Part shown: positions 1-64,000 of the stretch, piece after piece
Position numbering within the stretch: position 1 is the first letter of the stretch
How the letters are laid out: each line of letters opens with the position of its first letter
Assembly: GCA_009829735.1 (NCBI GenBank)
Contig: CM020620.1
Span: 26,444,951-26,508,950, forward strand
DNA length: 64,000 nt
Source of the DNA: Pyropia yezoensis
Lineage: Eukaryota > Rhodophyta > Bangiophyceae > Bangiales > Bangiaceae
Direction: 5' to 3'
Program-made: the position numbers and the translations under genes
Notes under the pieces: model-generated
Told to the model about the DNA's origin: nothing
The model's input: the letters and a program-made list of their open reading frames with translations, nothing else
Databases searched by the model: none

Positions 1-2
1 CT

Positions 3-1370
3 ACGGGTCTCCCTGAGACCTCGACTCCTGGGACCGGCCAAGCTTTTCCTCCCCTTGCATCCTATGGAGCGCGGAGCTCCAAGACCGGTAACCGGAGCAG
101 CCGTAGGCGTCGGCGTCGTCGCCGTCGCTCTAGCACCAGCGAGACCAGTTCCTCCAGCTCTGAGGAGGGATATGATTGGGATGCATCTCCCGGTCCCACC
201 CGGCGCAGGCTAGTCGAGTTTGACTTCCCTGCCCACCAAGTGGGAGATGCCACCCTGAACAAGGTCACGTATTGGGGTAACTACCGGCTGGAGAACCAAG
301 ACCAAGGTTACACCCGGAAGATGGCCAAGAAGATGGCGTCCCTGAACCGGCGAATGCAGCCGAGCTTCGGGGGACATCCTAAGTTTTCCGGGAAGAGACC
401 GGCGCTTATCTTTGCCTTCCTGCGCCGGTTTGTCAAGGCATGCAATGACAACGATGTGTCCGAGGGCAAGGCTCTCTACCTCCTGGTTAACTTCATGACC
501 GGAGAAGCGGAACAGCGATTTGCACAGGTTCTACCAGACTCTGCCGGACACGTTGTCGGACGTACCGTCGCGAGTTATCCGGAGGCGGTCAACTGGCTCC
601 TGTCCAACTACGCTGACGCGGACTCTCTGCGTAAAGCAGTCGGCAGGCTGAACCGGGCAACCATGGAAAGACAAGAGACTCCAGAGGCGTTCGCCCGTCG
701 TGTCCGGGAGATGAGCGATGCTTGTGGCAACGTTTACCCTGAGGACAGGCTCAAGATGATCTTCTCGGAAGGGCTTCCTGAATATCTTCAAGTGGATGCG
801 GAGAACTACAACCAGGAACATCAAGAACATACCTTCCAGCAGTTGATGGCCTACACCCAGGGCAAGTACCGGCAAGCCAGGGCCCTCCAAGCTCCCATGG
901 TATCAACTCCCAAGCCGTTGTCGCGAGTTCGTTCCGGACCCGACAAGTATAAGGGAGGTGATAGCCCTGTACCGGTACTCGCAGTTGGCGAGGCCTCACC
1001 CGTGGGGTCAGGGGACAAGTGGGGCGGCTTCATTTCTAAGGAGCAACCATCCCTGGTCGCCCCCAAGCAAGTCAAGAACCAGCGGTTCCGGTCTTGTTGG
1101 CTGTGCCAGAAGGAGGATCACATGTCCTACCAGTGCCCGACCATTCCCAAGGACCTCCAGGAGAAACTCAAGCGTCAAGGACTGGTGTTTGCAAAGGCGG
1201 TCAACTGGGCTGACCGGCGAGCACCCTCCAAGATGGACCAGGCACAGGTACACGCAATCCGAGTGGCAACCTTACAGAGCATCACGGAGGCTCTGGCAAG
1301 GGAAGCTCCTACGGACTTTGACCTGGAGACCGAAACCTCTAAGGACTCCTCGGACCCGGGAAAAGAGTAG
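3..1370 (+). CDS. gag: Gag polyprotein of element A (5' partial)
   Basis: Structural capsid/nucleocapsid protein of the retrotransposon. The frame is open from base 3 to the TAG at 1368-1370 and its start lies outside the window. In order: an Arg run followed by a Ser/acidic stretch (about 105-165), a Ty3-type capsid region with FLRRFVKACNDNDVSEGKA and a Tyr-Pro-Glu-Ala-Val-Asn-Trp-Leu motif, and a CCHC zinc knuckle near 1096-1137 (CWLCQKEDHMSYQC, spacing C-X2-C-X4-H-X4-C) that would bind genomic RNA. It overlaps the pol frame by 28 bases, with pol in the -1 frame. The GTG at 240 is not a credible start, because the reading frame continues upstream with coding-like composition. Confidence 0.9.
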   Translation, partial: TGLPETSTPGTGQAFPPLASYGARSSKTGNRSSRRRRRRRRRSSTSETSSSSSEEGYDWDASPGPTRRRLVEFDFPAHQVGDATLNKVTYWGNYRLENQDQGYTRKMAKKMASLNRRMQPSFGGHPKFSGKRPALIFAFLRRFVKACNDNDVSEGKALYLLVNFMTGEAEQRFAQVLPDSAGHVVGRTVASYPEAVNWLLSNYADADSLRKAVGRLNRATMERQETPEAFARRVREMSDACGNVYPEDRLKMIFSEGLPEYLQVDAENYNQEHQEHTFQQLMAYTQGKYRQARALQAPMVSTPKPLSRVRSGPDKYKGGDSPVPVLAVGEASPVGSGDKWGGFISKEQPSLVAPKQVKNQRFRSCWLCQKEDHMSYQCPTIPKDLQEKLKRQGLVFAKAVNWADRRAPSKMDQAQVHAIRVATLQSITEALAREAPTDFDLETETSKDSSDPGKE

Positions 1371-4300
1371 GGCAGGCGCTCTCCCCAAGTGTCTTCCCGA
1401 ATCTCCGACGGCAGGGTACTTCTACCTGTTCTCCCCTTGCGTGCCGGGAGAAAGGACGGCAGTTACCCACTCAACCGGTAGCCGCCTGGACACCCTGTTT
1501 GTTCAAGGGGACATTGCTCGTCCTGCGTAAAGAAAACCTCGAGATTAATGCTCGTATGCGTGTGGGGGATAGCCTCCCCCAAGCTGTTACGCCGGTGGTT
1601 GACACGGGAGCCGGACCAAGCGTCATCACTGAGAACCTGTTACCTCCGGGCTGGCGTCGACATGCCTGGAGAGCGCCTACCCGGACCCATATCGTCGACG
1701 CTTCGGGTCAAACCCTACGACCGCTTGGCCGTCTTCCTGTCGCCATCTATGTCAACAATGAACCAATGCTTTTTCCCTTTCTAGTAGTCAAGACCCTATC
1801 AGTTCCCCTCATCCTAGGCTGGGACTTCCAGAAGCAGCATGTCAAGAGCATCCTACCCGGAGAAGGGAAGGTCCAGTTCAACCATGGGTTTGTGTCACCG
1901 GTATTGGAGCATCTGGACGCCAAGGTTCGTGTAGCCAAGAGCAAGAGGGAACACATCCCACCCTCTACCTTGACTCTCTTCAAACCGGTGCTCCTACCTC
2001 CTCGCTCGGAGACCAAGGTTCAAGTGACGACCCGGATTGCAGGTCAATGCCTGATCTACGGACGTAAGGAATTTCTGGCGAAGCACCGGTTATACTTGGC
2101 CCACGGACATCACAAGAAGGTAGAAAGGCACACCCCGTTCCCGGTGCTCATCGTCAACGTGAGCCGGAAGCCAATAACCCTCGCCAAGGGCACCCGAGTT
2201 GGTACAGCAGAGCCTTACCGGGGATCCGCCCGTGCTATGAGCAAGGAAGACCTCCTGAACCTGCAACAAGAACTGGCATCCAACTTGACGGCCTTAGACG
2301 TACCTCCGAAACAAGAGCAGGCTGGCAGCGCTACTCCGAAACCCGAACAAGCACCACCCGGGATGCCGAAGGTCAAGCAAGAAAATGTCCCTCCCGACTT
2401 GAAGGAGGCACTGGAGAAGCTTCTCCAGGAATATCGGCACCTGTGGTCGGGAGAGCTGGGCAAGATGGACGCCACTCTACACCGGATTCAACTCAAGCCG
2501 GAAGCTAAGCCAGTGCACACGCAACCATATCGGGCTGGACCTCATCGCCGGGATGAGATTGAGAAGCAGGTTAACAAGATGCTCAAGATGGATGTTATCG
2601 AGCCGTCTGATGGCGAGTGGGCTTTCCCGGTGGTAGTCGTCCCGAAAACCGGCGGTCACTTCCGTTTCTGCGTTGACTACCGGCGCCTGAACGAGATGAC
2701 AGTCAAGGACGTATACCCGATACCCCGGATGGATGATTACCTCGACTTTCTTGGTGATGCCACCCTCTTCTCGACGCTGGATTGTAGTGCCGGTTACTGG
2801 CAGATCCCTCTGGCTGACGAGGACAAGGACAAGACCACCTTCACGTGCCACCTGGGACTATTCCGGTGCAAGCGTCTTCCTTTTGGTCTCACCAATGCTC
2901 CGGCAACCTTCCAAAGAGCCATCGACATCATCCTGTCCGGGCTAAGGTGGAGAACATGTTTGGTCTACCTGGACGACATTATCGTTTTCTCCAAGACCCC
3001 AGCGGAACACCTGGAGCACCTTCGGGAGGTCCTGGCCCTCCTGTCCAAGGCTGGAGTTACCCTCAAGGCCGAGAAGTGCCACCTGTTTGAGACTGAGGTG
3101 GAGTATCTGGGGCACGTGCTGAGTCCGGGGGAGCTCCGAGTCAATGAGAAGAACATCAAGGCCCTCCGGCATGCACGGCAACCCAAAACCCAGACGGAAC
3201 TCAAGAGCTTCCTGGGTATGTGCAACGTCTACCGCCGGCTCGTACGGGACTATGCTCTGATTGCCCGGCCATTGACCAAGCTTACCAGCAAGAAGCTTCC
3301 AGCACAACTCCCGGTGTTCGACAAGAAGCAGACAGCGGCCTTCGAAGAGCTCAAGAAGCGCCTGACCACCACTCCAGTACTGGCGTTACCCAAGCGGGAG
3401 GGCCAGTTTGTTCTGGAGACTGATGCCTGTGGCGTCCTGGTGGGGTGCTCACTACTCCAGCAGCAACCTGATGGGCACTTCCTCCCGATAGGCTACTACA
3501 GTCGCGTCTTGACTCCAGCTGAGAAGAACTATTCCACGACCGAGCGCGAGTGCTTGGCAGTCGTCTGGGCTTGCTTTCTGTTACGGCCATATCTTGAAGG
3601 ACAAGAGTTCCTCATCCGGACGGACCACGCCAGCCTAAGGTGGCTGCTATGTATGGACAGCAGTCAAGGAAGGGTCGCCCGGTGGCGCCTACGCCTCTCG
3701 GAGTTCAAGTACAAGGTGTGCACCAGAGCAGGGAGGGAGCCCCACTGCGCCGACACCATGTCCCGGCTGGAGACTCCTGCAGCCGATACCGGTCCTATCC
3801 CGGAGGAAATACCTTGCTTCATCCTCCCGAATGTCGGACGTGGCTGGCATGCTCCCCTGTATGAGACACCTGAAGCTCATCAACCGGTGACTATTCACCG
3901 GATGCTGGAGGCACAACTGACGGATCCTCAATGCTTGGAGCTTCGCCACCAAATGGACCTGAACCGGAACAGTCGTTTCTCCGAGTCTACGGATGGACTC
4001 CTAGTACGGGTGTCACCCTTCGATGGGGCCACTCAAGTCTACGTACCCCGGGGCCTACGAGCTGACATCCTACGCCTGGAGCACTCGTCTCCCCAGGCCG
4101 GACATCCTGGTATCAATCGGATGTATGCTTCCATGAGACGACACTATTACTGGGAAACCATGGCCAGTGACGTCCATAAGTACCTGGAGGCTTGTGTTTC
4201 TTGTGCAAGGAACCGGTTGTCCCAGAGGAAGAAGACTTCTAAGCTACGCCTATTCCCTGCGGCGGAGCCCTTTGCAAGCTTAAGCATGGACATCCTGGGG

Positions 4301-5458
4301 CCCCTACCTGAAACATCCAGTGGCAACATATACCTGCTCATCATTTGTGACCGGTTCTCCAAGTTCACTCGAGCAATCCCGCTGAGGACCATCACGGCTC
4401 TGGATGTCACGTCAGCCTTCTGCGAGTACTGGATAGCTGCCTACGGCCCTCCAGACTCCGTCTTAACCGACAACGGTCCCCAGTTTGCATCCCTGTTCTT
4501 CCAAGGAGTCTGTGACCTGATGGGCATCAAGAACTTGTACACCACGACGTACCACCCGCAAACGAACGGCCAGGTGGAACGATTCAACCGGACCCTAGTA
4601 GACATGCTACGGCACTACGTGGAGGAGCACCAAGAAGACTGGGACGAGCTCCTGGCTGTCCTCACTCTAGCCTACAACTCCCGAGTTCACCGGACAACGG
4701 GGGTCGCTCCACTCGACTTTGTCACCCCAAGGCGGCTGACCAACTTCTCCCTGGAAAGAATACCAGACGGTCTCCAGCCTGCACTGAAGTCACGTCCCAA
4801 GGCAAAGGATGAGTTCCTGGAACAACTGAAGCTCGTGCTCCCAAGAGTCAAGGAGTCAATCTCGAAGACCCAGGAGCGATACAAGCGGGGCTATGACAAG
4901 GGCGTTCGGGAAAAGAACAAGGAACTGGGTGGTGGCGACTGGGTTTTTGTGGACAACCATAGCAAGACCCGGGGGAAGCTGGACTCGAAGACGGATGGAC
5001 CCTATGAGATCCTGAATACGGACGGTTCGACCTTTCTTCTAGACGTGGATGGCTCCCCGTACCGCGTGAGCAGCGACCATGTCACCCGAGCTCCACCGCC
5101 AAGCAAACGGGACTTGACCCGGCGCAAGCGGGCCGCAGTACCCTGGCTATCCCAAGAAGAAGGTCGGGAATATGTCTACGTCAAGTTTGTGGACCATGCC
5201 TGGAGAGACGGACGCCTGTACCTGCGAGTACGCTGGTTCGGTTTTAACCCGGCAGATGATACCTGGGAACCCTCAAACCGGCTACCCATCGCGGATGTCT
5301 GTGCCTACACGCGACGGAACGGGATAGAGGGCACTCCAGTGGCCAGAGCCGGCAAGATTCTGGAGTCGGGCTCGGAGGAGGACCAAGAGGATGGGGCCAA
5401 CCAAGACCCTCGGGACGAGCCGAGTTCATCCGCAACGGATGCGGAACAAGAGGATTGA
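1343..5458 (+). CDS. pol: Protease-RT-RNase H-integrase-chromodomain polyprotein, element A
   Basis: Polyprotein for reverse transcription and integration. The frame opens after a TAA at 1340-1342 and ends at TGA 5456-5458. It has no necessary ATG and is probably read by -1 frameshifting from gag. In order: aspartic protease active site DTGAGPS (about 1601-1621); reverse transcriptase with YLDDIIVFS (catalytic DD near 2969-2980); RNase H starting ETDACGVLVG (about 3415); integrase with an HHCC zinc domain (HPGINRM...CVSCARN, about 4095-4215) and catalytic D, D, E at about 4290, 4469 and 4577, spaced D-35-E; and a C-terminal chromodomain (about 5168-5310, VRWFGFNPADDTWEP) that may direct integration to marked chromatin. 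An acidic tail follows. There are no stops or frameshifts, so the enzyme could be functional. Confidence 0.93.
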   Translation, partial: GLLGPGKRVGQALSPSVFPNLRRQGTSTCSPLACREKGRQLPTQPVAAWTPCLFKGTLLVLRKENLEINARMRVGDSLPQAVTPVVDTGAGPSVITENLLPPGWRRHAWRAPTRTHIVDASGQTLRPLGRLPVAIYVNNEPMLFPFLVVKTLSVPLILGWDFQKQHVKSILPGEGKVQFNHGFVSPVLEHLDAKVRVAKSKREHIPPSTLTLFKPVLLPPRSETKVQVTTRIAGQCLIYGRKEFLAKHRLYLAHGHHKKVERHTPFPVLIVNVSRKPITLAKGTRVGTAEPYRGSARAMSKEDLLNLQQELASNLTALDVPPKQEQAGSATPKPEQAPPGMPKVKQENVPPDLKEALEKLLQEYRHLWSGELGKMDATLHRIQLKPEAKPVHTQPYRAGPHRRDEIEKQVNKMLKMDVIEPSDGEWAFPVVVVPKTGGHFRFCVDYRRLNEMTVKDVYPIPRMDDYLDFLGDATLFSTLDCSAGYWQIPLADEDKDKTTFTCHLGLFRCKRLPFGLTNAPATFQRAIDIILSGLRWRTCLVYLDDIIVFSKTPAEHLEHLREVLALLSKAGVTLKAEKCHLFETEVEYLGHVLSPGELRVNEKNIKALRHARQPKTQTELKSFLGMCNVYRRLVRDYALIARPLTKLTSKKLPAQLPVFDKKQTAAFEELKKRLTTTPVLALPKREGQFVLETDACGVLVGCSLLQQQPDGHFLPIGYYSRVLTPAEKNYSTTERECLAVVWACFLLRPYLEGQEFLIRTDHASLRWLLCMDSSQGRVARWRLRLSEFKYKVCTRAGREPHCADTMSRLETPAADTGPIPEEIPCFILPNVGRGWHAPLYETPEAHQPVTIHRMLEAQLTDPQCLELRHQMDLNRNSRFSESTDGLLVRVSPFDGATQVYVPRGLRADILRLEHSSPQAGHPGINRMYASMRRHYYWETMASDVHKYLEACVSCARNRLSQRKKTSKLRLFPAAEPFASLSMDILGPLPETSSGNIYLLIICDRFSKFTRAIPLRTITALDVTSAFCEYWIAAYGPPDSVLTDNGPQFASLFFQGVCDLMGIKNLYTTTYHPQTNGQVERFNRTLVDMLRHYVEEHQEDWDELLAVLTLAYNSRVHRTTGVAPLDFVTPRRLTNFSLERIPDGLQPALKSRPKAKDEFLEQLKLVLPRVKESISKTQERYKRGYDKGVREKNKELGGGDWVFVDNHSKTRGKLDSKTDGPYEILNTDGSTFLLDVDGSPYRVSSDHVTRAPPPSKRDLTRRKRAAVPWLSQEEGREYVYVKFVDHAWRDGRLYLRVRWFGFNPADDTWEPSNRLPIADVCAYTRRNGIEGTPVARAGKILESGSEEDQEDGANQDPRDEPSSSATDAEQED
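1358..1364 (+). other. -1 ribosomal frameshift heptamer, element A
   Basis: G GGA AAA, in the X XXY YYZ phase of the gag frame. It lies one codon (GAG) before the gag stop TAG, inside the 1343-1370 gag/pol overlap. A -1 slip here leads straight into the protease-pol frame. Element B has the same arrangement. I did not establish a downstream pseudoknot. Confidence 0.75.
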
Positions 5459-5603
5459 GAAGAAGGGAACGGGTATATCAAGGAAAACATGCAATACAAG
5501 CATGGAACAATCAAGGAAAACAAGCATCCGCTCGGGCAACCCTTCTCTCCGCCTCTTCCCTCCTCACTTCTCCCAAGACCCTCACCCTCCTTGCCTCCAA
5601 CTA
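5459..5603. other. Convergent spacer between pol and antisense ORF, element A
   Basis: These 145 bp separate the pol stop from the antisense ORF stop. The two transcripts must end or overlap here. The plus strand is pyrimidine-rich (CTCC/CTTCTCCC runs). The equivalent spacers are 111 bp in B, 124 bp in C and 41 bp in D. I cannot place poly(A) signals. Confidence 0.6.
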
Positions 5604-7721
5604 CTACTCCCGGCGCGGACGCTGAGCCGCGGGAGTGTCCTCCAGCGCTGCCTCCGCGGCACGACGGGAACCGGAGGAAGATGGGATGACGTAGTGCGGT
5701 GGACGCGGTGCATCCCGGTATGACGCCATCGGAGTAGTACCGGTAGTTGCCGGGGGCTCCCGCTCATCCAGATATGCCCGTCGGCGCCCCTGGAAGCCAG
5801 TGAAGGTTTCTGACCACTGCTGGGCCAAGCCATGCCGCGTCAAGGTCGCCAGAAGTTCGCCAACCACCGGGCTGTTCGACATCTGGCCGCTGTCCGCGCA
5901 AGCAAACACCCGGTCAACCACATTGTTCAAGACGCTGTCGTAAGTGCCCAGCACCAGGGAAGACCCGACGCCCTCAACCTGCACCGGAAGACGACCCAGC
6001 TGGTCTTCAATCATACCGACGTCGTACTGGTCGCATGTCGGGCCACCTTGGTTCAGGTACCAGTCAGGCACCCGGAAGCGGGTAAGGCGCAGAGTCGGCG
6101 CCGGGATCTCAAACCGCCCCGAGGATGCCACTACCGGACGGTCCACAACAGCCCCAGAAACCGGAGTCCCCAACTCCAGCAGAGGCGCAGGGCCGCCGAC
6201 GGTTGAAGAAGGCATCCGAGGCGGAACGGCCGGAGTAGTCGGTGACCGCACAGCCACCCCCAGACTCGCTGCAGACAAGCGCGGTGCCGGAGAAGCTTGA
6301 AGCGCCGGCACAGACGGAGCGGAACGCAGACGCGCCGGCGACGGTTCAGGCGAGGCCACCGGGACGACAGGTGGAACAGGAGGAAGCGGAGCCGCCGCAG
6401 ACGCCTGACCGACCGCCGCGGCCCATCCCGACTCTTGCACCGGCGGCCCAGCTGGCAGAAGATCTAGGGCGACCGGAGCAGGAAAGCTGCCTAGCTGCGG
6501 CCACGCCGGAAGCGGTGTCGCTAGCTGCACCTTGGCCGGAGGAGACTGGTACACCACCTGCGCCCACCCGGAGCCATCCCGACGCGGGCGGTTCTGGTCG
6601 GCAATCGCGTTCAAGAAGTTCCGGTCATGCACCGGCACCAGACGCCGGAAGTCAATCATCGCCTGGAAGAGCCCCTTGTACTCTTCGTTCTGGCTGCACA
6701 GGAAGTCGACGGTCAACTTGTCGACAATCCAGACCATCAGGAGGTCAGGGAGAAACCAAAGCCGGTTGGACACCAAGACCTCGTGAAGCCAGTGGTTGGC
6801 CGCCAAGACTGTCATCTCGGACGTGTACATCATGTACGGGATCGAGTGGAAGAAGCCCTTGATCGACGCCTGAGTCAAGGCGTCCAAGAAGTACCAGGTG
6901 AAGGGGATGCTGGAAGGAGCAAACCCGACCGGGATCTCGACTTCCTGCTGCTGCGGGATGACCTTGGGGTAGTACGCCGCCCGGTTAGCCTTATCCAGCT
7001 TCCAGAACTCCTGATGGTTGCAGCTCACGAGGAAGTCACGCTGACGGCCGCGTCGCTCGCCTTGCTCCCGTGCCGGTGACAACTTCGAGTACTTCCGGGT
7101 CAGGAAAGGCGGCTCCAGAGCGACCATGCTCGGACGGGGGTCGCAGTTCAGGCTCCCCGACCCCTTGAGCGCCTCGTCCCAGACCTTGAGCGCCCGGTGG
7201 ACGTACCCTTCCTCCTCCGGCCACGGGAGAACGGACGCGGACACGCGACGCTCGGTCAAGGGCAGATCCAGCACCAGCGCGAAGGGGAGATCCTCCAGAC
7301 GAGCAACCCAAGAGGAACCCGAGAAGCTCTGGGAGCGGTCTTGTGCCAGGCGCATCTGGTCCGCCGTGTGAAGACGAGCCTTATCCATCTCTGTCGAGAC
7401 CCCGCGCTGGAGTTCCTTGCGCCAGAGGTCCAAGCAATCCTGCTGGCACTGGGCCGCGCCGGCGTTGCCGACCACCGTGGAGTAACGCCGGGCCGCCAGA
7501 GGGTCCTGCCCAAGAAGCATCTCCGGGAGACCCACAGGGGGGGTCTCGACCGGGTGCATCACAAAAGCCGGGGGAACCCGATCCGTCCCCGCCGTGGCGA
7601 CCGGCGCCGACATCGACACCCGAGGAACCGGAGGCAGGAGAGGGGCGCGGCTACCCGAGTTCTCCTCCGCAACACTCGCCGCCGGAACCACGGGCCCAGC
7701 TTGGATCTCGGAACTGGACAT
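5604..7721 (-). CDS. Antisense accessory ORF of element A (705 aa, unknown function)
   Basis: A 705-aa protein read opposite to pol. I chose the ATG at 7721 (MSSSEIQAG); the frame stays open upstream to an ATG at 7913 at the LTR edge, which would add 64 aa. It has a Ser/Ala/Pro-rich N-terminus, a folded-looking region with conserved Trp and Pro (YYPKVIPQQQEVEIPVGF, then NHWLHEV and LWFLPDLLMVWIVDKL), a Pro/Ala linker, a second helical segment, and a basic tail. Elements B, C and D encode visibly related proteins in the same place and orientation. It is not a gag or pol part, since A has both, and I recognise no known domain. Antisense ORFs between pol and 3' LTR are known in plant Tat-lineage elements such as Grande (gene23). 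Whether this family is related to those is unknown. Confidence 0.8.
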   Translation of the reverse strand: MSSSEIQAGPVVPAASVAEENSGSRAPLLPPVPRVSMSAPVATAGTDRVPPAFVMHPVETPPVGLPEMLLGQDPLAARRYSTVVGNAGAAQCQQDCLDLWRKELQRGVSTEMDKARLHTADQMRLAQDRSQSFSGSSWVARLEDLPFALVLDLPLTERRVSASVLPWPEEEGYVHRALKVWDEALKGSGSLNCDPRPSMVALEPPFLTRKYSKLSPAREQGERRGRQRDFLVSCNHQEFWKLDKANRAAYYPKVIPQQQEVEIPVGFAPSSIPFTWYFLDALTQASIKGFFHSIPYMMYTSEMTVLAANHWLHEVLVSNRLWFLPDLLMVWIVDKLTVDFLCSQNEEYKGLFQAMIDFRRLVPVHDRNFLNAIADQNRPRRDGSGWAQVVYQSPPAKVQLATPLPAWPQLGSFPAPVALDLLPAGPPVQESGWAAAVGQASAAAPLPPVPPVVPVASPEPSPARLRSAPSVPALQASPAPRLSAASLGVAVRSPTTPAVPPRMPSSTVGGPAPLLELGTPVSGAVVDRPVVASSGRFEIPAPTLRLTRFRVPDWYLNQGGPTCDQYDVGMIEDQLGRLPVQVEGVGSSLVLGTYDSVLNNVVDRVFACADSGQMSNSPVVGELLATLTRHGLAQQWSETFTGFQGRRRAYLDEREPPATTGTTPMASYRDAPRPPHYVIPSSSGSRRAAEAALEDTPAAQRPRRE

Positions 7722-7905
7722 GACGTCCAGACTCCGGGGGAACGAGAGGGCCAAGGTGAAGGAGAGAAGGGGAGCAGAGAATCGGAACAGGTGATCGTGA
7801 CCAGGGTGAAGACGCTCGACCTCGGCACCGGTGTGGACGTGCTCGAGGCTGTGCACGGTGGCACCTGGTTCGGCCCGAGGACGTGCCGGACTAGGGAGGG
7901 AGCTA

Positions 7906-8476
7906 TGTAGCATCCCTGACCCCGACTTGGCGCCGACCCGGGACTACAACCAGAGGGCACCAGGTGCCAGAACACGCCCGCCGTGTGGTGATGGTTGGCG
8001 GCCGTGGCCCGTGCCCGGCACTGGGATGCGGTGGACTACGCTATCCACCCGTGAGAGAGGGATTTCTGATGGGTTTTTGCATACTTGTGAGGGACTTGAT
8101 TTGAGAGAATTTGAGTGTGAGATTAGTGAGTGGGAATAGAATTAGTAGTGATAGTGGCCCCCGACCTGACGAGGTTAGACTCGGGTCGGGGCCACTCGGG
8201 GTTATGGGGGGGCTACCTGGCCAACGTGCCGAGGCTCCCCCAGATGCAAGTTAAGAGGGACAGCGAGGCGCCCTTGGCCCGCGCCCTCAGGAAAAAGACA
8301 ACTGCGCGTTTGCTTTCCTCTTCCCCGTGTGCACTACCGTGCGTATCTGTTTGCTCTGCGAGCAGGCACGTGAGGCAACAGGCATACCATTCTCGTAGTT
8401 CCCCTTTCTGTGTTACCTGTCCCTTTCCCCCGAGGGATATTGACACGTGTCTGAGAGGATCGAGTTTTATACCACA
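7906..8476 (+). repeat. 3' LTR of element A (571 bp)
   Basis: It begins TGTAGCATCCC and ends TATACCACA (TG...CA). The boundaries are fixed by three other copies in the window (8525-9090, 17463-17696 partial, 42720-43292 inverted). It contains an inverted repeat (CCCCCGACCTGA at 8158-8169 against TCGGGTCGGGG at 8181-8191) that could form a hairpin in LTR RNA. The 184 bp before it (7722-7905) are the leader of the antisense ORF. Confidence 0.88.
8464..8471 (-). promoter_or_regulatory. Candidate antisense TATA box in LTR A
   Basis: On the minus strand the outer end of the LTR reads TGTGGTATAAAACTCG, so TATAAAAC points into the element, toward the antisense ORF. It is preserved in the inverted copy (42725-42732) and altered in the copies at 8525-9090 and 17463-17696. 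This is inference from sequence only. Confidence 0.4.
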
Positions 8477-8524
8477 CCAGGCTGTGAAGGACCAGCCTGG
8501 GTATATACATACTATTGATGCTAC

Positions 8525-9090
8525 TGTAGCATCCCTGGCCCTGGCTTGGCGCCGACCCGGGATGGCAACCAAAGGGCACTAGGTCCAGGACACGCCCGGC
8601 GTGTGGGGATGGTTGGTGGCCGTGGCCCGTGCCCGGCACTGGGATGCGGTGGACTACGCTACCCACACGTGAGAAAGGGACTTCTGATGGGTTTTTGCAT
8701 ATTTGTGAGAGACTTGACTTGAGAGAAATTGAGTGTGAGATTAGTGAGGGAGAACAGAATTAGTGGTGATAGTGATCCCCGACCTGACGAGGTTAGACTC
8801 GAGTCGGGGCCACTCGGGGGTAGGGGGGGGCTACCTGGCCAACGTGCCGAGACTCCCCGAGATGCACGTTAAAAGGGACAACGAGGCGCCCTTGGCCCGC
8901 GCCCTCAGGAAAAGGACAACTGCGCGTTTGCTTTCCTCTTCCCCGTGTGCACTACCGTGCGTATCTTTTTGCTCTGCGAGCAGGCACGTGAGGCAACAGG
9001 CATACCACTCTCGTAGTTCCCCTTTCTGTGTTACCTGTCCCTTTCCCCCGAGGGATACTGACACGTGTCTGAGAGGATCGAGTTTCATAC
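8525..9090 (+). repeat. Second A-family LTR, abutting element B gag
   Basis: Begins TGTAGCATCCCTGGCC and follows LTR A base by base with scattered substitutions. The last few bases (CCACA) are missing and it joins the zinc-knuckle codons of element B at 9091. Only 48 bp (8477-8524) separate it from the 3' LTR of A; these show no gene and no clear primer-binding site. It is either a solo LTR or the edge of a deleted second A copy that removed the 5' half of B. Confidence 0.85.
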
Positions 9091-9320
9091 TGCAACTCTG
9101 ATGGACACTGGGCATATGATTGCCCTAAGTTGAGTAAACGCATCCAACAACTTGTTAGGAATGCGAGTAAGAAGTCGGCTACGAACGAAGTACGTTCACG
9201 CCGCGAGGGTGGGTCTCGACCGGTGGTGGCGGTCGCCACACGCTCAGCGGAGGGGGCGGACACGTCGTCCTCGGACTCGTCGTCTTCCCCTTCGTCCTCA
9301 GATTCGGACGCCAAGTCGGC

Positions 9321-9327
9321 GGGAAAC
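9321..9327 (+). other. -1 ribosomal frameshift heptamer, element B
   Basis: G GGA AAC in gag phase, one codon (GAA) before the gag stop TGA 9331-9333. The protease frame is -1 relative to gag. GGGAAAC is a well-established retroviral slippery sequence. It sits at the same distance from the stop as GGGAAAA in element A. Confidence 0.8.
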
Positions 9328-12300
9328 GAATGACCGTTGGAGCTGGTCGTCCGAAGCTCACAACGGCAGCCTCGGCCAAGTGGGTCAAGAGGACGAACCA
9401 ACCGTGCCGGATACTGCGGCGACCTAAGGGAGTCCGCCCACCTCGGGTAGGACTCCCCAAGAACGTAAACCCACGTCGGGTCATCGCGGTGCTGACGGGT
9501 GAGAACTTCCAGGTGGCTGGACGGGTGCAACTTGCCCCCGGCCGCGCCTGTTGTGCCCGTATCGTACTTGATACCGGGTCAGGAGCCTCCTTGATACGCA
9601 AGTCTCTATTACCGAAGGAGATGAAGCTCCAACGCTGGAAGTCTAAAGCTGACCATCTGATCGATATCAATGGTTGGGTACTTCCCATCGTTGGTGCCGT
9701 GACCCTACCAACTAGGTTGGGGACCCATGAGGTCGACGTGACCTATGGAGTAGTTTAGAATATATCGGTACCCCTGCTTCTGGGTACCCCTTATGTTGTT
9801 ACTCAAGTGCCTTTGACTTGTGGCCCTGAGTATTGGGTCAAGTTGATGAATGGGGAAACCATCCCCATCCTTGGTAAGGGAAAGTCTGTGGCTCCTGTGA
9901 CAGTCTCACAGTCGAAGCCTGTTTACTCTGTGAGAGAAGGGTTTACTGCTACCCTGCGTTTAGCCCGTAAGGTCACGTTGCCCCCCAACTCGGTGGCGCA
10001 CGTTGACGTTGTAACTGATTATACGGGGAACGGGTTGGTGCACCCTCACCCCCGTCTTGCTCGCAAGCACCAAGTGCATGTTGCCCTTGGCACGATGGAA
10101 TCCAAAGCCGGAGTCCCGTGGAGGATCCAGGTGATGAACCTGAGCTCGTCGCCCAAGTACTTCAAGTCGGGAGCCAAGTTCGGCTATATCGACCAACACG
10201 AGGGACCGGTAGTAGCGGTCACCCTCAACGCGGGCGCAAGTAGCGACCCGAAGCCCGGAAAGGAGAAGCATCAAGCCAAGTCGCCGCCTCTCCTCGGCCC
10301 CATGTGAACATGGAGGGTGTCCCACCCAGGTTGAGGGTTCAAGTTGAACGCCTCTTGGACCAATATCACAAGTTGTGGGATGGTCAATTGGGACTCATGA
10401 GAGCCACCCAACACCGGATCGAGTTGAAGCCCGGTGCACCCCCTATACGCCAACAACCGTATAGGGGAGGACCCCGTTCAAGGGCCCTCGTCAAGGAGCA
10501 AGTTGCTCGCATGGAGGCCCTCGATGTGATCGAGGCCAGTAACGCCGAGTGGGCGAGTCCGGTGGTTATCGTCCCCAAAGGTGATGGGACCCCCCGGTTC
10601 TGTATCGACTACCGTAAGCTCAACGAGAGCACGGTGAAGGACAGTTATCCCCTACCTAGGATGGACGACTGTCTGGACTCTCTGGGGGAGGCAAACGTGT
10701 TCTCTACCCTGGACTGTAACGCGGGGTACTGGCAAAATCCCATTGCCCCGGAGGACAGGCATAAAACTACCTTTACCTGTCACTGTGGTACCTACCAGTG
10801 CAAGCGTCTACCGTTTGGCCTGTGTAACGCGCCGGCAACTTTCCAGCGCGCTATGGACATGATTCTGGCCGGAGTACGGTGGCAGATCTGTCTCGTGTAC
10901 CTAGACGATATCATTGTGTTCTCCCGAAGTCCGGAGGAACACATTGGCCATCTTGGCCAGGTGTTCAAGCTACTTGCTGACGCCGGTGTGTCACTGAAGG
11001 CGAGTAAGTGCCACCTCTTCACTCAAGAGGTGGAATACTCGGGACATGTTGTCCGTCCGGGGCGTCTCAGTGTCAACGAGAAAAACCTGAGGGCCATCCG
11101 TAAGGCTCAGTACCCCCGGACCCAGACCCAGATGAGGAGCTTCCTCGGGATGTGTAACGTGTACCGACGTTTCACCAAGGGCTTCGCCAAGGTGGCGAAA
11201 CCGTTGAATGAGTTTGTGAGCTCAACGCTACCGAAGAACCTGCCTCCCCCAAGTCGGGTGGAGCAGGAATCCTTTGAGACTCTTCGGGACCTTCTGCTGA
11301 AGCCCCCTATCCTGGCTACTCCCAGGTTGGGAGGCCACTACATCCTGGATGTGGACGCTAGCTACGACCAACTTGGTTGTGTGTTGCTTCAGCAGCAGCC
11401 GGACAAGGAGTACTTGCTGGTGGGATACTTCAGCAAGGGGCTGAACTCGGCCGAGAAGAACTACGGAGTCACCGAGTTGGAAGGACTCGCAGTGGTGTGG
11501 GCGGTGACATCACTTCGTCACTACCTAGAGGGTGAGAAGTTCCTCATCCGCTGTGACCACCGCGCGTTGCAGTTCATCTTCAAGACGGACTGTACGAACA
11601 CTCGTCTCAACCGGTGGAGGGTGTGACTGGCACCCTTCAACTTTGATATTGAGTACCGACCTGGCAGGCAACATGCCCTTGCCGACGGCCTCTCTCGGGT
11701 ACCTACCGAGGGGCTGGACACTAACCCAGTCGATGAGGACATCTTCATCGTGGGGGTAGTCATGCGCTCGGGTCAGGCGTTGAACCCCGAGGCGCCAGGG
11801 AACAAGAAGTAATTGCCCCTGTCCCTGGACGAGGTGGTGAAGGCCCAGGCCGAGGATCCCTTCTGCAAGTCGCAGAGGGATACCCTGGATACAGTGGCGG
11901 AGACGCGGTTCTTTCTGGGAGACGATGGCCTCCTCATGAGGAGGGGGGTATTCCAGGGGACCGAACAACTTGTCGTCCCCGCATCCCTCAAGGACAGTGT
12001 CCTTGAGAGGGAGCATAACGCTCCCACAGGTGGACACCTGGGGTCTAGTAAACTGTACCGGACCCTGAGGACCAGGTACTACTGGCCGTCCATGGTGGTG
12101 GACATCTACAGTTGGGTGGCTGCCTGCACAAGTTGTGCACAGAACCGTCTGATGGAACGGCGGCCTACTACGGCTATGCTATTGTTCCTGGCCAATGAGC
12201 CCTTTGCCGCGTTGGCGATGGACATCCTTGGGCCACTGCCAGTGACCGAGGGGGGCAACCAGTACCTCCTGGTTATCTGTGACCGCTTCACGAAACTTAC

Positions 12301-12515
12301 GCGAGCGATCCCACTGGCAGAGATCACGGCCATGTCGGTCGTGTCAGCCTTCCTAGATCACTGGGTTGCCGCGTATGGCATTCCGGATAGTACACTATCG
12401 GACAATGGACCGCAATTTGCGTCTGTACTGTTTCAGGGAGTGCTGGATATGTTGGGGGTGCGGGCAAACTATGCCACCCCCTACCACCCACAAACTAATG
12501 GGCAGGTGGAGCGCT

Positions 12516-12627
12516 TCAACAACACTATTGTTAGGCAGCTGCGCCACTATGTGAGTGAGCACGTGAAAACGTCAACAAAACTATTGTTCGGCAGCTGCGC
12601 CACTATGTGAGTGAGCATGTGAAAACG
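12516..12627 (+). repeat. 56-bp tandem duplication in element B integrase
   Basis: Two adjacent copies (12516-12571 and 12572-12627) differ at only a few bases. The unit starts TCAACAA and contains GCAGCTGCGCCACTATG. Because 56 is not a multiple of 3, it shifts the frame just after the DDE glutamate region. The small divergence shows that the duplication is not brand new. Confidence 0.9.
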
Positions 12628-13479
12628 TGGGACCAATACATTTCTATTCTTACCACTGCCTACAATTCGCAGGTTCACTCATCTACCGGGGAAGTACCCC
12701 TCGCTTTTGTGACCCCCCGTCGCGTGCGGTCTATTGCCGTTCGGCGGCCGCTCCCAACTAGGGAGGATGGCGGCAGGACGCCTACTCCTACTGAGAGTAA
12801 GGCGGAGTTCGCTGCTAGGCTTGAAAACCCCATCCCTAAAGTTAGGGCTGAGATGGACAAAGCACAAAAGCGCTACAAGCGTACCTTTGACAAAAAGGTG
12901 CGCAACGCCAAGCATGTCCCCGAGCAGGGTGACTGGGTATTGGTCCACTCACACACCCCAACTGGGGGTAAGTTGGTATTCCAGACGAAGGGGCCGTACC
13001 AGGTCCTTCGTACTGATGGGCGGCGCTTCACCATCGAAAGTGACGATGGGGTCCGCACAGTGAACGGACAGGACGTGGTCAAAGTTGCACCACCGCCTGC
13101 AGGCGACCCAGCTTGGGCGCGTGCTTTGGAAGCGTGGCGCCTCCCCTCACTGCCTGCGGCCAAACAGGGCCCGCAGGAGTACGTGTTCGATAAGTTCATC
13201 GACCACGGCTGGGATGAGGACACTGACCGCCTCATGTTGAGGGTGCGTTGGTTTGGCTACAAAGCCAAGGATGATACGTGGGAGTATGTGGAGGACCTTC
13301 CCGCTGAGAAGGTCCGGGCGTACTGTGCCCGGAATGAGATAGACCCTAACAGCCCTCCCTCAACGTGAGGGAAGGCCGAGCAACAGTGCCAAGAGAGTGC
13401 TTCAAGTCGAAGTGGTACGCAGAGTGGCTTTTTACTACAGCCCGAACCCTCACACTCTCACAACAAAGGCAGCTGCCAA

Positions 13480-15417
13480 CTAGGCATGCATGCTAGACTC
13501 TCCAACCCCACGGCCCTCGCCCTCACGTGGAGGCGAGCGGCGAGACCCCCGGCGATAACGCTCCCTACCAGTCGGGGGGGCCGGCGGCTCCATGTCGGAC
13601 CCGTCGCGCCCCTCACGGTCGCGCAAGTGGCGACGACCGCGGCTGCTCTTAGTCTTGCGCGCAAGTTGGCGACGCAGACGCCGGACCGACTCCGACTCTG
13701 ACGGAGTCGAGGACTCCGAGACGGAGTAAGACAACTCGTCTTCCGACACGGAGGGAGAGCGCCGCGAGCGTCGGCGACGACGGCGAGGAGGCGAGTATGC
13801 CCGGCTCGCACGACGTTTGCCACGCCCAAGTGGGGCTGGATGGGGCATGATAGCCCCAATGCGAGCCAACTCGGCCGTCATAAACTCCGCCACCGACTCG
13901 CAACTCGCGGTCGCCACTGCAGTACGAACGCGCTCCTCAAGTTGAGGAGTCTCGGAAGTTTGAAGGGTTGCGGTCGACGCGGCCAACCAGGAAATGGTGC
14001 GCACGAACGTCGTGATCATCATCTCTGAGGTTAGAGGCGTGGGCGGTAACACCAACTTGGGGTATACCGTCAGGAGGGTGGCCCCCAAGTTGGGAAACAC
14101 CGGGGTGGACGACTCAACGGCCACGCTAATCGGGATTTCCCCGTGCGGCTGGTAGGGGACAGGAGGAAGCGGAGGGGCACGCCGAGGTGGCGGGACCCGG
14201 GTGTAACTGCGACCCCAACTTGGGGCCCCCGTAGTGGGTTGAGTCATATGGTCATCATGTGAGGGCACGGCCATAACTATGGCCTTGTCCGGGGGTGGCG
14301 CAGGGTGGCGATCCACCCCCGGGGCATACGGGTAGTCCCCGATGCCCAACCCCTCTCGTAGGACCACACGGCCGTCGTGAAGTTCACGAGCGACCCATAC
14401 GAACTGGCGAAGTGCGCCATCGTCCTTGGGCCCACGAGTGGGGCGGCGCAACTTGTGCTCGATGCTCTCCCACTCGATAAACATGTGGAGGCGGAGCATC
14501 TCCTCAAGTAGAGTGAGTTGTCCTGATGAGCACCCCTCAGCAACTAGCTGAGGGGTGAGCTGTTCCAAACCTTGGATAAGCCGGAGGGGGCGATGCCAGA
14601 GCATCCCCCGCCGCTGAACACAAGACACCCAGGTCGACATGACCTCGAGGAGCCACTGGGTGGCCAACATAGCCCACACCAGGTGATCAGGGCCAGCCGT
14701 CAACATGACGGAGCCGAAGTGGTCAAGCAACCGTGGCAGCAACGCCGGGAACCCGTAGGGGACCTCAACTTGAGGCCACCACTCGGGCTTCTTCGGATAG
14801 TACTGCTCCTTACTGGCAGCAGACTGCTGAGGAAACTCAAGTTGAGCCGAGGTCACCAAGTAGGGACCTCGCCGGAAGTCCTTCTCCATCCGCACATCAA
14901 AGTGATGAGTGTGTGGATCGGCCTCGTGAAGGTACGGGGGGCGAGTTGCCACCGCGTCCCAAGTAAAGGTCGCCAAGTCGCCGGGACCCGGGATAGTTCC
15001 CCCGCGGTCCACCATGGCCTTGGCCCGCTGTACGTCTTCGACCTCCTCGTCGTCCAGGAAGGCAAACTGGTCCGTCCTGAAGCCGGCAGGGAACCCGACC
15101 CTACGGGGATACTTCTCCCGTAGGTGGTCCCATACCCGACCGATCGCTGCGCCAAGTCGGCCACAGCGAAGAACAGTCAACCCCTCCTCATATAGAGGCC
15201 AAGCGGGGTAAAACCACCGCCCCAAGGCCTCACGCGGGACAACTTGTCCCGCCTCCGGGGGAGATCCCGCCGTCAACCCAAAGCCGGGTGACGCGGGAGT
15301 CCCATCCCCCGGAGCGATCGCGGAGCCCCTGCCGGAAGTCCCGGCGGGCGCTGCACTGTAGGGGGTGTCCTCCATACGTTCGTCGAGAGAGTCCGTCTCC
15401 ACCCCCGGGGTCGCCAT
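13480..15417 (-). CDS. Antisense accessory ORF of element B (645 aa)
   Basis: Start ATG at 15417 (MATPGVETDSLDERMED); the frame is open further upstream to 15588. The protein has a Pro/Gly-rich N-terminus, a folded core with WDHLREKYPRRVGFPAGF and a YYPKKPEWWPQVEVPYGF block, helices with LATQWLLEV and RGMLWHRPLRLI, the motif LREGLGIGDYPYAPGVD, a second helical segment, and an Arg/Ser-rich tail resembling a nuclear localisation or RNA/DNA-binding region. The block WW..VEVP.GFPA is shared with the C protein, and REGLG..D.PYA.GV is also shared with C. The ORF has no stops although gag-pol of the same element is broken in at least five places. Function unknown. The pol-antisense spacer (13369-13479) is 111 bp. 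Confidence 0.8.
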   Translation of the reverse strand: MATPGVETDSLDERMEDTPYSAAPAGTSGRGSAIAPGDGTPASPGFGLTAGSPPEAGQVVPREALGRWFYPAWPLYEEGLTVLRCGRLGAAIGRVWDHLREKYPRRVGFPAGFRTDQFAFLDDEEVEDVQRAKAMVDRGGTIPGPGDLATFTWDAVATRPPYLHEADPHTHHFDVRMEKDFRRGPYLVTSAQLEFPQQSAASKEQYYPKKPEWWPQVEVPYGFPALLPRLLDHFGSVMLTAGPDHLVWAMLATQWLLEVMSTWVSCVQRRGMLWHRPLRLIQGLEQLTPQLVAEGCSSGQLTLLEEMLRLHMFIEWESIEHKLRRPTRGPKDDGALRQFVWVARELHDGRVVLREGLGIGDYPYAPGVDRHPAPPPDKAIVMAVPSHDDHMTQPTTGAPSWGRSYTRVPPPRRAPPLPPVPYQPHGEIPISVAVESSTPVFPNLGATLLTVYPKLVLPPTPLTSEMMITTFVRTISWLAASTATLQTSETPQLEERVRTAVATASCESVAEFMTAELARIGAIMPHPAPLGRGKRRASRAYSPPRRRRRRSRRSPSVSEDELSYSVSESSTPSESESVRRLRRQLARKTKSSRGRRHLRDREGRDGSDMEPPAPPTGRERYRRGSRRSPPREGEGRGVGESSMHA

Positions 15418-15713
15418 GGCTCTCCCCAAGTTGGGGAGAGACGCCCTGGCTACAGCGGCACGAGACCCGCCTCGAGCTGAGGGGGACTCGGATCGTGGGT
15501 TGACGGGTGGCCTCCCCAGCGTGGGGCGGCCCAGTGGAAGGTGAAGGGGAGGTGGTGGTGAGGGTGAAGTGAGAACCGGGGAGAGCAAGCCGCCGAGTGG
15601 GAAAGCTTGAGGAGAGGGGCGGTCAACGTGACCGTCTCCACATCCGCGTTACGTACTCAATGGGGGACAGCAAGTCGCGCCCCCAACGCCGGGACGTGCG
15701 TTTACGCACCCCC

Positions 15714-16442
15714 TCACAGGGCCGACCGGGTCGGTCGGAACTGAGGAGAGGGGAGTGTGGCAGTATTGACCCCCAGGTAGGGGGGCAACACGTGCCATGC
15801 AAGGGGCGGCAGGCCACTAGCCTGATCCGTTCCTCCCCCTGCATTTGGGTCCATATTCCCTAAGTTTGGGATAATTAGCTTAGTAGTAAATCCAACTTGG
15901 ATTTGAGGGTTTTCTGCATTTATCGTCTTGAACTTTCGTGTGGCCCGGTGGGCAGGTGCTGGGGTGGGAGATTCTGAGTGGCGAGATTCTGAGTGGACCC
16001 TGGGGGGATAAGGGGAGGGACAGCGGGGCTTGGCCCTGCGTCCCCGTCCCGACCAAGAAACTGTTGGACCACACACCATCCTCTTGTTTGTCAGTGGGGG
16101 GTTTGCCCCACAACAGGGACAGAGTGTGTGCGACTTGCACTTCTTCCGGTTCCCCCGACACGGGAGGCAGCCCTTGTACACCGCCCCAACTTGGGTGTCG
16201 TGTGTCCAAGTGGTTTTTGCCACATGTAGTTGCTTCGTTCCGATTTTGGGACTTCGTGTTTTTTTCAATTTATGTAGTTTATCTTCCTGAGTCGGTTGTC
16301 CCACCGCATACGCCGCGGCTCGGCGTCCGCAAGCAGGAAAAAGGTACTCACCGTGCAGACCACGCTCCCAGAACCCCCCCGCCACGCCTCCATGACGAAA
16401 GCCGTTCTCTGGGTGGTCTTCATCCCAGTCGGTGCCAAGCAC
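15714..16442 (-). other. ORF with a Cys-rich Zn2Cys6-like motif
   Basis: A 242-aa open frame crossing the candidate LTR of B. Near 16080-16170 it reads GCLPCRGNRKKCKSH and then LCPCCGAN. The spacing C-X2-C-X6-C-X5-C-X2-C with a basic loop resembles the first five cysteines of a fungal-type Zn2Cys6 cluster; the sixth is 12 residues further on, which does not fit. A GTGAGT at about 16353 could be a splice donor. It may be a gene piece, a product of LTR antisense transcription, or chance. Confidence 0.2.
15756..16224 (+). repeat. Candidate 3' LTR of element B
   Basis: Begins TGTGGCAGTATTG and ends GCCACA, matching the TGTRGCA...CCACA ends of the LTRs of A and D. No second copy is in the window, so the boundaries are inferred. 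It contains the B-specific motif CCAACTTGG. The preceding 338 bp (15418-15755) are the leader of the antisense ORF. Confidence 0.45.
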
Positions 16443-17400
16443 AACACTTTCGGAAGCGCCCCCGCGTGCACTGCCACCTCAGCATGCGTGCCTACTCGTT
16501 GCGGTGCCGCCGCCCCGGGAGGCCTTTGATGTCTGCGCCAGCGCCGGCTCCCTTCCCCTCCCCGCCCTGGGGGGGCACCAGGAGGAGCGCCGTCAGGTGG
16601 GAGCCGCCGCCACAAACTACGCTACCGGGGCTGCCGGTCAGCGGATGGGGCCGCCATCATCCGGAAAGCATGAAGAGATGGGGGTGCCGCAGCCCCATGC
16701 GGAACCGGCTCCCCCCCCAAATATACTATACTGTGGCTGCCCCATCTCTGCGCTTCCTACCCACCCCACCTCTCCCCTCCCTATCCTGCCCCTCCCCCTG
16801 CCGCCCCTGCAGCGCCGATGCCTCCCGTCCCGTCCCCGACCCTCACGCCACGCTCTACTCCCACCAGTCGTATCTCTTAGCGTCTCGGATTGACGCCTGC
16901 TGGCCCACCCGCGCTGCTGCTGCGGACACCATCCCCAGTGCGCCACCGCCGTCGCCCTGCACGCGCCTCTCTCGCCGCCCTGCGCGGCGCTCCCGCCAGA
17001 GCGTGGTTTCAGAAGAACAAACGATGGTGGGATGGGGGGGGGGGAGTTGGCAGCCGTCGCTTAGTGTACAGGGTCAGCGACCGTCGAGCGACAGCGCCAG
17101 GGAGGGTCGGCGGACATCGGGTGAGGCGCCGACCACCAGCCGGGGGGGAGGGTGGGACAAAGCGGATACGGACGGGCTTGATAGGGTGGGGCGGGGGAGG
17201 AACGGCAAGATAGTCGTGAGGGCGGGCTGGAAGGGTCGTCGCGGGAGAGAGGTGGGCGTCGGAGGAGTCGTACAGGTTGGGCGTGCCGTGGGGAGGCGGG
17301 GGGACGAGACGGGGAGGTCGACGGCCGCCGCGGAATCGGGGGAGTGCGGAGCAGCCCCAGGAATGGGGCCCCACGGGGTCGAAAAACGCCGGTTTTCTTG
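16225..17400. other. No supported gene
   Basis: GC-rich sequence with C/T-rich and G-rich runs and several overlapping ORFs of low-complexity composition on both strands. I see no domain, no repeat shared with the rest of the window, and no clear gene. Confidence 0.5.
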
Positions 17401-17462
17401 AGGATCATTTGATCCTCAGGCGAGGATCATTTGATCCTTTTTTGCGGTAGAATAGACACTAG
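17401..17462 (+). mobile_element. Right end of a MITE (same family as 27334-27578)
   Basis: Contains two AGGATCATTTGATCCT-type palindromes and ends GTAGAATAGACACTAG, the same 16-bp end as the MITE at 27334-27578. The left end was not found. It is joined directly to an A-family LTR fragment. Confidence 0.6.
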
Positions 17463-17696
17463 ATGCACGTTAAGAGGGACAGCGAGGCGCCGTTGGCCCG
17501 CGCCCTCAAGGAAAAAGACAACTGCGCGTTTGCTTTCCTCTTCCCCGTGTCCACTTCCGTGCGTATCTGTTGGCTCTGCCAGCAGGCACGCGAGGCAACA
17601 GGCATACCACTCTCGTAGTTCCCCTTTCTGTGTTACCTGTCCCTTTCCCCCGAGGGATACTGACACGTGTCTCAGAGGATCGAATTTTATGCCACA
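17463..17696 (+). repeat. A-family LTR fragment (3' part)
   Basis: Matches LTR A from about its position 340 to its end (here ATGCCACA), with about a dozen differences. No retrotransposon coding sequence is attached. It is an old solo fragment. Confidence 0.85.
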
Positions 17697-18530
17697 GCCA
17701 CCACCGGTCTCTGCCCTCCCTTCCCGGCCTCCTCCGACACTGCTCCACCCCCTGCCATCCAAAATCGTCGCTGTCGCAGACACCGTCCCGTCCCTCCTCC
17801 TTTAGCGCGTCCGCAGCCGCGCTGGTGCGCCCAGCACACGTCCCCCGCCGTCTGCACCTGCGCATTCCCGTCTTCTCCTCTTCGAAGCTGCCGCCTTCGT
17901 CGGCATCTTTCGCCATTTCCCCTCCCAGCTGCCCGCCGCCGCCCTTGCCGCCTTGCCCACCCCCGCCCCAGAGTGCCGCCGCGAACCCAGCAAGGGCAGG
18001 GCGGCAACGTCCACCACCGCCGCCACCGCCGCAGTAGCCACCACCACAGCCGCCGCTAGAGCGATCGCCACAGCCGCTGCGGCGGCCGCCGCCGCCACTG
18101 CCACAGGCTGCTGCATCGGCCAGCCCGCCCCTGACGCGCCTACCGCGAGGTCGACCCATCTCCCGTGCAGCCTCGTCGGCGGCTGGCCGGCCGAGGCGGC
18201 GACCACGGGCCGCCGCTGCCGCAGGGACGACGCCGGCACGTGCAACGCGCTAGGCACCTGGCGGGGGAATGTGCACCGCCGGCGGCTGCCACCACGGTGG
18301 GAGCACCCCACCGGCCTGTGGCCCGCCTGAAGGAGGAGGCCAGCACACTGCCAGTTGCGTACACCAGGAACGGCTGCCTACGCCTCCCACACGAAGAGAA
18401 CCGCTACCGTCGTTTCTTCCCTCGGGACCCATTGGCGTGCCCCCCCCGAAAACACAAGGAAACAATCGGGGTCCGTGGAGTGTGCTGTTCTTTGGAGCAG
18501 TATGAGCGCGGAAAACACCTCTTGGATAGG
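17697..18530. other. No supported gene
   Basis: Strongly GC-rich, with GCC/GCT trinucleotide runs near 18000-18110. All long ORFs here are Ala/Pro/Arg low complexity in overlapping frames. Confidence 0.5.
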
Positions 18531-18986
18531 TATTGCAGATCCCCGAATTTTGTCTCAGGGAGACAAGAGCAACAGCGTGACAACAAGGCCATGAGCCAAC
18601 CGCGTGCTGGGAGCTCGCAGCGGACCAATAGCGCGCTGTGGGGCTTTCCTTTTTTTCAGGCGATGGTTGGCTGCAGTCTCGGCGGATCTGGTACCGAACG
18701 CTGGTTGGTCAGATAGCTGTTGTTTTCTTTTAAGATCTCGGCGGATTTCCCTCTATCTCGGCCCGATCCACTCAAGAGCACTGGGAGAGGTCGCAGCTGG
18801 TTCCTCGGATGCCTGTTCCCTCTTCGATGTGGGCAGAATTCTCGAGAAAGTCTCAGATCGCACTGTTTCCTCACTAACGCGGAGCACTCATTGGCCAGTG
18901 GTGCGCCATCTGAGGCATGCCATTGGCCTGTTGTGGGTCTGTTGTTGTTATTGTTGCCATGAGACAAAATTCGGGGTACTGCAATA
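18531..18986. mobile_element. MITE with about 45-bp terminal inverted repeats
   Basis: The left end TTGCAGATCCCCGAATTTTG (18533 on) pairs with the right end CAAAATTCGGGGTACTGCAA (to 18984). The pairing continues inward through TCTCA and degenerates. Both ends are flanked by TA, suggesting TA target duplication as in Tc1/mariner-type MITEs. It has no transposase ORF and is about 456 bp including the TA sites. Confidence 0.75.
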
Positions 18987-20915
18987 GAACCTGTTCTTAT
19001 GGCTACGGAACTGACAGGAGTGGACAATTCATCCTCTCATACCAATCTGAGGGTTCATGGCTGACAGTGGAGTTCTGTGACGTGACTGGCCACGAGACGT
19101 GATGAAGGGACAATACAGGTGTACAGTACGTACTCCATCCCGCGAGCTTCTTGCCGCCCCGATTTAAATGTCCACTCGAACACAATCGAAAACTCGTGCT
19201 GCCCGCGTAGAAGGGACGGATGCCTCACGTGACGCGGCGTTGGACCTTGTAAGTTTGTAATGCAGCCAGCAGAAGAAACGTGCCCCCAGAGGCCCTTTTT
19301 GGTTGCCCGCTTCTTGACCCAGTGGGCACTCGATGGAGTGTTGGGTTGGCCAATAGCGGCGCTCTATCAATTAGATGTCTGACCTCCGCGGAGCCCTTCC
19401 GCGGAGAGGATGAAAAAAGCACTGGGTGGGGGTGGGGAGCGGCGCCGACGGAGATCGCGGGCCTGACCTCTCACAGACGGCCAACAGCGGTCCTCGCCGC
19501 TGAGCTCCTTCTTCTGTAGCTCTTTGGTGCCAGCGAACCAACCACCCATTGCCACGACTGGGCCGATTTTTGAGGGGCCTGCAGCCTGGCTACGTGCTGA
19601 CGATTCAGGAAAGAGACGGGGGGTTGTCGGGTCGGCCTCGAGCCTCGAGCACACCCGTGGGTCGCTCGGCTGCTGCTGTTGGGGGCGCGCCCGTCCACAG
19701 CTGGCCCCCGAGCACTTTTCCGTGCAGATCGGCCCGTGACTGTGTCGTGACGGTCTGCTTACAGAAGAGGCCTCGCCCACAGAGGCTGCGAACGCAGCTT
19801 TGCACAAGTAGTGCGATGTGCGATGAGGGCCCACTGGGCAAGAGAGACCGACGGCCTCTGCCTCTTCGCCCGCGGGCCGGAGCCTGAGGCCATTGCTGCG
19901 GGTGCGGGTTGGTCGTTGGAATTGCACCCGCTTCGACTTCCGCGAGAGATTGGGGAGGGACACCGCGGTGGATACGGACCACCATTCACAGCGGAGCTGG
20001 TGGCAGCAGAGCACCCCGACGTACTTCAGGAAACGGGTGCCAGGTCGTGCTGACGGGGGTGCGCGAGGGAGCCGCCCGATGCAGGGACGAAGAGCGGAGA
20101 GGGGCCGCAGGCTGGCTGGCGCTCCACCTCGGGGCTCGGCCCCAGCTACTTTTGGAACAGGCCAACCCCTGCTTTTCGAAAGCAAAGGAGAGGCCACGGC
20201 CAGCGCAACCGAGCGCAGCACCCGACGCCCAGCTGGTGCCTCGACCTCGGGCAGCTCAGGACCCAGCGAGACAGTGTCGCTGCGCAAGCCCCCCTCCCCT
20301 CCCCTCCCCCCCTGCACCCCCCCCCGTGCTGTCCAGCCAGCCCCCCGCCCCCCCTCCCCACCCAGCCTTGCTAGACGTCGCCCTGACAGCGCACACACGC
20401 AGGCGCTCCCAACGCGACCAGCACGCAGCGCCGATGCTCCAGTCGACGCCTGCCTGCGCGCGCGCGTGTCTCTGCGCTCGAGGGGAGGGAGCGCAGGTGA
20501 CGGTGCATCGCGCCTGAGCGGCGGGTGGGCCCAGTGTCGGTCGTGCTGTCGCGTGGCCTGGCCTGGCTGTTTTGTATGCCCACGGGGGGGGGGTGTGAGG
20601 GGCAGAAGCTTGTGAAGACCTTTTTCATTGACCTGGGACGACGCGCTAGCGCTTGCGCGCGGAGGCGCCACCTGCGCGAGCCCCGTCACAGCTACCTCGA
20701 CCTCCCGCGTTGCCTGACGTCGCCGCACCCTCTTCACCTCAGCCGGTGCCGGTGGCACGCCACAGCTTGTTGGTCGTGCGTCACTGCCGTTCGTGGCAGC
20801 GCGGCGCTGCGTGCCTCCGCCCCCCCCCCCCACCCCCCACATCCAGTGGCTGCCTCGTCCTGCCGGCAGTCCCCGTCCCCCCCTACACTCGCTCTTCTCT
20901 CTGTGCCGGCCCTTC
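18987..20915. other. No supported gene upstream of the MYB-like gene
   Basis: The region has long C-runs (20288-20360, 20819-20840) and overlapping low-complexity ORFs. The last few hundred bases are probably 5' UTR and promoter of the gene at 20916. I see no other feature. Confidence 0.5.
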
Positions 20916-22103
20916 ATGGCACTCAGCACGGCCACGGACCCCGGTGGGGGTGACGGTGGTCGAAGCGGAATGGCGTGCAGCTGCGACCGGGCGGTGCGGG
21001 CCGAGGCGGCATTGGCTGTGTCGACTGCCTCGGCGGATGCCCTGCGCGCGTCGCTTGACGCGGCGCTGGGCAAAGCTGCCGCCCTGAAGCGCCAACTTAA
21101 GGCCGCTGAGCGGGCGGCCGCGGTGGCGACTGGCGGGGCGCTGCCTGTGTCGACAGAGGCTGACGATGAAGGGCGGGTGGTGGACGCTGTGGTGCTGGCG
21201 CCGGTACCGTCGACTCAGGCTCACGGGGGGGGGGGTGGCAGCGGCAGCTGGTCAAACTGCTCGGAGCTGTCGCAGCCCGCCCGGCATGCGGCTCTTGACT
21301 CTTCGGCGGTCCCCTCGGGCGCGGCGGTGGCGCTGGGATCGGGAGTAGTGCCTGCCTCGGTGGATGTGGAGATGCGCTCCTGCACAGCTGCGGACGGGTT
21401 GCTCCTCTTGAGCCGCGCGGGAGCGGCGTCGGCTGAGAGGGACGAGGAGGCTACGGCCGCTTTGTCCCCGGCGCCAGTGCCTGTGATGGCCACCGGGTCG
21501 GCAGTGGCGGTGTCGCCGCCGGCGGTGGCGCCGTCAGCGACGGCTGGAGCCCCCCGGACGGCAGTTGCGGCCCCACTGGCCGGGGCGGTCCGCAAGTCGC
21601 GCACTGCTGCCTCGACGACTAAGCGCCCGACGGCGTCGAAGAACCGGTTCAGTGCTGCGTCTGGGCCGACGCAGAGCCGCTATTGGACTGCAGAGGAGCA
21701 TGCACGCTTCCTTGAAGCCCTTCGTCGCTACGGCCATAAGGACCTGAAGGCCATTGCTGCGGCGGTGGCGACACGTAACCAGACGCAGGCGCGCACGCAT
21801 CTGCAGAAGTGGCTCATGAAGATTGCGCGCGAGGCCCGTCGGTCCGAGGCGGCTGCCGCAGCCGCCGCTGCTGTCAATGTCGAGGCGAGTGCGGCACCAG
21901 AGGCAAAGACCCTTACCACGCCAGAGGCGGGGCAACCGGCGACCGCAGCGCCGGTGGCAACAGTGGCGACAGCGGCGCCTGCTGTCGAGGCTGCTCCTGC
22001 TGCTGCCAGCGGCGGCGGCAGTGGCGGCAACGCGTGTGCAGTGCCTCGCTCTTGTGGGATGGCCCTGCTCTGCATTGTTGGCCAAGACACTCTGCGCGTC
22101 TAA
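20916..22103 (+). CDS. MYB-like (SHAQKYF-type) transcription factor
   Basis: A 395-aa protein, probably a nuclear DNA-binding regulator. I chose the ATG at 20916 (CTTCATGGC) because the only upstream in-frame start is a GTG in C-rich DNA. The N-terminal third is Ala-rich and includes a helix with coiled-coil potential (ASADALRASLDAALGKAAAL). Residues about 254-305 form a single MYB/SANT repeat: RYWTAEEHARFLEALRRYG, then KDLKAIAAAVATRNQTQARTHLQKWLMKI. In this class of plant and algal single-repeat MYBs the third helix usually reads SHAQKYF or SHLQKYF; here it is RTHLQKWL, a variant. The C-terminus is Ala/Gly-rich. It shows no intron and stands alone with no operon-like neighbours. Confidence 0.8.
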   Translation: MALSTATDPGGGDGGRSGMACSCDRAVRAEAALAVSTASADALRASLDAALGKAAALKRQLKAAERAAAVATGGALPVSTEADDEGRVVDAVVLAPVPSTQAHGGGGGSGSWSNCSELSQPARHAALDSSAVPSGAAVALGSGVVPASVDVEMRSCTAADGLLLLSRAGAASAERDEEATAALSPAPVPVMATGSAVAVSPPAVAPSATAGAPRTAVAAPLAGAVRKSRTAASTTKRPTASKNRFSAASGPTQSRYWTAEEHARFLEALRRYGHKDLKAIAAAVATRNQTQARTHLQKWLMKIAREARRSEAAAAAAAAVNVEASAAPEAKTLTTPEAGQPATAAPVATVATAAPAVEAAPAAASGGGSGGNACAVPRSCGMALLCIVGQDTLRV

Positions 22104-24020
22104 GCAGGCGGGATTGTGCTTCCTCCGTCTTGGTGGTTCTCCGATGGCATGCCGGTCGGTGTGCATCCATCTGCCGGACCATCCTCATTGCCCTATGTTG
22201 AGTTAGCGTCTCCTGGTCGACGTGGCCGCTATGCCGCGTTTTTCAGGGAGTGTGGCTGCTGCCGCACATCTATCGACGCTGTTGGCTTCATGGGGATTTG
22301 TCCCCGTCCTGCCGCCGTCGTCTGTCAGCTGCGCTGCTATGTTATGGTACCCCGTTGCCACACCCCTATTTCGGTGGGCCGTCGCCTGAGACACAGCCTC
22401 AGTCTGTGTGTACGCACGCACTAAGCAACCTTCCTCGTGCTCGCGATTGGCCGCAGCACCTGTACCTGTACGCTTCTTCCTTCCCTGCCGACATTTCGGA
22501 CTTCGGCTTGCTGCGCTGTACATATGACGTCTTCCGCCGGACACGCGGACATCTTTTTTTCTTCCTCATCCCTATATATATTTTTGGGCGGGTTTGCTGC
22601 AACCTCTGCTTGTACTCGTGTCGCTGGACGTTGTCTCGCGTGCGCGTTTTTTTTCTTCCTATGTATGTATGTATGTGTGTATCTGTCTGGTGTGTATGAG
22701 TATGTTTGTTGTCAGTGTTTGGGCCCGCGCTACGGCGTGCGCACGGGGGAGGTGCTCTTTTCTTCTCTCCGAGGATGCGAGTGCGCCCTCTTTTCTTCCT
22801 TCATCTTTTCCCTCTCCCTTTTCTTCTTTCTTCCTGACTCATTCTTCAATACACGACTGTTTTTTGCTCAACCACCGCGACCGAGCTCGTCCGCATTGTG
22901 TACAGCCTGCCGGTTAGCCACCCCCGCTTCCACGTACGCCTGATAGAGAGGCGAGGCGAGGTGCTTGCTTTGCGTGCTGTCTCCGTATCCCGCACGCGAG
23001 TAACAGTTCATAGAGCACCCCGGGGGGGCGTGCGTCTGTAAAGGCGCACTGCCAGCTCCCGAATTTGTTGCACGCATAACAGGCTGCTCGTGTTCTTTCG
23101 TGCTCGGTTGTCTTGTTGCCGCAAACTAACGAACAGAAGTGAGCTGCTCCTGTCTCTCCCACTGCGCACTCCTCCTACAGCATCCGCGTGGTGTAGGCTG
23201 GCAACTGGAGGCCAAGGCCCTGCGGTCAGTCATGAGGTGCCCCACACTGCCCCCGCCGCATGCATCCGCCCAACATTGTCCACCCATCGGCCTGTATCGA
23301 TGCGCAGCCGCCACCCCCCCCTCCTCCCCCGCTCGGCGGCCAGAAGGGGTGTGCATCGCGCGGCGGCGACACAGCCTGTGGCTACGGATCCACCCACCCA
23401 TGCAAGTCACTCGCCAGCAATACGCCTCCACGCAGGACCCCAGTGGCCCCCCGCGGGACACTGGAACCCCCAACGGCGGCCCGCTGACCGCTTGTTGCGG
23501 GGCCGATCGGCGGCATCTTTCCCTCCCCCAGCCCCCTCCCAACCCCACTCCAGGACAGTTCCTCCCCACGAGCCGCGCCACCAATGTCGCCTCTGCCGCC
23601 AGTGCGCGGAGCTGCTTGCCACCCGCCGGCCGCACGCCACCGACGCAGCGCAGCCAAATCCGCCGCCACCTAAGTTGGCCGGCGCACCCACTCCCCACTC
23701 CCACTCCCCATGGTCACCACCCTGACCATCCGACGGCTCTTTGCATGACCATGCACGGACCGCCGCCGTTGGTGGGCCAAACCAGGGGGCCCGTGCAGGG
23801 GACATGCTCAGAGCTGCTCCTGTCCTTCCTCCCCACTGCCACGCAGTCTCACCCACCCACTCTCCCTCGCTGGCTCGTTACATTTGGTATACACAAGCAC
23901 TGGAGGGGAGGGGGCTGGAACGGCTGTCTGTCGGGAATGTAAGTATGCGAGGAGCCGACGCGCGGGTGGCTCTGCCAAACACATGGGCAGCAGAATAGGT
24001 CGGACACGGGACAAGCCGCA

Positions 24021-24042
24021 GGGGGGGGGGGGGGGGGGGGGG
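24021..24042 (+). repeat. Poly(G) tract, 22 bases
   Basis: An uninterrupted run of 22 G. It is a likely replication or sequencing hot spot, and its length in the assembly is unreliable. Confidence 0.9.
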
Positions 24043-25439
24043 TGGCGGAATGGCGCCGCTTCTACGACAGCAGTGGCCGCGTGGCATCGTCGCGACCTCA
24101 GCTTGAGGCAAGACCACGCATGGAGCGTAACGAAATCGGTTGCTTCGGCCCGCCGGTGACTGCCGCACACGTCCCGCCACCGCCACCACAGAGGCCGACG
24201 GGTGCATCCGTGGGCGAAGCGCAACACCTCACAATCGACGAGACCCCTCAACACCCGCCACCCAGTCTGCTCTCCCACACTCCCCGACCGTGTGCGGCGC
24301 TTGTCGAGGGCAGAGGCGCGGGGCCTGTGCCAAACTGGGAAGCGGTCTGGGCCGCGGCGGACTCCACCAACACAGCACCGCAGCTAATTTCTAAGCCGAG
24401 CAATCCCGAGAGAGAATATACACTCCAGAGAACGAATCTAAGGAACCGCGATGCACATCACGGCTGGCCCATGCTTTTCGACATCCTTGGAATGTATGGG
24501 AGCACGGCATGTGGGATATCGCAGCACATGTTTTAGTGGTATGTTGTTGGGAGTTCTGCCTGGTCCTGCAAAAGAGAGAATAGCGATATCTTGGGACGTG
24601 ACTTGCTGACTCTTTGTCGTAGCTGCGGCGTGATGTGCCGACGGCATCCATCGCCAGCTGGCCAGGCCCGCGAGGCCCCCCCCCGGGCCCCCACTGCCGC
24701 TGATCATCACCGTGCCGGCAGGTCCCACCCCTCCGCCTCCTGCCACGCCAAACCGGACCCTGCCCCCCTCCCCCCACACCGTGCAACGCGAGCCCCTTGC
24801 GACGCCGGCGCCGCAGCTCCACCGCCAGGGTGGCTGGCACCCTCGTCAGTAGCAGAGGTGCTGCTCCTGACAAACCGCGCCACCCCGCCCTTGCTACTCC
24901 ACTGCTTGCCCCCCCCCGCCAGGCATGACCGAGATGCTGCTCTTTCCACACCGCGCCACTCCGCACTCGCCACTCCGCCACTCACAGCTCTCCACCAGGC
25001 ATATGACCCCCCCTATCTCCACCAGACCCGTCCCCGCCCCCAAACGGGCCAGACCCGACGTACCTTGTCCCAAGCCGGTCAAGGCAGCGCCTCCGCCGAG
25101 GTGAACGGCACACCAGCCAGTCCCAAAGCTCCAGCGGCGGCCACACCACGCCACTCTGGCCTCGTCACCCCATCCCTCGCCGCCTCCCACCACATGCTCG
25201 ACCCCTCTCCGTCCAACGCCACACACAAGACCCCGCCCATCGTTACCCCACCCCTCGCCGCCCCCAACCGAGGCCAGACTAGAGGACCTTGCACCACGGC
25301 GGCCACGGCAGCGCCACCGCAATAGGGACCGACACCCCGGTCGGTACCAGAGCGGCAGGCGGGTGAGAGGAGACGCAACCACAGGGGAAGGGTGGAGGAG
25401 CGGGTGGCGCCCGGTGCGGCCACTGGGCAACCGCCATGA

Positions 25440-25660
25440 CAGGACGGGGGGGCAGAGGGAGGCAGGCATGGTACAGGGGAGGGCAGGGGAAGACATACAT
25501 GGTGCAGGGGGGGCCTGGGAGAGGCAAACATGGTGCAGGGGGGAACAAGGGGGAGCAGAGGAAGGCAGCGGGGGGCAGGGGACGGCAGCGGGAGGCAGGG
25601 GAAGGCAGGAGGAGGCAAGGAGAGGCAGGGGGAAGCACTGCTTGAGGAGGGGACACGGGA
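25440..25660 (+). repeat. G-rich minisatellite-like tract
   Basis: Degenerate repeats of GGCAGGGGAAGGCAG / GCAGGGGGG type, almost all purine. It is potentially G-quadruplex or triplex forming. A second, shorter related patch lies at about 25750-25830. Confidence 0.7.
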
Positions 25661-27075
25661 GGCAGCGGGGTGAGAGGAGAACGACTCGCAGGCGGACGGT
25701 GGAGAAGCTGGACGCGCCCGGTGACGCCCACCAGGCAACGGCCGTGGCAGGACGGGGGGGCAAAGGGAGGCAAACGTCGTGGGAGGCACTCGGGTGCAGG
25801 GAGAGGCAGGATGGGGCAGGAGAGGAGAGGGCCCACAGATGGCACGCTGCGACGACACGAATGCGCAGTAGACTGGATGGGCGGGAGTTCGGTCGCCCAT
25901 GCTGAACGCAGGCCAGGTTTTAGAAGAGTGTCCAGCGTAAAAGTTGTCAATATCCACCGGAAGGTATTTTCCGGGAACGAGATCTACGTAGAAGACAAAA
26001 AAACTGTGTAGATATTGTCACGAGCGATGAACAGTCGGGGGGGACATCCGGTGAGCTCAGATACATTGCACGCTCGCAACGATAAAGTTTTGGGGTGCTG
26101 TGGAGGGCCCAAATGTCCCAGCTTGACACGGCGAGAGGGCTTTCTGGCCCAGACCCGGTCGTCTGCTGCCCGTCGGCGGTGAGCCTGCCCGTCGGCCATG
26201 AACCGTTGGAGGAGGCGGCGAGGACTGTGTTTCGTCGGGAAGAGGCGGACGAAGGTGTGCCTGGAGCACCACCCACGAGTACGGCACGTCAACGACACGC
26301 GGCAAAGGATGCTTCGGCAGCGTACTCAGTTGTCGAACTAGTATTAACTTCTACAGTCACGTTGATACCTGGGATGGCACCAATAAAATCGATGCATTGA
26401 ATTAAAATAAGTAGTAACAGTTTAATTCTATATTAATCAGTGGCGCTTTCCCGTTTTTTAATGTTTTTAAACAAAATGCTGGGTGAGCCCCCCGCGCCCA
26501 CCCCCAACTTCTCCCCACTGCCCCTTGTCCTGGTTGGATATCTGATTGTTCGCCCCAGCTACGCGACGGAGCAGCCACAGAAGGACTGGCGCTGCGCGAC
26601 AGTCAGTCGCTCACGCGGACGCTGCTACTAAAGATAGTGCCACCACTGCTGTCGCTGACACCGAAAATGTGCGTCGGGGAGCATCCTGGTCGCTGCGACA
26701 CCACCGCCCCAGGGCACTCTCGCCACGGTGCGCTTTACGACGTACCGCAGCGGCGTGCGGGGCGGCCGCCAATGAACGTCGCGTCACGTTTCGGGCGCTG
26801 CTGTGCGTTTGGGAGCAAGCAGCCCCGCGGATGTCAAATGACGGCCAAGCTCCAGCCCCTCACTCACCCCACACCGTCGCTGTCGACGCACCCCACCAGG
26901 GACCAGTGCTACTGCTAAGTATGGTGTACATACTGCACCCCTTCTCAACCGACCCCGCCCTCCACTTGCCCACAGTCACGTTGTCTGGCATGGACCTTAG
27001 CCCGCGCCCCCCCAGCGGGTGCGTCCTGAGCGCGCCTGTCGCCGCTTTCCTTCAGTGAACCCCCTACCACACGAG

Positions 27076-27200
27076 ATATAGTGCGTCCTGTAAAAAGTGG
27101 ACGTGCACGTGTCGTGATCATGTCAAATATCGGCCACTGGACCAATCAAACCCACACTGCACGACCTGTGCACGTCCACTTTATACGGGACGCACAATAT
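27076..27200. mobile_element. Short MITE with about 40-bp inverted repeats
   Basis: The left end TAGTGCGTCC, then AAAGTGGACGTGCAC, pairs with GTGCACGTCCACTTT and GGACGCACAA on the right. TA dinucleotides flank both ends. It is about 125 bp, essentially a hairpin with a small loop, and has no coding capacity. Confidence 0.75.
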
Positions 27201-27333
27201 CATGACGAGATCATTGATCACTGCCACGAGTCACATGTTCAGGCAAATTGACCAGATTGATCCGATTCACGTCAGTTTAGACTCCGGGTGTAGAATGGCC
27301 AATGGCCAATGGCCAATTAACAACGTTCGCCGT

Positions 27334-27578
27334 CTAGTGCCTATTCTACTTAGAGGATCATATTATCCGATTCGGATCATATTATCCTCGTTTTTGGCCA
27401 CGTTTTCTCGACGACTGGGTTGTCTGCTGAGCTTTTTGACAGCAGAATCGGACTCAGCACAGTCTCTTTACCCTTACGATTTCGTATCAACGGATGCTGG
27501 AATCGACGATTGTGAGAGGATCATATTGTCCTTTTGGGAGGATCATATGATCTTCCGTCGAAGTAGAATAGACACTAG
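27334..27578. mobile_element. MITE upstream of the aldo/keto reductase gene
   Basis: The ends CTAGTGCCTATTCTAC and GTAGAATAGACACTAG are inverted copies (one mismatch). Inside are four GGATCATNTNATC-type palindromes, also present in the fragment at 17401-17462. The CTAG at each end may be a target duplication. It ends about 138 bp before the reductase ATG, so it could contribute to that promoter. Confidence 0.75.
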
Positions 27579-27715
27579 CCCCTCCGCCCGCTCGTCTCCG
27601 CATCTTCGTGCTTGGCGTTGCCGGTGGCAACGCTCGTCGTCTGTCCCCTCCTTGTCCAAGCTCCCGCCCCCGCAGCTTCCTCCTCGCGGGCTGTGCCTTC
27701 CCGCCCACTCCCATC

Positions 27716-28855
27716 ATGGCGAACAAGAAGATGATCACGCTGCCCAACGGTGCGACATTTCCGGCCAACGGGTTTGGCACATGGAAGTCTGAGCCCGGCA
27801 AGGTCGGCGCCGCTGTGAAGAAGGCACTGGAGCTTGGCTACCGCCACATCGACTGTGCGGCCATTTACTGCAATGAGCAAGAAGTCGGTAAAGTTTTTGC
27901 CGAGGTCTTTGGCGGGGACAACCCCGTCGTAAAGCGCGAGGACGTTTGGATCACGTCGAAGGTGTGGAACAGCTGCGGGTCCAAGGAGGAGGTTGTGGCC
28001 GCCTGCCGCCGCTCCTTGCTGGACCTTCAGCTTGACTATGTGGACTTGTACCTTGTGCACTGGCCAGCCAACTGGGAGCATCAGGGGTTGCCGATCACGG
28101 AGACCACGATGGGCAGTGACGCTGACGGGAAGCCGCTTTGGAGCAAGACCAACACGCTCCAAAGCAAGTGGGAGGGAATGGAGGAGTGCAGCCGGCTGGG
28201 TCTCGCGAAGGTACGGTTTCTTTGGTGCTTGCGCAACAGGGGGATTGCGAGGCGGGACAGGCAGCTCGCATGGCTTTGCAAAGTGCTACTTCTGTCACAT
28301 GGTGTGGTGTGCCCGGCGCTGCTAGCCGAGTGATTTCCCGCTCTAATTCGCCATTCTCTGTTCTTTTCCCTGTTGGGCTGCCTTTTTCTCACTGGCTTCC
28401 TCCCACCCCAACAGGCGATCGGCGTGTCCAACTACAGCTCCTTGATCCTCATGGACCTCCTTGCCTACGCCAAGATCCCCCCCGTCATCAACCAAATCGA
28501 GGGGCACGTCTACAACCAGCGCCCCGAGCTGCGCGCCGTCTGCGAAGCGAACAACATCCACGTGACGCTCTACTCGGTGCTGGGTAGTGGTAAGGAGGGC
28601 CCCCTCCAGGACCCCACCGTCAAGGCAATTGCCGACGCCCACGGCGTGTCGGCAGGTTCCGTGTGCATTGCGTGGGCGCTCTCCACGGGCTGCTCTGTGC
28701 TGTCCAAGAGCGTCACTCCATCGCGGATTGAGGAGAACTTTGCGGCCGAGGCGGTGGAGCTCGCCGCCGAGGAGGTGAAGCAGCTCGATTCGCTTGAGCG
28801 GGGGATGATCGCGTGCAACATGAACGAGTACTGGGGGTTCCCCGCGCACGCTTAA
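27716..28855 (+). CDS. Aldo/keto reductase, two exons
   Basis: A 311-aa NADPH-dependent carbonyl reductase, cytosolic by appearance (no signal peptide). Exons are 27716-28210 and 28415-28855. The intron 28211-28414 starts GTACGG and ends CCACCCCAACAG, phase 0. Start ATG at 27716 (MANKKMITLPNG). The AKR catalytic tetrad is visible as Asp46, Tyr51 (HIDCAAIYCNE), Lys82 (TSKVWN) and His115 (LVHWP). The cofactor loop reads SKSVTPSRIEEN, as usual for binding the NADPH 2'-phosphate. Length matches the 310-320 aa norm. The substrate cannot be told; relatives include aldose reductases and xylose/glycerol dehydrogenases. The intron also keeps an open frame for 41 codons, but the splice makes the family alignment continuous. 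Confidence 0.93.
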
Positions 28856-29463
28856 AGCACACGGCTGAGATCCCTGGCACGGGACCATGTCTTTTTTTTT
28901 GCGATAGGTGGGGTGGCGGACGGTTGGAGGCCATTGATGGTGTTCCGCTGCTGGGTATCTCTCTAGTGCGTCATCGCCTGTCTTGACGAGCTCGGGCGGT
29001 TTTCCTGCGTACTGTGTTCTTGTTGCTGTATATTCGTTCTTTGATTTCTCTTATCCACCGCGGAGCCGTCAGCCGTCTCAGCGTGGGGCACGTCAGAGGC
29101 TGGCCAGGTTTGACACTGCCGCAGCGTGCACAGCGGGCCAACGACAAACAGCGTGACCGCCACGCAACGGCGACGCATGCAGCCACCGCACACGTGGAGG
29201 CGCTTGGCCCGCTCGAGCACTTACCCCACCTGTGCCGCCCGCTGCCCGCCGCCGACACGGCCAGAACAGTCCAGATAGGGCACCTCGGGCCACGACGCGG
29301 CGCTGGCGCGGGTCCGTCCACAGAGCCCCGGGATGTACAGTGTGGCCACGTCCGGCGCCAAACCCGGCACAAGAACTCGAGCAGAAAAAAAAGTGAAAGA
29401 CAAAAACACGCCCGGCCGCCGTTGCAGCGGGAAGAGACGAGAAAAAGACGCATCGCAGCAGCT
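28856..29463. other. Convergent intergenic spacer
   Basis: Lies between the 3' ends of the reductase gene (plus) and the Gly/Pro-rich gene (minus). It holds a T-run (28890-28898) soon after the reductase stop and probably both 3' UTRs. I see no further gene. Confidence 0.5.
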
Positions 29464-31491
29464 CTAATGCGGATGGCGGTTGGCGCCCACCCCGCCGATG
29501 CCTGGTCTCTGGATGAGCGCCACAAAGGAAGCTTCCTCGGCACTCCCGATGGGAGTGCCCGTCGGCGGCGGGCCGTACCCCCCCCCACCATACGGGGGGG
29601 ACGCCATCCCCTGCATGGGCGGCGGCCCATGCCCGTGAGGCCCAGACAGCTGGTGCTGTAGCGCTGGCTGGGCGTGTAGCGGTCCAGACAGGTGCTGGTG
29701 AAGCGGTGGCTGGTCAGGCTGCGTCGACGGCATCGGTCCTGACAGGTGGTGCTGCAGTCCGGGCTGGGGCGGCAACGGCATCGCGGACGGCACAACGGCC
29801 ATGTGCACGTGGAGGGTCGGGGGGACGACGCCAGGGTGGGAGGAAGGGGTCGCCGCCACGCCGGCCACTACAAAACCGCCGCCGCCGCTAGGCCCGCCGT
29901 GGTAGGGGTCAACCTGCCTCCCCATCAAATGTGGCGGGTAGCCTCCGCCGCCTGTCCCAGGCGTGGGCAAGGCCGTTACTGGCGGCGGCGGCCTCATACC
30001 AGCCAGCAAGACTTCGAGGTCCTGAGAGCCCCGCCGGCTGAGCGCGCCACCGTCGCCATCGTCGTCGTGGCCTCCCGTCCCGGTCGAATGGTCATAGTGC
30101 GGGGCCTGGCCGTCGTGCTGGTGCGGGTGGCCACCATAGCCGCCCTGGTGGCTCAGGTGTCTGCCCGCTCCGTGCGGAGATTGCCCGTAGGACGAGGCGG
30201 GAGGTGGCTGTCCATAGGATGACGGCGCCGCCTGCTGACCATACGTCGGGCGCGGCTGCCCATAGTGCGAGAGAGGAGGGTGCCCATAGAGTGGAGGAGG
30301 CGCCTGCGCATACGGTGCGGGCGATGGCTGCTGCGCGTAGAACGACTGGGGTTGCGGGTGCCCATCGAGGCGCAGCTGGCTAGCACGATGCACCAACGCG
30401 TCCTCGTCGCGCCACCCGCCAGGTGCGTCAGAAACGGGGCCATGCGCAACGGGTGTCGCGTGGCCTGCGTCAGGCGGATGGGCAACACCGCCCCCGGCAT
30501 GGACGTCAGCATAACCATAGCCGGGGTAACCACCACCGCCACTGCCACTGCCACCACCACCACCGCCACCGCCACCGCCACCACCGCAACAACCACCACC
30601 ACCACCACCGCCGACACCGCCACCGCCACCACCACCGCCATCGCCAACGCCAACGCCAACGCCACCGCCACCGCCACTGCCAACGCTAACGCCATCGCCA
30701 CCGCCAACGCCACCGCCAACGCAAACGCCACCCCCCGCATGCCCGTCATGTGAGTCTAGTATTCCCCCCCATCCAGCCGCCGCCCCCCCACCCCCGCCCG
30801 CGATCAAGCCATCCACGCTCAGGGACGGGAAGGGGGGCGCCCCCCCCGGCACCTCCACCACCCGCGCGGACGTTTGGGGAGCCACCCCGCCCCCGACTCC
30901 ACCGCCAGGAGGACCGCCGCCAACGGGTCGGACGGCGCCCAGGTCCAGCCGCCGCCGCTGCGGCACTGGCGGGGTGGCCGCCGGCACCTGCGAAGGCGCG
31001 AGCGGCGGCAGCAATGGCAACAAGTCGCTCGACGAAGCCGATGGGAGCGAGCCGCTGGGCGGCTGTGGGGACGGCACCCGCTGAGCGGCTGGGCGCCCAG
31101 CAGCGGCGAGTGGGGGAGGGGGGGGAGACGGCACCGGCGACACGTGCGACCGCGGCGAAGACACGAGCGGCGACAGGGGGGTGGACGACCGGGAAGAGCC
31201 GCCCCCACCGTCGACCGCCGCCGCCGCCTCTGCCACCGCCGCCGCTGCCGCTGCCGCGTCGCCTGCAGTCGGGGAGTGGGGCCGCGGGGCGGCAGGATGG
31301 CCGGTGGTGCCCCCTCCCCGCCCCCAACGGGGCCCCCCCACCAGCCGCCGCACGCCGCGTTTGTCCACCTCGACCGACACCTTGAGGTACCGCCCCGGCC
31401 GGGCGGGGTCCTGCCCATAGTGGGTGTCCCACACCTGCCCGGGCACGTACCGCGCTTCCGCGACGGGCGTAAACGGGATGTCCCCAAGCAT
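29464..31491 (-). CDS. Gly/Pro/Gln-rich low-complexity protein with a short conserved-looking N-terminus
   Basis: A 675-aa ORF from ATG 31491 (MLGDIPFTPVAEARYVPGQ); the frame is open 136 codons further upstream without an ATG, so a 5' exon or longer N-terminus is possible. Only the first 60 residues (VWDTHYGQD, GRYLKVSVEVDKRGVRRL) look like a folded domain, which I do not recognise. The rest is low complexity: Ser/Pro/Ala, a long Gly run encoded by GCC/ACC repeats (30524-30735), then repeated Tyr-Gly-Gln-Pro motifs (SYGQPP, TYGQQ) and Pro/His/Gln to the end. Such YGQ tracts resemble prion-like regions of RNA-binding proteins. It could be a nuclear or RNP-granule protein, but that is a guess. 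Homopolymer errors could affect the frame. Confidence 0.5.
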   Translation of the reverse strand: MLGDIPFTPVAEARYVPGQVWDTHYGQDPARPGRYLKVSVEVDKRGVRRLVGGPRWGRGGGTTGHPAAPRPHSPTAGDAAAAAAAVAEAAAAVDGGGGSSRSSTPLSPLVSSPRSHVSPVPSPPPPPLAAAGRPAAQRVPSPQPPSGSLPSASSSDLLPLLPPLAPSQVPAATPPVPQRRRLDLGAVRPVGGGPPGGGVGGGVAPQTSARVVEVPGGAPPFPSLSVDGLIAGGGGGAAAGWGGILDSHDGHAGGGVCVGGGVGGGDGVSVGSGGGGGVGVGVGDGGGGGGGGVGGGGGGGCCGGGGGGGGGGGGSGSGGGGYPGYGYADVHAGGGVAHPPDAGHATPVAHGPVSDAPGGWRDEDALVHRASQLRLDGHPQPQSFYAQQPSPAPYAQAPPPLYGHPPLSHYGQPRPTYGQQAAPSSYGQPPPASSYGQSPHGAGRHLSHQGGYGGHPHQHDGQAPHYDHSTGTGGHDDDGDGGALSRRGSQDLEVLLAGMRPPPPVTALPTPGTGGGGYPPHLMGRQVDPYHGGPSGGGGFVVAGVAATPSSHPGVVPPTLHVHMAVVPSAMPLPPQPGLQHHLSGPMPSTQPDQPPLHQHLSGPLHAQPALQHQLSGPHGHGPPPMQGMASPPYGGGGYGPPPTGTPIGSAEEASFVALIQRPGIGGVGANRHPH

Positions 31492-32920
31492 CGTGTCGCC
31501 GCCGCGGCCAGCCGACGGCGAGGCCGCGGCAGCGGCCGCGTCAGCCGACGAGCTGGCGACACCGTCGGGGGGGGCCAGAAGGGCGGGGGGTGGGGATGGG
31601 GGGGGAGACGGCGCCGGCGGGGGAGTCACGGGCAGGGGGGGGGGGAGCCGGGGGGGGGGGAGCCCGATGACAGGCCCCCCCGGGACCCGTCGGTCATGAC
31701 GGAGGGGGGGGGGCGTCACACAGCCGAAGCAGCGACGGTGGTGGGGGGACGGGGCAAGAGGGCCGACGGGGGGGGGGGTGCAGGGAGGCGATGCAGCACG
31801 GGGAACCGGCCCGGAACGGCAAGAGGGCAGGGGGGAAGAGGCTGGCGGGAGCTGGGATGTGCCCGGGAGATGGGCGACGGGGGCGGAACCGGGCGCCACG
31901 CGCGCGCCAACGTTGGAGAGGCGTGCCCCTCACACCACCGCCGGCCGCCACCCCGAACGCGTGCCGCCGCTCACTCCCGCCCGACGAGGCACGTGCGCGC
32001 CCTTGCCAACAGGGCGCGGTCGGGGTGCGTGGCGCAGCCGGCGGCGGCGGCGGCGGCGGCGGCGGCCAACGCCAAGCTGGCTGCCGCGGAGGCGGGACAC
32101 CGGGTGTGGTGCAGCCAGGCTGGCAACATCGGGGTGCCCCTCATGCGAACAGCACGGGTGGAGCATCACCGGCGTCGTGTGCTCGCGTGCGGAGTCCACG
32201 CAGCGGCAGCTGTTGGTGGCCCACAAGGGCTGATGCATTGCTGTGCGGACGGAGCCACAGGAGGTCCAGTGTCAGGAGTCCAACCATGTTTTCAAATAAT
32301 CCCAGATCATCTCTTGAATTGTGCACCCTATAGAGTATTGAGGCTCTCAATCTGCACTACTGTGCCCTGGATTTCTTGACTAGATGGCGAGAGATTACTG
32401 CGTATCCTCCGGCGAGGGTAACATTTCCCAAGATAAGCTGGATACTTAGTCCTTCGGCGCTGGACTTTCGATGAGGCGTTTCCGGTGCTTGCCATGTGAA
32501 TAGCAAGAACAGATAGGTAAGGCGCGGTCCCCCTCTAATCGGATCCCCGAACCCATTCCTAATGCGACGGTTTTCCAGCAGGGGGAACCATGGGTGCTTC
32601 CGTCGTTCGCCTCAGCATTACTGGGCTGTTTTGGCAACCCGCTGCCGTCCCGCGCATTCGCCATCCCCTCGCGTTGGGCGGTGCTGCGTGAGCGGCTGGC
32701 AGCGTCGGGGGCCCTCCGATGGTGGCACCTTCCCCGGTGCCTCTGTCTGGCATGTTCCCGTCCACCTTCCTCCATCTCTGCCTCTCTGCCCACGTCGCCA
32801 CCACCTGCCGAGTGTACCTGCTGCCCCTGCGGCCGTTGGCATTCCCCTAACCCCAATCGACTTTAACCCCCGTCTTCCCCGCCTCCCCCCCCCATTACGT
32901 TTCCATTCTTCCATCCCACC
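31492..32920. other. Divergent upstream region between two host genes
   Basis: The probable shared promoter zone of the minus-strand gene ending at 29464 and the plus-strand BAH gene. It contains C/G runs (31580-31770), a GGC trinucleotide tract and an AT-richer stretch (32270-32480). No convincing ORF. The last bases before the BAH ATG are C-rich (CCCATCCCACCATGG at 32921). Confidence 0.5.
32039..32067 (+). repeat. (GGC)n microsatellite
   Basis: About nine and a half GGC units without interruption. Confidence 0.9.
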
Positions 32921-35900
32921 ATGGACAAGGCCCCCCGCAGAGGCGGCCGCTCCTCTCCGAGCGCCTCCGACGCCAGGTTCTCCAAGCATGCCCACCCTAC
33001 CCTTGGTGTTCCCTGCGCGGGAGACTCTGTGTGCCTTCAACCGCCCCCGGATTCCGTGTCTGCCACGGAAATGCTCGCCCGCATCGAGTACTTCTCCCGC
33101 CCCGTGGGAATCTGGACCTTCCTGGGCTCTTGGTATTACCGGCCGGCGGATGTGCCGCCAGAGGGCTCGGACCGGATACCCAAGCCCGTCCACCCTCGGG
33201 AGCTCTACCTATTAGACCACCAGGACATCAACTCGACGGACAGCATCCTCGAGCGAATTGACGTGTGGTCCGCCACCGACTATGAGTCGCTCCTGGCGGG
33301 CGCCGCGGGGCCGACGTTGCCCGTAACGGTCATCGCGGCGGGTTACGTATGCCGGCTGCTGTACGGGGCGTCGGACTTCACCTTTCTTCAGCTGGACGCC
33401 AACGTCTCAGATGCCCTTCAGGTGAGTGCGCGGCGCCACGGGCGTGCGCCAGTCATGGGCGGGGGGGGAAGAGGAGGCTGCTTCGGAAGGGGACACGTCC
33501 GCTGCCGTGGCGCCGCCGCTGGATGCCATTCCGGTGGCCAACGGGGAGGGGGGGGGGCAGGGAAAAGCGGTCATCCCGGCCGATGGTGGTGACGGCGACG
33601 CCAACGCTGGCGGTAGCGGCGGCCAGGGCGGCCCCACCGCCGGCTCCCCACCATCCGCCTTTGAGGCGGGGCCAGCACGGTCCCCGCGGCCGCCGTCGGG
33701 CATGGCGGTGCAGCTGTCGCAGCCGCCCGCTGCGGCCGGCGGCGGCGTCCCCCCCCCCGCCGGCGCCCAGGCCGAGGCGCCCCCCCCGCAGGCCGCTGCC
33801 GCAGCAGCGGCGCCTCCTGTGGCCACCCCAGGCCCCGTCACGACAGCCGCTGCGCCTCGCCCCCCCGGGGGTGCGGCGGGTAAGGCAAGGCCAGCCGTCA
33901 CCGCATGTCCCACTGACGTTGCCGCTGCCGGGGCCAGTACCCCCCCCGCGACCGCCGGCGGGCCCGTCGCCTCCCCGCTACGGCCGGCGGGCTCGGCACT
34001 TCCCCCGCTACCGTAAGGGAAAAGAACCGCGACAAAACCGCGATCCGTGATCCGCACCCACAGTCCGGCAGTCGGGGGCCAGAACCGCGACAAAACCGCG
34101 ATCGATTGCAGTTTGATTGGCTCACGGGCGCCCTCGGAGGTGTGAGCCACTTGACACTGGATACTGCTTACAGCAGCAACGACAGGAACACACGTGTTGT
34201 TGTTATCACTGCATCACCTTATTTGTTTCCGTCGACGCAACCGTGGCTTTTATTCCTTCTTCTTCTACTACAACCACGAGCCCACCACCACCACCCCAGA
34301 GACACCGCCACCTCCACCACGCCACCACTTCTCCGCCGCCACCACCCCGCCACCGTGAACGCCGTTGCAGCACCAGCGCCGCGACCACCTCCCCTCCTAA
34401 CGCCACCGCCACCCCCACCTCCCCCCCCCGCCGCTCCCATCTCCCCGCCCATCGCCCCCCCCGCCGCCGCTAGCTGCTGCAGTGCCAGCTGCTCCTCTCG
34501 CGTCCCCTCGGTACCCGCGTCGCCGCCCTCAGTCGCGACGGCTGCGGTGCCGTCCGTCGATGGAGCAGCGTCGGGAGAAACAGGAGCGTCGGGGTACCAG
34601 GGGCAGCGGCTGTGCCACAGCCGCTGTGGCGCCCGCCGCGGCCACGACCACCGCCAAGACGCTGCCTGGATGGGACGGCGCGGCGGATCCAGCGACCGGT
34701 CCCCGCCGAGGTAGATCAAGCCCACTCGCGCGACGCCGGGCACTCGGTCCGGCTACTCGCTCAGCCGCACACGGCGCACGAGAGGCACCGTGCGCCGCCG
34801 ATGCCGGGGTCAGGCCCTCTGGCGGAGTAGCGGGGCGGGCAACTGCGGGGGGGGCGGCGTCGACGCGTGCCACCTGCGCTGCCGCCATCAAACCTTTCAC
34901 AAGCGAGAAGCAGCCATCCACAAAGAAATCATAACCACCAAAGAAATAGTACAAGCCCTCAGCCACAGAACAACAATGGTAAGTGCATATAACCCCACTC
35001 GTGCACGAAGAGAGGACCCCCTGCCCTTGATCAACATGAGACGCAGGCACCGTGCTTACCATTACCGGACGGTTCTCCGGGGGAGGTCTACGACCGTGCG
35101 CATGCACGAGACGGCGTGGTACGCAGCAGTGGTCGGCGGGTACGTGAGCACAGCGCGTCTAGTATCACCGCGACAGACAGGATCGCGAAGCAAAGCGAGG
35201 AAGAAAAAGACGGGGAGGGGGGGGGCGAGGAAAATGAAGACGGGGGGGGCGGGGCGAGGAAAAGGAAGAAGGGGGGGGGGGGCGAGGAAAATGAAGACGG
35301 GGGGGGGGGGGAGGCGAGGAAAATCAATACTGGTGGGGTGAGGCGAGGAAAATGAAGACGGGGGGGGGGCGGGGGCGACGCGCTCAGGGTTGACGCAAGA
35401 CGGCGAGACGCACGGGTGTGGCAGAGCGACGAGGCTTCAACACTAAAGCGTGGAGGCTTGCTCTGACAGAGAAGCCCAGAGGCTTGCTCTGACAGAAAAG
35501 CCCTGAACTCTCTGGAGGGCCAATCAGAGTCTGTTGTCCGTCTTCTCTGCTGTCAAGACCCTTTGATCCGCTGATGGAGCAAGAACATTCGAAAACTTTA
35601 AAACTTTTCCTGTAGCCCGCAAAGCGCAAATCAATAATCAAAAGCATCCCTAATCAAAACAAAAAACTCGTGTGTGCATGGTACCCGAGCCCTGATGGGC
35701 GCCTGTAGATCGCTGTTCCGGGGTGCCGTACGAAAGATATCGCGATTTTATCCCGGTTCTGTTCCCATAGGGCTACGGCCGGCGGGCCCGTCACGTCCCC
35801 CGCTACGGCCGGCGGAACAGTCGCCCCCGTGCACCCTTCCCCCACCCCCACCCCCGTTCCCTCCCCCCGCCCTCCCCGAGAGGACTTTGCCGCCGTATTA

Positions 35901-36098
35901 GCCAGGCTGGATCCCCCCCTTGGCGCCCTCTCCGCATCCGAGCGGAACTCTCTGCTCGTCGCCCACTGCTTTGTGTCGACCGCGCTGAGTACGTGGCTGG
36001 GGCCTCGCGGCGACGTTCCGGTCTCTGAGGCCGACCTCCGCGGCATGTTTGACGAGGCCCTCCGGCTGTACAACGCCCATGTGGCGCGGTCTTCATGA
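32921..36098 (+). CDS. BAH-domain protein, multi-exon, interrupted by an inverted-repeat element
   Basis: Probable chromatin reader. Exon 1 (32921-33421, 167 aa) holds a BAH domain at about residues 30-145: GDSVCL, ARIEYF, WYYRPADVPP and HPRELYLLDHQD, with the usual WYYRPEE/ELF-SDH pattern. A strong donor GTGAGT follows at 33422. Exon 2 is Ala/Pro/Gly-rich and ends at 34012; its 5' edge is unclear (acceptors at 33452-33476 give a very short intron, or a G-run indel explains the frame change). Exon 3 (35771-36098) continues the same frame and ends with a helical segment (REDFAAVLARLDPP, ADLRGMFDEALRLYNAH). The DNA between exons 2 and 3 is a transposon-like insertion. If it is not spliced, the gene is truncated at TAA 34014-34016. 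BAH proteins bind nucleosomes or histone marks; the partners here are unknown. Confidence 0.6.
34014..35769. mobile_element. TIR element inside the BAH gene, possibly acting as an intron
   Basis: The left repeat (34017-34044, GGGAAAAGAACCGCGAC...) and right repeat (35739-35766, ending GGTTCTGTTCCC) are inverted copies matching at about 24 of 28 positions. TA flanks both sides. A second copy of the left repeat lies at 34081-34102. No transposase is encoded; the inside is Pro/Ala-coding-like and G-rich DNA. The left junction reads GTAAGG and the right junction reads TTCTGTTCCCATAG, so a GT-AG intron 34013-35770 can be drawn, and it keeps the host frame. Confidence 0.6.
35223..35371 (+). repeat. 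G-rich minisatellite
   Basis: About four to five units of the type GCGAGGAAAATGAAGAC plus a G-run of 6-13 bases. It lies inside the TIR element at 34014-35769. Confidence 0.8.
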
Positions 36099-37684
36099 GG
36101 CGGAGTCGCTGGGAGGGGGGAGCGGGAGGGAGGCGGAACCAGGGGGGGAGCGGCACGCCCGTATCTGTGTGTACATACGAATGGAAGCCGCGGGCCTCCC
36201 CTCCGTCGTACGACTCTGGGTGAGGGTTCGTAGAGGCCTCCGTTGCTCCTGGTGGTTTTCAAAGGCCAAAGCCAAGGAAGGCTCGGGTGCCATGCACATA
36301 CGAGACTCGTGCTTTGATTATGGATGCTTTTAAAGTTTGATTAGCGCTTCTGGTGCTCTCTGGAAAGTTTCAAAACATTTGAATGGTCCCTGCTCGCCCT
36401 TCAGGAGGCAGTGGAGAGAGCGGCGTCATTCGTATGACTGACGTTGTTGGACCTCTGTGAGGAGCATTTTAGATGAGGACGTACAAGAGCGGAGAGGGAC
36501 CGCTATGTAAGGGGGTGAGGAGGCACCATGTTATGAACAGGGATTTGAGGGTGGCGTCGGCGTTTGTCCTCCTCGCGCAGTTCTCGAAGATGACTCGAGG
36601 AGAACGACTCGAAAAAGTGAAGGTGCGGGGAGGGAGGGAGGCGCTCATCAATGTAGAAATACGTGATATATTGTGGGCAGCGGGGGCGTGGGGTGCGGCG
36701 GCTTGGGTCGCGGTCGTCCCGCGGCCGGTCCCGCCCGCTGCGCTGGATGAGACAAGACGGAAGGAGTGTCAGGGCGGTTCCAGAAGCGGCGACACAGCGC
36801 AGCACTGCTTATCCCCTGTCAAGATACAAGTCCGGTTTTGGCCAGATCTCTTGCTTCGTTGTGCAATTCTTGCCCTCCTCGAGCACGAAAATGAACAGCT
36901 CGAGCAGAATCTTCCTTTTCTAATCGAGGGGCTGGGCTGAGGCCAAAGAATCTCCCCCAGGATGACCGACACGACGGCCACTGTCGGTGCTCTGTCAACC
37001 AATGACAACAGCGGTGGCGCTGCTTTTTGCTGCATGGAGCGTTCCATTGGTCATAATTCACGACGTAGATGTCGAGCAAGGCGGGGAGATTTTTCCGTGC
37101 AGACCCTCGAAAGCTGTCGTCGCGCAGGTTTTTGCTTCACCAGTGCGAGAGGTTACGCGGTTTTTAAACGCGTTTGTATAAACATTGCTCCCAGGCATAG
37201 CGATGGTCAGTCGCTTCTTTGCGCTTCACAAGAGTGCTCGCCTGCCCCGTGCGCTTCTGGTCATACCAAGGGAGGTGGCGACCACAAATCGTTCGAGCTG
37301 TTATAGGCAGAAAGCAAGAAACGGGGGGGAAAGCGGTGTCTATGATGCCTCGAGGGGGGATCGATGCAGGTTAGTCGTGAGAGTGGAGCCGCGTGTGCCA
37401 GTTGACGTGTCGATTTGATCGATGAGCTACAGATAAAAAGAAAAAGAGGAAAGCGTCAAAATAAAGACACAAATCAATCACGAGAAAGGCATGTCCTGGA
37501 GGGGGTGATGATGCCCCCTGGATAACCGTAGCCATAAAGGCCGGGGCTGCGTGACAAAAGTCATACATGCCGCTCCCCGTATGGGGGATTGGCGCTGAGA
37601 TCAGCGCCATTGGTCTGCAGCTCGTCACGCCCACCAAGATCGGTGGACGCCGTTTTTCCGCCGAAGGCGCCCTACAAAAAAAAA

Positions 37685-37746
37685 AAACCTCGATATTCAG
37701 GTTTTACGCCCTCGATATCTATGTTTAATCCTTGATATCGAGGTTT
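37685..37746. repeat. Short inverted repeat after a poly(A) tract
   Basis: AAACCTCGATAT (37685-37696) and ATATCGAGGTTT (37735-37746) are perfect inverted copies, with a third CTCGATATC between them. It is directly preceded by 12 A (37676-37687, overlapping). Confidence 0.8.
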
Positions 37747-39309
37747 GTGGATCGCGCCGCGAGTCGGCTCGTTGCGAAGTCTCGGAGGCAGGCTACATGT
37801 ATTCCCCAGGCTGTGCTCTGTCCGAGCTGGCGTCGAAACGAGGCCCATTCAGGCCAGCAAGGATCATCGTCGGCGACCGGAACCACATGCAACTCAATCA
37901 CACACACGGCATGGCGTTGTATTTCACAATTTTCCACTGCAACGTACTGCAACATCACGCGAAGACCGTCCACTGATGAAAAAAGAGCACCACTGCAATA
38001 CATGTCATGACTTGTGTATCGCCGCATCTTCTTGTACTTCCCTGCAACACAGATCCCTCATGCACATCACCGCTCCTCACACACTGGCCGTCGCGACTCC
38101 GACAGTCAACTTGGTGCAGTCAGCGAAGAGCAAGAGCCTGTACGTCTGCGTGTCCATGATTGAAGATTTCACCGAATCGCCTCTCCTTACCACGTCCTGA
38201 GCAATCCCCACCCCTCTTTCCCAGAAATCTCATCTGACTCCTCAAATCCTAGTCAATCACAGCTCCGGAAGCTCTCTGCCTTTCCGCCCCCCCGCGCCCC
38301 CCCAGCCCGCCCAGTTGCTCACGTTGACCCCCCCTCCAAGAAGGGCTCTCAATACATCAAGTCAGCTCTTGGAACTTGTTCGGGAGGACGAATGATGACG
38401 GGAGCCAGACGCTGGGCTCATTCGACAGCGTGATCCCCCGCTCCCGGGTAAGCTACTGCGACGTAAAAAAAATCCCGCAGGGGCATGGAGGACTGAAAAG
38501 CTACCAAATCGGTCTCACTTCAGATTTCTTCTCGATAAAGTTAGCAGACCTTAATTGTTCATGATAAGTCTCATTAGACACCACTATCGTGAATTTGCAT
38601 AGGGGCACCATCGCGTTCTGGTTGGTCGATGTGATGATATGTTTTGAAAACGTTGCATTTCCGCATGTTCTCTTGATGACTTACGTTAGAATGCTCGAGC
38701 ACTCCGAAATTGGGGATGCTTCAAGTACGTTTTCGTCAGTATTTGAACTTTCCATGTGCGCAAGTACAGGATATTTTGTTGAACTCTCACAGAATCTGAA
38801 CAGAGTGGGCAGATCCTTGCACGGGCTTGCTCCTTATGAAGATTATTTGCTTGACCAATCAGCGCAATCCGCCACCACCACTTGGCGTCCAATGAATGAA
38901 CTGGTGGCTACCGTCGCTGCGGTGGAGACCGCACGCCATTGGATGCGTGTGGAGCACGAACCGGACTTGCCACACATTGCCCCCTCCACCCACCGCCTTG
39001 CCTCCACCTCACCCCCCCCTCCACGCCCCGCTCGCACTCTCCTCTATCCCCTGCAAGCGCTCTCCCGGACTGCCCCTTCTCCCACCGTGTCGTGTCCCAT
39101 TCCTTTCCTGCTCCCGCCCCACCCCCCCCCGTCTCCACCCCCCGCGCCCCCCTTCTCTCCATCTCCTCTCCCACTTCCCCGCACCCATGCCCCCCCCCCC
39201 ACCCCCCCCCCTCTCCACTTCTCGCGCCCCCCCCGCTTCCCTCCATCTCCTCTCCCGCTTCCCCGCACCCACGCTTTTTCTTTTCCGCTTGCTCTTCTTG
39301 TCCACCACT

Positions 39310-40170
39310 ATGCACAGTTCCATGTCATGCGCTACATTGGCTTGCATTTCCCTGCAACTGCGTTGCGTTGGCTTGCAGTTATCTGCACTATCTTGCAGAT
39401 TCACCAGTGTTCTACTTGCTACGCACCTTTCGCAGGTTCTTCTGCATCTTTTTCTTGTCGAGCTGGCGTCCTCCCTTCCCTTTCCACCGCCCGCACCCCC
39501 CCCGCTTCCCTGCATCGCCTCTCCCGCTTCCCCGCACCCACGCTCTTCTTTTTTCGCTTGCTCTTCTTGTCCACCACTCAGGTATGTGCGGAGGATGCCA
39601 TGGGTGGTGCATGTGGGTGGATCGGCTGGACGGAGCTGCTCTGGCGATGTACGTGGGTGTGTGCGCGGGGGGCTGCTCGCGCGGTGGTACGAGAGGGCGT
39701 GTGGGAGGGTGGCAATTGCCGTGGTGCTGGCGGTAGGAAGACGATACACATGGGGGTGCCATACATGCACAGTTCCATGTCATGCGCTACATTGGCTTGC
39801 ATTTCCCTGCAACTGCGTTGCGTTGGCTTGCAATTACCTGCATGTTTTTGATATTCACGAGTTTTTTGCCCGCTACGTACCTTTCGCAGTTCCTTCTCAA
39901 TGTGATCCTTACCGCGCTGATGTCCTCTCTTCCCTTCCCTTCCGCCCCCGGCTTCCCGGCTCCCCTCCACACGATTTCACACCCCCCGGCGCCCTCTCCC
40001 TCCTCCCCGTGGTCTTTCTGTGTACCCATCAGGTATGCGCAGAGTATGCCGTGAGTGGTGCATGTGGATGGATGAGCCGGACGCAGCTGCTATGGTGATT
40101 TTGGTGGGTGCGTCGGCGGGTGGATGCGTCTGCTGTGGTACGGGAGGACATGTGGGCGGGAGGCCGCGGG
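39310..40170 (+). repeat. Tandem duplication, period about 451-455 bp
   Basis: A segment starting ATGCACAGTTCCATGTCATG occurs at 39310 and again at 39765. A second block (AGGTATGYGC..GTGGTGCATGTGG) occurs at about 39580 and 40031. Copies differ by substitutions and small indels. No coding meaning is seen. Confidence 0.8.
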
Positions 40171-41454
40171 CGTAGTTGTGTGCGTCGGGTGACGGCGAGT
40201 ACAGGCGGCCACGCGTGGGAGCACCAGCAGGCGTGCGGAGTGTCTGGCGGGATCCGTTGAACGGTGTGTCTGCCCACTGTGTTAGGGACGGCGAGTGTCT
40301 GGGGCGGCGCAGACACTGCGGCGAGGCATTGACGTCGATGCGGCAAGTGGCTGTGACTGTGTCTGTATCTGGTGTGTGTCTGTGCCTGTGTCTATTCACC
40401 TGATCAGGTAGCTCCAGGTGGCCCGCCTCTGCAATACGTGTCCAAATGCTTTGAGAAGGTGCTGAGTAACTACTAAAGTAAACAAAAATGGATGAGCGAT
40501 TCCACAAGGACCGGAATAAAAGGGGCCGTCATCTGGCGTCATCCGGACTGTGCCGGATACGCACTGTAGTGGCCTATTCAACTCTATGTGTTTCACACTG
40601 CAATCGAGCTTGCATTGAGGTGTGTTACGGGATGCAATACACGCGGTGTATGGTGCATCACACCATTCTTGCTGCCCTTTTTCGGTGCCTGAGTTGCAAG
40701 CATCTGCCTGTATCTACTGCATTTCAAACAGGCGTTGAAATACAGGAAAACATGCAGTGAAATACAGTGGTTCCGGTCGCCGACGATGGCCTGAGCGTGG
40801 GACTTGCTGGACGTTTCCGGGTGCCTCCAGCGCTGCTTCGAGCGTTGTGGCTCCCCGACTTCACGTCTGGCACGTGTGGCTCAGAGCTTACATATGGCCG
40901 TCTCTTCCATCACTCAGGCAACAATCCAGTTGCTTCCATCCTGCAATCGCACGCACGCCGACCCGCCCCCACAAGAGAGGCCCGCGGGGCTCGGGGACAC
41001 ATGTTCGCGTCGGCTACCAGTGCCTCAGTCGCGCACACCGGCCACAGTCAGTCGGAGCACTTGCCACCACTGCACTCCTGCTCAGCGTCTACCCTCGGCG
41101 CTTGCCCTCCACATCCCCCTCGTGCTTTGTGCTCGTCCCCTTCTGTGCGTGCCGCACCCGTGACGCTACACCAGCCTGCGCTACTTTTCTGGTAAGTGCC
41201 TGCTCACTCTGTCACACCGCAAGCTCGCTGTCATCATGCGCCCCAGCACGTTCTGCGGCGCCCGTGTGTTCAGCTTCTGCGTGCAACTGGCTCAACCAGC
41301 AGGATGCTAACCCTCTGTCCGCCACGACCATCTCTCTGTACATGCAATTTTTTCTGGACCCCTGTCTGTGCCGTAACCATCCCTCTGTGTTTGTGCTCTT
41401 ACTGGTTGTCGTTCTCCTGTGCGTCTGCACCTGATCCTCACCCAAGACACCAAT

Positions 41455-42719
41455 ATGCGCCTCATGGGGGACTCTGGAGATGCCTACAGGCCGTGCCCGT
41501 GCACCAAGTGCAGCGGCGGCAAGCAAAAGCGCCGCCGACTGGTCAGCAGGGCGACATTTTTTCGTCACCGACTGGAGGAGGCCAAGCTGGGGGAGGGCGC
41601 CGGCAGCTCTCCACAGCCCCCCGTACCCACACCACCCGTTGCTGCTTCGGTGTCTCCCTCTGCCCTGCCCCCCCCCACCCCCGCCCCCATCCCCCCCCCT
41701 ACCCCCCACGGTTGCTTGAGTCTCCCGCCCCCCCCGGTGACTTCCATACGTGGGCCGCTCCTGGTGTACTCCCGGTGGGGGGCGGTGGGCGGGGTATGAA
41801 CGATGATGGCGCGGCAGCTGTTGGGGACGACGCAAGTGGCGGGGGTGAGGCCGACAAGGACTGGGGTGATTCGTCCTCGGCTTACAGCGCAGATTTCTTC
41901 TATGACACCTCAAACTCAAGCGTTTCGTCAGTTTCTGATTCTGAGCAAGAATGCTTCGAGGAACATGAAGACGTGCCCAACCCCTTGGTTGCCGAGGAGG
42001 AGGCGCCACCAGTGCCGGTCAACAGAGTGATCCTTCCCGTAAACCAGTTTACCAGCTTAGTGGACGACTTCGTCGCCTGCACGTTCGTCACCGACCACAA
42101 CTTGACGGGCGATGCGGTCCATGACTACCAGCGCCAGCGCAGCCGTCTCTTTACGTATCGCACACGGTATAAGCAAGACACTTTTATCAACGCAAGCGTC
42201 AACCTGGAGGAGCGTCAAGTCCATGCTTGTCCCAAGGGCTGTGTCGCCTTCACGGGGAGTCGGGAACATGCGTCCTCATGCGATGAGTGCGGTGCTGGCA
42301 GGTACAAGAGCAATGGGGCGCCTGCCCGGCCGGTGAAGTATTGGTCGTTGACGGCATGGCTCACGGCCATGTTGGCCGACCGGGAGCTGGGACCCGGTAT
42401 GGTGGACGCCCTGGCCAAGGCCAGACAGGCTGCTACAGAGCCTGTGTCTGGCGTCGGCGACTGGTACGATAGTTCAAACTTCCGCACAGCCGTGGCAAAT
42501 GGACTTTTCAACTCAAATACTTCCATCGCTTTGTCGCTTTCTACGGACGGATTTGAGGCATGGCGGCAGATGGGTTTTCAAGGCCGGCCGGTCGTCGCAA
42601 TTATCCTCAACCTTGACCCAAGTACTCGAAAGAAGATCGTCTCTCAAGTGCTCTTGACAATCACACCGGGCCCCAGGCAGCCAGCCGACCTGGACTCCTT
42701 CATGCGCCCCATCGCGGAC
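41455..42719 (+). pseudogene. Tnp2-family (CACTA/En-Spm-like) transposase, truncated
   Basis: N-terminal part of a DNA-transposon transposase. The ATG at 41455 starts MRLMGDSGDAY, with CPCTKCSGG and a basic segment ending FFRHR, typical of the transposase-associated zinc region. The frame changes in the C-rich stretch about 41640-41790 (homopolymer indel or decay). The second frame (from 41796) holds CPKGCVAF, CDECGAGRYK, SLTAWLTAMLAD, YDSSNFR, ALSLSTDGFEAWR and LLTITPGPRQPADLDSF, the signature order of Tnp2. The ORF is cut at 42719 by a retrotransposon LTR and the catalytic C-terminal part is absent from the window. It cannot be functional here. Terminal CACTA repeats were not found. Confidence 0.8.
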
Positions 42720-43292
42720 TGTGGTATAAAACTCGATCCTCTCAGACACGTGTCATTATCCCTCGGGGGAAAGGGACAGGTGACACAGAAAGGGGAACTA
42801 CGAGAGTGGTATGCCTGTTGCCTCACGTGCCTGCTCGCAGAGCAAACAGATACGCACGGTAGTGCACACGGGGAAGAAGAAAGCAAACGCGCAGTTGTGT
42901 TTTTTCCGGAGGGCGCGGGCCCAGAGCGCCTCGCTGTCCCTCTTAACGTGCATCTGGGGGAGCCTCGGCACGTTGGCCAGTCAGCCCCCCCCATAACCCC
43001 GAGTGGCCCCGACCCGAGTCTAACCTCGTCAGGTCGGGGGCCACTATCACTACTAGTTCTATTCCCACTCACTAATCACACACTCAATTTCTCTCAAATC
43101 AAGTCCCTCACAAGTATGCAAAAACCCATCAGAAATCCCTCTCTTACGTGTGGATAGCGTAGTCCACCGCGTCCCAGTGCCGGGCACGGGCCACGGCTGC
43201 CAATCATCACCACACGGCGGGCGTGTTCTGGCACCTGGTGCTCTCTGGTTGCAGTCCCGGGTCGGCGCCAAGTCGGGGCCAGGGATGCTACA
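42720..43292 (-). repeat. A-family LTR (573 bp), inverted
   Basis: On the plus strand it runs from TGTGGTATAAAACTCG to GGGATGCTACA, the exact reverse complement of the ends of LTR A. It carries the antisense TATAAAAC at 42725-42732. Confidence 0.9.
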
Positions 43293-43477
43293 TAGCTCCC
43301 TCCCTAGTCCGGCACGTCCTCGGGCCGAACCAGGTGCCACCGTGCACAGCCTCGAGCACGTCCACACCGGTGCCGAGGTCGAGCGTCCTCATCCCGGTCA
43401 CGATCACCTGCTCCGATTCTGCCCCCCCCCCTTTCTCCTTCACCTTGGCCCTCTCGTTCCCCCGGATTCTGGACGTC

Positions 43478-44014
43478 ATGTCCAGTTCCGAGATCCAAGC
43501 TGGGCCCGTGGTTCCGGCGGCGAGTGTTGCGGAGGAGAACTCGGGTAGTCGCGCCCCTCTTCTGCGTCCGGTTCCTCGGGTGTCGGTGCCGGCGCCGGTC
43601 GCCACGGCGGGGACGGATCGGGTTCCCCCGGCTTCTGCGTTGCACCCGGTCGACACCCCCCCGGTGGGTCTCCCGGAGATGCTTCTTGGGCAGGATCCTC
43701 TGGCGGGCCGGCGCTACTCCACGGTGGTCGGCAACGCCAGCGCGGCCCAGTGCCAACAGGATTGCTTGGACATCTGGCGCAAGGAACTCCAGCGCGGGGT
43801 CTTGACCGAGATGGACAAGACTCGCCTTCATACGGCGGACCAGATGCGCCTGGCACAAGACCGCTCCCAGAGCTTCTCGGGTTCCTCTTGGGTTGCTCGC
43901 CTGGAGGATCTCCCCTTCGCGCTGGTGCTGGATCTACCCTTGACCGAGCGTCGCGTGTCTGCGTCCGTTCTCCGGTGGCCAGAAGAGGAAGGGTACGTCC
44001 ACCGGGCACTTAAG
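43478..44014 (+). pseudogene. Antisense accessory ORF of A', truncated
   Basis: The first 179 codons match the element A antisense protein with few changes (MSSSEIQAGPVV, AAQCQQDCLD, WRKELQRGV, SVLRWPEEEGYVHRALK). The frame is kept, and the ORF is cut by the start of element C at 44015. The leader before it carries an indel relative to A, since the upstream M-L-H-S-S frame of A is a different frame here. That argues for the ATG at 43478 as the real start. Confidence 0.85.
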
Positions 44015-44905
44015 TGTAGCAGTACTCCCAACCACCAACCCCGAGTCAGGGAAGGAAGAGGAGTATTGCCGATATCCCAACTTGGGACACCGGAAGCAAG
44101 CACCTCCACACAGCCGAACACGGAACTTGCGTGTGGTGAGCGGGTCCACTCACCAAGGCACGAACAAGATGTGTCGGAGCCAGACGGTGTTTACTTGCTT
44201 GGCCAGCCAAGGTGGGCTCTCCCCGCCTTGCTGTCCCTCCTTATCAACCCTCCTTACACGCTCACGCAACCCCTCAAAACACTCAGAAAATGAACCCTCA
44301 AACAAACCAATCATATCACTCCACATGCAAAGCACTCAAAGCGTAGAAATCCGTCTGGCTCCCGTGCAAAAATCCCAAGAAACAAATACCAGCAGCATGA
44401 CCCTGCTCTAGTATGTCGGAAGTCCTAGTCGAATTTCCGTCCAGAAGTCAGAAGTTTCACCATCGTGGGTCGGGTGAATTTCGACTTCCGGTGAGGTCCA
44501 CTTGACCCGAATCTCCAAAGTATTGGTACCGAATTCCGGCCCAATCTCCCACATTTTCCCCTTCTCAAAAGTCCAGCCGTCCCGGTGGACGTCCAATCAG
44601 CTGCGAGTTGCAGTGACCGGGAGAGGAGGATGCAATTCCCGAGTCGGGATGCAAAGTACGGTGCATCGCTGGCGTCTAGCGTGCACCAGGGTTACGCCGG
44701 GGTTGCACTCGCGTCCGGCGGGGCCCTCCGAGAGAGGCAGTCCCTCTCCGTGGGGTGCGCTCTCTGCCCTAACCTGGGTAGAGGAGCCCCCTCCACGCGA
44801 AACAGGTGTGGGGGAAAGTCGTCCCCCACCTGGTCAGGGTGCTCCACGGGTGGACTCCCGTGTGGGTGGGCCCCCTAACCTGGGTGTCGGCGTTCCTCCG
44901 CCACA
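44015..44905 (-). repeat. Candidate 3' LTR of element C
   Basis: On the minus strand it would begin TGTGGCGGAGG (44905) and end CTGCTACA (44015). This fits the TGTRGC start and CA end of the other LTRs. The outer edge is firm, because A' homology stops exactly at 44014. The inner edge is a guess, with no second copy to compare. Confidence 0.4.
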
Positions 44906-45657
44906 CCCCCTGCCCCTCAACTGGAGGAGTAGGGCATCGACGTTCTCACTCGGAACGTCGACCTGCACCTGCCCCTTCAGTTGGGGTACGGTTGCTCTCG
45001 GGGGGTCGGGTTGTGTCCCCCCCTTAGAGCTCGATCCACCCCCAGCTGGCTCTCTGCGGGGTGTTCCTCACTCCTTTTCCCCCCCCTTCTAGTCAGGGTT
45101 GAGGGGTGTGCGCACCCCGAGTTGGGGGTGTTGCACTCGGTCGCCGGCGGTGGTACTCGGCCGCCGGTGCGGGGTCTTCTCTGCCCTTCGTGTGTGCGGG
45201 CGGGTGTGTGTCTTCCCGCCGCTGCTCCCTCGCATCGGCGGGTCTGTCTCTTCCCGCCGTGCGGTTTGTGTCGCCGCTTGGGGTGGTGTCTTCCCCCTCC
45301 CTGCCCCCGTGTCGGGCGTCTTCGTTGTCGGTGGGGGCGTGGGTCGTGTCCCCCCGTTGTTGCTCTTCGTCGGCGGGGTTGTGTTTTCCCCGAGCTGCCC
45401 CTCGTGTCGGGCTTCTTTGTTGTCGTTGGGGGGTGTGGGTCGTGTCCCCCCCTTGTCGCTCTTCGTCGGCGGGGTTGTGATTTCCCCGCGCTGCCCCTTG
45501 TGTCGGGCTTCTTTGTTGTCGTTGGGGGGTGTGGGTCGTGTCCTCCCCCTGTTGTTCAAGGCCCAGGTTGAGTTAACCTGGTGGCGGTCAAGGAGGGGGA
45601 GCGGGTCGTATCCCCCCCCCGTGCTCAACCTCACCGAGTTGCTCAAGGATATTCAAG
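44906..45657 (+). other. Leader region of the element C antisense ORF
   Basis: About 750 bp, GT-rich on the plus strand, with repeats of the type GTCGTGTCCCCCC..TTGT..CTCTTCGTCGGCGGGGTTGTG near 45330-45540 (period about 115-120 bp). No ORF here resembles a known protein. Confidence 0.5.
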
Positions 45658-47574
45658 ATGGCGGGTGAGCCGAGTCGGCCTTTGTCCCCGTCTCCGACGT
45701 CTCTGTCGCACAAGCGACGGGCGGGAGAGGTGGCCCTCGGGACTGAGGAGTCTCTCAGCCGGGGGTCGGCCATGGAGACGACTCGTCCCGGGCGAGGGTC
45801 GGAGGCGGCCGCCTCAGCCGTCCCCGCTCCATCACCTCCTACTGCCCCCTCGGCTGTGGTCCCACCGGGGGATAGGTCTTCCAACCCGGTGGCGGAAGGG
45901 GATGTGACTCCCATCCCCCGCCTTCCTGAGTCGCGGCTGCTACTCCCGCCGCGGCCTCGTCCTCCTATGGGGCCCCGAGCCTGGGCGTCTCCCAAGTCAG
46001 TTGGGGAGCTTCCCGACTGCATACTCAAGGAGACCTACATGGTCATCCCTGAGCCTCGGCGGACCGACGTATGGTACCGCCGGACTCGTCGCTACCCCAA
46101 CCAGGTGACTCTACCTGATGGGGTGGTATGCGACCTACCAGCACTACTCTGTCTGGCGGACGCGCCTGAAGTCCAGGCGTTGTCAACTTCCCTCGCCATG
46201 GGGTCAGGCGATGTGGAGATCGACGACACTTGTGCGGTGGTGTCTACCGAGTGGTGTGCCCTTCCTCGTCCCTACCTGGGCGGAGAGGACGCCCACGCCC
46301 AACACGGTGTGGTGCGAGAGGAGTTCCGACTCCGGGGCTCCTCGGGCTTCCTCATCCACAGGTCGCGGGTGGAGTTCACCCACGTACCTCTGGAGGAGCG
46401 TGAGCACCAGTACCCTCTTCTCCCAGGGTGGTGGGAGACAGTGGAGGTACCTTGTGGGTTTCCGGCTCGGATCCCCCTAGTCGTAGCCTACTTTGGCTCT
46501 TCGTTACGCTCCAGCTCGGGGGGTAACCGGGTCTTTGCCTACCTCGCCACGCACTGGGTGGTCGTGGTGGCGAGGGGCTGGTACTCCGATGTAGTCCATC
46601 GGGGTCACCTGTGGCACCTCCCACCGACTCTGGTGGGGGGTATGCAAACCCTTGGCTTCCACTGGTTAGCCTTGGGGGCGGGGGACCTTGCTCCGTTCCT
46701 CCTCCAGGGCATGGTCGCCCTGCACAATCGACTCGATTGGGTGCAGTTGGACCCCTTCCTCCGCCGCAACAAGCGTTCGGAGCCGGGGTTGGAGAGTGAG
46801 CCACCCCGGGAGTTCGTCCATGTCACACATTCTCTGGTGCAGGGGCAGCTGCTCCTGCGTGAGGGGTTGGGGGACCCTTCCCTTCCCTACGCGGAGGGGG
46901 TTACTCCCTCTACGTCGCCCCCTGGCTCTGGGTGGGCGACGTCATCGGCGACGACTCGTCGTGGTGCTCATCGAGGAGCTCCTCGAAGCCGCGGGCGAGC
47001 TGTGCCGACGTCTTCCCCGCGGGTCGCGACTCCGACCTCGGGGGGTGTGGAGCCCACTCAGGCTCCACCCTTCCAGTTCCTCGAACCCTTCCCCGACGTG
47101 GCGTTGGGTCCGCTACGGGTCCGAACTCCGGTCCCGATGCCGACTGCGCGTGGCGTCGGCGAGATGCTTCCCAACTGGGGAGCCATCATGTATGACGCCA
47201 CGGTGGAGGCCTCACTCGTGGCCTCCCTTGACACGTTGGCTTGGGTCACCCGGCGTGTCAGTCACTTCCTCGCGTCGGGCGATTCAGCCACGGCGCGACA
47301 GTCATTGGCAGCTGAGGTCACTCGCCTCGCGGTTGGACACGAGTTTGTCCAACGGCTGCTGTCGACTCAGCAGCAGCTTCCGCGTCACGGAGGGAGTACC
47401 TCCGGACATCTTTCTTACGACGGGGATGGGTCCGTGAGTCGGCGGGCCCCTCCCAGTGCTTCCACTCCGGGGCCCTCCCGAGTGAGTTACGCCCCTCCGC
47501 TACCGGCCTACGACCCTAGGGGTTCGTGGTCGGGCGGTCCCTATAGTAGTGGGGGTGGGCGTATGGAACGCTAG
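45658..47574 (+). CDS. Antisense accessory ORF of element C (638 aa)
   Basis: ATG 45658 (MAGEPSRPLSP), TAG 47572-47574, no internal stops. It has a Pro/Ser/Arg-rich N-terminus. The folded core contains VWYRRTRRYPNQVTLPDG, a GWWETVEVPCGFPARIP block, LATHWVVVV and RGHLWHLPPTLV, then LLREGLGDPSLPYAEGV. A second helical segment (TLAWVTRRVSHFLASG) and a Gly/Ser/Tyr tail follow. These blocks occur in the same order as in element B's protein. The ORF is convergent with pol (124-bp gap, 47575-47698). It is intact although gag of the same element carries a deletion and pol carries two stops. The product is probably nuclear if the basic parts are localisation signals, and its function is unknown. Confidence 0.8.
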   Translation: MAGEPSRPLSPSPTSLSHKRRAGEVALGTEESLSRGSAMETTRPGRGSEAAASAVPAPSPPTAPSAVVPPGDRSSNPVAEGDVTPIPRLPESRLLLPPRPRPPMGPRAWASPKSVGELPDCILKETYMVIPEPRRTDVWYRRTRRYPNQVTLPDGVVCDLPALLCLADAPEVQALSTSLAMGSGDVEIDDTCAVVSTEWCALPRPYLGGEDAHAQHGVVREEFRLRGSSGFLIHRSRVEFTHVPLEEREHQYPLLPGWWETVEVPCGFPARIPLVVAYFGSSLRSSSGGNRVFAYLATHWVVVVARGWYSDVVHRGHLWHLPPTLVGGMQTLGFHWLALGAGDLAPFLLQGMVALHNRLDWVQLDPFLRRNKRSEPGLESEPPREFVHVTHSLVQGQLLLREGLGDPSLPYAEGVTPSTSPPGSGWATSSATTRRGAHRGAPRSRGRAVPTSSPRVATPTSGGVEPTQAPPFQFLEPFPDVALGPLRVRTPVPMPTARGVGEMLPNWGAIMYDATVEASLVASLDTLAWVTRRVSHFLASGDSATARQSLAAEVTRLAVGHEFVQRLLSTQQQLPRHGGSTSGHLSYDGDGSVSRRAPPSASTPGPSRVSYAPPLPAYDPRGSWSGGPYSSGGGRMER

Positions 47575-47698
47575 AGTCAGCGTTTGAACGACTTGTTCTT
47601 TTGCGAGGAGAGCGGTGTGTGTTCTTCTCGTTTTGTATTGTGCCATAGTCGGCTTTGTTAGTATAGAATCTTTGAAGAACCATGGTATGTGTTTGTAC

Positions 47699-50600
47699 TC
47701 ATGGTTGGCTTGCCGCTCTGCTCAGGCTTGGAGCATGGGCTTCATTCCCCGACGTACGAGTGCTACGTCGGCGTATAGATATGCCCGCAGCCTGGCAGTA
47801 TCTACGGACCTTCTCTACTGGTAGGTCCTCTACAAACTCCCATGTGTCGGAAGTTGGTCCATACCCGAACCACCTGACTCGGAGCATGAGTCGCCCCGAC
47901 TCATCGTATCCGTGTCCGACAAACTTGTCGAACACCGCCTCCAACGGTTTATTGGAGGAGGTCGGCAAGGATGGGACTTTCCATGCTTGCAAGGCCCTTT
48001 CCCAAGCGGGATCTCCCTCTGGGGGTTCGGGTGCGCGAGTCGCGTGATTCCCATTTATCGTCCGGATACCATCATCACTCTCGATGGTTAACCGCCGTCC
48101 ATCCGTCTCAAGGATGTGATATGGTCCCAGAGTATTGAAGACCAATTTCCCTCCCTTATTGTCGTGGGAGTTGACATAAATCCAATCTCCAACTCGGAGC
48201 GGATCGCGACGATGTCTGACTCGGACATCGAAGTGCCTCTTGTAACGAGCTTGGGCCTTCTCCATAGTAGCCCGGACAAGGGGTATCATCTCCTCCAGTT
48301 TCTGGAGTAGAGAGGCTTTCGCCTGACTCGGTGTTTGAGTCGAAGTCTCACCCTCAGTCTGGGTGAGACGCTCCACAGCTACGGACGGAAGTCGTCGGGG
48401 GCAGACGAAGGCAAACGGTGCCTCTCCCGTACTAATGTGTACCTGGGAGTTGTATGCTGTCACTAGTAGTGACGCATAACGAGCCCATGTGACTACATGG
48501 TCATGGACATAGTGACGCAACTGGCACACTAGAGTCCTGTTGAATCGTTCCACCTGCCCATTAGTCTGGGGGTGGTAAGGGGTTGCGAAATTCGTCTGCA
48601 CCCCCAACATCTTCATGACTCCCTGATACAGGACGGACGCAAACTGTGGTCCGTTATCCGAAAGGATAGAGTCGGGGATGCCATAACTGGCAACCCAGAC
48701 GTCGAGTAACTCACTCAGAACGTCCACGGCTGTGATATCCTTGAGTGGGGATACCCGTGTGAGCTTAGTAAAGCGATCACACATCACCAGAAGGTACTCA
48801 TATCCCTCTGGTGTTCGTGGTAGTGGACCGAGTAAGTCCCCTGCTATCGCTGCAAACGGCTCTGTTGCAGGAAAGAGTCTCATGGAAGAAGTCTGCCGGG
48901 ACTCCATGAGTCTATTCTTTGCGCAAGTCGCGCATGCGGCTACATACCCGTGCACATCAGCCACGAGTGATGGCCAATAGTACTTCTTGCGTAGGGTCTG
49001 ATACATCCTCGTAGACCCTGGGTGTCCACCCAACGGTGAGGAGTGCTCCCGTTGGAGGATACTCTTGCGTAACTCCTTGGGGACGACGACTTGCTGGTCC
49101 CCCTGGGTATATCCCTTACGGCAGAGTATGCCGTTGTCATTCAGGAAGAACCGAGTCGGTTGAGCCTGGTCGAGCTCCTTCCTGAGTCGTCGACAAAGTT
49201 TGTCGCTCTCCTGTGCCTGGACAAACTCATCCAGAGACACGGGTAATAGCTTGGCCATGCCAGGCATCCTCGGGTCGAGGACAGTTCCGGAGCGAGTGGT
49301 CACTGCCACATGAGGGAGTTCCTCAGGGATGGGGGAAGAGTCTTTCCCATCCGTCGGTATGCGAGACAACGCGTCCGCAACCGCATGCTTCGGGCCTGGC
49401 CGATACTCAACGTCATAATCGAACTCAGCGAGGCAGAGTCGCCATCGATTGAGTCGGTTATTCGTACAGGCTGTAGTGGTGAGTATCCACTTCGAAGCCT
49501 TGTGGTCACATCGAATGAGGAACTTCCTTCCTTCGATGTATGGCCGTAGCATGGAGACTGCCCATACTACGCCAAGGCCCTCTACCTCCGTCACAGAATA
49601 GTTCTTCTGGGCCGGTGAGAGTCCTTTGCTAAAATAGCCAACGGGTAAATACTCCCCCGAAGGCTGTTGTTGGAGTAAGCAACAACCGAGTTGGTCGTGA
49701 CTTGCGTCCACATCAACAATGTAGTGAGCCCCCGGTCTGGGGATTGCTAACACCGGTGGGTTGCAGAGGAGTTCTCGCAACCTATCAAACGCTTCTTGCT
49801 CCAGGGGTTTGGGAGCATCCAAGCGCTTGGGCATCTTGGAACTTACCAAGTGGTTCAACGGTGCAGACACTTTGGCATAGTTCGCCACAAAGCGTCTGTA
49901 TACGTTACACATACCCAGGAAGCTCCTGAGTTGTGTCTGCGTCTGGGGGAACTTCGCCCGACGGATGGCCATGAGGTTCATCTCATTGACCAGAATGCGA
50001 CCTGGCCGGACTATATGGCCGAGGTACTCCACCTCATTACTAAAGAGGTGACACTTCGTAGGTTTGAGTGTTACTCCTGCTTCACCCAACAGGGTAAACA
50101 CTCTGTCCAAGTGGGACAGGTGTTCTTCGGCAGTCCCGGAGAATACAATGATATCGTCCAGATACACCAGGGCGATCTGCCACTTGACTCCGGCAAGTAT
50201 CAAGTCAATAGCACGCTGGAAAGTCGCAGGTGCATTGCAAAGCCCGAAAGGGAGCCGTGTACACTGATAAACTCCACAGTGACACGTGAAGGTGGTCAAG
50301 TGTCTGTCCTCCTTGCGGATGGGTATCTGCCAGTACCCCGCGTTGCAGTCCAACGTGGAAAAGTACTGTGCCTCACCGAGTGAGTCGAGGCAATCGTCCA
50401 TACGGGGCAAAGGGTAACTATCCCTTACCGTCCGCTCGTTTAGCTTACGATAGTCGATGCAGAACCGCATCGTGCCGTCTGACTTGGGCACCAAGACTAT
50501 GGGACTGGCCCACTCACTTGAGCAAGGCTCAATGACACCCATGTCTTGCATCCGTTGGACCTGCTCTCGGGTGAGTTCTCGTGAGTCTGGTACCATACGG

Positions 50601-51740
50601 TAGGGACTCAGGCGAACTGGCCTAGCCCCTGGCTTCAACACGATTCTGTGTTCGGTGGCCTTGATGAGCCCAAGGTCACCATTCCACAACTTGTGATGCT
50701 TCTGGATTAACTCATCCAGTCGTCCATGTAAACACTCCGGGATGTTCTCCCGATGTACCGTCGGCGACTTAGCCGTCGATGAACTCGATTGATCGGCAGA
50801 GCCTGCCGTTCCAATATCCTTCCATTGCTGTTGAGTCACAGCAACGACATTCCCCTCAAAGGTAGAGATCGACGCAATCTTCATGCCTCCGGGGAGTCGT
50901 CGAGGTTCCTCCGACGTGTTGAGGACCTCCACCCACCAAGTTTGGTCATCCCCACAAGTCATGGGGCCCTATGCAACTTGCACTTGGTGAGTATAATAGA
51001 CTCGGTCCACGGGGGAAACGAGTCCATTCCCTCGAAACCGTGTGCGTACTCGCACAAAGGTCCTTGATCGGGGCGAGACTACCGTACCCTTACATACTCG
51101 TACATGGGTCGTTGAGCCTCCACCCTTGAAAGTGTTTTCCCAAGGTTGATGAGTCGTAGGGGAAAGAGTCCTCCCTTTACGCAATATGAGGACAGTCTCT
51201 CCATTACGCATTCGGATTATCCCTTCCGGTCCACAGACGGCCGGGACATAGAGGTCCAGATAGTCAGTTCCCAGGAGTACGGGGACTGACATATTGGAGA
51301 CTACTCCAAAGTTAACCTGCGTCTGGAAGAACCCAATTCAAACAGTCAATGCAATAGACCCAACAGTGGGGAGGAGTCCCCCATTGACATCAAACATACG
51401 CCACTCGGGTGAGCCGGCGGGACTCACATCCGTCCCCTTTGGCAATAAGTCTTGCCTAATGAGAGAGGCAGCAGAGCCTGTGTCGACTATGACACGAGAG
51501 GTAAACTCATATCCATCCTGCAGCCAGAGTCGAGCTGCGACCTGGTAGTTACTCCCTACCAGCACTGACACAATCCGACTCGGGTCGTGCTTCTGAGGAG
51601 GGACCTTGTCTCTAGGCCTCACCCCTCGAGGTCGAGTCAGGACCTTCACTCTCCCATGGGTCGGTGAGTGTGAAGCAACCCGCTTCATTACCGCTGGAGC
51701 CTTTGGGTCAGTCTTAGTCCCAGCGGCTAGGCGTTTTCCT
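47699..51740 (-). pseudogene. pol: Protease-pol of element C with two in-frame stops
   Basis: Frame -1 relative to gag, opening in the gag overlap near 51740. Protease active site DTGSAASLI (about 51460). TGA at 51338-51340 and TAG at 50969-50971 interrupt the region between protease and RT. From ATG 50962 a 1087-aa frame holds RT (YLDDIIVFS), RNase H (DVDASHDQLG), integrase (HPGSTRM...CATCAKN; DLLGPLP; DNGPQFAS; QVERFNR) and a chromodomain (VRWFGYGPTSDTWEF, about 47830-47930). All enzyme motifs from RT on are intact. If expressed from the internal ATG, RT and integrase would still be made. The repeat at 62173-64000 has the same two stops. Confidence 0.9.
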
Positions 51741-53162
51741 CATCCGACTCGGATGATGGAGTATCCTTGCCACTTGAGCTGGGGGAACAGGTTTCCCCCT
51801 TCTCAAGCGTGGACTCATTCTCTGACTGAGGTTGAGTCATGGCCGTCACACGTGTGGTGTGCGGCCGGGTATCCGAATCAGTCCTCGGAATACCGAGTTT
51901 CCCGATACGAGCCAACAAGGCTCTCAGTCGAACGTCCAGAGTGGGGCATTGGGCTGCCCAGTGCCCCGACTTGGAACACTGCCAACACGGCCAATCATTC
52001 ACTGACGCCGATGGCCACGCTTTTCCCTGTGACTTATCAGGGATAGCGGCCACCATACCTTCCGTCTCTCGAGTTGAGGACGAAGGTACTGCAGGGTACG
52101 TCCGCGTGTAGGAAGGCACCATTGCAGTTCTGCGGAAGCGACTTGCTTCCACTCCCTTAGCTTCTTTCTCTCGTTCCTTCCGCTGCTCAGACACGAGCCA
52201 GCGGTACTCATCACCCTTAGTCTGGGCGATGCGTGCCAACTCCGCCAGAGTCATGGTCGGAGTATTACGCTCTCGCACAGTCGCTCGAGCTGCTCGGTGG
52301 ACACCCTCCACAAAGCTCCTTGGTGAAGTCCTGAAGCATGAAAAACGCTTCAGCTTCAGAGACATCATTGTCATCGCAGGCTTTTGCGAACTTCCGCAAA
52401 AGCAGGAAGACATTCAGGGGTGGTGTCCCGTCCCATTCTGAACGGACCCCGAAGGATTGCGCAACGTGTTTATTGCGCCGGACCAGGGTACGGGCCTGAC
52501 TATTCGAGTAGGTCAACGACTTGTTGACCAACCCATATGTCTCACAGTCGAAGACATCCTTGAACAATGGATTGTTCACCACGATCTTTCCTGGGACGAC
52601 TCTAGTCCCAAGACGGTCCGTGTGAGTCACACGACCACGTCGGGTAAGATCCTCTTCACCCGACTTGCCACTTGCAGAGGACTCAGACTCTGAGTCCACC
52701 TCACGACGGAGAGTACGTCGAATCTCCCGTCGCTTCTGACGCCTCGAGGCCTGCTCAGGCGGAGAGGTGTTCCCCTTCAACGCCTTCCCCACCTCCTCTC
52801 GCACGACTTGTGCGATGGCAGTCATCACCGAGTCATCCACGATACCAGATGACCCAGGTGGAGCTTGACACGAGCTCCCACCCGGTCCTTCCGGCACCAG
52901 TCGTGGCGCGGACCCACCAACCCGGGGTACGGAACTCTCCGTCCCGTCACCTCTGCCGGTCGGCGGTCCCATGCCGAAGTGAGTGTCGTCACTCCCTGAA
53001 GAGGTTGCCGGAGCCTGACGCTGGCTCGGCGCTCCCACCGGAGAAGGGCGAACTCCGCCCGTCTCTTCCGGTGACGGCCTGGGAAGGAACCTGGCCGACC
53101 GCCGTCGGGGTTCAACTTCTGGACCCACCACATCCGCACTGCCCGGCCTGGGTGGTACTCCG
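51727..53162 (-). pseudogene. gag: Gag of element C, truncated and internally deleted
   Basis: The upstream part runs from the junction with LTR D and has no ATG. It contains the basic/Ser-acidic region (ASRRQKRREIRR...DSESESSAS) and the start of capsid (LLRKFAKACDDNDVSEAEA). Near 52318 the frame jumps and about 90 residues present in element A (after NFM to before IFSEG) are missing. The rest continues in another frame with a zinc knuckle CWQCSKSGHWAAQC (about 51965-52005) and ends at TAG 51727-51729. The pre-stop sequence is GAG GAA AAC GCC TAG, one base off a canonical -1 slippery heptamer. Confidence 0.88.
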
Positions 53163-53569
53163 TGTGGAATATGTGTTACCCAATATAAAGGATATGGGAC
53201 CGACCGGCGCCCGGAAGGCAAAGAGGAAGCTATTACCGTAGAGGCAAAGAAGACAGACCTTTAGCTCCTGGACGTTCGATGGGGAGCAAGCCGGCCGAAG
53301 GCAGCGGCGAGTCCCCACGTCGCAGATAAGGGCGAAAACAATATGCCGGTCGAGCGACCGAGCGGAGGCCGGACGGCCGATCGCTACGAGCATAGCAATC
53401 AATATAAAAGATCCCTCCAAGGCAAGGACAGATAAACAATACAAAACAAAAGTAGTCCCCCAAAGGGCGAGCCACAAGCGGACCCATGCCAACAAGGCTG
53501 GGGCCACCAGTCAGGGGGGCTACAAGCCAGTAAATACCGGAATTCGGTACAAGGGGCGGATATGCTACA
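53163..53569 (-). repeat. 3' LTR of element D (407 bp)
   Basis: On the minus strand it begins TGTAGCATATCC (53569) and ends TATTCCACA (53163), with the same termini as LTR A. It joins element C gag without spacer. The ATG at 53562 on the plus strand overlaps the LTR start, exactly as the ATG at 7913 does in element A. Confidence 0.6.
53403..53410 (+). promoter_or_regulatory. Candidate antisense TATA box in LTR D
   Basis: TATAAAAG followed by ATCC, pointing toward the antisense ORF of D. A second TATAAAG is at 53184-53190. LTR A has TATAAAACTCGATCC in the same relative orientation. Confidence 0.4.
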
Positions 53570-53949
53570 TACCCCCGTTGCGAGCTTCGAGCCGTCCCGG
53601 CGAGGTCCGATCCGGTGCGGCCGGGCGGCCGGATGTGGCTACCTGCCAGCGTGCGGTGGAGGGGTCGCGTCCGCGTCGTCGTTCTGGAAGCACCGGGCCG
53701 TATGGCCGTCGGGCGCTGACTTGCATGCCTGGCCGGACGCCTCGTTGTCAGGGCACTATAAGTGTCTGGCACGTCGGTGCCGCGGAGCACTTGGCCGTCG
53801 GTCGGCACGTCTTTTGACGGGTGCGCCGGCTCGACCGTCGGTCGTGGCCGGTGGCTGGCCAGTTGGCTCGTTACGCCCCGCCGAGGGGCACTACGCGGCT
53901 GCCGTTGGCTGGCGGCCGAGATCGGCCTGTGCGGCTAAGGGGCCAGTGC

Positions 53950-54345
53950 GGCCGTGCGGCAGGCGCGGCGGCACGGCAAGGGCGGCCACGCGGCGCGAAC
54001 GGTCAGGGGCGTCGGCCTGGCGGCAAGGGCGGCCACGCGGCGCGGTCGACCAAGGGCGTCGGCCGGGCGGCAAGGGCGGCCACGCGGCACGAGCGACCAA
54101 GGGCGTCGGCGCGAGGGCGGCCAAGTGCGGCCGTCGAACGGCAAGGGCGGCCAAGCGGCGCGGTCGGCCAAGGGGCACGAGTGGTCAAGGGCGTCGCGTC
54201 TTGCGGCAAGGGCGGTTACGCGGCACGAGAGACCAAGGGCGTCGGGGCGAGGGCGGCCAAGTGCGGCCGTCGAACGGCAAGGGCGGCCAAGCGGCGCGGT
54301 CGGCCAAGGGGCACGAGTGGTCAAGGGCGTCGCGTCTTGCCGGTT
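53950..54345 (+). repeat. GC-rich minisatellite in the leader of the element D antisense ORF
   Basis: Units of about 46-50 bp (GGCAAGGGCGGCCACGCGGC, then GACCAAGGGCGTCGG) with a higher-order period of 136 bp (AAGTGCGGCCGTCGAACGG at 54123 and 54259). In the frame of the downstream ORF it stays open and would encode Lys/Arg/Gly/Ala repeats. Confidence 0.85.
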
Positions 54346-54374
54346 GGCGTCAGTTGCTTGTGGCTATTGCCAGT

Positions 54375-56261
54375 ATGGCAGACGAGGTTGCCCCGGTGGT
54401 GGGCGGTGGTGAGGCGGAGGCATCGCTTGATGAATGTGCGGGGGCCGCACGGCCGGTGGTGGGCTGGTATCGGAGCCCAAGGGCGACCTATATGTTTGAC
54501 GGTGTCGGGTTCGTGGCGGACCCGCCGTTGATGGAGGCGGCGCGGACCAATCGGTCATTGGCTCTACAGCGTATCCGCGACGCGCGGTGGGCGTCGTTGC
54601 CCAACTTCCGGGACGCGTCAATCGACGGGCGGTTCTACGAGGGCGAGTCCGTGTCGGACGTCCATGGTCATGCTGACTTTGGTCGTCATGGGCCGGAACG
54701 GCAGGCGTACGAGGTGTTGTCGTTGTCCAAGGAGTTGCTGCGGTACGGGGCGGCTGGTGGTCTTCACCCTTATCATCGGCGTCTGTACGCTTGGGCGCTT
54801 GCCTTTCGTGTCGGGCAAGTTGAGACCTTTGTGGTCGCGGCCAACAACTTCGGCCGTCTTCGCCGGCTGTGGCCTTCGGCCGTGTTCTTGGCACGTGACT
54901 TGGCCGAGCGGCTTGATGTGCCTATCGCGGAGGACCATGCGCTAGAGGAGTATCTGGCCCTGTTGGCTGACAAGGTTGCCCATGGGGTGCGTCCGGCGGG
55001 CGTCGAATTTGGTCCTGCGACCTGTTCGCTTCCTCACCCGTTCCGGGATCCGACGACGTCGATTCGTCTTCGTAGGTCGTGGGACCTGGCGGCCTTTGAG
55101 CGTCGCGGCCTTTTGGCGCCGGCTTGGGCGTCCAGCCTGGGGCGCGCACGCCCGTTCTTCGACCTGAAGCGTTGGCTTCCATCACGGCCATCGTGGTGGG
55201 TTGAGTACGGACCGTACATGGAGACGCCGGCGGCATTGTCGTACGTCGCCAGTGGGCTCAAGGACGCAGATAACGCGGCTTGGGGCGTCGTGTACGACGA
55301 GTTTTTCTGCTTTGCCTTGGCGGCTTGGGTGCATTGGCTTGTCCATGACGCACGTTTTTGCTGGTTGCCGGACCAAGTGACCGAGTGGTTCGACGGGTTG
55401 GACGTGTCGCGGCTGGCCGATGGGCCCGGGGGTGAGGAGCGTCTTGCGACGTACCACCGTATGCGTGATGCACACGCCGTCTTCCCGTGGACAACCATTG
55501 TCGCCGACGTCCGCCGACGTGATGAGCGCACCAAGGCGGCTCGCCAGGTGTACGTCAAGTTGGACGCGACGGCCAAGTATGGCTTCGTTCTTCGTCAGCC
55601 GTGCGGCGCGTATGATTGGAAGTATGACGCCTCGTGGGAGGGTGGTGACGAGTCGTCCGGACCGGGTCGTGGTCCCGGTCGTGGTCGTGAGACCGGTCGT
55701 CGGGTGCGGGACGCGTCTCGGTCGTTGTCGCCGGTGGCCGGTGCGGGATCAAGTGACCGTGTTAACCCTGGTGTGGTTGCCCCTGTGTCCGGTGGGACCG
55801 GTGGCACGGAGCCGATCTGGCCGTCGGAGTGGGCCCGTGTGGGTGCTGTTGCCCTGTTGGGTACTGACCGGGTGGGTGCCTTGGCTGGGCAAGTGGTGCC
55901 TCGTGGCGCAACGGCTGGGGCGTTGGCCATTGCTTGGTCTCGTCAGACCGTGGAGATTGATGACGTTCTTCGTCGGGTCAGTGGGATGACTGAGTCGGAG
56001 GCCGTTGAGGCTTTGGTGTTGACGGTCTCCCGTTTGGCGGATCCGTCTCGCATTCGCGATAGCTTGCTCAGTGAGCTGCGTCGTGCGCCCTCGGTGGAGG
56101 CTCGGGCTGCGAGTCCTCGTCGTGTTGACGTTGGTGCCATTCTTGGCGTTCGTCGTCGACAGATGTCGGATGACGAGGAGGAGGATGCGCCTCGTACGCC
56201 GGCTCGGCGTGTGCGCTCGCGCAGTTCGTCTTTTGACGAGGGCTCGCGACGTCGCCGTTGA
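54375..56261 (+). CDS. Antisense accessory ORF of element D (628 aa)
   Basis: I chose ATG 54375 (MADEVAPVVGGGE), because composition changes there from repeat-encoded Arg/Lys/Gly to normal protein. The same frame is open back to ATG 53562 at the LTR edge, giving an alternative 899-aa form with a strongly basic repeat domain. The core has RPFFDLKRWLPSRPSWWVEYGPY, LAAWVHWLVHDARFCWLPDQV and an FPWTTIVADVRRRDERT segment that align by eye with the element A protein. A second helical segment (QTVEIDDVLRRVSGMTESEA) and an acidic-then-Arg/Ser tail follow. It ends 41 bp from the pol stop, convergently. It is intact despite multiple frame breaks in D pol. Function unknown. Confidence 0.8.
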   Translation: MADEVAPVVGGGEAEASLDECAGAARPVVGWYRSPRATYMFDGVGFVADPPLMEAARTNRSLALQRIRDARWASLPNFRDASIDGRFYEGESVSDVHGHADFGRHGPERQAYEVLSLSKELLRYGAAGGLHPYHRRLYAWALAFRVGQVETFVVAANNFGRLRRLWPSAVFLARDLAERLDVPIAEDHALEEYLALLADKVAHGVRPAGVEFGPATCSLPHPFRDPTTSIRLRRSWDLAAFERRGLLAPAWASSLGRARPFFDLKRWLPSRPSWWVEYGPYMETPAALSYVASGLKDADNAAWGVVYDEFFCFALAAWVHWLVHDARFCWLPDQVTEWFDGLDVSRLADGPGGEERLATYHRMRDAHAVFPWTTIVADVRRRDERTKAARQVYVKLDATAKYGFVLRQPCGAYDWKYDASWEGGDESSGPGRGPGRGRETGRRVRDASRSLSPVAGAGSSDRVNPGVVAPVSGGTGGTEPIWPSEWARVGAVALLGTDRVGALAGQVVPRGATAGALAIAWSRQTVEIDDVLRRVSGMTESEAVEALVLTVSRLADPSRIRDSLLSELRRAPSVEARAASPRRVDVGAILGVRRRQMSDDEEEDAPRTPARRVRSRSSSFDEGSRRRR

Positions 56262-56302
56262 GGGGGGGGTTGGGAGGTGAGGGTGTTGCCGTACGGCTTG
56301 TG

Positions 56303-57150
56303 TTAGTCTTGTTTGTACTTGTGTTGGCCCTTTGGCTTGTTGTTTGTTTGTTCGTGTTTGAACATGAAGGCAGCCCTGGCCCATTCTGTTGTCTTTTTGT
56401 CCGATGTTAGGACTGGCCGGAGTATCTTCGACTCATGACAGAGCCGTTTGGCTTTTGAGAACCATGAGGCATGTTCCCAGCGTGGGGTGACCAGGAGGGT
56501 GTCCTTTGGACTGGATTGTAGCTCTGTGACCACTTGGTCAAGGGTGTGGGTGGGGGGTACCCTTAGGCAGATGCCTTGTGAGTTCTGCTCCGAGGCAGTG
56601 ACATGCCTCTCCGGCTGGTAGCTCAACTGGCCATAGTGCTTGGTGAGTTCTGGGAGTTCCCAGAGTGGTCCCCATGTGGGGGAGGTGAAGTTCCGGCATG
56701 CCTCTGGCAGTGTTGACTTCATGTAGTACACAGGGATGTTTTCCTGGACCGAGCGGTCTGCGTTGTCCCATTGGACATTAGCCTGTACCACCCCCCATGG
56801 GTCGACGTAGACCGCGAGTATGTGTGGTTGCCAAATAGCGGCGGCTGCGCCAGTGAGCGCAACAAGTCCAGTTGCCAGAGCGACCTTGGTGGTTGGCTTT
56901 CGTGGCTTCCGCCACGTGTATCCAGGTATTTCTACCTTTTTGGATCGCAAATGTCGAATGACAAGGTTACGTGGCAAGTTTTCCACTGGTTCCCACGTGT
57001 CGTCCTTGGGGGTATAATCATACCATCGGACTTTGAATTCGTACGAATCTCCAGACCGTCGGTGAGACATGAGTTTTTCGATGACGTATTCGTCGTGGAC
57101 GGTTGGCTCCGGCCGTGGTTTGTCAAACCCATCGAGTAGTGGACTCATTG
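56303..57150 (-). CDS. Element D chromodomain plus membrane-spanning C-terminal extension
   Basis: 3' part of pol in a frame one base off integrase. The chromodomain (EYVIEKLMSH, KVRWYDYTPKDDTWEPVENL; about 56950-57090) is followed by a basic stretch (YTWRKPRKPTTK), a hydrophobic segment of about 19 residues (VALATGLVALTGAAAAIW; about 56835-56890) and about 165 further residues containing several Trp and Cys. It ends in a Lys/Gln-rich tail at 56303-56305. Elements A-C stop soon after the chromodomain. The extension could be an envelope-like or membrane-anchoring module, or a captured host segment. I do not recognise it. Whether it is joined to integrase needs the frame at about 57140 resolved. 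Confidence 0.6.
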
Positions 57151-60100
57151 GAGTTGTCCGGCCGGGGTGCCGCAGTGGCATGATCGCTGTTGATGCGTTT
57201 CTCGATACCATCGACGTCAATGACGAAGGTAGAGTCGTCGGCGTCGACGACCATGAATGGCCCGACGGCCTTGCTCTGCAGCTTGTTAGCTCGTTGATGG
57301 TTTGTCGTATAGACATAGTCGCCGATCTTGATCTTACGATTGCGCGTCCCAACGTGGGCATCGAAGTTACGTTTGTAACGTTGTTGAGTCTTGGCGAGGG
57401 CCTTGATGACGGCCGGGATCTGCAGCCGCAGTCGGGCCATGAACTCGCGCTTTCTCGCGAGCGGCGATCCGTCATTGAGGGTCCCTCTTTGGGATATGGA
57501 CGTGCCTGGTGGCAAGTTACGAACCGACAGGAAAGGGACACGTCGTGGGATGACAAGCTCGAATGGCGCTAGTCCAGTGGACCGATGTGGTTGGCTGTTG
57601 TAAGCCATAGTCAGGACGGGCAGAAGCTCGTCCCAGCGCTTGGGGTCCTCGGTCACGAAGTGACGCAGTTGTGTAGCAATCGTACGATTGTACCGTTCGA
57701 CTTGACCGTTGGTCTGTGGGTGGTACGCGGTGGTGCGCACCGTCTTGACTCCGAGTACCTTCATCACGGCGATGAAAAAGTTTGACATGAACTGGGGTCC
57801 TTGGTCGGACAAGATCTTGTCCGGTGAGCCATAGCAAGCTAGCCAGTGTTCAATAACAGCGGATGAGACGGAGATGGCCGTGATGGTCTTGAGTGCGATG
57901 CACTTTGTAAGCTTTGCAAAGCGGTCCGTAATGACCAAGATGAATCGATTTCCGCTTTTGCTTGCTGGCAAGGGGCCGAGGATGTCGATCGACAGTTCCG
58001 TCAGTGGTTCTGACGCCGGGAACAGGGTCAGAGGCGTCGTATGCTTACGCAACGCTAGCCGGTTCTGTGCACAAGTGGTGCAATTGGTGATGGTCTTGTG
58101 GATATCCGATATCATGGATGGCCAGTAGAACTTTGTTCTCATAGTGAAGTACATCTTGTTCATGCCCGGGTGGGCGGCCGTGGTGGCCATGTGTTGGAGC
58201 TTCAAGATGACATCTTGTTGCGACTTGGGGATGACCAGTTGGTCTCCATACACAGTTTGCGACGCAGTGCGTTGTTGTCGTCAAGGTAGAATGACTTGTG
58301 TCCTCCGTTGTTGACGCTGTCGATGATCGACTTGCAGAAATCATCCGATTGTTGCTTGTTAATGACTTCATAGAAGTCAAGAGGCTTGGGGTCGGTTGTG
58401 CCTGTGTACCTGTCCGTTTGGACGCCGTGTGCCGTCTGGGCCACCGCTGGACATGGTATGTCATCGTTGATCGTTTCGTTCATCGCGTTATTGTCCGCGC
58501 GGGACAGGAAGTCGGGCAGGTGGTGACTAGCACCTGGCTTGTATTTCAGTTCGAAGTCGAACTCCGCGAGACGCATACGCCATCTCATCAACCGACCGCT
58601 AGAGTCGGCAGTGCTGTATATCCAGCTAAGGCTTTGATGGTCCGATCGGATTATGAAGTGTTGTCCTTCTAGGAAGTGCCTCAACTTGAGGACAGCCCAC
58701 ACAATGCCAAGGCATTCTCGCTCCGTTGTGGAGTAGTTGAGCTCCGCTGCGTTAAGAGCGCGGCTCCAGTAGCCGAGTGGCTGTGGTTTTTCCATCGTCG
58801 TCCGCTTGGAGTAACGTGCAGCCGAGTTGATACGCACTTGCGTCGACATCGAGCGTTAGCTCACGCCCAGCCTTAGGCAAGGCCAAGATTGATGGGTGCA
58901 CCAAGGCGTCACGGAGGTCCTCAAAGGACGCCAACTCCTCGGTCGAGGGTGGGGACAGGTCCGGTGGGACGTCTTTCTTGGTCAACGCGTTTAGCGGTCG
59001 GGCTCTCTTGGTAAAGTCTACCACGAACCGTCGATAGACGTTGCACATGCCGAGAAAACTCTTGAGTTGGGTCTTGGTCTTGGGGAACGTTGCTTGACGC
59101 AGGGCGTCGGTGTTCTTGTTAAGAACGTGGAGTTTACCAGGCGTTATGCTGTGGCCGAGGTACTCCACCTCGTTGGAAAACCACTTGCACTTCTCAAGAT
59201 TGAGAGTCACGCCGGCCTCCCGTAGTCGGGTAAGGACCTTTTCTACATCATGGATGTGTTGTTTGGCGGTTGCGAGAAGATGATGACGTCGTCTAAGTAG
59301 ACGAGGCAGACTTGCCACTTGAGTCCGGAGAGTATAATATCCAGGGCACGTTGAAACGTCGCCGGGGCATTGGTCAAGCCGAATGGCATCGTTGTCCAGT
59401 CGAAGATGCCATAGTGCGTTGTGAAGGCCGTTTTTCTTGGTCCTCCTGCCGCAATGGCACTTGCCAGTACCCAGCGGTACAGTCGAGAGAGGTGAATACT
59501 TTGGCGTCTCCAAGGGAGTCGAGACAGTCCTCCATACGCGGGAGGGGGTACGCATCCTTCTTAGTGATGCTGTTCAACCGTCGATAATCGACACAAAACC
59601 GGGCCTTCCCATTTTTCTTCGGTACGATGACGACCGGACTGGCCCAGTCACTGTGACTTGGTTTAATAACCTTGAGCTTCAACATCTTGTTGATTTGATC
59701 GACGATGATCGCCCGTTTGAACGCACTGGTTCGATAGGGCTGCGCCCTTATAGGGGCAACCCCAGGTGGGGTGACGATGGCGTGCTCTCTAGCGTGTATG
59801 ACCCCGAGGGTCCCGTCCCACATCTTGCCATGCTTGGCCAACATCGACTTAATTTGCGCGTGCAAATATTGGGGAGCCCCGTCGAGGTTGATGTCGTCAA
59901 GTGACGGTTTGGGCTGTTCGGTCTCTGGGTCGGTTGACCCCGTATCCTCCGTCGGGGCGGCGAGGACTTGCCCGAGGTGGGGCTCGGCAAACGCGAGGAC
60001 GCAGCCCTTTCGCAGGATGGCCGTGTTTGGCCCGAAGTTGCATACCTTAACCAGAAATGGTTCGTCAGGTTTGATGGTGGCGAGTCCGCGGGCGACTGCC

Positions 60101-60895
60101 ATGGTCTTGTGTCGGCACAATCGTGCGTTTGGTTGAAGAGTAACCAGTCCCGGCGTGTCACATCTGACCATAATCCATTCCTCGGTCTTGCCCTTGAGGC
60201 GCGTTTGTTTGCAAGCACGGATCTTGGTCGACCCCCCGGCCCATTGGGGCTCCATGACGTCGTCTTGACGGATGCTCAGGATTGGGGAGTGGCCGATCGA
60301 ATGGTTTTCAGCACCTTGCCAAACGATACGTTTGCGGGCGGGCAGGATTGCCTCGATGTGCTTATCGATGAACTCGGTCCCGAGTATGCACTTGACCGAC
60401 AGGTTTAGCGTAACGTAAAAACGTTCAAAGGCTTGAACCCCTCCGGTGTCGATGAACAAGTGGATGGCTTGGAGAGCCTTGATTGTTTGCCCGTTGGCAT
60501 CAACAATGGTGCGGTGCACTGGTTAACGTGTCGGCGTAGTCGCGCCAATGTGGCGGTAGAACATCCGGCCGGATGAGGTTGACGCCAGCTCCGGTATCGA
60601 GGATGGGTCTCATACTCCGCGTGTTCGCGAGCTCCGTGCCTATACAGGCGGCGATTTCATAATGTCGATGAGCTTTGCTCAGTATCTTGGTGACCTTAGG
60701 TCTATCTTGTCGGGCAGGCAAGGGTGCGTCGGGGAGACTGCCCGGTGGTCCTCGACTTACTCGTTTTTTCGAGTCGGCCTTGCCGTCGCCGGCGTCGTTG
60801 CTTTCGACGTCGTCGTCGTCCGCGTCCGGCAGGACTTCGTTCTCGACAATCGCATTGATCTGCTTGCGGACCGACTCGTCGATGAGTGCCATCAC
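57123..60895 (-). pseudogene. pol: Protease-RT-RNase H-integrase of element D, frameshifted
   Basis: Protease DTGAGVNLI (about 60590) lies in the same frame as the upstream zinc knuckle. Frame changes are seen near 60515, 59430, 59260, 58790, 58240 and 57140. RT fingers (WASPVVIVPKKNGKARFC) and palm (YLDDVIIFS, about 59280-59310) are in different frames. RNase H has DVDASAYQLG. Integrase (58253-57123) has HPGMNKM...CTTCAQN, DILGPLP, DQGPQF and QVERYNR intact. No substitution kills an active site. One-base indels near a contig end may be assembly errors, so calling it a pseudogene is provisional. Confidence 0.85.
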
Positions 60896-61672
60896 TCGTG
60901 CCTGACGTCGTTCACGACGGGGCTTAGGGCATCGAGAGGCAAAGTGTCCGCGCTCGTTACAGTTGTAACAGATGTCGTTCGCTCGCAGGTTGGGCGTGTC
61001 CGTGCGGACAGCCCTAATGGGTGAATGGTCGATCGACCGTGCGCGCTGGGGGCTCAGGGGTAGAGTCGATTTGACTAACCTTGATCATGGCTGGCCGGCT
61101 GGCCTTGATGGACTGCCGCAGGCGCGTGGCGCCTTCCCAAAACCCTTGGGCAGCTGCCACTGTGTCCGCCATTGGGCGATCAGGGAACTGACTGTCCAGA
61201 ACACGGACGTTTGGTTTTGATGAGGTCTGAAAGACCGTTGATGAAGACGTCCTTTACGTCTTGGGCGGAGAACAGGCCACAGAGGCGATCGCACGCCGCC
61301 TCCACGCGGGAGGCAAACACGCGCGGGACGTTTGTGTCCGCTTGATTCATCGTAATGATGTCGTGGTAGGCCGTTGCCAAACCGGCATGAGTTGCGTACT
61401 TCTTGAGAAGCCAGTTGACTCCTTCACCATAGGTGGTGAGCTCGTAGTGCTTGCCACTGACAACCGTGTTGGCCGCGCTGGCGAATGCGCGCTTGGCGGC
61501 TCCCGCCAGCCGGAAGGCGATCAAGGGAACGCCCGGCCGTGGGTCAGCCCTGCCGCGTCGCAAGCTCTGCGAAAGGTGGTGAGGAAGGTGAAAACACCGA
61601 GGGGGTCGCCACCGTTAAAGGTCTCTTGACCCTGGAACGCCCCGTCTAGGCGCTTGTTCATCTTGCTAGCAT
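60896..61672 (-). pseudogene. gag: Gag of element D, partial
   Basis: The capsid region enters from the gap (FLTTFRRACDAAGL, 61672-61540) and continues at 61563-61180 with YGEGVNWLLKKYATHAGLA and FINGL, typical Ty3 gag motifs. A frame change between 61180 and 60975 leads to a CCHC zinc knuckle CYNCNERGHFASRC (about 60930-60971). That frame runs directly into protease, so D appears to use a fused gag-pol rather than the frameshift seen in A and B. Confidence 0.85.
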
Positions 61673-62172
61673 NNNNNNNNNNNNNNNNNNNNNNNNNNNN
61701 NNNNNNNNNNNNNNNNNNNNNNNNNNNNNNNNNNNNNNNNNNNNNNNNNNNNNNNNNNNNNNNNNNNNNNNNNNNNNNNNNNNNNNNNNNNNNNNNNNNN
61801 NNNNNNNNNNNNNNNNNNNNNNNNNNNNNNNNNNNNNNNNNNNNNNNNNNNNNNNNNNNNNNNNNNNNNNNNNNNNNNNNNNNNNNNNNNNNNNNNNNNN
61901 NNNNNNNNNNNNNNNNNNNNNNNNNNNNNNNNNNNNNNNNNNNNNNNNNNNNNNNNNNNNNNNNNNNNNNNNNNNNNNNNNNNNNNNNNNNNNNNNNNNN
62001 NNNNNNNNNNNNNNNNNNNNNNNNNNNNNNNNNNNNNNNNNNNNNNNNNNNNNNNNNNNNNNNNNNNNNNNNNNNNNNNNNNNNNNNNNNNNNNNNNNNN
62101 NNNNNNNNNNNNNNNNNNNNNNNNNNNNNNNNNNNNNNNNNNNNNNNNNNNNNNNNNNNNNNNNNNNNNNNN
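61673..62172. other. Assembly gap, 500 N
   Basis: Exactly 500 N, a conventional placeholder size, so the true distance is unknown. Confidence 1.
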
Positions 62173-64000
62173 CAGGGCGATCTGCCACTTGACTCCGGCA
62201 AGTATCAAGTCAATAGCACGCTGGAAAGTCGCAGGTGCATTGCAAAGCCCGAAAGGGAGCCGTGTACACTGATAAACTCCACAGTGACACGTGAAGGTGG
62301 TCAAGTGTCTGTCCTCCTTGCGGGATGGGTATCTGCCAGTACCCGCGTTGCAGTCCAACGTGGAAAAGTACTGTGCCTCACCGAGTGAGTCGAGGCAATC
62401 GTCCATACGGGGCAAAGGGTAACTATCCCTTACCGTCCGCTCGTTTAGCTTACGATAGTCGATGCAGAACCGCATCGTGCCGTCTGACTTGGGCACCAAG
62501 ACTATGGGACTGGCCCACTCACTTGAGCAAGGCTCAATGACACCCATGTCTTGCATCCGTTGGACCTGCTCTCGGGTGAGTTCTCGTGAGTCTGGTACCA
62601 TACGGTAGGGACTCAGGCGAACTGGCCTAGCCCCTGGCTTCAACACGATTCTGTGTTCGGTGGCCTTGATGAGCCCAAGGTCACCATTCCACAACTTGTG
62701 ATGCTTCTGGATTAACTCATCCAGTCGTCCATGTAAACACTCCGGGATGTTCTCCCGATGTACCGTCGGCGACTTAGCCGTCGATGAACTCGATTGATCG
62801 GCAGAGCCTGCCGTTCCAATATCCTTCCATTGCTGTTGAGTCACAGCAACGACATTCCCCTCAAAGGTAGAGATCGACGCAATCTTCATGCCTCCGGGGA
62901 GTCGTCGAGGTTCCTCCGACGTGTTGAGGACCTCCACCCACCAAGTTTGGTCATCCCCACAAGTCATGGGGCCCTATGCAACTTGCACTTGGTGAGTATA
63001 ATAGACTCGGTCCACGGGGGAAACGAGTCCATTCCCTCGAAACCGTGTGCGTACTCGCACAAAAGGTCCTTGATCGGGGCGAGACTACCGTACCCTTACA
63101 TACTCGTACATGGGTCGTTGAGCCTCCACCCTTGAAAGTGTTTTCCCCAAGGTTGATGAGTCGTAGGGGAAAGAGTCCTCCCTTTACGCAATATGAGGAC
63201 AGTCTCTCCATTACGCATTCGGATTATCCCTTCCGGTCCACAGACGGCCGGGACATAGAGGTCCAGATAGTCAGTTCCCAGGAGTACGGGGACTGACATA
63301 TTGGAGACTACTCCAAAGTTAACCTGCGTCTGGAAGAACCCAATTCAAACAGTCAATGCAATAGACCCAACAGTGGGGAGGAGTCCCCCATTGACATCAA
63401 ACATACGCCACTCGGGTGAGCCGGCGGGACTCACATCCGTCCCCTTTGGCAATAAGTCTTGCCTAATGAGAGAGGCAGCAGAGCCTGTGTCGACTATGAC
63501 ACGAGAGGTAAACTCATATCCATCCTGCAGCCAGAGTCGAGCTGCGACCTGGTAGTTACTCCCTACCAGCACTGACACAATCCGACTCGGGTCGTGCTTC
63601 TGAGGAGGGACCTTGTCTCTAGGCCTCACCCCTCGAGGTCGAGTCAGGACCTTCACTCTCCCATGGGTCGGTGAGTGTGAAAGCAACCCGCTTCATTACC
63701 GCTGGAGCCTTTGGGTCAGTCTTAGTCCCAGCGGCTAGGCGTTTTCCTCATCCGACTCGGATGATGGAGTATCCTTGCCACTTGAGCTGGGGGAACAGGT
63801 TTCCCCCTTCTCAAGCGTGGACTCATTCTCTGACTGAGGTTGAGTCATGGCCGTCACACGTGTGGTGTGCGGCCGGGTATCCGAATCAGTCCTCGGAATA
63901 CCGAGTTTCCCGATACGAGCCAACAAGGCTCTCAGTCGAACGTCCAGAGTGGGGCATTGGGCTGCCCAGTGCCCCGACTTGGAACACTGCCAACACGGCC
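62173..64000 (-). pseudogene. Second, partial copy of element C (RT to gag zinc knuckle)
   Basis: Colinear with 50168-51992. I noticed only five differences, all single-base length changes in homopolymers (near 62322, 62342, 63061, 63145 and 63680), and no substitutions. It carries the same in-frame TGA and TAG as element C. The indels break the RT and protease-RT linker frames. It is either a very recent duplicate or the same DNA assembled twice across the gap. Confidence 0.9.

What the first reader, a model, noticed from the sequence alone, without database searches (positions are those of the whole stretch)
5604..7721. Family of convergent antisense ORFs carried by four different chromoviruses
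Seen: in elements A (5604-7721 -), B (13480-15417 -), C (45658-47574 +) and D (54375-56261 +) a 628-705 aa ORF sits between the end of pol and the 3' LTR, on the opposite strand. Gaps to pol are 41-145 bp. The proteins share the block W/YYP....VEVP.GF (weaker in D), then an LA..W helix, then LW.LP or CWLPD, and a second helical segment before a low-complexity tail. B and C also share LREGLG..D.PYA.GV. Known: antisense ORFs at this position are described in plant Tat elements such as Grande (gene23). I know of none defined for chromoviruses. Inference: an accessory protein family that has travelled with these elements through deep divergence.
Basis: partly seen in the sequence, partly recalled or inferred. 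Interest (0 to 1): 0.9.

Follow-up and report, generated by a model that had tools for sequence, protein, structure and literature searches.

The report
Antisense accessory gene in seaweed retrotransposons
Several families of jumping genes in the nori seaweed genome carry an extra gene written backwards at their tail end; it encodes a conserved protein with no known relatives outside these seaweeds' elements in the searches made, probably a helper that regulates the element.

Summary
The four antisense ORFs exist where stated, between pol and the 3' LTR of four chromovirus-type LTR retrotransposons in Pyropia yezoensis. They encode one protein family. Profile comparison links D to B/C (E 3e-6) and A to B/C (E 1.6e-7), far outside 100 column shuffles each; A and D are linked only through B/C. 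The ORFs do not overlap pol, and the frame is under purifying selection: dN/dS 0.13-0.21 between D subfamilies, against 0.25-0.33 for the neighbouring pol end. Relatives 40-58% identical occur in Pyropia vietnamensis and unnamed contigs. No Pfam, NCBIfam or PDB relative was found. Of 59 D-type pol ends listed, 44 have the ORF convergently behind them; six sampled loci behind other strong chromodomain hits have none. Three D-type loci that lost almost the whole ORF keep an oriented CAAGG(G)CG motif array that precedes it. The position is a known kind (plant Retand/Grande; Chlamydomonas REM1), but this protein has no Transposase_28 domain or chromodomain. Best reading: a trans-acting, probably nuclear, regulator of the element. 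Coding is near certain; mechanism is inferred. No transcript evidence or structure model could be obtained.

The parts
5604..7721 (-). antisense ORF of element A, 705 aa
   Evidence: 49 of 63 listed genomic rows have no stop inside (best-scoring rows only)
1499..5458 (+). pol of element A: protease, RT, RNase H, integrase, weak chromodomain
240..1370 (+). gag-like ORF of element A (CA-like region and a CCHC-type motif seen by eye; no Pfam hit), showing that the antisense ORF is not the gag
   Evidence: matches the gag pieces of C
7906..8476 (+). 3' LTR of element A (TG...CA); 5' LTR lies left of the window, 98.9% identical; 5-bp target duplication CCAGG
7893..7903 (+). presumed polypurine tract of element A
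   Evidence: read from sequence; inference
13480..15417 (-). antisense ORF of element B, 645 aa
   Evidence: 58 of 68 listed rows without stop (best-scoring rows only)
10304..13368 (+). pol of element B in three frames (RT-RNase H, integrase, chromodomain); no 5' LTR found in 9001-10400
15756..16224 (+). 3' LTR of element B
   Evidence: placed by the LTR pair of copy L010
45658..47574 (+). antisense ORF of element C, 638 aa
   Evidence: 59 of 70 listed rows without stop (best-scoring rows only)
47699..50962 (-). pol of element C
51727..53221 (-). gag pieces of element C in two frames, with a zinc knuckle
44012..44553 (-). 3' LTR of element C
   Evidence: placed by the LTR pair of copy L037
45301..45554 (.). 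96-bp tandem repeats between 3' LTR and antisense ORF of C
54375..56261 (+). antisense ORF of element D, 628 aa
   Evidence: dN/dS
56303..60519 (-). pol of element D, broken into overlapping frames; chromodomain above cut-off
53163..53569 (-). 3' LTR of element D (407 bp; 100% identical to the right-hand LTR of copy L032, whose own pair is 99.5% identical)
53907..54340 (.). GC-rich tandem array before the D ORF, with the oriented motif [G/C]CAAGG(G)CG between about 53976 and 54277

Best explanation
Shown: the antisense ORFs are real protein-coding accessory genes of one family, kept under purifying selection by a group of chromovirus-type LTR retrotransposons in Pyropia red algae (I put this at 0.97). 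Inferred: the gene has its own promoter between the 3' LTR and its start codon; the protein consists of a conserved W/P-rich, probably helical core, a proline/serine/arginine-rich linker, a second probably helical segment and, in B, C and D, a strongly basic low-complexity tail; it enters the nucleus and acts in trans on the element's DNA or transcript, tuning transcription, chromatin state or silencing, in the manner proposed for the antisense proteins of plant Retand/Grande elements. The confidence below is for this whole statement including the mechanism.
For: Homology with shuffle controls: D vs B/C E 3e-6 over 252 columns, A vs B/C E 1.6e-7 over 165 columns; 100 column shuffles each gave at best E 0.014 and 0.024. 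dN/dS of D vs D1 and D2 subfamilies 0.13-0.21, against 0.25-0.33 for the adjacent pol end; core and the segment before it are tight (0.09-0.17), linker and tail loose (0.17-0.65). ORFs do not overlap pol, so pol cannot explain the constraint. Relatives 46-57% identical in Pyropia vietnamensis. 44 of 59 D-type pol ends carry it convergently. Tail pI 10.3-11.8 in B, C, D; best 19-residue hydropathy at most 1.54 in all four, so no obvious membrane segment. D-type loci L073-L075 lost nearly all the ORF but keep the upstream motif array, and L073 and L074 are 94% alike with the same loss, so such copies spread: fits a protein supplied in trans. Precedent: Grande gene23 protein is nuclear with its own promoter (PMC7264820, passages).
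Against: No expression, localisation or DNA-binding evidence. A's tail is not basic (pI 6.95). No known DNA-binding domain in the members scanned (weak chance-level matches only). No structure model, so helicity is a guess from sequence. The motif array is absent before the ORFs of A and B, scarce in D1 copy L046, and C's repeat is unrelated in sequence. Spread of copies without the ORF could equally mean that it is dispensable.
Confidence: 0.45

Rival explanations
1. Structural or trafficking protein: the product joins the virus-like particle or moves it (a capsid-, chaperone- or movement-like role) rather than regulating the element in the nucleus.
For: Plant sense-strand extra ORFs are thought env-like, with movement or chaperone roles proposed (PMC7264820, passages). 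Proline-rich ends and a conserved core would fit an assembly protein (inference).
Against: A separate gag with CA-like region and zinc-knuckle motif exists in A and C; gag does not match the family (hhalign E 0.21-0.78); no obvious membrane segment; an antisense particle protein would need its own promoter.
Confidence: 0.2
2. Silencing suppressor acting on RNA: convergent transcription makes double-stranded RNA at the pol end, and the protein made from the antisense transcript blocks the small-RNA response.
For: The convergent tail-to-tail layout is kept at 41-145 bp in A-D and at 46-379 bp in the 44 matched D-type pol ends. The review discusses dsRNA from such transcripts (PMC7264820, passages). 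Basic tails in B, C, D.
Against: No known suppressor domain among Pfam matches; no transcripts or small-RNA data examined.
Confidence: 0.15
3. A captured host gene carried as a passenger, without a role in the element's life cycle.
For: GC content at first and second codon positions is higher than in pol, nearer the one host-region ORF compared.
Against: Relatives of both the C and the D type occur in P. vietnamensis, the gene sits at the same place in four divergent elements, and selection persists between subfamilies. In the D list 46 of 71 rows lie next to a listed pol end; the other 25 and the A, B and C lists were not examined for this.
Confidence: 0.08
4. Chance open frame in GC-rich DNA, with no protein made.
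For: GC-rich sequence makes long open frames easier: the longest open stretches in base-shuffled sequences reach 463-574 codons.
Against: dN/dS 0.13-0.21, third-position excess, homology between elements and between species, 0 of 2000 shuffles per ORF as long.
Confidence: 0.02

Closest known systems
Antisense aORFs of plant Tat/Retand-lineage elements (Grande gene23, RIRE2, Retand; Transposase_28, PF04195)
   Same: Same place (pol to 3' LTR), same antisense direction, present in most copies, tandem repeats often nearby (PMC11963269 abstract, Background and Discussion sections and passages; PMC7264820 passages and section 5).
   Different: Retand elements are non-chromoviruses of flowering plants with PF04195; here pol carries a chromodomain and PF04195 has no match in this genome at E<=10.
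REM1 of Chlamydomonas reinhardtii (chromovirus)
   Same: A chromovirus of an alga with a reverse-frame coding region (PMC2774666 passage).
   Different: In REM1 the reverse-frame part is what remains of the integrase, the GPY/F module and chromodomain; here integrase and chromodomain remain in pol and the antisense protein has no such Pfam match. The REM1 paper itself was not held; its position downstream of pol and its PHD finger are recalled. Sequence relation not tested.
Boty of Botrytis/Sclerotinia and PvRetro13 of bean
   Same: Antisense ORF between pol and 3' LTR (PMC7264820 section 5).
   Different: Sequences not held here, so relatedness is untested; PvRetro13's ORF2 is reported to have an SMC domain, not found here.
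VANC proteins of Arabidopsis VANDAL transposons
   Same: Element-encoded accessory protein whose targets often form tandem repeats (PMC5735166 abstract); D has a tandem motif array.
   Different: VANDALs are DNA transposons (recalled); no sequence relation tested; DNA binding and demethylation unknown here.
HBZ and other antisense retroviral genes (HTLV)
   Same: Antisense regulatory gene of a retroelement with a nuclear product (PMC11963269 Background section).
   Different: HBZ is a bZIP protein (recalled); no bZIP match here; start inside the LTR untested.

Membership tests
Antisense accessory ORF between pol and 3' LTR (aORF-3R class) | ORF between pol and 3' LTR, antisense to gag-pol | tested here: met
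   for all four elements
Antisense accessory ORF between pol and 3' LTR (aORF-3R class) | Present in most copies of a family | tested here: met
   D type: 44 of 59 pol 3' ends (the rows that reach pol residue 395 or beyond; both lists capped). A, B, C not tested this way
Antisense accessory ORF between pol and 3' LTR (aORF-3R class) | Sequence conservation similar to other element proteins | tested here: met
   D type only: dN/dS. Across families the antisense protein is less conserved than pol
Antisense accessory ORF between pol and 3' LTR (aORF-3R class) | Own transcript and nuclear protein (known for Grande) | not testable with these tools
   no RNA or localisation data held
Retand lineage | Transposase_28 domain (PF04195) in the antisense ORF | tested here: not met
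   (sequence profile only; no profile-profile comparison was possible)
Retand lineage | Non-chromovirus Gypsy element | tested here: not met
   chromodomain matches in all four pols, three of them below Pfam's cut-off
REM1-type reverse ORF | Chromodomain/GPY-F (PHD finger recalled) in the reverse ORF | tested here: not met
   no chromodomain or PHD Pfam match in the members scanned; GPY/F was not tested separately
Chromovirus | Chromodomain at the integrase C-terminus | tested here: met
   D above cut-off (39.0 vs 25.1 bits); A 19.8, B 22.2, C 17.1 below it but their pol C-termini align with each other there
Chromovirus | RT/integrase phylogeny inside the chromovirus clade | not tested
VANC-like self-targeting factor | Tandem motif array in the element's non-coding region | tested here: inconclusive
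   met in D, L045, L050, L047, L048, L049; only 1-2 motif hits in L046; absent before A and B; C has an unrelated repeat
VANC-like self-targeting factor | Protein binds the array and removes silencing | not testable with these tools
   needs binding and methylation data
HBZ-like antisense gene | bZIP domain | tested here: not met
   no bZIP Pfam match

The most novel reading that the evidence does not exclude
The antisense protein and the oriented CAAGG(G)CG array before it are a two-part self-recognition system: the protein binds the array of its own element family and keeps it open or un-silenced, so that deletion derivatives that lost the gene but kept the array are still mobilised. It would be an independently evolved counterpart, in a red-algal retrotransposon, of the VANC system of plant DNA transposons.
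Probability: 0.12. Interest if true: 0.85.

Novelty: new variant of a known kind. Interest (0 to 1): 0.62.

Why it matters
Antisense accessory genes at this place are described for flowering-plant Tat elements, bean PvRetro13 and fungal Boty, and a reverse-frame gene for REM1. A further protein family at the same place and in the same direction in red algae, not related to Transposase_28 by the tests made, suggests that this gene position has been filled more than once. That points to a general advantage of a convergent, separately controlled accessory gene in LTR retrotransposons. It also gives a case with many intact copies, graded subfamilies, relatives in a second species and natural deletion derivatives, in which the unknown function of such genes can be tested. 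LTR retrotransposons are the predominant repeats in this genome, nearly half of which is repeats (PMC7423979, passage), so the family also matters for annotating hypothetical proteins in Pyropia.

Tried and rejected
Rejected: chance ORF; shadow of pol (no overlap); the antisense ORF being the gag (sense gag present; hhalign E 0.21-0.78); envelope protein (no obvious membrane segment); Transposase_28 member; REM1-like displaced chromodomain.

Led nowhere: PDB sequence searches (no match better than E 0.14); NCBIfam; viral contigs (0 relatives of C and A; B and D not scanned); P0015's C-terminal extension (the one weak Glyco_transf_61 match is probably in it; looks like a fused gene model). The copy at L023/L061 could not be traced to a 5' LTR. 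Conservation of C's 96-bp repeat: an exact core was found in 1 of 12 C copies and a shorter one in 2 of 12, so no claim. Results against my reading: direct A-D profile comparison is not significant (E 0.1 and 0.29). Of the 15 D-type pol ends without a match, 4 were examined: three keep only 27-53 residues of the ORF's start, and one (L076) keeps 26 residues of its C-terminus, where a foreign insertion may be the cause; the other 11 were not read. L074 also gave a hit to residues 431-521 at E 0.005 inside the repeat array, taken as chance. Copy lists are capped at best-scoring rows, so counts of intact copies are biased upward. In one search the row 'polA_int_chromo' was read out of frame by my mistake and is not used. 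On checking, the six loci L067-L072 fall into two groups by DNA similarity, so they are not six families.
Full report
Where the window lies. The window is G000:C3:26444951-26508950 of a 107.5-Mb genome whose three large contigs measure 29,385,039, 34,331,705 and 43,592,136 bases. The Pyropia yezoensis genome paper gives three scaffolds of 29.4, 34.3 and 43.6 Mbp, with 48.0% repeats, LTR retrotransposons predominant among them (PMC7423979, abstract and passages). The match in sizes identifies the organism; no name was given by the tools. The word gypsy does not occur in that paper's main text; it was not searched for antisense ORFs.

The observation. Each lies tail to tail with pol, separated by 145 (A), 111 (B), 124 (C) and 41 bp (D), without overlap. 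The other five frames over each ORF hold 6 to 34 stops, and none of 2000 base-shuffles per ORF reached its length in any frame.

The elements. Pol domains were found in all four. The chromodomain is above Pfam's cut-off only in D (39.0 bits); A, B and C score 19.8, 22.2 and 17.1 against 25.1, but their pol C-termini align with each other across that stretch. Element A has a 3' LTR at 7906-8476, a 5' LTR 98.9% identical just left of the window and a 5-bp target duplication CCAGG. The LTRs of B, C and D were placed with LTR pairs of other genomic copies. The ORF start codon lies 184 (A), 338 (B), 1104 (C) and 805 bp (D) from the 3' LTR boundary (lengths). A separate gag is present on the sense strand in A and C.

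One protein family. Pairwise BLASTP joins B with C strongly (34% identity over 287 aligned positions), A with B and C, and B with D; A-D is weak and C-D is absent. A shuffle test on the cores agrees: 0 of 800 for A-B, A-C, B-C and B-D, but 13 of 800 for A-D and 6 of 800 for C-D. With relatives added, the D profile matches the B/C profile at E 3e-6 over 252 columns, and A matches it at E 1.6e-7 over 165 columns. One hundred column shuffles of each query gave minima of 0.014 and 0.024. A against D stays insignificant (E 0.29), so A and D are joined only through B/C. The D-type protein of P. vietnamensis, which the B/C profile does not contain, matches that profile as well (E 7e-4). Pol gives a similar order: RT-RNase H identity is 69% for B-C and 57% for A-B; A-C is 47% over 1070 positions of pol; D pieces are 34-54% identical to the others. 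Within D, the listed D1 and D2 copies have antisense-protein identities of 83-86% and 70-73%. The pol ends beside the same copies are 79-84% identical for D1 (one fragment 68%) and mostly 65-67% for D2 (57-60% in two, 87% in one short piece).

Selection. D1 and D2 were compared with D codon by codon. dN/dS is 0.13-0.18 (D-D1) and 0.18-0.21 (D-D2), with 65% and 57% of differences at the third position in the two pairs tallied. By segment, the core and the segment before it are tight (0.09-0.17); the second conserved segment is 0.15-0.27, and linker and tail are loose (0.17-0.65). The adjacent end of pol gives 0.25-0.33, so within D the antisense protein is at least as constrained. Copies within the D subfamilies show 0.69 pooled, as expected after insertion; within A, B and C it is 0.23-0.33. 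Listed rows without a stop: A 49 of 63, B 58 of 68, C 59 of 70. These are the best-scoring rows only and therefore favour intact copies.

Other species. A search of 5.8 billion proteins, in which only the 8000 candidates sharing most words were scored, found 6 proteins with C: P0009 (95% identical), P0010 (58%, source lgn), three Pyropia vietnamensis hypothetical proteins (MMPV_009580, 009578, 004663; 52-57%) and P0014 (50%, source lgn, 30 contigs). With D it found 5: MMPV_008440 and MMPV_005735 (46-47%) and three unnamed jgi/ena proteins (40-41%). With the first alignment it found one, P0005, 94% identical to A. B was not searched alone. Unless elements moved between species, both the C type and the D type are older than the split of the two Pyropia species. 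Whether these genes lie antisense in elements there could not be seen; MMPV_009578 and 009580 bear near-consecutive tags and their contigs have the same listed length. Whether P0005 and P0009, on contigs of 2.3 and 2.7 kb, come from transcripts is unknown. Scans of viral contigs with C and A found no relative.

Distribution within the genome. Of the 104 rows, the 59 that reach pol residue 395 or beyond were tested: 44 have a convergent match to the antisense protein 46-379 bp behind them. The list of antisense matches is itself capped, so some of the 15 misses may be missed matches. Four of the 15 were read. L073 and L074 keep only residues 17-43 of the ORF and L075 residues 1-53, close to pol; L076 keeps only residues 597-622. 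L073 and L074 are 94% identical and share the loss, so a deletion derivative has multiplied. Six loci behind strong chromodomain hits outside these families (L067-L072, two groups by DNA similarity) show no relative within about 2.5 kb (best E 0.027). The gene therefore belongs to a subset of the chromodomain-bearing loci. The chromodomain search scored 150 of 2351 candidates, so this is a sample, not a survey.

The array. Between the 3' LTR and the D ORF lies a GC-rich tandem array. The motif [G/C]CAAGG(G)CG occurs there 9 times in D, 11 in L045 and 11 in L048, all in the direction of the antisense gene, against shuffle means of 0.25-0.42. It occurs 13, 13 and 8 times in L073, L074 and L075, which lost the ORF (one more on the other strand in L075; shuffle means 0.24-0.60), and 0 times in L076 and in the D LTR. 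The related heptamers counted are frequent in L050, L047 and L049 but occur only 1-2 times in L046. The 53 kb of window left of D holds 2 and 9 hits on its two strands. A and B have no such array; C has an unrelated 96-bp repeat at the same place. Subfamilies at dS of about 0.5-1.1 thus share the motif, and derivatives without the protein keep it. This fits a cis element served by a trans-acting protein; a promoter or RNA signal of another use, or the chance of where the deletion fell, is not excluded.

What the protein is not. No Pfam or NCBIfam family beyond chance-level matches, no credible PDB relative, no match to gag, no membrane-length hydrophobic stretch. Transposase_28 has no match in this genome.

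How it probably works. Plant antisense ORFs at this place are conserved, one (Grande gene23) is transcribed from its own promoter and is nuclear, and a regulatory role is proposed (PMC11963269, abstract, Background and Discussion; PMC7264820, passages and section 5). The basic tails of B, C and D, the lack of obvious membrane segments, the multiplication of copies without the gene and the retained array lead me to the same class of explanation here: a separately expressed, trans-acting nuclear factor. Every step after 'conserved protein' is inference.

Known or new. The position is a known kind; REM1 shows that a reverse-frame gene also occurs in an algal chromovirus (PMC2774666, passage). The protein family appears undescribed: the searches that bear on it listed no report of an antisense ORF in red-algal Ty3/gypsy elements. 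I saw only the top of the longer lists (20 of 190, 8 of 225), and the library holds only openly licensed papers. The Bostrychia genome paper named in PMC12477816 (passage) was not read.

One search repeated the search in full. Mended after checking: identity range of relatives (40-58%), which segments are tightest, the pol identities, the number of groups among L067-L072, and wording on capped lists.

Noticed in passing
window 50168-51992 and 62173-64000: Start of a tandem duplication of about 12.0 kb, 99.7-100% identical, whose second copy beyond the window also repeats the D ORF unchanged; a very recent duplication or an assembly artefact.
   Followed up: partly
window 8520-9090 and 17461-17696: Further copies of all or part of the LTR of element A (93-95% identical), one close behind A's own 3' LTR.
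   Followed up: no
window 42720-44014: Fragment of an A-type element (3' LTR and the start of its antisense ORF, 95% identical), directly beside element C's LTR end.
   Followed up: no
L073, L074, L075: D-type loci that lost nearly all of the antisense ORF but keep the motif array; L073 and L074 also show D's LTR, share the deletion and have multiplied.
   Followed up: partly
L067-L072 and the hit list: Other loci with far stronger chromodomain scores (54-66 bits), some neighbouring hits spaced about 5.7-6.8 kb apart; no antisense ORF of this family in six sampled.
   Followed up: partly
P0015 (MMPV_008440, Pyropia vietnamensis): A D-type antisense protein followed by a long C-terminal stretch not shared by its relatives; probably a fused gene model (one weak Glyco_transf_61 match among the A8 members).
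   Followed up: no
window 30529-30732, 25446-25637, 35195-35378: GC-rich simple repeats in the region between the elements.
   Followed up: no
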